In this document: positions 1-35,581 of the stretch, piece after piece
How positions within the stretch are numbered: position 1 is the stretch's first letter
Layout of the letters: each line of letters begins with the position of its first letter
From: a virus
Virus record (IMG/VR): IMGVR_UViG_3300043015_002888
Location: 1-35,581 of that record
Direction: 5' to 3' (one strand)
Length of the DNA: 35,581 nt
Position numbers and translations under genes: made by a program
Notes under the pieces: generated by a model
What the model was told of the DNA's origin: nothing
Database searches by the model: none
The model's input: the letters and a program-made list of their open reading frames with translations, nothing else

Positions 1-112
1 GCCAAGATACGGTGAATAAATCACGGTGCAGCATAGTTCTCTGGCCAAGCGATACTATATTATCAAACGGTATTTTTGTAAAGTCGTATTCCGACCAATT
101 TAATTCAGTCAT
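1..112 (-). CDS. N-terminal fragment of a probable radical SAM protein (runs off the left edge)
   Basis: An ATG at 112 opens a frame that stays open to the window edge, giving 37 residues that begin MTELNWSEYDFTKI and end RDLFTVSW. The start overlaps the stop of the SGNH gene by 8 bases, as is usual in this operon. The last residues, LFTVSW, resemble the stretch just before the cysteine motif in the radical SAM protein at 6399-7526 (NIFQIIWDLGRRC), so the next residues would be expected to hold a CxxxCxxC cluster. The cysteines lie outside the window, so the family call is inference. What is seen is a coupled start and a partial ORF. Confidence 0.5.
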   Translation of the reverse strand, partial: MTELNWSEYDFTKIPFDNIVSLGQRTMLHRDLFTVSW

Positions 113-1028
113 ATACAAAATCGTTATATTTATATTCTACTTCTGCATCCATTGGTATCTCAATATTTTCATCTGGTTCATTAGGATAACTAGAAAAAAA
201 TTTAAATATAACATCGTTTCCTTCTTGATTTGGGTGGCAGCATGGCAAAAGATATTTTTCTGGATCAGTTTTCATATAGTCTATCATGGGTTTTGTATCT
301 GTAATATTTTTTCCGGCAATTACGTTTGTAATTTCTTTAGCCTTATTATACCAATATAAACCCAGATAATCTAAGTCTTCTTTATGCAAACTACCTACAT
401 AATCATGTAAATCTAGTTTTGTTTTTTCATCATTTGTTAATTCTAGGGTATTGGGTATATGTGAAACTGTAGGTAATGCTTTACCATGTATAATAGAAAT
501 ATTATTACGTTTACATAAATCATTTATTAAATACATGTTTCTATAACTATCTTCGATAATATCATTAAAGAATAATACGGTTTTGTTCGGCTGTTTATAG
601 TCTATTATTTTTTTCCTATAAAAGTGTCGCAACTCAGCTCCAACACGATAATTTTCAATATGATATTCTTTACCATCATCAATTAATTGTTCTAAGTGCT
701 CTATACTTGGAACAATTAAATCAATCATAGCCCTAGATTGATTATTCCATGGATTTAGCCTTCTACCTTCTGACCACAATATCATAACAATACAATTATC
801 ATAATAATCAGCATGTAGATAGTGTTTATAAATCGCATCCATTGTTTGATTTGCAATAAATCCATTTGATGCTCCACCTTGGCCAGCATTAACTACATCA
901 CAATCAAAATGTTTTGCAACTTTATAAGGCCAAAGTTGAATATTTTTTATTTGGTACCAATGAGAACCAGCAATATCTGTCCAGCTATCACCACCGACTA
1001 TTAATAATGTTTTAGAAGACTTTGACAT
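105..1028 (-). CDS. SGNH/GDSL-type hydrolase
   Basis: A 307-residue protein. Near the N-terminus, LLIVGGDSWTD carries the GDS block with candidate nucleophile Ser15, followed by NAGQGGASN (residues 47-55), which fits the conserved Gly and Asn blocks. Near the C-terminus CCHPNQEGN holds His265, the likely catalytic His. SGNH enzymes remove or transfer acyl and acetyl groups on glycans and small molecules; the substrate here is unknown. I chose the ATG at 1028 over a TTG at 1061: it gives the normal beginning for this fold and only a 17-base overlap with the carbamoyltransferase stop. It is coupled to the carbamoyltransferase upstream, so the two may act on the same product. No signal peptide is seen, which suggests a cytoplasmic role. 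Confidence 0.72.
   Translation of the reverse strand: MSKSSKTLLIVGGDSWTDIAGSHWYQIKNIQLWPYKVAKHFDCDVVNAGQGGASNGFIANQTMDAIYKHYLHADYYDNCIVMILWSEGRRLNPWNNQSRAMIDLIVPSIEHLEQLIDDGKEYHIENYRVGAELRHFYRKKIIDYKQPNKTVLFFNDIIEDSYRNMYLINDLCKRNNISIIHGKALPTVSHIPNTLELTNDEKTKLDLHDYVGSLHKEDLDYLGLYWYNKAKEITNVIAGKNITDTKPMIDYMKTDPEKYLLPCCHPNQEGNDVIFKFFSSYPNEPDENIEIPMDAEVEYKYNDFVYD
127..134 (-). promoter_or_regulatory. Possible late promoter element inside the SGNH gene
   Basis: The minus strand reads TATAAATA, the T4-type late promoter octamer, 15 bases upstream of the partial gene starting at 112. It lies in the coding sequence of the SGNH gene (codons for Glu-Tyr-Lys-Tyr), where such a string can arise from composition alone. 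It would leave a leader of only about 9 bases. Kept as a weak candidate. Confidence 0.22.
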
Positions 1029-2352
1029 TATACATATTCTCAAAGTGATAAGCGTCTTCAATAGTGTTAACCATTGGTTGCCCTTTAATATTTAAAGAAC
1101 TATTTAATAACATAGGGCATTTAGTTAACTCATACCATTCTTCTAAAATTTTTCGAAGAATTGAATCACAATCTTTTTTCACAACTTGAACTCTTGCAGT
1201 TCCATCGACATGTGTCACAGATTCATATGGATGTAAAGCCCTTGCAGTAAATTGCATATATTCATTAACTGGGCCATCAAAATACTCTTCTACATATTCT
1301 TCTAATATAGCCGGAGCAAACGGTCTAAACTGTTGTCTTTTTTTAATATTATTAACTAAAGTTTTTGTGTGGTTTAACATTGGATTAGCTAATAGAGACC
1401 GATTGCCTAAAGCTCTTGGCCCAAATTCTGCTTTACCGTTTGCAATTCCGCAAATAATATTTTTATTAATGTATTCTGCAATTTCCCTAGGATTAACTTC
1501 TTTCTTAATATTCGTACCTAAATACGGAGATTTCCAATTTATTTTTTTATCATATATTTTAGCAGCAGCTCCAAGTGCACTTCCGGCATCTCCAGGATTT
1601 GGCATAATCCACATATCTTTTATTTGATTTAAATTTCTGACTTTAGTGTTTGCTACACAGTTAAGCGCGCAACCTCCCATCAATATTAATTGATTATGAT
1701 TGCAATATGTTTTTACTAATTTAATTAACTCTTGTTCATACCAATATTGAATTGATGCAGCAATATCTTCTCTTTTTCCTTGTATTGGTCCAATGCCTTT
1801 ATGACAATTCGTTTCTAATAAATACGAAAAATCAATTGTCGGTTCTCCATATGCAGATAATCCCATAACAATATATTCTTCTTCCATTGGTTTAAACCCA
1901 AGCGAAGCAGTAACTGCAGAATACGCCAATCCTAATGATTGCGGGTATTCATGAATAATTGTTTTTTCCCATATACCATTTTGAACATCGTATAAAACTG
2001 TTGCTTGATTTTCTCCAATAGCATCGACAACTAGTATATTGCAATAATCAAAACTACTAGTAGAATATCCAGCCCACGCGTGGGCATCATGGTGATTCAC
2101 CTCAGCATCAACTCTTATGTTTTCTTTTAATGGAGATTGACCTGCAGTTTTTCTTCTTGCATGAACATTAGATTTTATCTCGTGACCAACTACTATATCA
2201 GCTTTTGGTAATAAATCTGGATTTAACCATTTTTCATTTTTAACTTTAGAATGCCGTTCGGCATGATGAGCTTCAATAATATTACCATCTTCAATAAGAC
2301 ACCATGCAGCATCATGTGATCCTTCAGAAATTCCTAATATTCTCATTGCCAT
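1012..2352 (-). CDS. NodU/CmcH-family carbamoyltransferase (compact)
   Basis: A 446-residue carbamoyltransferase. The N-terminal Kae1-like ATPase-type domain begins RILGISEGSHDAAWCLI and contains NHHDAHA at residues 86-92, the metal/adenylate-binding histidine motif of NodU, CmcH and TobZ. The C-terminal domain has the conserved FGPRALGNRS segment. The family transfers a carbamoyl group from carbamoyl phosphate, through carbamoyl-AMP, to a hydroxyl of a sugar, antibiotic or, in some phages, a modified base. NodU and TobZ are about 560-570 residues, so this one is short. It overlaps the upstream radical SAM gene by 10 bases; a second ATG at 2346 would give an ATGA overlap. An AGGG lies 4 bases before the first ATG and 10 before the second, so the start is open by two codons. 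The acceptor is not known. Confidence 0.88.
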   Translation of the reverse strand: MAMRILGISEGSHDAAWCLIEDGNIIEAHHAERHSKVKNEKWLNPDLLPKADIVVGHEIKSNVHARRKTAGQSPLKENIRVDAEVNHHDAHAWAGYSTSSFDYCNILVVDAIGENQATVLYDVQNGIWEKTIIHEYPQSLGLAYSAVTASLGFKPMEEEYIVMGLSAYGEPTIDFSYLLETNCHKGIGPIQGKREDIAASIQYWYEQELIKLVKTYCNHNQLILMGGCALNCVANTKVRNLNQIKDMWIMPNPGDAGSALGAAAKIYDKKINWKSPYLGTNIKKEVNPREIAEYINKNIICGIANGKAEFGPRALGNRSLLANPMLNHTKTLVNNIKKRQQFRPFAPAILEEYVEEYFDGPVNEYMQFTARALHPYESVTHVDGTARVQVVKKDCDSILRKILEEWYELTKCPMLLNSSLNIKGQPMVNTIEDAYHFENMYNVKVF

Positions 2353-3410
2353 TGTGCCCTAAAAGGATCAAATCCAACATTACATTTTAATCCGCATGTT
2401 TTCATTCGACCATTCTTAATACCTTCTATGTTCCATCTTTTTTCAATATCATTAAAGAAAGATCCATTTAATATATCTTGAATTGGTGTTTGAAGCGCAT
2501 TAATAGTTTTCACTCCTCCATTCTCCTCTATTACTTTATATTCCTGGCTATCTTCTATTTCTCTCCACCATTTATATAATTGACCGTGTATCCAACAACA
2601 AGGCATAACATGGCCTTCAGCTGAAATATAAATTTCTTTTTTCTTTACACATTTTGGTTCAATTTCTGCAACTTCAATAAAATTATCCATTGACCCATAT
2701 TTTTCAACTATTTTATCGTAATCACCCATTGCTTTATTTTTATATTTAGGATCTGACGGCTGGGATAATAAAGCAGTTTCTTCACCTTTACGATTTACTG
2801 CTTGGTGGTTTTCTCTTTTTTCTAATGAATATGTATTAATATATCTACCAGACTTTTTAACTACAAAATCTTTAACACCGATTAGTTGTGCAAATTGCTG
2901 TGCTTCTTCTACTTGATGTTCGTTATAGTTAAAAACTAAGAATGTCCATTTTGCATGTCCTCCGGCATCAGTAAATGCTTGGAGATTATTTTCAACTATT
3001 TTCCATTGAACTCCTTGGCGATATAAATGATTTGTATCTTCTAAACCATCAATTGAAAACTCAACATAATCTACAACCTTTGCTAATTGTTCCCACCATT
3101 CAGGCTTCCTAGCACCACCATTTGTAATAAGAGATAATTTAATTTTAGAATTCATTTCTCTAAAATATTGCATAATCTCGAGTGTATCTGGAGCAAGTAT
3201 AGGATCTCCATGATTGCCGCACATAAAAATATGCTTTAGTTGTTTTACAAACTCTGGTGGAAATATTGTCTTACATTGTTCAAGCGAAACAGAATGACCA
3301 TTTAAATGTTGATTAACTTCACCGCCATTTTTATTTCTATCACACATCGGGCAAGATGCTTGGCATAATTGTGTAGGTTCAAAATGTACTCTTTCAACTT
3401 CGTATATCAT
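2343..3410 (-). CDS. Radical SAM/SPASM-type protein (paralogue A1)
   Basis: A 355-residue radical SAM enzyme. The [4Fe-4S] motif is Cys16-x3-Cys20-x2-Cys23 (LCQASCPMC). The GNHGDPILAP segment and the SLITNGG strand fit the SAM-binding barrel. The C-terminal third has further cysteines (CVKKKEIY, GHVMPCCW and CGLKCN) in the arrangement of a SPASM/twitch auxiliary cluster domain. It is one of three paralogues in this operon, with 3407-4519 and 7513-8514, which share an FxIDGLEDTxHxYR stretch followed by AFxDAGGxAxW. SPASM members usually act on peptides but some act on sugars or other small molecules; the substrate is unknown. It has ATGA overlaps with both neighbours, so its translation is coupled. 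Confidence 0.87.
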   Translation of the reverse strand: MIYEVERVHFEPTQLCQASCPMCDRNKNGGEVNQHLNGHSVSLEQCKTIFPPEFVKQLKHIFMCGNHGDPILAPDTLEIMQYFREMNSKIKLSLITNGGARKPEWWEQLAKVVDYVEFSIDGLEDTNHLYRQGVQWKIVENNLQAFTDAGGHAKWTFLVFNYNEHQVEEAQQFAQLIGVKDFVVKKSGRYINTYSLEKRENHQAVNRKGEETALLSQPSDPKYKNKAMGDYDKIVEKYGSMDNFIEVAEIEPKCVKKKEIYISAEGHVMPCCWIHGQLYKWWREIEDSQEYKVIEENGGVKTINALQTPIQDILNGSFFNDIEKRWNIEGIKNGRMKTCGLKCNVGFDPFRAQWQ

Positions 3411-4519
3411 ATTGCTTCAAATTGTATATTATTTAACTTTGCACATTTTTCAGTACATTTTTTTAGCTTTGGATTAATTACATCGTAATAGCTATTTGTT
3501 AAACTATCTGGTAAGTCATGTATAAAATATTGATGATTCATAATATTATAAATTGAATGATAGTTTAAATTATTCCAGTCTTTTTCGTATAAAGCTTCAG
3601 ATCCATAATATCTTTTCCATTTATTAGCGTCATCATGTTCATAATTATTATTATCTTTAAAATAATGTACGCGAGCTTCAATATGACAACACCTCCAAAC
3701 CGTTCCATCGTGGCTAATTTGAACTCTTTTATATTTTTCCCATTGGCACGATATCGGTAACGAATCTTTTATTTCTTCATGCGCTTTATCTGTAGTTATA
3801 ATATTATTAGTATCAAAATAAGATTTTATTATTTGTTTAATCTGATTTAATTTATATAAATCATGATTATTTTCATCGTATAAGTTTGATTTTTTATTTT
3901 CTTTACCGACTAATTCTGATATTACCGCATCTAATGCGGGTTTCCAATAGCGAGAAGTTTTATTTCTTTTAAAAGCAGCAAATCCGTATTCATTTGCTAA
4001 TTCCCTTGCTCTATTTTCGTATATCGCATTCCATTCAAAAGGAATCATTTTCCAAATTGCAATTCCGCCTTCATCGATAAAAGCTTTAGCATTGATTAAT
4101 ATTTTATCAAAACTAGTATTTACTCTATAGCGTGAGTGCGTTTCGTTATCTATTCCATCTATGCCAAATACAACGAAACTCTTATCAAATTTTGATAATA
4201 TTTTAGCTAACTGCTTCCACCAATCCGGATTTCGGTATGAACCATTTGTGCTAATCATAAGTTGAATATTCGGACATAAACTAGCAGTTATTTCCATCAT
4301 TTCTAAAAAATGTGGATGCATTAAACTATCACCATAATTACCGTTAAAAGAAATTAATTTCAATGTATTTTTTAAATCACTAATTAATTTTTCATAGACA
4401 CCAATATTTAAATTACAGTTTTTAGGTATATTTGTTATTTTATACGAAGGATCCCTTAAACAACCTGGGCATGCAGCATTACAATTACTAGTTGTTTCAA
4501 TTTGTAATTCCTCTAACAT
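3407..4519 (-). CDS. Radical SAM/SPASM-type protein (paralogue A2)
   Basis: A 370-residue radical SAM enzyme. The cluster motif is Cys13-x3-Cys17-x2-Cys20 in TTSNCNAACPGC. It shares with its paralogues the FNGNYGDSLMHP segment, MISTNGS, FGIDGIDNETHSRYR and the FIDEGGIAIWKMIPFEWN stretch. The C-terminal part has SCQWEKYKRV, VWRCCHIE and CTEKCAKL, again SPASM-like auxiliary cysteines. It carries an insertion of roughly 40 residues, rich in Asn, Lys and Asp, around residues 200-245 that the other two lack, so it may have diverged in substrate. The start overlaps the stop of the PP-loop gene upstream by one base (TAATG). Confidence 0.86.
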   Translation of the reverse strand: MLEELQIETTSNCNAACPGCLRDPSYKITNIPKNCNLNIGVYEKLISDLKNTLKLISFNGNYGDSLMHPHFLEMMEITASLCPNIQLMISTNGSYRNPDWWKQLAKILSKFDKSFVVFGIDGIDNETHSRYRVNTSFDKILINAKAFIDEGGIAIWKMIPFEWNAIYENRARELANEYGFAAFKRNKTSRYWKPALDAVISELVGKENKKSNLYDENNHDLYKLNQIKQIIKSYFDTNNIITTDKAHEEIKDSLPISCQWEKYKRVQISHDGTVWRCCHIEARVHYFKDNNNYEHDDANKWKRYYGSEALYEKDWNNLNYHSIYNIMNHQYFIHDLPDSLTNSYYDVINPKLKKCTEKCAKLNNIQFEAI

Positions 4520-5220
4520 TAGTCTAAAGATCCAAATCCGTATATACGCTCTTTACACCACCAGCATTTTCCACATTGTTTTTGAAAATTATCGGTTGAG
4601 CTCGGACCACCTTCACATGACCTTGTTAATGGAAATAGTGTGTTTCTCACGTTAAGTAAGTCATAAAGTTCGGCAATTTTCTTTTTATCATGATACGTAA
4701 ATGGATATGATTTCCAAGTAAAATGCCTGGTTTTACCTTGTTGAAAATAAAATTCATTTGTTTTATCAGCATCCTGGTCTCTAGCCCTATCTCTTTTTTC
4801 CCATATACTTCTGTTTTCTATTGGATCCCATCCCCAATCAACGTCTGATTCTAATGGATTTGCGGTGACGCCTCCAAATATAATTTCAAACCATCCTTTA
4901 TATTCTTCAGTTTTTTCTACCCAAGCCTGAGAAGTAACATAAGTTTCTTTTGTACATGGTACTTCTATTAAAGGTCGGATATCGATATCTGAATACTTAT
5001 TTCTAGTAAACTCTAATACTTTTTTTACGTGCACTGGATTCCAAGGTTTTACATCCATATTAACCGTTAAAGGCTGAATGTAAGATTCTCCTGGTATTCT
5101 TTCTGCGCGAATCGTTTCACATAATAATTGTAATAAAATTGCGCTATCTGCACCACCAGAAATACGCAATCCTATTTTATTAAAATTTTGTATATTAATA
5201 TCAATATCTGCAAATTTCAT
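4519..5220 (-). CDS. QueC-like PP-loop ATPase (copy 1)
   Basis: A 233-residue N-type ATP pyrophosphatase. The PP-loop SGGADSA (residues 21-27) follows the first strand, IGLRI. The C-terminus has Cys202 and Cys216-x2-Cys219-x2-Cys222 (CGKCWWCKER), the four-cysteine zinc site seen in QueC, 7-cyano-7-deazaguanine synthase. Enzymes of this fold activate a carboxylate or amide through an adenylate. It is a close relative of 9035-9736: same length, three cysteines at identical positions, and a shared LFPLTRSCE block. An AAGGA lies 7 bases before the ATG. It overlaps the twitch radical SAM gene upstream by 20 bases. No other queuosine-pathway gene is in the window, so the substrate may differ from that of QueC. 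Confidence 0.82.
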   Translation of the reverse strand: MKFADIDINIQNFNKIGLRISGGADSAILLQLLCETIRAERIPGESYIQPLTVNMDVKPWNPVHVKKVLEFTRNKYSDIDIRPLIEVPCTKETYVTSQAWVEKTEEYKGWFEIIFGGVTANPLESDVDWGWDPIENRSIWEKRDRARDQDADKTNEFYFQQGKTRHFTWKSYPFTYHDKKKIAELYDLLNVRNTLFPLTRSCEGGPSSTDNFQKQCGKCWWCKERIYGFGSLD

Positions 5221-6406
5221 TTTTATTCCTTATAGAGTCTAAAAACTCAACAAACCTATAATCTAGACAATGATAATCTTGGTTTCTTTGTTTATCAAGT
5301 ATTAATGTAGTTTCTAATAATTCGTTATGCTTAGTTTTACTTTCTTCATGTTCTAACATTAAATAATCAATTAAATCTTCTCTAACTTGATGGTCATACC
5401 AACTTTTATCACATTTAGTAACGATTTCATATGCTGCAGATTTAAGTAGATCGCCCGGTAAATATTTTACATTTAATTCACTTCCATCAGGTTTTAATTG
5501 GTAATCAACCGAAAAGAAAAGTTTCGATCTAATTGACCAATGATACATGTTGACAATATCATATAAATTATATGGCTGTAGTATTGCTGAAACTCTTGGC
5601 TGAGTAAATACCTTAGGATATACTTTAATAAATTCTTTAAGATTATCTATCGATTTATTAAACAAATCCCAGCTACTACCCCATCGTATATAATCATATA
5701 CTTCTTTTGTTCCATCCATACTAATATTAAAATCTACTCTTCTAAATTTAGATAACTTATTTAATAACGGCTTATTAAATTTAGTAGCATTAGTTGTTAA
5801 CATAATTTGTAAATTTTTATTAAATTCATTTTCAATACACCAATCAATAATGTCTAAAAATGCCCTAGATGCAAATGGTTCACCGCCTGTTACCTTTAAT
5901 ACTTCGAGACCATTTTCAATTGCATTTTTTACAAATTCTTTTTTTTCTATTTCTCGAGAATCTTCAATATACAACGGTCTATTTCTTAAAAAATGAGGCT
6001 TTTCATTTTTAGGTTTGTTTTTAAATATATCTTCTATTTTTGATGAGTCGGAGGGATGACACATTCTACATGCTAAATTACACTTCGTAGAAAATTTAAT
6101 ATCAATATATTTTAAGTGAGGTATATCGTAATTGGTTTCTGGTATTGCTGTTTTACCTAGGGTTGTTTGTCTAGGCGATTTAAGTCCTTCGGCTTCTTTC
6201 CATTTACAAACTTGACATATTTTTGGCCATTCATCATTTAATAATTGATTCCGCATTTCTTTATATACTTCTGATTCTAAACCTTCAATAAAATCAGATT
6301 TGCGCCATGTCATTTTATCATGTTCTAAATAACTCATACAACAAGGCTGTACAGTAGAACATGTATTAATAGTCATATGTACCCAAGGTAAAGGACACTT
6401 AATCAT
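5201..6406 (-). CDS. Twitch-domain radical SAM protein (copy 1)
   Basis: A 401-residue protein with an N-terminal cysteine-rich section (CPLPWVHMTIN with Cys4, then Cys16, CC at 22-23 and CQVC at 64-67) that resembles a twitch/SPASM auxiliary cluster placed before the barrel. The radical SAM motif follows at Cys109-x3-Cys113-x2-Cys116 (KCNLACRMCHPSDSS), with KVTGGEPF and LTTNATKF as the next barrel elements. NCBI-style annotation of marine phages has a class of twitch-domain radical SAM proteins with this layout. It pairs with the QueC-like gene downstream; the same pair occurs at 9035-11142. It overlaps the upstream gene by 8 bases. The substrate is unknown. Confidence 0.86.
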   Translation of the reverse strand: MIKCPLPWVHMTINTCSTVQPCCMSYLEHDKMTWRKSDFIEGLESEVYKEMRNQLLNDEWPKICQVCKWKEAEGLKSPRQTTLGKTAIPETNYDIPHLKYIDIKFSTKCNLACRMCHPSDSSKIEDIFKNKPKNEKPHFLRNRPLYIEDSREIEKKEFVKNAIENGLEVLKVTGGEPFASRAFLDIIDWCIENEFNKNLQIMLTTNATKFNKPLLNKLSKFRRVDFNISMDGTKEVYDYIRWGSSWDLFNKSIDNLKEFIKVYPKVFTQPRVSAILQPYNLYDIVNMYHWSIRSKLFFSVDYQLKPDGSELNVKYLPGDLLKSAAYEIVTKCDKSWYDHQVREDLIDYLMLEHEESKTKHNELLETTLILDKQRNQDYHCLDYRFVEFLDSIRNKNEICRY

Positions 6407-7526
6407 TTTTTTCTTTTACTGGAGTTCCCAGACCTATATCGATTGCACGCATTGTGGTTTGTATTGGGTTAAATTTAGTATAATGTTCATTATGATCGGT
6501 TTCGATTAGTTTAATATATTGGGTTTTATCTGACAATATGTTATTTAATGTAGAAAAATCTTGGGCTTTATCTACACACATACCGCATCCACAGAATTTT
6601 TTTGGGCATTTAATAACTGGAAATGTTTTATTAGTATACATTTGTTCTAAATAATCGATCATTTTTCCAGTATCATCTAAATTTCCTATAGGTCCAACAT
6701 CGTTCATATGATTTACTTGGCATGTTTGATGAATAAAAACATCTCTACTTTCTTGGCTAATACATAAAAAATACCAATTTACTGCACATGACCACCCATT
6801 AAAATTAGTATCTTCTAAAAAATAAGTTTCACCGCTAGGATGTTTAAACATTCTCTTACCGCAACATGCTCTACCGTTCCTTGCGTCTTTCACACCAAAA
6901 AAATCTGCAAACCATTGTTCTTGCTCTTCGGTATAGATATGTGTATAACCATTTCGGATTGACCATTCAGATCCACCATCATCACCGATTCTTCTAGGAA
7001 TGTATTTAATTCCTTCATCTTCTAGCATTTTACAAATATCGATACAATGATCAAAATAATCTTTGTGAAACATTACGTTTACTTTCCAACGTAATTGTTT
7101 TATAGTTGGAATAACTAAATCGTCGCCACCTTCTGGATGATATGATATCGTTCCTCCATCACAAATTTTCTGTGCTAAATTCCGTTGCCTTTTGCCAAAA
7201 GCACCGTTAGTCGTCATATTAAATTTAAACTTTTTCCCATAAGTTTTTTTAACATATTCACCAAATTTCCAAAAGTCCGGATGTACTGTTGGTTCACCAC
7301 CAGTAAATGAAATATATCTTTGATACTTAAAATCATCTTTACGAAATGATTCATATATGTCAATATACTCATCAATAAATTCTATAGTCTCTACAAATTC
7401 GTCAAATTGAACTAGTCTAGAATGTTTATTATTTCTGTGAGGTGGGCAATACGAGCAAGCATAGGTGCACCTTCTACCTAAATCCCATATGATTTGAAAT
7501 ATATTTCTTTGATCATTTACATACAT
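6399..7526 (-). CDS. Radical SAM protein of a third type
   Basis: A 375-residue radical SAM enzyme with Cys20-x3-Cys24-x2-Cys27 in DLGRRCTYACSYCPPHRNNK. Barrel features include SFTGGEPTVHPDF, NMTTNGAFG and a GTISYHPEGGDD segment. Towards the C-terminus it has a cysteine set (CQVNHM, and CPKKFCGCGMC) that could hold an extra cluster. It differs from the three SPASM paralogues and the two twitch proteins, and its N-terminal approach to the cysteines is like that of the partial gene at the left edge. It overlaps the upstream gene by 14 bases. The function is not recognisable beyond the superfamily. Confidence 0.84.
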   Translation of the reverse strand: MYVNDQRNIFQIIWDLGRRCTYACSYCPPHRNNKHSRLVQFDEFVETIEFIDEYIDIYESFRKDDFKYQRYISFTGGEPTVHPDFWKFGEYVKKTYGKKFKFNMTTNGAFGKRQRNLAQKICDGGTISYHPEGGDDLVIPTIKQLRWKVNVMFHKDYFDHCIDICKMLEDEGIKYIPRRIGDDGGSEWSIRNGYTHIYTEEQEQWFADFFGVKDARNGRACCGKRMFKHPSGETYFLEDTNFNGWSCAVNWYFLCISQESRDVFIHQTCQVNHMNDVGPIGNLDDTGKMIDYLEQMYTNKTFPVIKCPKKFCGCGMCVDKAQDFSTLNNILSDKTQYIKLIETDHNEHYTKFNPIQTTMRAIDIGLGTPVKEKND

Positions 7527-8514
7527 TATTTTTTACTTTTTCCATATCATATTTGTTAGGATTATATCTATTTTCAAATTCATCACGGATATTGTGTTTA
7601 CATTTTTGTGCGCATTCAGGTAAAGGGTTATCAGTTTCCCATTTATCGATAATACTAGTCCATAAATCACCTTCAATTACTTCTTCAACCGAATTGTAGT
7701 ATAAACTAATTCCCAACTCGCCTTCGCACTCATCTAAAAGTCTTCTATAATCAGAACGAGTGTTTCTATCAGCAATGTACCTCATAGTAGGACCATTAAC
7801 ATAACAACAAGGCACAAGCATTCCCATATGATTTACAAATATTCTTTCCTGATGGCCGTATTTACATTTAATAACAGATTGTGTAGTTTTTTCAGTTCTA
7901 TCCGTGTTTATAATTTTATTTGGGTCTTTATAAGTATTTCGGGTCGATCTAATAATTTTAAATTTACTAAATCCTAATTCTATCGATAATTGTTCTGCTT
8001 TTTCTAATTGATGTTTATTATGTTCAAATTCAATGAATTGCCAATTAGCAATTCCTCCAGCATCCATAAAAGCTTTTGCGTTATTGATTACTTTTTTATA
8101 ACTAGATCCTTCTCTATATATGTGATGGGTATCTTCTAATCCATCAATTCCAAAGGTGATAGCGTGTGTTGTATCTTTCAATTTTTCACCAAGTTGTGTC
8201 CACCATTTTGTAGTTCTTAGCGACCCATTTGTTGCAACATTAATATGGCAATTCCATGTTTTAAAATAATCAATAATTTTAAAAAAATCTGGATGAGTAC
8301 AAGGTTCGTCAACAGATCCACAAAAATTAATAATCCGCATACTAGGAAAATCTTCTTTTTTAAATCTTTCTACAATTAACTCATATGGAAGAATATCTTT
8401 ATTTAAAACTCTTGGTGCGGATTCATTAGTTTCTCTCCAACATCCATTGCATTTAATATTGCAAAAACTAGTGAGTTCAAAATCAATCCATTCTATATCA
8501 TTTATTTTCCACAC
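7513..8514 (-). CDS. Radical SAM/SPASM-type protein (paralogue A3), GTG start
   Basis: A 333-residue radical SAM enzyme with Cys18-x3-Cys22-x2-Cys25 (SFCNIKCNGCWRE). It shares with 2343-3410 and 3407-4519 the segments INFCGSVDEPCTHPDF, NVATNGSLR, FGIDGLEDTHHIYREG and AFMDAGGIANWQFIEFEHN. C-terminal cysteines (KCKYGHQE, LVPCCYVN and CAQKCKHN) indicate an auxiliary cluster domain. The start is a GTG at 8514: there is no nearby in-frame ATG, and a GGAG sits 8 bases upstream inside the end of the kinase-like gene, which supports it. It overlaps that gene by 13 bases. Confidence 0.85.
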   Translation of the reverse strand: MWKINDIEWIDFELTSFCNIKCNGCWRETNESAPRVLNKDILPYELIVERFKKEDFPSMRIINFCGSVDEPCTHPDFFKIIDYFKTWNCHINVATNGSLRTTKWWTQLGEKLKDTTHAITFGIDGLEDTHHIYREGSSYKKVINNAKAFMDAGGIANWQFIEFEHNKHQLEKAEQLSIELGFSKFKIIRSTRNTYKDPNKIINTDRTEKTTQSVIKCKYGHQERIFVNHMGMLVPCCYVNGPTMRYIADRNTRSDYRRLLDECEGELGISLYYNSVEEVIEGDLWTSIIDKWETDNPLPECAQKCKHNIRDEFENRYNPNKYDMEKVKNNVCK

Positions 8515-9038
8515 TCTTTAAACTCCATAATTATGTCATGCCAATCATGTTTCTTTTTAATTAAAGGTGAAGTCATATCATTATGTAATCTTAAAACTTC
8601 AGAAACTGGTTTATCAATCATTTTGTAATAGCAGTGAGATACTAATACGGGGTATATAGTAATTGAATCTGGATCAATTACTTTCCATATATTATTATGA
8701 ACTAAGATATTACTTAAGTTTAAATCTAAATGAAACAAATAACAATTATGGTCATATGAGAATTTACTGAATTTATATAATATTTCAGTCATTTTGTGAA
8801 TATATTCGTTATGCCTCATACCAGTACCTGGTTGAAGTTCTTCACCTTCAATCTTTTCCATAATCATATACGTATTATCACCTTCGTAGATTTTAGGTGT
8901 TATTCCGTATTCATCTACAAATTTTTTATAATAATTATACCAATCTTCGTCTAAATGATGAATTGGTTTTTTAAATTCTTTATGAATTAAATTATCTTTT
9001 AATTCAACTCTTACTCGGGGATCATCTTTTAATATCAT
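8502..9038 (-). CDS. Small kinase-fold phosphotransferase-like protein
   Basis: A 178-residue protein that looks like a stripped-down protein-kinase or aminoglycoside-phosphotransferase fold. YMIMEKIEGEEL (residues 57-68) fits the hinge, HLDLNLSNILV (103-113) fits the catalytic loop HxDxxxxN with Asp105 and Asn110, and KVIDPDSI (119-126) stands where the metal-binding DFG or DxD would be. The N-terminal lobe is very short and I see no glycine-rich loop, so ATP binding may be unusual. It starts with an ATGA overlap on the PP-loop gene and so belongs to the same operon. It may phosphorylate the pathway intermediate or an operon partner; both are inference. Confidence 0.6.
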   Translation of the reverse strand: MILKDDPRVRVELKDNLIHKEFKKPIHHLDEDWYNYYKKFVDEYGITPKIYEGDNTYMIMEKIEGEELQPGTGMRHNEYIHKMTEILYKFSKFSYDHNCYLFHLDLNLSNILVHNNIWKVIDPDSITIYPVLVSHCYYKMIDKPVSEVLRLHNDMTSPLIKKKHDWHDIIMEFKECGK

Positions 9039-9736
9039 TCTAATTTACCAAATGCCCATTCTCTTTCACTACACCACCAGCACCAACCGCAATGTCCTAT
9101 TAAACCATTAGGATCTTCGCAAGATCGTGTTAGCGGAAATAATGTTTCAATTAAACCTTCATCTTTATAAACTTTGGCTACACCTTTTTTATCAGTATTT
9201 CTAAATGGCTCTATCAATTCTAATCCGGATGGTTTCTTATAAACCCATTGTCTCCATCCATGGTGCTGTCCTCTAGATTTTTCAGCTGTTCCTGGTACAC
9301 CATCCCAACCTAATTGTATTTGCAATTCTATAGGTGGATTAAGAGTTGTTCCATTATACACTCTTTGTATAATTCCATCCGAATATAATTCCTCTTGTAA
9401 ATTATAAAAAAAGTCACGATCCCATTCTTCATCGCCGTCATAATTATCCATAGGAGGATAATGAATAAAATGATCTTTATACTGATAATTAAAATGATTT
9501 TCTAAAAATTCTACGACTTCAGATGCAAAATACGGGTTAGAGGGTTTTGGTCTTCTCATAGTAAGCGGTATTATTTCTATATCTAAGTTTTTTTCTATTA
9601 TCTCTTTAGTAACTAAATATAGCATTAAAGAAGAATCAACACCACCACTACACCATACACCTACTGTTTTAATGTCAATTCCAGTATTTGTTGGTACAAT
9701 AGTTTCCGGAACCGGAGATGGAATTATAGGTACCAT
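9035..9736 (-). CDS. QueC-like PP-loop ATPase (copy 2)
   Basis: A 233-residue N-type ATP pyrophosphatase. The PP-loop SGGVDSS lies at residues 30-36 after VGVWC. The C-terminal cysteines are Cys206, then Cys216-x2-Cys219-x2-Cys222 (CGWCWWCSER), after the block LFPLTRSCE. I take the ATG at 9736 rather than the TTG at 9745: this gives exactly the length of copy 1 (4519-5220) and puts three cysteines at the same residue numbers. It overlaps the twitch radical SAM gene upstream by 13 bases. It resembles QueC, but with no neighbouring queuosine genes the acid or amide it activates is open. Confidence 0.82.
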   Translation of the reverse strand: MVPIIPSPVPETIVPTNTGIDIKTVGVWCSGGVDSSLMLYLVTKEIIEKNLDIEIIPLTMRRPKPSNPYFASEVVEFLENHFNYQYKDHFIHYPPMDNYDGDEEWDRDFFYNLQEELYSDGIIQRVYNGTTLNPPIELQIQLGWDGVPGTAEKSRGQHHGWRQWVYKKPSGLELIEPFRNTDKKGVAKVYKDEGLIETLFPLTRSCEDPNGLIGHCGWCWWCSEREWAFGKLE

Positions 9737-11142
9737 TCTAGCCAATCCATTTCTGAATAAATTTCGTTAAATTTTAATCCACGCATTTCTGCAACTCTGT
9801 AACACCATTCTGCCATTTCCGGTAAACGTTGCGACCAGTCTTCGGCGTCCATAAAATTTAATAAACCTTCAAATCGCTTAATGCCATATTCTGATTCACG
9901 CCATGTTTCATAACTAATACCAGCTTCTTCTACACCGGTACATTTTTGCCAATTTTCTTCTAACCAAGGAAATAATTCTTCTTCCCATTTAGTTCGCACA
10001 TCGCGTTTAAACCATTCTGGTAATGCTTTTACATTGAGTTGCGGCGGCCAATAAGCAAGATGACAAGAAAAAATACCGGCACCATTTGGCCATTTATTTA
10101 GATTCTTAAATCCACTATTAATTTTCCATTTAATAAACTCAGGCATATAATAATAGTTAAGAGAAATGCCGGTCCATGCGGTCGTGAGTGTTAAATTATC
10201 ATAAGGATAATTATCAAGTTTATGCAATTGTGTTTCAACCTCATCCCAATTAGATGGGTATCTAACATAATGCAAACGATCTTCGATATCATCAATCGAG
10301 AAGTGAAAAATAACTTTATCAAATTCTTTCCAAAGTTCAAATAAATCTTCTCTCCATTCAAGTCCATTTGAGTTATAGCGCAATTCGATTTGGCTAGCAT
10401 ATCCCATTTCAATAACTTTTTCAAGGATTTCGTAATGCTCTTTCATAATAAGAGCTTCACCACCAGCCCAATACAATTGTTCTAATGTAGGAATCTGTGT
10501 ATAAAGCTCAGGCAAAAACATTTTATTCTTTTTATGCCACGCATATGAACCACCAGTCCATGCTAACTTACCGGTATCTTTCTCCCACCCGTGCGTGAAG
10601 CGAAGTTTTTCATTAATCAGTTTTGGATAAATCTGTTTATGTTCTTTAACCCATCCAGACGAATCATGAGGAGAACACATAACACAAGCTAATTGGCATT
10701 TAGAACCAAGGCGTAAATCAATATAGCGAACACGTGGGGGAACTTCACCGGTTTCAGGATTATAATCTTGTAAGATTTCTTCTAATCCAACTTTATCAAT
10801 CCATTTTTTAGTTTCCCATTGCCTCTTTGATCGATGGCCGGCTTCTTCTTCTTTAAAACACTTTATACAAGATGTAGGTTTTTCTCCGCGCATCATAGCT
10901 TTACGTGTTTCACACATATAAGTATTATTCCAAGCATCTAAAAGAGATGTATGGGCTAGATTTGCTGGTTTACCGTCGTCTTTACGAAGCACGCCGGCAT
11001 CTGAAGCGGTTTTATTAGTAGAGTCTGCATTCTGAACACCTGAAGCATTTGCAGTACAGCAAACCCTCATATGACCGTTTGGTCGGGTAGAGATGTGCAT
11101 CCACGGTAAAGCGCAGAAGGTATCAGAAGGGAAATCACTCAT
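9724..11142 (-). CDS. Twitch-domain radical SAM protein (copy 2), first gene of the operon
   Basis: A 472-residue protein with the layout of copy 1. An N-terminal cysteine-rich section (FCALPWMHIS, then VCC and CIKC) is followed by the radical SAM motif at about Cys149-x3-Cys153-x2-Cys156 (KCQLACVMCSPHDSSGW), then YWAGGEALI and YNSNGLEW. The C-terminal part is Trp-rich. The ATG at 11142 is preferred to that at 11148, because the AAGG lies 8 bases before the former and only 2 before the latter. It is the first gene of the leftward operon and sits behind the divergent promoter region at 11143-11181. Confidence 0.86.
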   Translation of the reverse strand: MSDFPSDTFCALPWMHISTRPNGHMRVCCTANASGVQNADSTNKTASDAGVLRKDDGKPANLAHTSLLDAWNNTYMCETRKAMMRGEKPTSCIKCFKEEEAGHRSKRQWETKKWIDKVGLEEILQDYNPETGEVPPRVRYIDLRLGSKCQLACVMCSPHDSSGWVKEHKQIYPKLINEKLRFTHGWEKDTGKLAWTGGSYAWHKKNKMFLPELYTQIPTLEQLYWAGGEALIMKEHYEILEKVIEMGYASQIELRYNSNGLEWREDLFELWKEFDKVIFHFSIDDIEDRLHYVRYPSNWDEVETQLHKLDNYPYDNLTLTTAWTGISLNYYYMPEFIKWKINSGFKNLNKWPNGAGIFSCHLAYWPPQLNVKALPEWFKRDVRTKWEEELFPWLEENWQKCTGVEEAGISYETWRESEYGIKRFEGLLNFMDAEDWSQRLPEMAEWCYRVAEMRGLKFNEIYSEMDWLEWYL

Positions 11143-11181
11143 ATACATAACCTTATATTATAATGCATAGGATTATATATC
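11143..11181. promoter_or_regulatory. Divergent promoter region between the radical SAM operon and the methyltransferase/glycosyltransferase operon
   Basis: The only gap between two divergent operons, 39 bases long. It contains overlapping -10-like hexamers: TATAAT on the plus strand at 11159-11164 and TATAAT on the minus strand at 11162-11157. No exact late octamer TATAAATA is present, which hints at a non-late class of expression. AGGA at 11169-11172 is the ribosome site for the plus gene and AAGG at 11153-11150 that for the minus gene. No -35 box is convincing, and on either strand it would lie partly in the opposite gene. Confidence 0.5.
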
Positions 11182-12015
11182 ATGTTTGAAAACACTTTGA
11201 ATTGGGTAAGAGGTTTATCCGAATATTTGAATTTCGTTGGTGATGAGGATGCAAAAAAGTTTGTAGACTTTATTGAAAAATGTATGTATGCGGAGCAACC
11301 TGTTATTAATGCGACAAATGATGCTGGCATGGTTGAGTTTATTAGTGTGCTCAGAAAGTTTACACCTAATGAAATTTTCGATATCTTCCATAAATATTTT
11401 CGATCAGGTGAAGATCCAGCAATTATTCAAGATGCATTTAGCCGTGGCCAAGTATTAAGTAAAATATGGTTAGTCACAGAACTTGCAAAAATTCAAAAAG
11501 ATTTTAAAATGATTCATGTTCATGCCGGATGGATGGGACAAATCAGATTGTATTTAGACCAAGTAGATATTAATTATGATAAAATGAGAATATTCGATAT
11601 TGATCCAATTGTAATGAAACTCAGTGATAAAGTATTTAATAATGAGCTTTTAGAAAATTGGAAAGTTAAGTCAGCCTATTTTGATATTACAGATACAGAA
11701 CAATTATATAGAACTGGTTATGAATATAAATGTGCAGATACGGTTATAGAAAAATCGATTCCAGACTGTGTAATTAGTACTAGTTGCGAGCATTTTAGTG
11801 ATAACTGGTATCATAAATTAAAAATTAAATCTGAAGGTTGGGGAAATCTAATAGCTATTCAAACTAATAACTTTCATAAAATTGAAGACCATATTAACAC
11901 TGTACATTCTCTACAAGAAGTAAAAATAAAATATCCTATGGATGAGATTTTTTATGAAGGTGAACTTGAACTAAATGGATACACCCGTTATATGCTAATT
12001 GGTAAAAATAAATGA
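11182..12015 (+). CDS. Class I SAM-dependent methyltransferase-like protein
   Basis: A 277-residue protein with a helical N-terminal part of about 105 residues and then a Rossmann-type core. IHVHAGWMGQ (111-120) stands in the first-strand, SAM-loop position, RIFDIDP (136-142) has the acidic residue that ends strand 2, and PDCVISTSCEHF fits strand 4 with the catalytic region. The Gly loop is weaker than the classical GxGxG, so cofactor binding is inferred. It opens the plus-strand operon with an AGGA 9 bases before the ATG. The glycosyltransferase-like gene follows with an ATGA overlap. Methylation of a sugar or of the product of the neighbouring operon is possible. Confidence 0.55.
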   Translation: MFENTLNWVRGLSEYLNFVGDEDAKKFVDFIEKCMYAEQPVINATNDAGMVEFISVLRKFTPNEIFDIFHKYFRSGEDPAIIQDAFSRGQVLSKIWLVTELAKIQKDFKMIHVHAGWMGQIRLYLDQVDINYDKMRIFDIDPIVMKLSDKVFNNELLENWKVKSAYFDITDTEQLYRTGYEYKCADTVIEKSIPDCVISTSCEHFSDNWYHKLKIKSEGWGNLIAIQTNNFHKIEDHINTVHSLQEVKIKYPMDEIFYEGELELNGYTRYMLIGKNK

Positions 12016-12698
12016 ACTTTTTTACATTAAAATGGGGTACTAAGTACGGTCCAGAATACGTAAATAGGTTATACGGATCTTTATTGGTTCACTATAAAAA
12101 ACCATTTACACTTACGTGCTATACAGATAATCGTACCGGCATGCGAGAAGAAGTACAATTAGAACATATTGATATACTTCGCCCATATAATACAGATCGT
12201 GTATTTACATATGAAAAACTAAAATTAATGGATCACCATGAAACCGGCATATGGCTTGATTTAGATATTCTTATTCACGAAGATATCACGGATGTAGAAC
12301 CGATTGGTGATTTTACTATGATATGGAATCATTGGAATCCGTTGAGTCGATCATATGATTGGTATGGCAAAGGAACTTCATGCCATGTGAATAGTTCGTT
12401 TGTTTATTGGAATAACCCAGAATGGCTAAAGAAATTTACTCATGATAATTGGAGTAAGATTCAATTTACATATAAGTCACTTGACAAATATATGTTTTAC
12501 CAACATCACCGGAATGAAAGGCTAAACTATTGGCCTAAAGATTTAGTTTCAAACTATAATAAAGAATGGTTTGAACTTAGAAATAAAATTACGTTATTCA
12601 ATACGTCTCATATCAAAGCAAATAATTTAAATGAAGTTGGTTACGAATTGCATGAAGCAAAAGATGAAGTGGTGGAATTATGGAAGAGTTACTCTTAG
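12012..12698 (+). CDS. GT-A type glycosyltransferase-like protein 1
   Basis: A 228-residue protein with the features of a small GT-A glycosyltransferase. FFTLKWGTKYGPEYVNRLYG opens the nucleotide-binding half, TLTCYTDN follows, and WLDLDILIHED (81-91) contains the DxD metal/nucleotide-sugar motif (Asp83, Asp85). The later stretch HVNSSFVYWN is typical of the acceptor half in GT8-like proteins. Such enzymes transfer a sugar from a nucleotide donor; the acceptor could be DNA, a virion protein or a surface glycan. It overlaps the methyltransferase-like gene (ATGA) and the next gene (19 bases). Confidence 0.65.
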   Translation: MNFFTLKWGTKYGPEYVNRLYGSLLVHYKKPFTLTCYTDNRTGMREEVQLEHIDILRPYNTDRVFTYEKLKLMDHHETGIWLDLDILIHEDITDVEPIGDFTMIWNHWNPLSRSYDWYGKGTSCHVNSSFVYWNNPEWLKKFTHDNWSKIQFTYKSLDKYMFYQHHRNERLNYWPKDLVSNYNKEWFELRNKITLFNTSHIKANNLNEVGYELHEAKDEVVELWKSYS

Positions 12699-13078
12699 AA
12701 TATGATACGGTAACATTAGTTGCATGCAATGATAAAAAAGAGTTAATCAATAATCTAATTAGTATGGGTATTGAAGTTAGAGCGTATGATTACGATCCAT
12801 TTTTTAACGACACTGAAAATTATGAAATAAAAGACTTTGTATTTGATAATGTCGAGTTAAAAGGATGCGTTGTTAACTTTAATTGCGAGAAGACATATCC
12901 TCTTGGGTTAATTTATGAAGGCGATATGATTTTAATTGGAGATAATGATCAGCACAATGGTGATTGCAATCCTATTACTTCTTGTGAACAGCTAATTAAA
13001 CAAAATAATATAAACAAAGTTTATAATTCATATATTAATGGAAAACATTTTATAGTACATGGAACTAATATTAGTTAA
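12680..13078 (+). CDS. Small protein resembling the core of the neighbouring methyltransferase
   Basis: A 132-residue protein that I do not recognise as a named family. It follows the same order as the core of 11182-12015: a strand with VTLVACNDKKEL, then VRAYDYDPFF where the other has RIFDIDP, then GCVVNFNCEKTYPL where the other has DCVISTSCEHF. It ends with ILIGDNDQHNGDCNP and a short strand. The N-terminal helical domain is missing. It may be a minimal methyltransferase relative or a non-catalytic partner. GGTGGA lies just before its ATG, and it overlaps both neighbours by about 20 bases. Confidence 0.45.
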   Translation: MEELLLEYDTVTLVACNDKKELINNLISMGIEVRAYDYDPFFNDTENYEIKDFVFDNVELKGCVVNFNCEKTYPLGLIYEGDMILIGDNDQHNGDCNPITSCEQLIKQNNINKVYNSYINGKHFIVHGTNIS

Positions 13079-13607
13079 TACTCCACCAAAATATGGTGAC
13101 CAATGGTGGACAGATAATATCATCTATATGCTCAAAGGTAATTTACAGATTGACTCTGTTAAAATAATTACCGATTCTCAATTAGGTGGAGTATATGATA
13201 AATTACGGATATTTAAAGAGTGCAAACATATAGCAACTCAGTATCTTTACTTAGACTTAGATGTTTTAATTAAAGGTGACATTTCGCATCTCCTTAGAAC
13301 TGAATTTACCTTATTAGAAGCTTGGTGGAGATATCCAGCGCATACACCTTTAAATAGTTCTATTATGAGTTGGCTTGGTGATTGTTCTTACATATATAAT
13401 AAATTTATGGAAGACTTTGACTATAACATGGTAAAGTATTATCGTGGTATTGATGAGTTCATTTATAAAGAAATAAAATATTGTACATATGAGAAAGTTT
13501 GTGATACAATAAGATGGGATTACGGGGGTGGACAGTATTCAGTTACTCTTTATAACGATAGTTTAGAAGAATTTAAGAAATGCAAAGAGTGTTTGCCGTA
13601 CGAATAG
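13059..13607 (+). CDS. GT-A type glycosyltransferase-like protein 2
   Basis: A 182-residue protein, the shortest of the three GT-A-like proteins here. LILVNTPPKYGDQWW begins the fold, VKIITDS and YDKLRIF follow, and YLYLDLDVLIKGD (63-75) holds the DxD motif (Asp66, Asp68). LEAWWRYPAHTPLNSSIMSW matches the region after the DxD in protein 1. A C-terminal acceptor region appears reduced, so it may be a partial or specialised enzyme. It overlaps its neighbours by 20 and 28 bases. Confidence 0.55.
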   Translation: MELILVNTPPKYGDQWWTDNIIYMLKGNLQIDSVKIITDSQLGGVYDKLRIFKECKHIATQYLYLDLDVLIKGDISHLLRTEFTLLEAWWRYPAHTPLNSSIMSWLGDCSYIYNKFMEDFDYNMVKYYRGIDEFIYKEIKYCTYEKVCDTIRWDYGGGQYSVTLYNDSLEEFKKCKECLPYE

Positions 13608-14248
13608 GCGATAAGTATGGTCCTCACTATGAGGATTATATTAATTCTAAAATTCCAAATGTAACATGGATTCGCGAAGAATCCATTGGTAAATTACAAT
13701 GGAATAAATTAATTCCTATGAATATGAATATCGATGAACCAGTGGTTGTCATTGATATAGACATGTTTTTTATCAATGACTACATGGATGTAATTAATTA
13801 TCCTATCCAAAGAGGTGAATTTGTATCCATGCCTGGATGGTGGCAAGATGCAAAAGGATATACATTGCAGGGCGGATTTCAAAAATATTATCCAAAAGAC
13901 TGTAAGTATATCTTTGATGAGTTTACTAGTAAACCAGATTACTGGATGGAATATTACATTAAAAACGGTACTACAATTGGTCCAGTTAATGGTGAGCAAT
14001 ATTTTATTGAGGATCAAGTAAAGAAAATATTAAAACTTAAACTAATACCAGAAACATGGGTTTCTAGATGGGAAGCTAATATGTCTGAACGATTAGAATT
14101 TAGTTTAAATCTTCACTATAATGCTAGTTATCTACGTTTAGGACAGGAATTTTATCCAGATCTGAAGATACTTCATTTCCTAGATCAGGGATCGCTGCAT
14201 GCAGATGAGCTAAAAGCTCTGGAACAGTCTTTGCTTTACGTAAACTAG
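13580..14248 (+). CDS. GT-A type glycosyltransferase-like protein 3
   Basis: A 222-residue protein with VFAVRIGDKYGPHYEDY at the start, similar to protein 1, KLQWNKLIPM, and VVVIDIDMFFIND (55-67) with DxD residues Asp59 and Asp61. SMPGWWQDAKGYTLQGGFQKY follows, and the end LKILHFLDQG is like the closing strand of GT8-type enzymes. Its last 125 bases overlap, in the opposite direction, the end of the coiled-coil gene at 14124-14798. It is the last gene of the plus-strand operon. Confidence 0.6.
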   Translation: MQRVFAVRIGDKYGPHYEDYINSKIPNVTWIREESIGKLQWNKLIPMNMNIDEPVVVIDIDMFFINDYMDVINYPIQRGEFVSMPGWWQDAKGYTLQGGFQKYYPKDCKYIFDEFTSKPDYWMEYYIKNGTTIGPVNGEQYFIEDQVKKILKLKLIPETWVSRWEANMSERLEFSLNLHYNASYLRLGQEFYPDLKILHFLDQGSLHADELKALEQSLLYVN

Positions 14249-14798
14249 CCTTCATCTCGCGATCTTTTGAATTTTTAATCTGATCTAATTCAAATATTTC
14301 TAATTTTAACTTAAAGAAACTTGCTTTATCTTCAGCCAAATTTAAAATAATTCTTAATGTGGTAGGAGTTCGTTTTTCAACTATTTTTTCAACAATTTTA
14401 TCGACTGCAATTTCTTTTTCAACTACCTTTTCAATTTCTTTTTCAACTACCTTTTCAACTATAACTTCTTTAGGCTTTGCTTTTAATTGTTCTTCTAGCT
14501 CTTGTATTTTAGTTTTGCTTTCTTTCCAATTTTTCCAATCTAAATAAGATTCTAAAAATTGTTGAAATAAAACTTCTCTTTCACCTTGATATTTGTTATA
14601 ATCATTTGTATTTTGTGTGATATCAGCTTCAGTATATAATGTTTTAACTCTTTTAGCTAACTCGTCGTTTTCGTTACTAATCGATATAACGGGAACTTCG
14701 GTTATTTTATCACTTTCAAAAAATACTTTTGCAAGAGTGTGATCTAAATCTACCCAAATAACATTTGCAATTTTTGATTTATTATTCCATTTAGCCAT
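14124..14798 (-). CDS. Coiled-coil protein beside the virion genes, function unknown
   Basis: A 224-residue protein of no recognised family. It has a short folded N-terminal part with WVDLDHTLAKVFF, a helical middle (residues 75-110, KIQELEEQLKAK), then a repetitive Val-Glu-Lys region at 111-143 built on EKVVEKEI units, and a basic C-terminal part with IKNSKDREMKASLRKAKTVPE. It is the last gene of the leftward structural operon, so a tail-fibre-associated or accessory virion role is possible. The final 41 residues are encoded antisense to the glycosyltransferase-like gene at 13580-14248. These may be an extension gained by loss of an earlier stop. An AGGG lies 9 bases before the ATG. Confidence 0.7.
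   Translation of the reverse strand: MAKWNNKSKIANVIWVDLDHTLAKVFFESDKITEVPVISISNENDELAKRVKTLYTEADITQNTNDYNKYQGEREVLFQQFLESYLDWKNWKESKTKIQELEEQLKAKPKEVIVEKVVEKEIEKVVEKEIAVDKIVEKIVEKRTPTTLRIILNLAEDKASFFKLKLEIFELDQIKNSKDREMKASLRKAKTVPELLAHLHAAIPDLGNEVSSDLDKIPVLNVDN
14411..14458. repeat. Perfect 24-base tandem duplication in the coiled-coil gene
   Basis: Two identical 24-base units lie head to tail at 14411-14434 and 14435-14458 (minus strand unit starts TTGAAAAGGTAGTTG). They encode the repeated octapeptide EKVVEKEI. The units are identical at every base including wobble positions, so the duplication is recent or kept by slippage. Neighbouring VEK units are degenerate copies. Confidence 0.9.
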
Positions 14799-14804
14799 AA
14801 TAAT

Positions 14805-15740
14805 TTACCCTTTATATCTAAGCCAATACGTATTGACAGTCGTCGTTGTTCCTGATGTTAACGGTGTACTTCTACTTGTATATACTTCGCTAAAACCGGT
14901 ACCAGTTGAAAATTGAGTATTAGTAGCTTGATTATATTTAGTGTCTAAAAAGCTGCCGCGAGATCCAGTTGGTTCAACCCCAGATGTTATTTCATATCTT
15001 AAATCAACTGTTGAATCTGTTAATCTTCTTGTAAGAGCCGGTAATAATATATCTTGAATCATAAAATGATTTTGGTTAAAAAATTGAACTGTTTTTATAT
15101 CATTATTATTTAAGTATAACGGAAGAAAATCAGTAGAACCTGGTTCAGTAACTAAAGATCTTTTTAGCCATAATTTATACGTAGTATTACCAACATCATT
15201 ATAACGACTATCAACAAACCAAGCTCCTTTATCACTCCACGTACCAGCTCCTCCAACTACTGGTTCGTTAATAGACACATAGTATGAACCAACATAATCT
15301 ATTGATTTTAAGTTACTTATAGCTTGTGAAATTATTGAGTATAAAATTGTACTAGTGTTTGCAATTTGTATATCAGTTCCGCTTAAGGCTAAATATGATG
15401 CGCTATCTAGCTCGGAATTAGATGGAAATAATGGCCATGAAATATTTTGTCGGTAATAGTACGTAGTATCTGTTTCGGTACCAAGGCCTGGATAAGCTGG
15501 ATATGACTGAAACGAACCGTCATCGGAAGGCGCCGCTTGAGTTGCGTCTTGTAGGGTTGAACTAGTGTCTAAGGCAGAACCAATACTTGACCCGCCACTA
15601 GCAGCTGCATAAATTGCTCCATCACCGGCGGCATCTAATTGATTTGCATATGCAAGTTGTAAATAATAAACTACTCGATCCGCCTGGGAGCTACTCATAG
15701 TTCTCAGATCAAAACCATCATAGTATAATGGGCGTGTCAT
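14805..15740 (-). CDS. Virion structural protein, tail-fibre type
   Basis: A 311-residue protein, low in Cys, rich in Ser, Thr, Tyr and Asn, which is typical of phage fibre or baseplate-attached proteins. It begins with RPLYYDGFDLRTMSSSQADRVVYYLQLAYANQ and ends with a Thr-rich tail and YWLRYKG. I recognise it as a type found in the structural cluster of marine T4-like phages but cannot assign a T4 counterpart. Gene order, after the giant baseplate-associated protein and a small fibre-like protein, supports a tail-fibre or adhesion role. Confidence 0.65.
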   Translation of the reverse strand: MTRPLYYDGFDLRTMSSSQADRVVYYLQLAYANQLDAAGDGAIYAAASGGSSIGSALDTSSTLQDATQAAPSDDGSFQSYPAYPGLGTETDTTYYYRQNISWPLFPSNSELDSASYLALSGTDIQIANTSTILYSIISQAISNLKSIDYVGSYYVSINEPVVGGAGTWSDKGAWFVDSRYNDVGNTTYKLWLKRSLVTEPGSTDFLPLYLNNNDIKTVQFFNQNHFMIQDILLPALTRRLTDSTVDLRYEITSGVEPTGSRGSFLDTKYNQATNTQFSTGTGFSEVYTSRSTPLTSGTTTTVNTYWLRYKG

Positions 15741-15742
15741 GT

Positions 15743-16174
15743 TTAACTACCTGCGCCGAATATTGTTTTAACTGCAGTTCCTGAGGCATCGAATATTCTT
15801 AACGATACGGTATCTTTAAGTTTAACAGAACTTACCGAGCTATCTACTAAAGAAAAATTAGCGGCAGCAGAATCATAACTAATAGTAGTAGTTGATCCTA
15901 GTGAATTACTGATACCGATTGACCCAGAAGATGAATCATATGATAATGTAATAGCGCCGCCATTAGTATTATCTACAGATAAAGAACCTCTAGCTAAAGA
16001 TACCACTTGAGCAGAATCTGTAGTTGGTCTTGCAATCAATTGATTAATAGCATCAACAGCATTACTATCGCCTGAAGTTAATAATGCAACGTCACCTAAA
16101 TCGCCAGAAATAATATTAGTCTTTGTAACTAAATCACTTACCGGATCTGATAAATTAATTACTGTTATTGCCAT
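15743..16174 (-). CDS. Small fibre-like virion protein
   Basis: A 143-residue protein starting AITVINLSDPVSDLVTKTN, followed by a Ser/Gly/Asp-rich beta-type sequence (LSVDNTNGGAITLSYDSSSG) that repeats loosely, like trimeric fibre shafts. The end, LRIFDASGTAVKTIFGAG, resembles a small closing strand. It has no catalytic motif. It overlaps the upstream small coiled-coil gene by 20 bases and is probably part of the tail fibre or its connector. Confidence 0.6.
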   Translation of the reverse strand: MAITVINLSDPVSDLVTKTNIISGDLGDVALLTSGDSNAVDAINQLIARPTTDSAQVVSLARGSLSVDNTNGGAITLSYDSSSGSIGISNSLGSTTTISYDSAAANFSLVDSSVSSVKLKDTVSLRIFDASGTAVKTIFGAGS

Positions 16175-16400
16175 TTGATACCTCTAAGATCTTATTGAGT
16201 AGATCCTTAATTTCATTAACATCTTTTTTTATAGATTCAACTTCAATATATAAATTTTCTTCTTTCTCTTTTTGCATTTTTCTCGTGTATTTTCTAGCAC
16301 GAGCTGCAGAAGCTTCATTATTATTTATATTCAATATAGCACCGGAAGTTTTATCTCTGATTAAATCCGGATTACCATCTACCTTCATATACTTTGTCAT
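16155..16400 (-). CDS. Small coiled-coil phage protein
   Basis: An 81-residue protein beginning TKYMKVDGNPDLIRDKTSGAILNINNNE, then a basic helical stretch AARARKYTRKMQKEKEEN, then a heptad-like segment IEVESIKKDVNEIKDLLNKIL. Genes of this pattern occur singly in the structural region of marine T4-like phages. It starts by a one-base overlap (TAATG) with the stop of the 1706-residue gene. Function unknown; the sequence suggests a multimeric helper or minor virion component. Confidence 0.7.
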   Translation of the reverse strand: MTKYMKVDGNPDLIRDKTSGAILNINNNEASAARARKYTRKMQKEKEENLYIEVESIKKDVNEIKDLLNKILEVSNGNNSN

Positions 16401-19400
16401 TATGTCACCAAAGCAATTGCTCGTAGATCCTTTATAATGGGGATTCGAGAGGAATTAGTTGTATTCATTACAACTTTTACTTGGTACTTTGTAAATGTAG
16501 GAAGATTACCGCCGATTCCACCAGCAAGATACTCATAATCTCTAAATGTAATATTATCGTTATCAGCCGGAAGTTCAGCTTCTTTTTCTACGTATATCCA
16601 ATTTACATCATCAAACACATCATCTGTAGTACCAATCTTATAATATACATCAAAGTCTGCATCGGTAGGTCTATTTGCAGAAAGAATTATCTTCAGACCA
16701 ACTGCTTGTTCAGCTAATGTTATAACAGATGTAATATGTTTTGCTGCTCCGGATCCAGAAGATGGATGAGTTTCTGCTACAAAAGATATCGGGACATTAA
16801 ATCCATCTGTTGCCGCTGAATCTTGTTTATCTATCACATTTTCAAAGGTCGTGATTGCCGCTCTCTGTAAATCTAAAACCGGAGAAACTTTATCATCTGT
16901 AGTAGATAAATCAAGTTTCATGTTAAAGGATTTTTCATTAGCATTAAGGTGGAAACTTTCATTTGAATCGCTTAATATTGCTTTAGGTTCTTCTAGCTCA
17001 TTCAGCTCATTTAATGTTATAGGCACATATGATGATGCTAAAGATAATGCAGGACCAATATTTCTTCTACTTGCATAAGACAATACACCTTGGCCAGCTG
17101 TAGATCCAGTAGTTTTAATCGATGCGCTGAGTCTAACACTTTCTGGAACAAGAGTTTCCACAGTCGGGAAGAACGAGTTCATTATCATATTTTGTGATAC
17201 GATAACCCCATTACTTCCAGTCCGGATTGTTGAACCTGCATCTGAATCAGCAGCAAATGTAAATCCAGTATGATCAACATTTAATACTGTACGCGTACCG
17301 CTTAGTGATGTACCATCAATTCCTGCATATGAATCTAATAGATTTAAACCAGAGATATTAACCTTATCACCTTTACTTAGACCATGTCCTTCTGAAATAA
17401 CTTTAACCGTACTTGATCCACTCGTTGTTTGGAATGGGTTATTTTCTAAGAGCCTTGAAGGTATTGATACATTTTCTAATATTGCAGATCCAGATGATGC
17501 AAACTGTGCTCTATATAGTCTAAACATTAAATCTTTAGTTTGATCTGCAGTCCACGTTGAAGCATTTTGAGATATAAACAGAGAACCTAAAGTTGGTTGT
17601 TTTGTTACTGTTGCTTGTGTAGATCCTAATAAGAAATCTAGAGTCTTTGCAGTATAAACTTGGTATTCAGTAGTTTCTGCAAGTATAACAATTGCATATT
17701 GCTGGCCAGAATTTAAAAAGATTGGCTCTTCAAATGTAAACGTAGTAGGTACTTGCACAATATCACTTAATTTATTTTCATCTAGCAACGGTTGATCTGA
17801 TGGTAGGTTTACTTGACTAGCCAATAAAAATGCAGTTGCACCAGGAATGACTTGTTCCGTAGGAATACCGTTTTCTACAGTTCGAACTTCTAAACTAACT
17901 GGAATTCCTCTAGCGCTTTTAGTCTTAAAGAAAATATCGACTTTAGTAAGGAATAAACCATTTGGGTTTTCAAACTGATCAATTCTAAATGTTTGGGCAA
18001 GAGGATCTCTATTTTGAACAGATGTATCTTCTATCCACTGTAAATCGAGCATTCTAGTTGTACGTACTGATCGTTCTCTTGTTTCAATTACGCCTCTAGC
18101 AGAAAAAGTCGCACGAGCCACAGTTGATGCGTCATTTTCTTCATCGACGTTAACATCTAAAAGCTTAAATATTCTATCGCCAGTTCTAAATTTTAAACTA
18201 TCATTACTTGGAATTATGAATGATCCAATTAAATCACCGGCTGAATCTGAAATTAATGCACTAGTGCCATCTGGGTGAGATGTTAAATTAGTGTAAGTAT
18301 TTCCTACATCTGAATTAGTAGTACTAATTCTTATAAGTTGAGATTCTGCCCTAGCGTAATTACTAATATTAATACCATCAAAAAATGGGAACATTGCTGT
18401 GTTTGGTCTAAGCCCATGGGCTCTAAATCCAACTTTAACTGATCTCATAAATGGGATAACTGATATATCCAACACTCTTTCACCAACAATATCTCTAATT
18501 ACAGAACTTCCAGTAACAACTTGAACCCTACCTCCAGTAGGAACGCCAAACCACGAAGACTGGAATGTATTAATATCGTTAACTACACGTGTTCCAACAT
18601 TTTGGGTTGCTTCGGCACCACCAACTATAATGTCAGGAGTAAAAGACGTTTCAACCCAAACATCAGATGCAGGAGAAATTTCAACAAATCCATTTTGTGT
18701 AATTACTGAAAACGGATTAACATTTATCTGTCCAGTAGCTAATAATTGATTAACAAACGGGATATCTGAATCAATATTTAGTAATACTAAATCTCCTTTT
18801 CTTTCAGTTGATAAAGCAACACTAGCATCTGAATCCCAGATTAATCTTGTATTATTGGCATAAACTTCAGGTCTTAATATATTATTTAAAGGATCAACTG
18901 TAGCTCTATATTCTGTAGATGTATTTTCAGATAAAGCATAATTTGTAAAGTTATCTGCTAAAAATCCTGCTTTGGTTCTACTAAATCCACTTGAATCTAA
19001 TACATCAAAAACAGATGTATTAACTTCTAATAAGTTAAGTGTAGTTAGCTCGACAAGATCATCTAATCTTCTTTCTAAACGAGCTATATCTTTCATCGTA
19101 TATCTTCTATTATCATACGCAGAAGTTGTAACGTCATTTTGATTAAGAGTATACGCATTTAACTCAATATCATACAAGGGAATCGACCCAGATGGAATTC
19201 CTGGAAATTGAGGAGTTAATGACGAAACGCCTTGTACAACTTTTAAATCACCTTTACCAATACGCCCATCTCTATTGTTAACAACAGTAGCTACTAATCT
19301 ATCTTTTCTAGGAAGATAATATTCAATACTTGCAGTAATAGTATCAGTATTTTGTGGTAAATGATGTATACCAGATGCATGAGTATAATTTCCACTAGCA

Positions 19401-21520
19401 TTCTCGTATGATCTAAAATCAAAAACATCCCGAAGCGATACTACTTCTCCATTTGCTTTTGTATGTGATGGAATATTTTCATATCCTAAATTAGAAATAC
19501 CTGCATATGAATTTACAGAAAAGAAATCTTTGAGTGTGCTGATCGTGAAATGATCAAACTTAATAAAAATATTTCCATTAGGAATTGATGAACCACCTCG
19601 TTCAATTAATCTGCCTTTAGCATAGAAGTTATCTCTCTGACCGTTATCAATAATAAAGTTAGTTGATAAATCTGCACCATCTGAATCAGATTGTTTAATC
19701 GCATTAACCTTATAAATGTCAGGAACACCTAAATCGATATATCTAAGTCCAGCACCATCAGATTCAGCATCTGTTGGCCAAGCTTTAGTTAAAATTTGAT
19801 TTTCATTCAATTGTTTTGTTGAAGCAACTGGAGTATCAACTGCAACATATGCTAATAATTCATATTGGGTTGTTGCAGACAATCCTGAAATCTGAACTGT
19901 AGTTCCCGGGCTAGCGATCGTAGCAGAAACGATTGAGCCAGTCAGCGTTGATACTATCCAATCACCGGTATTAGTAAAGACTCCTGCAGTGTGTCCGTAC
20001 GATGAAGTAAGGGTATCTCCATCAGTTGCTAAAAGAGTTTTAGCTCCAGTACCATCAGTTTCGAAAATATATCGACGTTGTACAGTGAGAGCTGAAATTG
20101 ATACACCGGTAGCACTTGGCTTTTTATACGGTAAATCAAATAATAAAGAATTATTTGCTGTTGATTTGAGAACCGCATCACCACTTTCTAGAACTATATT
20201 AAAAAAGTTTGATGTACTAGTTCCAAGACTTCTAGCTGTAGTAAAAACTGCACCATTTGACATTTGAATATCAAATAAATACAATTTATAATTTGACCCA
20301 ATATTTTCTTCTAGTGCACGGATCCTAGTAGTACCAATAATCGATCCTGTTCCACCGGTACTATTGTAAATATTAACCTCTTCAAACTCGTTAATATTTG
20401 GAAGACCTGCGTTGTTAGCTCCGTTGACAACTACGAAATTACCATATGTTACTACAACGTTTTGATTAGTACTACTTTCTGTTTCTTGCGCTTTTGGTAT
20501 AGTAATTTTACTTGCAGGAATATCTAATCTATATCCATCAACATATGCAATACCTGAAGTGACTGATAATTGCAAATTTGAATCATCTAAATCATCAAAT
20601 TTTGCAATAAACGGCCTGACAACATAATCACCAGATTCTTCTTTTGTTCTCTGAGCCATAACATCTTGTAAAATGTTATATGATTGGCCGTAATTTGATT
20701 CATCTATTACTTGACCATTATCGATCCTTGCTACATAAACAAAATTTTCATTTGCTGCTATATCTGTTTTCTTTTTTAATGTTAGGCTAATTCTATAACG
20801 ATCAGCACCAGGCGATGCAATATTTGGAACTGCACCCTGATTGTCATATAATGCATTATCGTCATCAACAGTTACGATATCTTCAATTATCTGAAATCCA
20901 ATATCGACAGTAGGGGCTGGTCCATATTTGTCCAAAAATATACTTTGTTCTTTGACAAATACAAAATGTCCTTTTACAAAATAATCACCTTCACCAATAG
21001 ATATTTTCGACCCGCGACCAGTTGCATCACTAGCCGCAACTCTTAAATCTCCAATACCACTGGTATTTTTAATAATAACAGAGTTATTAGGAACTCGGAC
21101 AGCAGTTGATCCAGAAGTACCGCCACTTGTTTTATCGTATTGAACATACAAAGTTGCAGGATCAGTATCAGTTGCACTAACAACTTCTAAAATTGTAAAA
21201 GCAATATTTGGATTACCGCTAACATAATATTTTTCTCCAACTAAAGCACTAGTAGCTAAACTATTAGAAGAAGATGCGAGTTTAATAAATTCATATGTTG
21301 TATTAAGAGTAATATTTCCAGCTCGTACGGCAGAACCCTCATTAAATAAATTCGTACCTGCCCTTTCAATCTCTTTTTGAATTATAGTTTGAGATTGTGT
21401 AATCTCTCTAGCCTGTAGAGCCCTACCTGCATTAAAAAGTACTCTATGATAGTTATCACTATCGATAAAGTCATCTTTATACGTAGTTTGAAAGGTAGTA
21501 TTGGTTAGAATATTTGCCAT
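16400..21520 (-). CDS. Giant baseplate/tail structural protein (DUF4815 type)
   Basis: A 1706-residue virion protein, the largest in the window. Residues 1-62 have the conserved opening FQTTYKDDFIDSDNYHRVLF then GRALQAREITQSQTIIQKE and NLFNEG that I associate with DUF4815 proteins of T4-like cyanophages. A fibronectin-like stretch occurs around the SGLSATTQYELLAYV segment near residue 550. The rest is beta-rich, ending in ITFRDYEYLAGGIGGNLPTFTKYQVKVVMNTT. It has no transmembrane or catalytic motif. It follows the gp8-like gene and is likely a baseplate-peripheral or fibre-network protein. The exact T4 counterpart is uncertain. Confidence 0.78.
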   Translation of the reverse strand: MANILTNTTFQTTYKDDFIDSDNYHRVLFNAGRALQAREITQSQTIIQKEIERAGTNLFNEGSAVRAGNITLNTTYEFIKLASSSNSLATSALVGEKYYVSGNPNIAFTILEVVSATDTDPATLYVQYDKTSGGTSGSTAVRVPNNSVIIKNTSGIGDLRVAASDATGRGSKISIGEGDYFVKGHFVFVKEQSIFLDKYGPAPTVDIGFQIIEDIVTVDDDNALYDNQGAVPNIASPGADRYRISLTLKKKTDIAANENFVYVARIDNGQVIDESNYGQSYNILQDVMAQRTKEESGDYVVRPFIAKFDDLDDSNLQLSVTSGIAYVDGYRLDIPASKITIPKAQETESSTNQNVVVTYGNFVVVNGANNAGLPNINEFEEVNIYNSTGGTGSIIGTTRIRALEENIGSNYKLYLFDIQMSNGAVFTTARSLGTSTSNFFNIVLESGDAVLKSTANNSLLFDLPYKKPSATGVSISALTVQRRYIFETDGTGAKTLLATDGDTLTSSYGHTAGVFTNTGDWIVSTLTGSIVSATIASPGTTVQISGLSATTQYELLAYVAVDTPVASTKQLNENQILTKAWPTDAESDGAGLRYIDLGVPDIYKVNAIKQSDSDGADLSTNFIIDNGQRDNFYAKGRLIERGGSSIPNGNIFIKFDHFTISTLKDFFSVNSYAGISNLGYENIPSHTKANGEVVSLRDVFDFRSYENASGNYTHASGIHHLPQNTDTITASIEYYLPRKDRLVATVVNNRDGRIGKGDLKVVQGVSSLTPQFPGIPSGSIPLYDIELNAYTLNQNDVTTSAYDNRRYTMKDIARLERRLDDLVELTTLNLLEVNTSVFDVLDSSGFSRTKAGFLADNFTNYALSENTSTEYRATVDPLNNILRPEVYANNTRLIWDSDASVALSTERKGDLVLLNIDSDIPFVNQLLATGQINVNPFSVITQNGFVEISPASDVWVETSFTPDIIVGGAEATQNVGTRVVNDINTFQSSWFGVPTGGRVQVVTGSSVIRDIVGERVLDISVIPFMRSVKVGFRAHGLRPNTAMFPFFDGINISNYARAESQLIRISTTNSDVGNTYTNLTSHPDGTSALISDSAGDLIGSFIIPSNDSLKFRTGDRIFKLLDVNVDEENDASTVARATFSARGVIETRERSVRTTRMLDLQWIEDTSVQNRDPLAQTFRIDQFENPNGLFLTKVDIFFKTKSARGIPVSLEVRTVENGIPTEQVIPGATAFLLASQVNLPSDQPLLDENKLSDIVQVPTTFTFEEPIFLNSGQQYAIVILAETTEYQVYTAKTLDFLLGSTQATVTKQPTLGSLFISQNASTWTADQTKDLMFRLYRAQFASSGSAILENVSIPSRLLENNPFQTTSGSSTVKVISEGHGLSKGDKVNISGLNLLDSYAGIDGTSLSGTRTVLNVDHTGFTFAADSDAGSTIRTGSNGVIVSQNMIMNSFFPTVETLVPESVRLSASIKTTGSTAGQGVLSYASRRNIGPALSLASSYVPITLNELNELEEPKAILSDSNESFHLNANEKSFNMKLDLSTTDDKVSPVLDLQRAAITTFENVIDKQDSAATDGFNVPISFVAETHPSSGSGAAKHITSVITLAEQAVGLKIILSANRPTDADFDVYYKIGTTDDVFDDVNWIYVEKEAELPADNDNITFRDYEYLAGGIGGNLPTFTKYQVKVVMNTTNSSRIPIIKDLRAIALVT

Positions 21521-21529
21521 GATTTAACC

Positions 21530-22897
21530 TTAAACCGAAATAATTACTTTAATATCTTCTGTTTGAGCAGTGGATCTTACTACTCTCGCTCTATTCTCTA
21601 TGTATAAAATCTCACCAGTATGAGGATCTACTGTAGATTGTTTAGCTGCCGAATCAATTGTGCCATCTAATGCACCAGCGCTATCTTCAACAAACATATT
21701 ATCTTCAAAAGGTCTAAACCCAGTATAATTATTTTGAATATAATAAACATTAGTACTATCAACATCAACAACAAATCCGGCAGATCCTCCGGTACTGTCT
21801 CTAATAACATCATCCCTTGTAAATGCAACTGGTGTATTCATAACTACATAATTTGGAACTTTAGCTGCAGTCCCACTAAATTTTGATATAGTTCCTCTTT
21901 CTAAAATATTTTTAATTACAGTAATTTGTCTAAAATCTTGTTCGACAAAGAAACTTCCGCCTTCAATACCATTTGGTTTTGTATTCATCATAATATTTGA
22001 CGATTTAAGAGAAACTGTTGGATCATGTTCTAAACCTAATGCTGGGGTAATAATTGGTTCATACGTTGCCCCAGTGCCACCACCACCGCTAATAATTACG
22101 TTAGCATAGTCATATCCATTTCCTAGAGCTGCAGATTCATTATTCATTTCAATCTTAACAACTTGTCCACCAGAAATAGTTGCTGTTGCTGCAGCACCAG
22201 ATCCATTACCAACAACTTCGACACTTGGTGCCGTATTATATCCGGATCCGCCAGACACTTTACGTAATCCAATAACTCTACCGCCAGATGAGCTTAATTG
22301 AACTTGAAGCTGTTGCAATTCAAATGTGTCTAATCCTATAGAATCTCCGGCCTCTTCCCAGGGTATTCTTTGTACCGGCATAAATGACGAAGTTAAGAAA
22401 CTTGATGCTTTAGTAGCGGATATTGAATACATAAATTTCCAACGATACCCATCACTAGTTTGAAATGCTTTTTCTTGTGCAACAGCAGCATCTGAAAAAC
22501 TTGGTTTTACAACTGAAGCAGTAGCAGTACCACCTGCAGTTTTTCCCTGCTGAAGACAAATATATACTTCTTGATCTTCTGTTAATACATAAAAACTGTT
22601 AGATGGAATTCCAACAATAGAATCATCCCAACTTGTATATACTGTACCAGAGGTCCAATTATATCTTGGAATAACAAATGATGTAGCTGAAATTTTCTTA
22701 ATTGCTAATAAATTATTCCGTGCTTCTCTTTCTTCTGTGAGTGTTCTTAAAGGGGTAGTTGGATTGTCATTATTTGGATATTCAATTGGAAGTCCGACCC
22801 CAATATAAAATTCATTTGAGTCATTTCCATTCTGTAATTCATTTAAGAATGTTTCTGCCAGAGAATGTTTAAATGTATCAGTTACAATAGCTACCAT
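21530..22897 (-). CDS. 8: Baseplate wedge subunit gp8-like
   Basis: A 455-residue protein. The start VAIVTDTFKHSLAETFLNEL, the NEFYIGVGLPIEYPN strand, the VIPRYNW segment and the SDGYRWKFMYSISATKA block follow the order seen in T4 gp8, a wedge protein of about 334 residues. The extra length comes from two insertions: a Gly-rich GSGY-type beta repeat at about 207-280 and a TGGSAGFVVDVDS-type module at about 358-416. The end, DPHTGEILYIENRARVVRS, is characteristic of the marine versions. An AGGA lies 8 bases before the ATG. It works in the wedge with gp6 and gp7. Confidence 0.75.
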   Translation of the reverse strand: MVAIVTDTFKHSLAETFLNELQNGNDSNEFYIGVGLPIEYPNNDNPTTPLRTLTEEREARNNLLAIKKISATSFVIPRYNWTSGTVYTSWDDSIVGIPSNSFYVLTEDQEVYICLQQGKTAGGTATASVVKPSFSDAAVAQEKAFQTSDGYRWKFMYSISATKASSFLTSSFMPVQRIPWEEAGDSIGLDTFELQQLQVQLSSSGGRVIGLRKVSGGSGYNTAPSVEVVGNGSGAAATATISGGQVVKIEMNNESAALGNGYDYANVIISGGGGTGATYEPIITPALGLEHDPTVSLKSSNIMMNTKPNGIEGGSFFVEQDFRQITVIKNILERGTISKFSGTAAKVPNYVVMNTPVAFTRDDVIRDSTGGSAGFVVDVDSTNVYYIQNNYTGFRPFEDNMFVEDSAGALDGTIDSAAKQSTVDPHTGEILYIENRARVVRSTAQTEDIKVIISV

Positions 22898-22909
22898 TTT
22901 TATTTCCTA

Positions 22910-23728
22910 TTAAGATATCGAATATCCGTATCCACCAATTATATACCACTTTGTTCCATCCCATAATAAAAGGACTGACTCGTTTTCTTCTACGGAGATC
23001 GCCGAAGTTGCACCAGCAATATTGCTGCTAACAGGAGCAATATTAATACTAAATGTCTTTTTATTTACAATGCTTAAAAGTTGTCCTACAACATTTCCAT
23101 CTGGTAAATTTACAGTTGATGGTGTTGATGCTGAAAAATATACATGTGCTGCAGACAAATTAACTGTAGAACTTGCTCCTTGATCTACAGTATCTAATGC
23201 TAATCTTTCTACTAAAACCGCTCCAGTAGTTGCGCTTCCTTTTAAAACTAAATTTCTATTTGTTTCGCCTGAAGCTTCTATTGATGGATCAATACCGGTA
23301 GCTGAGTTAGTAATAGTAATTTCGTTAACTGCAGAAGTAGTAGCAGTTAATTTAATAATTTCGTTATTATTAGTATCGTTTATAGATGTATTAACTTTAG
23401 GCGTAGTAATACTAGGACTAGTCAGCGTTTTATTTGTTAACGTTTGCGTGGCTACATCAACCACCACCGTTCCACTAGTAGCAGGAATTTCAGCTGTCAC
23501 ATTTCCACTTGGATCAGCTGCAGTTAGCCTAGTAGTATATGTAGTACCTTCATAAGCAATTGCAGTATCTTCTATAGTAATATTAGAAGACAGAGATGCG
23601 CTATCACCGCCTCCTAAAAAGGCATATAATTCTGCAAAATTTTGATTGATCTTATTCGATGCCGATCGGAGCGTATCTCCGGTACCGTCATTAGCAGCAG
23701 ATCCTGTAGAAATATTTTGACGTGCCAT
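22910..23728 (-). CDS. gp10/gp9-like baseplate connector (N-terminal module only)
   Basis: A 272-residue protein. The opening ARQNISTGSAANDGTGDTLR then KINQNFAELYAFLG follows the T4 gp10 N-terminus (and the related gp9 start) closely. The C-terminal STVNLPDGNVVGQLLSIVNK and WDGTKWYIIGGYG match the next gp10 segment with its closing Trp strand. T4 gp10 is 602 residues, so the large C-terminal part is missing here. A beta-helical Thr/Ser/Asn-rich section (residues 45-190) lies between. It is likely a fibre-to-baseplate connector. A late promoter octamer lies 28 bases upstream, with TAGGTG as ribosome site. Confidence 0.72.
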   Translation of the reverse strand: MARQNISTGSAANDGTGDTLRSASNKINQNFAELYAFLGGGDSASLSSNITIEDTAIAYEGTTYTTRLTAADPSGNVTAEIPATSGTVVVDVATQTLTNKTLTSPSITTPKVNTSINDTNNNEIIKLTATTSAVNEITITNSATGIDPSIEASGETNRNLVLKGSATTGAVLVERLALDTVDQGASSTVNLSAAHVYFSASTPSTVNLPDGNVVGQLLSIVNKKTFSINIAPVSSNIAGATSAISVEENESVLLLWDGTKWYIIGGYGYSIS

Positions 23729-23755
23729 TTTACACCTATTAAAATTATACTATTT

Positions 23756-23763
23756 TATTTATA
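23756..23763 (-). promoter_or_regulatory. T4-type late promoter before the gp10-like gene
   Basis: The minus strand reads TATAAATA, the octamer used by the T4 late sigma factor gp55. It ends 27 bases before the ATG at 23728, giving a leader of about 22 bases with a TAGGTG ribosome site. The TAA inside the octamer is also the stop codon of the gp7-like gene. Exact match and position make it convincing; no transcript data are available. Confidence 0.72.
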
Positions 23764-24730
23764 TCGATGAATCGGATAGATATCGAGTAAACATATCTTT
23801 ATCCATAGTTTCTAATGTAAGTGTTGTCTCAGGTCTAGAACCACCATCACTATCATTATCAAACGTAAATGAGTTTGGCCCAATCCATTCAGAAATAGAC
23901 CGATACGTACTATTTAAATACGATAGCGTAATAGTTTGGTACATGTATATAAACTCATTAATGTCAATTCTAATTGGAGTTCCATCACTAGAATCTATTA
24001 AAGCAGTTAAGTAATTGAATTCCGGTTGTAATGGAATTGTCGCTTGAGAAATTAATATTGGGCTGATATTTTGGATATTTCTTATTTCATCGGAATCAAC
24101 TCCGGTAAAAGCAGTTGGAAATATACTTCCATCAGTTTCTAATTGTACTTCCCCTTCTAAATAAAACCCAGCCGGATGAACAAACCTTTTATACAATTCC
24201 TCATATTCAGAGACAGATAGACCTACTTTAATTAAGATAGAAAATGTCTGGTATCTCTTGTTATCTTGTATAAATTTTCTAAATTCAAATCCAATTTTAG
24301 AATCATTAACAATAAACATATTGTCTTTTGGATATTCAATTTCTGCTTGTTCATTATAAAATGCTCTAAAGAAAGTTTCTGCAGATATTAATGTGCCTTT
24401 AACTCTATAAAAATTAGCAAGTAACTTTGCCATAAGTCTAGGCTGATTAAAAAACGAACTTGCTTGTAAACCATTACCAATTGTTTTAATTAACTGATCT
24501 AAACTCTCATCACTATTCTGATTAATATCTCTAGCGGTTAGTATATCGTCAATAACGGCTTTAAATGAATTATCATTATCGTCTTCTAGAAATTCGTAAT
24601 ATGCTTCTAATATTTCAATAAGCTTAGGATACTCATACTGAAAATACTCAGGTAATACATCTTTTACCTGAGATTTAGAAAAATTTAGGTCACGCCTATT
24701 ACGATCTTCTATTTTATGAATAGTTGTCAT
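23759..24730 (-). CDS. Baseplate wedge subunit resembling the C-terminal part of gp7
   Basis: A 323-residue protein. The segment LPEYFQYEYPKLIEILEAYY, the pattern FYRVKGTLISAETFFRAFYN and the EIEYPKDNMF strand follow the order of the last 200 residues of T4 gp7 (a KG-containing helix, a long FxxxFYNEE-type helix, then EIEI). T4 gp7 is about 1030 residues, so this is a much smaller version, consistent with marine phages in which gp7 is reduced. It lies between gp6 and the gp10-like gene, as gp7 does in T4. It starts by an ATGA overlap with gp6. Confidence 0.62.
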   Translation of the reverse strand: MTTIHKIEDRNRRDLNFSKSQVKDVLPEYFQYEYPKLIEILEAYYEFLEDDNDNSFKAVIDDILTARDINQNSDESLDQLIKTIGNGLQASSFFNQPRLMAKLLANFYRVKGTLISAETFFRAFYNEQAEIEYPKDNMFIVNDSKIGFEFRKFIQDNKRYQTFSILIKVGLSVSEYEELYKRFVHPAGFYLEGEVQLETDGSIFPTAFTGVDSDEIRNIQNISPILISQATIPLQPEFNYLTALIDSSDGTPIRIDINEFIYMYQTITLSYLNSTYRSISEWIGPNSFTFDNDSDGGSRPETTLTLETMDKDMFTRYLSDSSI

Positions 24731-26553
24731 AAAGTAATTGCCGTATTTTGATAATCAATATTAGCAACAGTTGTTGAGTTTGCATCATCATAATCAAGTA
24801 AATAATTTCTTAATGGTTTTACTGTACTTTCATTTCTTGGAGTAACTGAAACTCTAATTGCAGTACCTTCGAAGTTTGAAACATTAAATCCTGTAATACT
24901 TACAGTTCCTTTACCTGGATTATATGATCCAATATTATCTACAATTACTAGTGCATCAACAACTCTTACGACTTCTAATATATTACTACTTAATCTATTT
25001 TTAATTTGGCATTGATCGCCGTTAAACGTAAATCTACTTGTAGTAATACGTCTATCAGTATTATCTGGATCAGCAATTGCAGCCGGGAAATTAATTACAT
25101 AATCTCTTGAAATATTTAATTCTGGTGCAAATCTTTGTTGTAATCTTACATCCATTGTAGAGTTAAGAATCGCTGGAGATAAACCATCAATTTCGGCTAA
25201 TAGTAATGATCTTCTAAATACACTATCAAATTTCTTTAAATTATTATTAACATAGTTTTTAATTTGTGTTGTAATATTACCAGCCATAGTTCTGCCAGTA
25301 AGATTTGTTTGATCTGGATCAAAATCAAATCTAGTATCTAATTCTAAAAATGTAGTTTCAGGATCAGTAAATACTGTATCAATTGACATAACAGCTAAAT
25401 TATCTGATAATACAGATTTTATTAAATCTTTTGTTGCTTGTTGTGTAACTGCGTCAACACCGGTTTTAAAAGCTAATGATACATAGGCTCTACCATAAAC
25501 TGGTGGTATATTATCGTTACCTCCCCATGAAGCAACGTCTGATAAAACTGCAGAATATCTTTGCAAAATTAAAGCTCGATAGTCTTCTGCTGTCACAAGC
25601 CTTTGTTGTGTAGCAAATGCTCTTGGAGCATTTCCTTTAATTGATGAGATACTCTCCTTTGCTGATCCACCAGCCGATCTGCCTACTGTAGTTACAACAG
25701 GGGTATACGCAATTCCACCGACAGTGATTTCATCATCTGCTACAAAAACCGTACCATTATTTGCTTTTTCGCCTCTCGAACTAATATATTGTATTACAAT
25801 CTTATTCCCGGCTTGAGGCGCTTTGCCTAAAACATTTCCATCACTAAAAGTTAATTCATAGTAACCATTCGGTACTTCTCTTATAATATAAACAGTTGAT
25901 TCTGTATCAATGCGAATATTATTATTGATATCTGTATAGGGAGTAAAACTTGCTGATGTTGGTGTATCATATACAGAAACTGTAACAGTGTTTGTATCTA
26001 GTGTTTCGTCAGGTATCACATAAACTTGTTCATCTTCGGTTTGGCCGACTAAAAACGTTTTTGTTTTAATGATACCTTCATAGACTGGAATAGATGTTTC
26101 ACCGATCGAGGTTTTAAATTCAAATTTTCCTGTACCATCATTAGCGGCTTCGAATTCTTCAAGTGTTTGAAAAGTATATGCAACGTCATCAATACTAGAT
26201 GTAAACGTACTATATTTTGGAAGAGCTATTACAGGGGTATTTGTATCAGTAGATTCAACTTTTACATTTAATCTTGCAACAGCTGCAGTTCTTGAGTTAC
26301 TCACATATCCCAATGTTTCGGCGTGAGAAATAACAGATGAGCGTAATTGCGAAGAAGCTAAGAACGATTCATTTGTAGCCATATTTGCAATTAGGCCATT
26401 AATGTGTGTATTATATGCAAGTACGTCAAGTATATTAGATACTCCGGATGCCTCAAAGTCGTAATCGCTAAATTCATTTTTAGATTTTAAATATGTTTTT
26501 AAATTTGCTTTTATCTGATCAAAATCTAAATCAGTTGATTTTATAACAGCCAT
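24727..26553 (-). CDS. 6: Baseplate wedge subunit gp6
   Basis: A 608-residue protein of about T4 gp6 size (660). The start has IKSTDLDFDQIKANLKTYLK then SGVSNILDVLAYNTHINGL and MATNESFLASSQLRSSVISH, the strongly conserved gp6/gpJ-type block. The middle contains GYYELTFSDGNVLGKAP and the block RAFATQQRLVTAEDYRALIL, both family hallmarks. gp6 forms the inner wedge ring with gp25 and gp53 and drives sheath triggering. It directly abuts gp25 (stop TAA followed by ATG), so the two are coupled. Confidence 0.93.
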   Translation of the reverse strand: MAVIKSTDLDFDQIKANLKTYLKSKNEFSDYDFEASGVSNILDVLAYNTHINGLIANMATNESFLASSQLRSSVISHAETLGYVSNSRTAAVARLNVKVESTDTNTPVIALPKYSTFTSSIDDVAYTFQTLEEFEAANDGTGKFEFKTSIGETSIPVYEGIIKTKTFLVGQTEDEQVYVIPDETLDTNTVTVSVYDTPTSASFTPYTDINNNIRIDTESTVYIIREVPNGYYELTFSDGNVLGKAPQAGNKIVIQYISSRGEKANNGTVFVADDEITVGGIAYTPVVTTVGRSAGGSAKESISSIKGNAPRAFATQQRLVTAEDYRALILQRYSAVLSDVASWGGNDNIPPVYGRAYVSLAFKTGVDAVTQQATKDLIKSVLSDNLAVMSIDTVFTDPETTFLELDTRFDFDPDQTNLTGRTMAGNITTQIKNYVNNNLKKFDSVFRRSLLLAEIDGLSPAILNSTMDVRLQQRFAPELNISRDYVINFPAAIADPDNTDRRITTSRFTFNGDQCQIKNRLSSNILEVVRVVDALVIVDNIGSYNPGKGTVSITGFNVSNFEGTAIRVSVTPRNESTVKPLRNYLLDYDDANSTTVANIDYQNTAITL

Positions 26554-26994
26554 TTATCTTAACCTCGTAAGCGATATAGTAGTTGTCTCTACTTCAGACG
26601 TGCTTATAACTTGAAATTTAACTTCGACTTCAATCGAGTGTTGTTCAGGTTTAATTTTTGATCTTACCTGTAAAACTTTAGCTCTTGGTTCATAATTATT
26701 AATAGCCAAGTTTACAGCTTCTTCAATATCAAACTCATCAAATTCAGATGATAAGTTAAAAAGAAAATCATTTAGATTTCCACCATATTTTGGTAAAAAA
26801 GGTTTTTCACCTCTATTTGTCATTAAGATATTTTTAACGGCCTGCTTAACAGCAGCGGCATCAGTTTTTTTATATAAATCTCCAGATGGACGTGGAGTAA
26901 AAGACAAATCAATATCTTTGTAGACACGAGTAACACTACTCGTTAAAGGAGCATTACTTAAATTTCCGTCTTCAACTGAAAATACTTTAGCCAT
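26554..26994 (-). CDS. 25: Baseplate wedge subunit gp25
   Basis: A 146-residue protein with the gp25 fold. KQAVKNILMTNRGEKPFLPK and FGGN-type YGGNLNDFLFNL are followed by the conserved EPR motif (residues 102-104) in NNYEPRAKVLQV, which binds sheath or wedge partners. T4 gp25 is 132 residues. It nucleates sheath assembly at the inner baseplate. A late promoter octamer lies 20 bases upstream and the ribosome site GAAAAGAGAT follows, so this gene starts its own late transcript inside the operon. Confidence 0.93.
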   Translation of the reverse strand: MAKVFSVEDGNLSNAPLTSSVTRVYKDIDLSFTPRPSGDLYKKTDAAAVKQAVKNILMTNRGEKPFLPKYGGNLNDFLFNLSSEFDEFDIEEAVNLAINNYEPRAKVLQVRSKIKPEQHSIEVEVKFQVISTSEVETTTISLTRLR

Positions 26995-27013
26995 TATAGA
27001 ATCTCTTTTCTTT

Positions 27014-27021
27014 TATTTATA
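27014..27021 (-). promoter_or_regulatory. T4-type late promoter before gene 25
   Basis: The minus strand reads TATAAATA 20 bases before the ATG at 26994, with a predicted start point near 27008 and a short leader holding an AAGAGA ribosome site. The TAA stop of the 329-residue gene is formed by the middle of the octamer, just as at 23756-23763. This is an exact match to the T4 late consensus in a 22-base gap. Confidence 0.75.
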
Positions 27022-28006
27022 TCTCTTTAAAGTACTTATTGGCGGTAGTTCCAACAAAGACTTTTGCGGCTTCGGCTGGCGTATCATCATATAATCGTTG
27101 TACAACTTCTTCATATGTAAATGTTGTATTATTTGCAGCTTGGAAATAAGCATATTCTTCATTATAAATGTAGTTCTCATCAAATGGGTCATCTCCAATA
27201 TACTCTGGCTTTCCTGCGTATTTAACTTCAACCCAAGGAGTAATTCTTCTAGGCCAAAGGGTTGGATCCGGATCTAGTCCAACAATTTCTGCATATTTGA
27301 TGTAAATGAATGTATAATAAGAAAACATACGATTACCATTTTTCTTATGTTCAAGTTCACTGATCTGAGGTGGAAATCCTCTTTGCTCCATTTCGTTTAA
27401 TAGTTTATCCCGAGCCCAATTTTGAGCGCTTTGAAATGCCAAGAGAGCAGCAGAAAAATTATTTTTTGTAGCAAGTGTTTGCGGTTCTTTATATGGTTCA
27501 ACTAATGGTACAGTCTGCGGAACGGCTGGAGGAGCTGGTTTTTCTACGGCTGTTTGTGTTCCATCTGGTAAAGTTTTCACTTCTATATTTTTTACTTTAC
27601 TGCAAACATCGGCTGAAGATGGCGATAAACTAGCTAGTTCAGTTAATGCAGATAAATCAAATGGATTATTTGAAACTTTATCAGAAGCTTCTGATAACCC
27701 TGGAGAAACTTCGTCAATAAGTTCATTAATGTTATCAACTAATGGGCCAAATGTTTGTTTAATTCCTTGTATAATACCACCAGCCGTAATTGGATCAGCA
27801 CCCTGCAACTTAGCCATTTCCTTTTGTAAGTTAGGATCTTCTTTTACCTCAGGCTTAAAACTATTTAGTTTATCTCCGATTTCAGATACTTTTGAATTAA
27901 TAGCAGCTAATGCGTTTGCGCCGCCACTGACTATAGAATTTAATTCTTCTTGAGCAGCTTTAATATCTTCTAGACTAGTATCAGTTCCACATGGATTAGT
28001 AGCCAT
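27017..28006 (-). CDS. Baseplate-associated virion protein of unknown role
   Basis: A 329-residue protein of no family I can name. The N-terminal 130 residues are helical with an amphipathic pattern (LEDIKAAQEELNSIV, INSKVSEIGDKLNS). A Pro-rich linker follows at about 165-190 (EKPAPPAVPQTVPLVEPYKE), then a Trp/Tyr-rich folded part with FSYYTFIYIKYAEIVGLDPDP and WPRRITPWVEVKY. Its place between the PAAR tip and gp25 suggests it belongs to the hub or the inner wedge. A strong GGAGGG lies 5 bases before the ATG. Its stop codon lies inside the late promoter for gp25. Confidence 0.7.
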   Translation of the reverse strand: MATNPCGTDTSLEDIKAAQEELNSIVSGGANALAAINSKVSEIGDKLNSFKPEVKEDPNLQKEMAKLQGADPITAGGIIQGIKQTFGPLVDNINELIDEVSPGLSEASDKVSNNPFDLSALTELASLSPSSADVCSKVKNIEVKTLPDGTQTAVEKPAPPAVPQTVPLVEPYKEPQTLATKNNFSAALLAFQSAQNWARDKLLNEMEQRGFPPQISELEHKKNGNRMFSYYTFIYIKYAEIVGLDPDPTLWPRRITPWVEVKYAGKPEYIGDDPFDENYIYNEEYAYFQAANNTTFTYEEVVQRLYDDTPAEAAKVFVGTTANKYFKEI

Positions 28007-28008
28007 TG

Positions 28009-28311
28009 TTACCCTCCAGCAAACACATTTGGCGATCCTTCTATCATTGCTCCGGCGTCTGCGCCATCACTTATTCTTGCACACTCTAATCCAGCTACAT
28101 ATACCGTAGAAGATCCTTCATTTACTTGTGCAACGTGTGGAGCACATACTGGAGCCGGTGGGAAAGGATGCGATACTGTATTATCAGTTCTTCTTGCAAC
28201 TAATATTCCATTACAATAAACTGTCGACTGAGCAGGTTCGTCAAGTTGTGTGATACTCGAACAAACATGTCCAGTTGTGAGGTCATCCCCTTCTCTACAT
28301 ACAGCAGGCAT
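28009..28311 (-). CDS. PAAR-repeat spike tip protein (gp5.4-like)
   Basis: A 100-residue protein with the PAAR pattern: CREGDDLTTGH near the start, VYCNGILVARRTDNTVSHPF, then CAPHVAQVNEGSSTVYV and CARISDGADAGAMIEGSPNVFAGG at the end. His15, His48, His59 and Cys56 are candidates for the metal site that caps the cone. PAAR proteins sharpen the tip of the gp5-type spike and help pierce the outer membrane. It has a one-base overlap (TAATG) with gp5, its physical partner. T4 gp5.4 is of similar size (97 residues). Confidence 0.88.
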   Translation of the reverse strand: MPAVCREGDDLTTGHVCSSITQLDEPAQSTVYCNGILVARRTDNTVSHPFPPAPVCAPHVAQVNEGSSTVYVAGLECARISDGADAGAMIEGSPNVFAGG

Positions 28312-29522
28312 TAGTTTAAGTCAATCCGTGTTGCGTTGATATCTATATTTCCAGCAGCAGTAGTTGTTTGATTCCCGCCAAATGTTTCATTTACATTTGA
28401 TGGAGTTTGCAATACAATGTCACCGGATACAGTTGTTGTCAGGGTTCCATCAGAGATTGTCATAGTAGTATTACCAACAGATAATGTCGAACTAGTTCCA
28501 TAATTAATCGATGTCACATTGCCCTGAACAGTACGTGTATCATTTGTAGTAATATTCTCAACTCGGCTACCTGTGACAATGTTTAGATTTTGATTACCTT
28601 GTAATACTGTAAGATTATCATCATCTTTAATATTTGTAACCCTAAATCCGCTGATTTCAGTCTCTTGATTCATTTCAACTTTTGTTTGCCATGATTGATG
28701 GAGATTATATGTCATATCACCTTCAACTTCAAGATAATAATTCCCTTGTATTAGTTCTCTTTTATCACCAGTAACAGTTAGATTTAAATTACCATTAACA
28801 TAAACATTTTTTCCGTTAAGAAACATTTCATAATCTTTGCCAATAATCTTAACGATTCGACTACCATCATCAATTATTTCTTCAAATGTTCCAGCTGGGT
28901 GATATCTGTTATATCTTTTAGCACCAGGCGTATCATCAAATTCTTCTACATGCCCGCCCTGAGTTTCTTTTACCAAATTTAAAGGATAAAATGGTATTGT
29001 ACCTCCGGCAACTTTAGGTTCTACCCAGTTTGCATTTCCGTAATATGCTTCATCTTTTTCGTTAATTGTTGTAAGTTTTGGAGCAGTTGCAGTTGAGTAC
29101 TCAATTGGATTACCATCGGCATCGTTTTGCATGTCATTTTTATTAACACGACTTGGATGATTTTTAGCTAACGATCCACGAGCTAAAACATTTGTTGTTC
29201 TACCTCCAGCTCCGTTTTCTTCAAATTTAGGCATTGAACCTAATATTAGTGGAAGCTGTGAATGTTCTCCATCTAGGAAGATACCAAAAGCTAAAGCATC
29301 TTCTTTAATACCTAACATGCCACCTAAACCAGTAGTACCACCCTCTGTAATTGGAGTTACTACTTGCGCCCACGGAAGGTCTATGTCTTCAATTTCGTTA
29401 CTGTGTACGCCATACGCTCTCACTTTAATACGGCCAAGTTCAAGGGGATCATTAATATTAATGACTTCACCCATAAACCATCTTACTTGATCTCCGTAGA
29501 AATCTACATTACCTGGAATCAT
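28311..29522 (-). CDS. 5: Tail spike/hub protein gp5-like without lysozyme domain
   Basis: A 403-residue spike protein. The N-terminal OB-fold domain (FYGDQVRWFMGEVININDPLELGRI, then LPWAQVVTPITEG and LPLILGSMPKF) is that of gp5/VgrG. A linker follows, then HPAGTFEEIIDDGSRIVKIIG and a repeating V-x-G-N/D beta-helix (VYVNGNLNLTVTGDK, YLEVEGDMTY) ending with IDINATRIDLN. T4 gp5 is 575 residues because it holds a T4-lysozyme domain between the two parts; that domain is absent here. It has an ATGA overlap with the hub gene upstream. Confidence 0.9.
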   Translation of the reverse strand: MIPGNVDFYGDQVRWFMGEVININDPLELGRIKVRAYGVHSNEIEDIDLPWAQVVTPITEGGTTGLGGMLGIKEDALAFGIFLDGEHSQLPLILGSMPKFEENGAGGRTTNVLARGSLAKNHPSRVNKNDMQNDADGNPIEYSTATAPKLTTINEKDEAYYGNANWVEPKVAGGTIPFYPLNLVKETQGGHVEEFDDTPGAKRYNRYHPAGTFEEIIDDGSRIVKIIGKDYEMFLNGKNVYVNGNLNLTVTGDKRELIQGNYYLEVEGDMTYNLHQSWQTKVEMNQETEISGFRVTNIKDDDNLTVLQGNQNLNIVTGSRVENITTNDTRTVQGNVTSINYGTSSTLSVGNTTMTISDGTLTTTVSGDIVLQTPSNVNETFGGNQTTTAAGNIDINATRIDLN

Positions 29523-30868
29523 GCTTTACTCTTATAGTTAGCTAGTTTAAGACAAGACAAAGATAAATCATATTTTTCAACTTTAAATTTATGTCGTGCT
29601 GCAAAGATTAAATAATCACCAGATTTTTTAGTATCTACGTGATCTACATCTGGTGCAGCATTTGGCAAACTAATTGGAAACTCTAATCTAATTGTGCAAC
29701 CAATAGTTGAGTTTTTATCACCATCAATAAAATCAATACCTGGCACATCTATAACTAATGGAACTTTTTTCATAAGTTGGTCTAATGCGTCAGCCATAAT
29801 ATATAATTTATAATCAGAAAGCTCAATGCTTTCTCCATAAGAAGGGAAATAATTTCCTTCTTCATTTATTCTAAATGCTTGATTTCCGCCTATTCTTGTA
29901 ATTGACCTACTATCATATTCATTAAATGATTTTTCTTTATACTTATAGTCTGCAGAGTAACTTACATTTGGTTGATTACGCTGAATAATACCACTTTCAA
30001 TTAAAGGATCAAGTGTATCTAGCATTAAGTCATGATGGAAAATTCTTTTTTTATTTGTTAATACGTCAATAAACTCATAGCGTCCACCGACTAGACCTTT
30101 TTCAATTATTGAATAAAGGTCTTCAATATTTTTCTGCACATAGTTTCCAATAATTCTTCTTTTAACGTTTGGATCAGTACTTTTTGTAGCAAATGACCCG
30201 TACCGATACGGTGTTTTTTGGTTAATAACCGGTTCTTCAATCATTGTTCCTAAATCAACAAACCAAAAATTATCATTAGCAAAATTAGAAAATAAATAAA
30301 ACGGTAAACCCTCAATCGTTTTTGCTTTATTTTTTACCCATATCATTGCTTCTAACGGATTCATATTAGGAACAATAAGCTTCATATTTTGTTTGGGATT
30401 TCTATTTCCTAATATTACTTCTCTGTTATCTAAAAAGTTTTCAGATATTTTTTGAATAATTTCATGTGCATTGCCGGTAAAACTTCGATTTACATTTAAT
30501 AAATTTGAATGATAAGCTATATCTTCAATTAAATGTAATACAAGTAAATCGGAACTTTCATTTGCTTTTTGGCTTACAATAACTTTTGTAATAATGAATT
30601 TTTTAGTAATTGCATAAGCACCTTGACGAGTGCTTTTAACTCTAACTGTAACAGTTTCTGCACCAAGTAAATCCATCTGAGCATAAATATTTGCTGTATC
30701 TAATAAACTCAATGTTGCAGTTAGATATGGTTTATCCATGTGCTCGTATATATCTAAATCTGAAACGCTCCCGCGCGCTTCAAGAGATTTATTAAGACGA
30801 TCTGATTCAATTAATACCGATTCTAAACTAAAATCAGAACCATAACTTTCAGCTGCATTTGTACTCAA
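29519..30868 (-). CDS. Baseplate hub protein, gp27-like
   Basis: A 449-residue protein. The early part LTATLSLLDTANIYAQMDLLGAE, a gp27-type tube domain strand set, is followed by FIITKVIVSQKA and LLVLHLIEDIAYHSNLLNVN, then PNMNPLEAMIWVKNKAK. The late part IFAARHKFKVEKYDLSLSCLKL resembles the closing tube strands. T4 gp27 is 391 residues and carries gp5; here the gene lies directly before gp5 with an ATGA overlap, which supports the assignment. Sequence similarity to gp27 itself is weak, so the call rests on fold pattern and position. Confidence 0.7.
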   Translation of the reverse strand: MSTNAAESYGSDFSLESVLIESDRLNKSLEARGSVSDLDIYEHMDKPYLTATLSLLDTANIYAQMDLLGAETVTVRVKSTRQGAYAITKKFIITKVIVSQKANESSDLLVLHLIEDIAYHSNLLNVNRSFTGNAHEIIQKISENFLDNREVILGNRNPKQNMKLIVPNMNPLEAMIWVKNKAKTIEGLPFYLFSNFANDNFWFVDLGTMIEEPVINQKTPYRYGSFATKSTDPNVKRRIIGNYVQKNIEDLYSIIEKGLVGGRYEFIDVLTNKKRIFHHDLMLDTLDPLIESGIIQRNQPNVSYSADYKYKEKSFNEYDSRSITRIGGNQAFRINEEGNYFPSYGESIELSDYKLYIMADALDQLMKKVPLVIDVPGIDFIDGDKNSTIGCTIRLEFPISLPNAAPDVDHVDTKKSGDYLIFAARHKFKVEKYDLSLSCLKLANYKSKA

Positions 30869-31602
30869 GTTCTTAACGCCTCTTTATATGCGTTTACAAT
30901 TTCTATAATGTTTTTAGGTTTAATAACATTAATACTTTTTAACTCATCATTCATTGTAAAATATCTATCGGTAAAAGTAATCTTTGTATCTAATACGCCA
31001 GGTGAAAACGTTCCAGATGCAGAAATAGTATCTACATATTCACCTGCAGAATTTTCGTAATGATGAGCCGAATTGTATTCTTTAACATACTCAGATACAA
31101 CAATAATCTCTACAACATTATTAGTATTAGTTGAGATTACGTTTTCGCCTTGAACAAAAGTTCCATTAGTATTAGTAAGAACTAGCTGACCTAAATCTAC
31201 ATGCCTATGATGAATAGTTCCAGTAGCACCAGACGTTTGTCCTGTTACTGTTTGGCCAATTTTCATTTTATCTAAAATATAAGATTGAGTAACTAAAGTA
31301 TCATGGGAATAGTCTTTTAATATTTTTTCATTTAAGTCTCTATTACTTAATGGCCAACCTCTTTCTCTTAAGTTATCATTCATTAACCAAAATGTCCAAT
31401 AATAATTTGTGGTTCCATATAACTTGTATGATACTTGATCTGGTCTTTCAAACTCTTGAATATAATACGTATTATAAAAAGATATATTTTCTTTAATTTC
31501 ATCTATCACTGAAACATATACAGTAATATCTCTAAATAGATCAGGTAAAGATTCGTTACCGAATCCATATGCTGTAATAGGAAAGTTTTTAAAATAGTTC
31601 AT
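30865..31602 (-). CDS. 53: Baseplate wedge subunit gp53
   Basis: A 245-residue protein. YNTYYIQEFERPDQVSYKLYG then NYYWTFWLMNDNLRERGWPLS is the gp53 signature (T4 gp53 has RPEELANAIYG and YWVLLMCND). Residues 112-165 form an inserted module, GQTVTGQTSGATGTI then LGQLVLTNTNGTFVQGENV, like one in the gp8-like protein. T4 gp53 is 196 residues, so the insertion accounts for most of the extra length. gp53 clamps the wedge dimer with gp6 and gp25. It is coupled to gp48 upstream (one-base overlap) and to the hub gene downstream. Confidence 0.9.
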   Translation of the reverse strand: MNYFKNFPITAYGFGNESLPDLFRDITVYVSVIDEIKENISFYNTYYIQEFERPDQVSYKLYGTTNYYWTFWLMNDNLRERGWPLSNRDLNEKILKDYSHDTLVTQSYILDKMKIGQTVTGQTSGATGTIHHRHVDLGQLVLTNTNGTFVQGENVISTNTNNVVEIIVVSEYVKEYNSAHHYENSAGEYVDTISASGTFSPGVLDTKITFTDRYFTMNDELKSINVIKPKNIIEIVNAYKEALRT

Positions 31603-32696
31603 TATAAATCTCCAACACCAATAGCATTTGCTTGCCTTTGAAGATCAGATATCCTACTAGAACCACCAGGTGTGAGTTCAACTTTAATTCCTGGAGTTTC
31701 ACCATCACCTTCAGGCGGCTGATACCCTTGGGTGATATCCTTCCTAGATAATGTTCTGTATTCGACAAAACTAAGAGATAAATCTGTTTGAATTGCATTT
31801 CCATCTGCATGAAATGTATTATTTCCAATTGGGTTTGTATTAACACTAATACTTTCTAGATAACAATATTTAATAGGAGTTCCAACTTGCACTTCAAACC
31901 CATTTTCAGTTCTTACCTTTGGTGTAATTCTAAAAAGTTGTGGATATTTAAATGCTAATGGAATTCCTGCAGGTCCAGGAATATCTTCAGGATAAGCAGC
32001 TTTACGGAAATTAAAAATAATTTGATTAATCGCATTTGCTTCTGCAGCATTTTTTGGAATCATATTAAACAAAAATGAAAATTTTCTCATTCCAACAGAT
32101 TTAAACGAAGCTCTAATGTTTGGATTCATAGTAACCTGTGCGGCTTGTTCAATTGCGGCTTGTCCAGCTTGTGATCCTGCACCAACAGTTTGCGCAATAC
32201 GGGCAGAAGCAAGAGCACCTAATTTACCACTTCCTAATAGGCCATCAATAGTATCTGTAATACCAGAAAATCCTGCTCCAATTGCTTCTCCGGCGGCTCC
32301 GGCTAAATTTTGTCCACCACGTAGCGCCGCAGCTCCTAAAGCACCAGATGCGCCTAATTGGGAATTTTCATAAGTAAAGTTATCCGTTTGGTTAAAGGAT
32401 ACGGGCATAAACAATTTAATAGTTTCAAATCCATCGGCCGGAGTTATAACCTCTCTTGCCAATACATCTCCGCCAGTATTTGTAGGTAAATCTAGTTTTC
32501 CTTGAGCAGCATTATCAAGTAAACCAAGTAAAGAAGAAAAACTAAAACTACTTCCTCCACCACTTCCGGACTCATAACTAGGTTTTGCATCCAAAGTTGT
32601 TAATTCGGCGGGCTCAGTGTCTAGTATTTTAAATTCTATCATTGAGCGATAGAAATCTGGATTTTCTTCAATTTCTAGTGGATAACTAATTGCCAT
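31602..32696 (-). CDS. 48: Baseplate tail-tube cap, gp48-like
   Basis: A 364-residue protein from the ATG at 32696, the same length as T4 gp48. MRKFSFLFNMIPKNAAEANA then INQIIFNFRKAAYP and YCYLESISVNTNPIG, followed by IQTDLSLSFVEYRTLSRKD, reproduce the tail-tube-like fold of the gp48/gp54 family. A Gly/Ala-rich stretch of about 75 residues (near 110-185) precedes it. An upstream start at 32750 would run through the promoter region into the divergent gene, whereas an AGG lies 8 bases before 32696. gp48 sits on top of the hub and starts tube growth with gp54. Confidence 0.75.
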   Translation of the reverse strand: MAISYPLEIEENPDFYRSMIEFKILDTEPAELTTLDAKPSYESGSGGGSSFSFSSLLGLLDNAAQGKLDLPTNTGGDVLAREVITPADGFETIKLFMPVSFNQTDNFTYENSQLGASGALGAAALRGGQNLAGAAGEAIGAGFSGITDTIDGLLGSGKLGALASARIAQTVGAGSQAGQAAIEQAAQVTMNPNIRASFKSVGMRKFSFLFNMIPKNAAEANAINQIIFNFRKAAYPEDIPGPAGIPLAFKYPQLFRITPKVRTENGFEVQVGTPIKYCYLESISVNTNPIGNNTFHADGNAIQTDLSLSFVEYRTLSRKDITQGYQPPEGDGETPGIKVELTPGGSSRISDLQRQANAIGVGDL

Positions 32697-32728
32697 TTGT
32701 AAACCTATACATAGAAGTAGTTTAGTTT

Positions 32729-32736
32729 TATTTATA
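32729..32736 (-). promoter_or_regulatory. T4-type late promoter for the leftward baseplate operon
   Basis: The minus strand reads TATAAATA in the 47-base gap between the divergent genes 48 and 4. The predicted start point is near 32723, giving a leader of about 27 bases with AGG 8 bases before the gene 48 ATG. It is the first promoter of the long leftward structural operon. No exact octamer for the plus-strand gene 4 is found in the same gap. Confidence 0.75.
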
Positions 32737-32743
32737 TGGTTAT

Positions 32744-33244
32744 ATGGCATATTCTGGTCGTTATCAAGTAATCAACCGTAACAAATATCAGGGAAATCCG
32801 GATAGTATCGTATATAGATCTATGTGGGAAAAGTATTGTTTTATTTGGTGCGACACGAATCCAAAGGTTAAGGCTTGGAGCTCTGAAGAAATAATCATAC
32901 CATATTATTATGATGTTGATAAAAAATATCATAGGTATTTTCCGGATCTTAAAATTGTTCTAGAAAATAAAACTTTACTTGTTGAAATAAAACCAGACAA
33001 AGAAACAAAACCTCCATCTGGTCAAAAAAGAACAAAGAAATATATTAATGAAAGCTTGACTTATGTTAAAAATATGAATAAATGGGAAGCTGCTAGTAGT
33101 TATTGTAAAGACCGTAATTGGGATTTCCAAATATGGACTGAAGATACATTAAGAGAAATGGGTCTACTACAAAAAAAATTACCGGGTAAAATTAAAAAAC
33201 CCATGAAACCATTAAGTCCATATCGTAAAAAAGCTAAAAAATAA
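32744..33244 (+). CDS. 4: Head completion protein gp4 (TnsA/PD-D/ExK nuclease-like)
   Basis: A 166-residue protein. SGRYQVINRNKYQGNPDSIV then YRSMWEKYCFIWCDTNPKV and WSSEEIIIPY lead into HRYFPDLKI (Asp68) and LLVEIKP (Glu81, Lys83), the PD-(D/E)xK arrangement seen in T4 gp4 and TnsA. The basic C-terminus is rich in Lys and Pro. T4 gp4 (150 residues) is needed to finish DNA-filled heads so that tails can join. It begins the rightward operon. The intact catalytic triad suggests that nuclease activity is retained. Confidence 0.88.
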   Translation: MAYSGRYQVINRNKYQGNPDSIVYRSMWEKYCFIWCDTNPKVKAWSSEEIIIPYYYDVDKKYHRYFPDLKIVLENKTLLVEIKPDKETKPPSGQKRTKKYINESLTYVKNMNKWEAASSYCKDRNWDFQIWTEDTLREMGLLQKKLPGKIKKPMKPLSPYRKKAKK

Positions 33245-33245
33245 T

Positions 33246-33253
33246 TATAAATA
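33246..33253 (+). promoter_or_regulatory. T4-type late promoter between gene 4 and the next gene
   Basis: The plus strand reads TATAAATA two bases after the gene 4 stop. In T4 the octamer lies at about -13 to -6, which puts the start point at about 33259, the A of the next gene's ATG. That would make a leaderless message or one with nearly no leader, and there is no ribosome site before that ATG. It may mainly serve the downstream genes. Confidence 0.65.
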
Positions 33254-33258
33254 ATGTT

Positions 33259-33810
33259 ATGAGCAATTTATTTCAAAAATTAGAGATCGAAGCTTTTAGA
33301 GCTGGAATCACTCCAAGAACAAAAGAGTCAATGGAATGGTTCCGTAGAAAAGCAACGCAACTTGGCCGTGTTGGAAAATCAATCATGAACGATGAAGCAG
33401 TAAAGCTTCAGACTAGTATGAAAGATCCTGAGGGCGAGATGTATATGTTTTTTTATGATCCAAAACATAAAAAGACTCTACCGTATTACGATAAGTTCCC
33501 ACTAATTGTTATGATGGGTCCAGCAAAAGGCGGATTTTACGGATTAAACCTGCACTATCTTCCTCCGGTTCTTCGGGCAAAAGTACTAGATGAATTGTTG
33601 AGCGAAGAAGATAAAAAATTGGCGCTAGCGCGACTCCCTAAAAAATATATTGGGCCTATGATTAAACATTATCTTAGCAGTAATGTAAAAAGCAGATTTG
33701 CTTTGGTTGAAAAACCTGAATGGGAAATTGCTACATTTTTACCAACTGCTCAGTTTGAAAAGGCTAGAGCGTCAACCGTATACGCAGAGTCTAGGAAAAT
33801 GATACGATGA
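33259..33810 (+). CDS. Conserved T4-like phage protein, possibly gp2-like DNA end protector
   Basis: A 183-residue protein with LEIEAFRAGITPRTKES, MEWFRRKATQLGRVGKS, then MYMFFYDPKHKKTLPYYDKF and GFYGLNLHYLPPVLRAKVLD. These blocks belong to a protein conserved in T4-like marine phages. In T4, gene 2 (DNA end protector) is next to gene 4, so gp2 is a candidate, but I cannot confirm it from sequence. It has a basic N-terminal third fit for DNA contact. Its ATG has no ribosome site and coincides with the predicted late transcription start; an internal ATG at 33331 is the alternative. Confidence 0.6.
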   Translation: MSNLFQKLEIEAFRAGITPRTKESMEWFRRKATQLGRVGKSIMNDEAVKLQTSMKDPEGEMYMFFYDPKHKKTLPYYDKFPLIVMMGPAKGGFYGLNLHYLPPVLRAKVLDELLSEEDKKLALARLPKKYIGPMIKHYLSSNVKSRFALVEKPEWEIATFLPTAQFEKARASTVYAESRKMIR

Positions 33811-34520
33811 GCAGTATTAACGAATTAAAAGGAATGGCATCTTCTAAATTAGGATTTGCTAGATCCAATCAATTTTTACTTGAGCTTCCTAGATTAGAAA
33901 ATGGTTCAGGCCCTGGTGGGTTTTTAGGAGCATTACTTGATCGTGTTGGTGGATTTATTCCATCTGTTCCAGGACTTACTCCGGATCGTCAACCAAATCC
34001 AAGAGAGCTTAATGTTTTATGTCGAGCAACTGGATTGCCTGGAAAACAAATAATAACAGCAGATCGTAAAGTTGGTATGATAAACGAAAAGATTGCATAC
34101 GGATATGCAGTATCTGAATTATCATTAACATTTTACATGCTCAATGACTATAGTGTAAAAAATTATTTTGATGCTTGGATGGCTCAAATAGTAGATGATG
34201 GATATGGGGCAAATGGGCAAAAAACAGCACAAATTGTAAAATACAAAGATGAGTATACTTATCCTGTTAAGATTCATCAATTAAGAAAGCCACAAATTGG
34301 ATTCTCAGCAAATTTAGGCCCTATTAGCGCTGGACTTGGTCTTGGTGGAGGAAGTGTCTATACTGTAGAATTATTAGAAGCATTTCCTACAACAATAAAC
34401 GAAATTACATTCACAAATGATTTGGATGGAATTATAGAAGTGACAGTTCAACTGTCATATACAAACTGGAAGAGAGTTAAACCTTCTCAAAACTTTATTA
34501 ATCTTGATATTGGATTTTAA
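33807..34520 (+). CDS. Tail-tube-fold protein, probably gp54-like tube initiator
   Basis: A 237-residue protein. LGFARSNQFLLELPRLENG, the tube-type N-terminal strand, is followed by CRATGLPGKQIITADRKVG, YGYAVSELSLTFYMLNDYSV and YFDAWMAQIVDD, then ELLEAFPTTINEITFTND. The order is that of the tail tube family (gp19, gp48, gp54). The presence of gp48 across the divergent gap and of gp26 and a tape-measure-like gene next door favours gp54, the protein that starts the tube. A Gly-rich loop at about 31-62 would be an insertion. It has an ATGA overlap with the upstream gene. Confidence 0.65.
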   Translation: MSSINELKGMASSKLGFARSNQFLLELPRLENGSGPGGFLGALLDRVGGFIPSVPGLTPDRQPNPRELNVLCRATGLPGKQIITADRKVGMINEKIAYGYAVSELSLTFYMLNDYSVKNYFDAWMAQIVDDGYGANGQKTAQIVKYKDEYTYPVKIHQLRKPQIGFSANLGPISAGLGLGGGSVYTVELLEAFPTTINEITFTNDLDGIIEVTVQLSYTNWKRVKPSQNFINLDIGF

Positions 34521-34532
34521 TTGGAGTAAATT

Positions 34533-35237
34533 ATGGCATTGCCTTCGTTAAATGCGACACCGTCGTATGAATTGACTATTCCGTCAACAAAGAAAAAATA
34601 TAACTATAGACCTTTCTTAGTTAAAGAACAAAAAATATTAATGCTAGCTTATGAGAGTAAAGATAAAAAGCAAGTTATTAATGCAATGTTGGATACTGTA
34701 AAATCATGTATTCCGGAAATTGATGTAAAAGTATTGACAACTTCTGATGTTGATTATATTTTTACACAACTCAGAGCAAAATCGGTCGGAGAAAAAATTG
34801 AATTAAATATTCCATGCAATAATTGTTCAACGCAAAATCCTATTTCTGTTAATGTCGAAGAAGTAAAAGTAAATGGAGACAATGCTGAAAAGACAATAGA
34901 ATTAACTGATAAAATTTCAGTTAAACTTAAATACCCAACATATTTTGACTTTATGAGCGGAATGAATTTAGATTCTGAATCACAGACAGAAACTTTAATG
35001 GAAATTATTATATCATGTCTTGATTCAATTATGACCGAAGAAGAAAATATGTTAATAAGGGATGAGCCAAAGGAAGAAGTAATCAGGTTTATTGAATCCA
35101 TGAATTCACAACAATTTGAACTTATATCTGAATTTGTACAAAATATCCCACAAATAGAATATAATAATAAATTTAAATGTATTTCGTGTGGTGAAGAACA
35201 AGAAATAAAATTACAAGGACTTGATGATTTTTTTTAG
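34533..35237 (+). CDS. 26: Baseplate hub/tail-assembly protein gp26 (T4_baseplate family)
   Basis: A 234-residue protein with YNYRPFLVKEQKILMLAYES and VINAMLDTVKSC near the start, the hallmark of the gp26 family. A CNNC pair (Cys95, Cys98) and a CISC pair (Cys216, Cys219) could form a zinc ribbon. The C-terminus reads LQGLDDFF and the last two codons are TTT TTT before TAG. In T4, gp26 acts in hub assembly. Here the gene ends at an eight-T run followed by a -1 frame extension and a tape-measure-like gene, so it may act as the short form of a tail-assembly chaperone pair. GGAG lies shortly before the ATG. Confidence 0.82.
   Translation: MALPSLNATPSYELTIPSTKKKYNYRPFLVKEQKILMLAYESKDKKQVINAMLDTVKSCIPEIDVKVLTTSDVDYIFTQLRAKSVGEKIELNIPCNNCSTQNPISVNVEEVKVNGDNAEKTIELTDKISVKLKYPTYFDFMSGMNLDSESQTETLMEIIISCLDSIMTEEENMLIRDEPKEEVIRFIESMNSQQFELISEFVQNIPQIEYNNKFKCISCGEEQEIKLQGLDDFF
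35228..35235 (+). other. Candidate -1 ribosomal frameshift site (T8) at the end of gene 26
   Basis: Eight consecutive T immediately precede AG, so the gp26 frame reads TTT TTT TAG. The heptamer T TTT TTT at 35228-35234 allows both P- and A-site tRNAs to re-pair after a -1 slip. Translation then continues TTA GTA TGC and stays open to 35422. No stable downstream stem is obvious to me by eye. Confidence 0.6.
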
Positions 35238-35422
35238 TATGCCTCTCTCATGATAGTCTTGAAAACTATTATAAGATTAATTTTCAGATGATGCAAAACT
35301 ATAATTATGCTTTAAGTGAACTTGATGAAATGATCCCTTGGGAGAGGGAAATTTACGTAACAATGCTAATTAATCATATAGAAGAACAAAATGATAGAGC
35401 TAGACAACAAGGAATAACTTAA
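35234..35422 (+). CDS. -1 frame extension of gp26 (gp51-like position)
   Basis: The ORF is open from just after a TGA at 35225-35227 to a TAA at 35420-35422. After a slip at the T8 run it would add 62 residues, beginning LVCLSHDSLENYYKINF and containing LSELDEMIPWEREIYVTML, giving a 296-residue fusion. There is no ATG, GTG or TTG in its first 18 codons; the first is a double ATG at 35288-35293 with a poor ribosome site, which would give only 44 residues. In marine T4-like phages a small gene in this place is usually called gp51. The stop overlaps the next ATG (TAATG). Confidence 0.62.
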   Translation, partial: LVCLSHDSLENYYKINFQMMQNYNYALSELDEMIPWEREIYVTMLINHIEEQNDRARQQGIT

Positions 35423-35581
35423 TGGCAGTTTTCACATTATCAGATGTAAATGACACGCTAATGAGTCAAAATCGTACTCTAAAAAGCACCGATAAAAAAG
35501 TTGGTGATCTTTCTAGTAATATGAAAACATTCCTTGAAGTAATGAAAGGAAAAAAATTAAAAGCCAGAGAAGAAGCAATTG
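35422..35581 (+). CDS. N-terminus of a probable tape-measure protein (cut by the right edge)
   Basis: The first 53 residues are visible: AVFTLSDVNDTLMSQNRTLK, then STDKKVGDLSSNMKTFLEVM and a Lys-rich stretch. The helical heptad-like beginning and the position directly after gp26 and its extension fit the tape-measure or long structural proteins of marine T4-like phages (T4 gp29 position). The identity cannot be proven from this fragment. Confidence 0.5.
   Translation, partial: MAVFTLSDVNDTLMSQNRTLKSTDKKVGDLSSNMKTFLEVMKGKKLKAREEAI

Follow-up and report, generated by a model that had tools for sequence, protein, structure and literature searches.

A radical SAM-rich operon of an uncultured marine phage and its likely part in making or tailoring an unusual glycan

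Why does a virus of marine bacteria carry six radical SAM enzymes in one operon, and what do they make? The window (the whole stretch of DNA that was analysed, 35,581 nucleotides) comes from an uncultured marine virus of bacteria. Open reading frame calls place a run of about eleven genes at 105-11148, all on the minus strand and with overlaps of 1-50 bases between neighbours, which agrees with the coupled gene run of the preliminary description of this DNA. On its left side the cluster is truncated by the end of the contig. The operon encodes six radical SAM enzymes, two QueC-like PP-loop ATPases and one NodU-type carbamoyltransferase, together with two less clearly assigned proteins:

105..1061, minus strand: SGNH/GDSL-like hydrolase, tentative (GDSL 0.064; GDS and GxxGxSN motifs)
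1012..2352, minus strand: NodU-type O-carbamoyltransferase (PF16861 3.4e-47; PF02543 3e-36; phrog_1601 4.2e-85)
2343..3410, minus strand: rSAM_A, radical SAM/SPASM protein (PF04055 1.1e-12; SPASM 1.9e-4, over cut-off)
3407..4519, minus strand: rSAM_B, radical SAM/SPASM paralogue (PF04055 3.4e-08)
4519..5220, minus strand: PPl_1, QueC-like PP-loop ATPase (SGGxDS)
5201..6406, minus strand: twi_1, second N-terminal-twitch radical SAM protein (NF033640 2.8e-70, 237 bits)
6399..7526, minus strand: rSAM_C, radical SAM protein with many invariant C-terminal cysteines (PF04055 1.5e-12)
7513..8514, minus strand: rSAM_D, radical SAM protein with SPASM-like C-terminal cysteines (PF04055 2.5e-10)
8502..9038, minus strand: small kinase-fold-like protein (HLDLNLSN, HxDxxxxN; Bud32 6.4e-05, Pkinase 0.0015, KdkA 0.07)
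9035..9745, minus strand: PPl_2, QueC-like PP-loop ATPase with a C..CxxCxxC zinc-type motif (PF06508 4.4e-05)
9724..11148, minus strand: twi_2, N-terminal-twitch radical SAM protein, first gene of the operon (NF033640 5.3e-109, 365 bits)

Six or seven radical SAM enzymes had been claimed. Six proteins carry the CxxxCxxC motif and all six exceed the Pfam Radical_SAM (PF04055) cut-off, but no seventh was found within the window. The cluster cysteines are invariant among relatives in alignments of twi_2, rSAM_A and rSAM_C; in twi_2 the invariant cysteines across 19 sequences are C30, C31, C94, C97, C151, C155 and C158. The C-terminal cysteines of rSAM_C, invariant in 8 sequences, probably bind auxiliary clusters, judging from the sequence. 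rSAM_B and rSAM_D are about 32% identical. A predicted structure of twi_2 (AF2, pLDDT 83.8) matches radical SAM barrels, among them the sugar-acting enzymes BlsE and DesII. However, peptide maturases are found among its structural neighbours with scores as high as those of the sugar enzymes (Z 11.4), and thus the modelled fold does not decide the substrate class.

Both PP-loop ATPases that had been described are present. They are paralogues (33% identity) and each contains the SGGxDS and C(x)nCxxCxxC motifs of QueC. The PF06508 score of PPl_2 lies just over the cut-off, with invariant positions in the family alignment. The canonical QueC substrate motifs YxQxHxxE, VPxRN and YPDC (PMC13329287) are absent from PPl_1, PPl_2 and 30/30 aligned family members. 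The carbamoyltransferase assignment holds as well, as the protein has both the Carbam_trans_N and Carbam_trans_C domains and the motifs SHDA, HHDAH and EFGPRALGNRS. As a family, NodU-type enzymes are known to carbamoylate sugars. Two other assignments are tentative. The kinase-fold protein keeps its HLDLNLSN motif, but its Bud32, Pkinase and KdkA scores are all below the cut-offs. The SGNH hydrolase keeps its GDS and GxxGxSN motifs, but its GDSL score is weak and a pattern search of the protein found no DxxH block.

The cluster had also been placed beside baseplate genes. Baseplate genes are indeed present, at about 21530-32750 of the window, but they do not adjoin the cluster, being separated from it by tail genes and by an operon on the opposite strand at 11182-14248. 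This second operon holds three probable glycosyltransferases:

11182..12015, plus strand: c4, SAM-methyltransferase-like protein (FDIDP motif) of a family that co-occurs with the radical SAM set
12012..12698, plus strand: GT8-like glycosyltransferase (WLDLDILI, DxD-type sequence motif, invariant D83/D85)
13059..13607, plus strand: glycosyltransferase-like protein, GT8 / phrog_1962 (phrog_1962 2.1e-4; GT8 0.007)
13580..14248, plus strand: glycosyltransferase-like protein with a 60% identical homologue in locus L086

The c4 profile matches spermidine synthase weakly (0.025). The protein at 12012-12698 had no useful database match by sequence; its homologues adjoin the radical SAM operon in loci L086, L087 and L045. 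The L087 homologue of the protein at 13580-14248 matches the phrog_1962 glycosyltransferase (2.2e-6). All three probable glycosyltransferases are conserved in L086, in L087 and in a near-complete 161 kb T4-like phage that is syntenic with the window.

Do these genes belong together? Single-protein viral scans gave nothing and alignments of paralogues were needed to follow the families. When related marine phages were searched in this way, the radical SAM set was found to be co-inherited, not scattered. With twi_2 as bait, 80 loci contained rSAM_A, its most constant partner, in 70, c6 in 60, twi_1 in 57, c4 in 55, rSAM_C in 50 and a PP-loop protein in 34; in the 75 viral loci of at least 10 kb the counts were 66 for rSAM_A, 56 for c6, 53 for c4 and 34 for the PP-loop protein. 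rSAM_D was found in 33/80 homologous loci. The c6 family has a GT-A glycosyltransferase fold in a structure model (pLDDT 91.7), which matches glycosyltransferases and nucleotidyltransferases (Foldseek, VIA; Z up to 11.6). It is absent from the window, whose own glycosyltransferases are of another type and weakly matched; neither c6 nor window glycosyltransferase profiles gave a useful match to solved-structure sequences. With c6 as bait, radical SAM genes occurred in 59/60 loci of at least 10 kb, compared with 0/41 for a baseplate-gene bait used as control (Fisher 1e-27), an association biased towards radical SAM loci because the c6 seed sequences were taken from such loci. A UDP-sugar dehydrogenase was present in 22/60 of the c6 loci of at least 10 kb and in 28/80 of all. 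Co-inheritance with both baits, set against the baseplate control, strongly supports the earlier claim of a dedicated pathway.

Not every gene of the operon belongs to its core. At the threshold used, NodU was found in 5/80 homologous loci, the kinase-like gene in 1/80 and the SGNH-like gene in 0/80; weak relatives of the kinase-like protein occur in L083 and L152, and NodU is also found in phages that lack the radical SAM set. These three genes are not core to the module. Fe-S A-type carriers accompany some radical SAM-rich virus records, but they are absent from the syntenic 161 kb phage contig and thus are not a required part. Aspartyl hydroxylases, a Trp halogenase, an AMP-binding enzyme and a B12-radical SAM protein occur in some loci, and these would also suit peptide or small-molecule tailoring.

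The radical SAM set and the sugar-attaching enzymes travel together in hundreds of related viruses, and at least 599 relatives of twi_2 are present in IMG/VR. None of 50,697 phage records searched at the DNA and protein level contained the set, apart from Vibrio phages with distant N_Twi-related genes and a single-cell virus with a fragment. The phage-record searches found no cultured phage with c6 or with the window's glycosyltransferase, and plasmids gave no match. In the isolated Vibrio phage K566, N_Twi-related radical SAM genes are interleaved with GT8, GT4-like and GT8 genes, near a gene annotated PagP. The twi_2 orthologous group is common to marine phages and Bdellovibrionia. Chromosomes of the latter carry rSAM_C, rSAM_A, twi_2 (67%) and c4 in polysaccharide-type loci, next to epimerase, asparagine synthase, acyltransferase/SGNH and GT2 genes, and these loci include a fusion of a CxxxCxxC radical SAM motif to a GT2 glycosyltransferase. 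The N-terminal extension on the Bdellovibrionia twitch proteins of 750-870 aa had no clear Pfam assignment.

Based on these results, we think it likely that the radical SAM operon and the opposite-strand operon together encode a modular phage pathway for making or tailoring an unusual glycan. A DNA base, a glycan and a small effector had all been offered as products. The glycan is clearly favoured because a GT-A glycosyltransferase is a near-obligate neighbour, because a UDP-sugar dehydrogenase occurs in these loci and because the bacterial modules are of polysaccharide type. Glycosyltransferases do lie in the same gene neighbourhood, as would be expected of a phage surface-glycan modification cluster. 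We propose that the radical SAM enzymes would abstract hydrogen from sugar carbons, leading to epimerisation, deoxygenation, or C-C or C-N changes. The PP-loop enzymes may activate a carboxylate, perhaps that of a uronic acid, to give an amide, and the NodU-type enzyme may contribute a carbamoyl group. Further groups may be added or trimmed by the methyltransferase-like, kinase-like and SGNH-like proteins. Last, the glycosyltransferases would attach the finished sugar. Judging from a T4-like 'host recognition cluster', the target is probably the host envelope polysaccharide, with a changed receptor and superinfection exclusion as possible effects; possibly it is the virion, and decoration of tail or other virion proteins is the main alternative to the envelope. 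A constant head gene followed by a varying set of genes points to diversification of the glycan.

The alternative that fares best is that the radical SAM, PP-loop and related enzymes alter side chains of tail-fibre or other structural proteins, or attach sugars to them, in the manner of RiPP-type maturation. SPASM and twitch radical SAM enzymes commonly act on peptides, peptide enzymes are top structural matches, the hydroxylases, halogenase and B12-radical SAM protein of related loci would fit, and the operon adjoins tail genes; in L083/L084 a tail-fibre-like gene and a small partner precede twi_2 on the same strand. We nevertheless consider this alternative unlikely. The constant partners are glycosyltransferases, the homologous Bdellovibrionia modules sit in polysaccharide-type loci, and Pfam scans of the window and sampled neighbours recognised no precursor peptide or recognition domain. 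Additionally, the T4-type late promoter (TATAAATA) is not enriched before the operons (8/127 observed, compared with a shuffle mean of 4 and a maximum of 11).

A soluble small molecule made during infection, such as a cofactor, an antimicrobial or a signalling compound, would explain the diverse tailoring enzymes and the AMP-binding and halogenase genes of some loci, but it appears quite improbable given the constant glycosyltransferase link, and no carrier-protein, NRPS/PKS or exporter genes were recognised among the proteins scanned. Least probable of all is a modified DNA base, carbamoylated by NodU and built by PP-loops acting as in 7-deazaguanine pathways: the QueC-like fold and Cys motif would fit, and the preliminary description connected phage NodU-type enzymes with modified bases, but the PP-loops lack the QueC substrate motifs, the counterparts in bacteria are part of polysaccharide-type loci, and C48C1, the nearest complete GenBank relative, carries NodU with no match to the twitch radical SAM enzymes.

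If the glycan pathway is real, abundant ocean viruses carry very dense radical SAM banks tied to sugar transfer. Much new carbohydrate chemistry could come from such banks, which would probably also take part in the competition of phages with one another and with their hosts. The 'radical SAM' auxiliary genes of marine viromes, so far unexplained, would gain a concrete role that can be tested. As some predatory bacteria carry the set with sugar-attaching enzymes too, an exotic sugar coat is the most likely product, and the cellular version of the module in Bdellovibrionia may be more accessible to study. More tentatively, the loci could represent a class of glycan biosynthesis not recognised before: diverse radical SAM banks and QueC-like ligases would rebuild sugars, and their interchangeable cassettes, spread over hundreds of uncultured T4-like phages from the sea and also present in Bdellovibrionia chromosomes, would provide the phages with a combinatorial arsenal of surface chemistry.

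How does this locus compare with known systems? By the curated cut-off of NCBIfam NF033640 (170 bits), twi_1 and twi_2 are members of the twitch domain-containing radical SAM family and the other four operon enzymes fall below; that name refers only to the arrangement of domains and says nothing of function. The PP-loops share SGGxDS and the C-terminal C..CxxCxxC with the QueC and Cap9 ligases (PF06508), and Cap9 is the best solved-structure match (2.7e-6), but the window has no recognised queuosine or CBASS partners. The NodU-type protein has the two Pfam domains of NodU/NolO along with their conserved motifs, but is shorter (446 aa) and sits in a radical SAM operon. The statement that no pathway with this set had been described holds for function in the searchable literature, but radical SAM-rich marine T4-like phages had already been noted (PMC5332604, PMC7029224, PMC7150976). 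By its description, one of them, TARA_ERS488813_N000010, is likewise a marine T4-like phage, with 12 radical SAM genes; that paper dealt with these enzymes, together with Fe-S carriers, in terms of Fe-S protein load and did not treat them as a pathway (PMC5332604). Also close is the pelagimyophage host recognition cluster, likewise a variable island by the tail genes of marine T4-like phages, which is rich in glycosyltransferases, proposed to modify the LPS O-chain, and holds radical SAM cassettes with no function assigned (PMC7029224). Here, in contrast, the radical SAM set is a constant partner of glycosyltransferases and has a bacterial counterpart. What appears to be new is the link to glycosyltransferases, the modular core and the counterpart in bacteria.

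The genes under study are co-inherited in related viruses and are tightly associated with genes for sugar transfer. In the window, a linear viral record of 35.6 kb, the preliminary description had claimed a minus-strand run of coupled genes. Such a run is present: eleven genes occupy 105-11148, neighbours overlap by 1-50 bases, and third-position G+C is low, as coding DNA of an AT-rich genome should show. The left side of the cluster is truncated by the start of the contig, and T4-like baseplate and tail genes lie at about 21.5-32.8 kb. The CxxxCxxC motif reported for six proteins was found in six of the eleven, and all six score above the Pfam Radical_SAM cut-off. Two of these radical SAM (rSAM) proteins, twi_1 and twi_2, are N-terminal-twitch enzymes (NF033640), three window proteins are rSAM/SPASM paralogues with about 32% mutual identity, and the rSAM protein at 6399 has a cysteine-rich C-terminal half. 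The two PP-loop ATPases also held up, being paralogues with 33% identity, and NodU is confidently assigned; for the kinase-like and SGNH-like proteins named alongside them, the evidence is weak. Beyond the operon lies a divergent group:

11182-14248, strand opposite to the rSAM operon: methyltransferase-like gene c4 and three probable glycosyltransferase genes

The product of a further gene, at 14124-14798, is small and contains a conserved segment, FFKLKLEIFEL..KNSKNR..KA.RKA. Its relatives are found close to tail-fibre-like genes, and the protein is perhaps a fibre chaperone.

The preliminary description had suggested searching related viruses for co-occurrence of these genes, and the set proved to be co-inherited. 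A viral scan with the window's two PP-loops as query gave 23 loci, most of which contained relatives of the window rSAM families. The twi_2 alignment found at least 599 viral relatives. Among the best 80 twi_2-bait loci, rSAM_A and rSAM_C, two of the window's other rSAM families, were present in 70 and 50, twi_1 in 57, c4 in 55, PP-loop in 34 and NodU in five; the densest locus contained 13 rSAM-motif ORFs within 21 kb. Sixty of these 80 loci also carried c6, a family that had no prior annotation and is, by its predicted structure (pLDDT 91.7), a GT-A glycosyltransferase fold. When c6 was itself the bait, rSAM families were present in 59 of the 60 that reached 10 kb among the best 80 loci, the c6 seed sequences themselves having been drawn from rSAM loci. 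A UDP-sugar dehydrogenase accompanied c6 in 22 of these 60 loci and in 28 of the best 80 overall. In contrast, the control bait, baseplate gp6, had rSAM families in 0 of 41 loci (Fisher 1e-27), where the control covers a 10 kb flank and the window's own cluster lies about 13 kb from gp6.

Gene order is conserved as well. One contig of 161 kb, assigned by binning to a Chloroflexi MAG, is a phage because it carries T4 gp23, and it keeps the gene order of the window. The order is an rSAM cluster (about 24 kb), followed in turn by homologues of 12012, 12680, 11182, 13059, 13580, 14124 and 14805, and then by neck and baseplate genes. The divergent layout is repeated in two further loci, L086 and L087. 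In the nearest relatives, twi_2 is usually at the head of the operon and the genes downstream vary, a pattern that would fit a diversifying biosynthetic locus.

Other observations concern individual records. L032 (G001:C1), the contig binned as a Chloroflexi MAG, is a near-complete T4-like phage (gp23), and L033 (G002:C81), binned as an Acidimicrobiaceae MAG, is phage-like in appearance; this is binning contamination within species-representative genomes. A huge virus record of 518,643 bp (G015, L023) has two Fe-S A-type carriers in addition to 21 matches to twitch rSAM. On a phage-like contig, a tryptophan-halogenase-family protein (L052:10273-11532, 5e-65) is encoded near rSAM genes.

The association with glycosyltransferases extends to an isolated virus. 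In Vibrio phage K566 (L030), N_Twi-related rSAM genes alternate with GT8, GT4-like and second GT8 genes, and a gene annotated as PagP is close to this block. PagP is a lipid A acyltransferase. In the twi_1 search, K566 and K567 matched at five places per record and the other listed Vibrio phages at one.

A chromosomal counterpart occurs in Bdellovibrionia. NF033640 was found in 46 of 144 genomes, often in multiple copies and on large chromosomal contigs, but in one genome of the 398 that were sampled in the phylum to which a gammaproteobacterial MAG belongs. PP-loop genes were present in seven Bdellovibrionia genomes, all within the 46 carriers (hypergeometric 2.4e-4). In loci L074 and L075, rSAM_C, rSAM_A, twi_2 and c4 are consecutive, and twi_2 matches that of phage locus L018 at 67%. 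The L074 row is flanked by epimerase, asparagine synthase, acyltransferase-SGNH and GT2 genes. Both loci encode a fusion protein whose N-terminal CxxxCxxC region had no Pfam match:

L074:13684-15186, Bdellovibrionia: 500 aa protein, CxxxCxxC then GT2
L075:2137-3642, Bdellovibrionia: 500 aa protein, CxxxCxxC then GT2

L057 and L040 additionally have c6, adjacent to c4. In the tree, four Bdellovibrionia twi_2 proteins make up a branch beside the phage clade, with support of 0.994 for the joint group and weak support inside it. The twitch rSAM proteins encoded at three other Bdellovibrionia loci (L066, L067 and L070) are 750-870 aa in length and begin with a long extension that could not be clearly assigned to a Pfam family.

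The gene families, their motifs and their tight association with sugar transfer are established by these data, and we propose a model for the chemistry. The rSAM enzymes would react at sugar carbons, the PP-loops may amidate or similarly activate a carboxylate, NodU would carry out O-carbamoylation, and methylation would be a further step, with glycosyltransferases performing the final attachment, which may be to the host envelope, the virion or another target. The PP-loops retain ATP and zinc motifs, and the 7-deazaguanine substrate motifs defined in PMC13329287 are absent from those of the window. In its fold, twi_2 resembles peptide maturases as well as viperin, BlsE and DesII, so its chemistry is not readable from the structure.

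No described pathway with this gene set was found in the open-access literature searched. Without giving a pathway, earlier studies reported that there are marine T4-like genomes rich in rSAM (PMC5332604), that a host recognition cluster contains rSAM cassettes (PMC7029224) and that rSAM and glycosyltransferases are jointly enriched in Tasman Sea viromes (PMC7150976). Based on the tail-gene neighbourhood and by analogy with the pelagimyophage precedent (PMC7029224), we favour a surface or recognition function.
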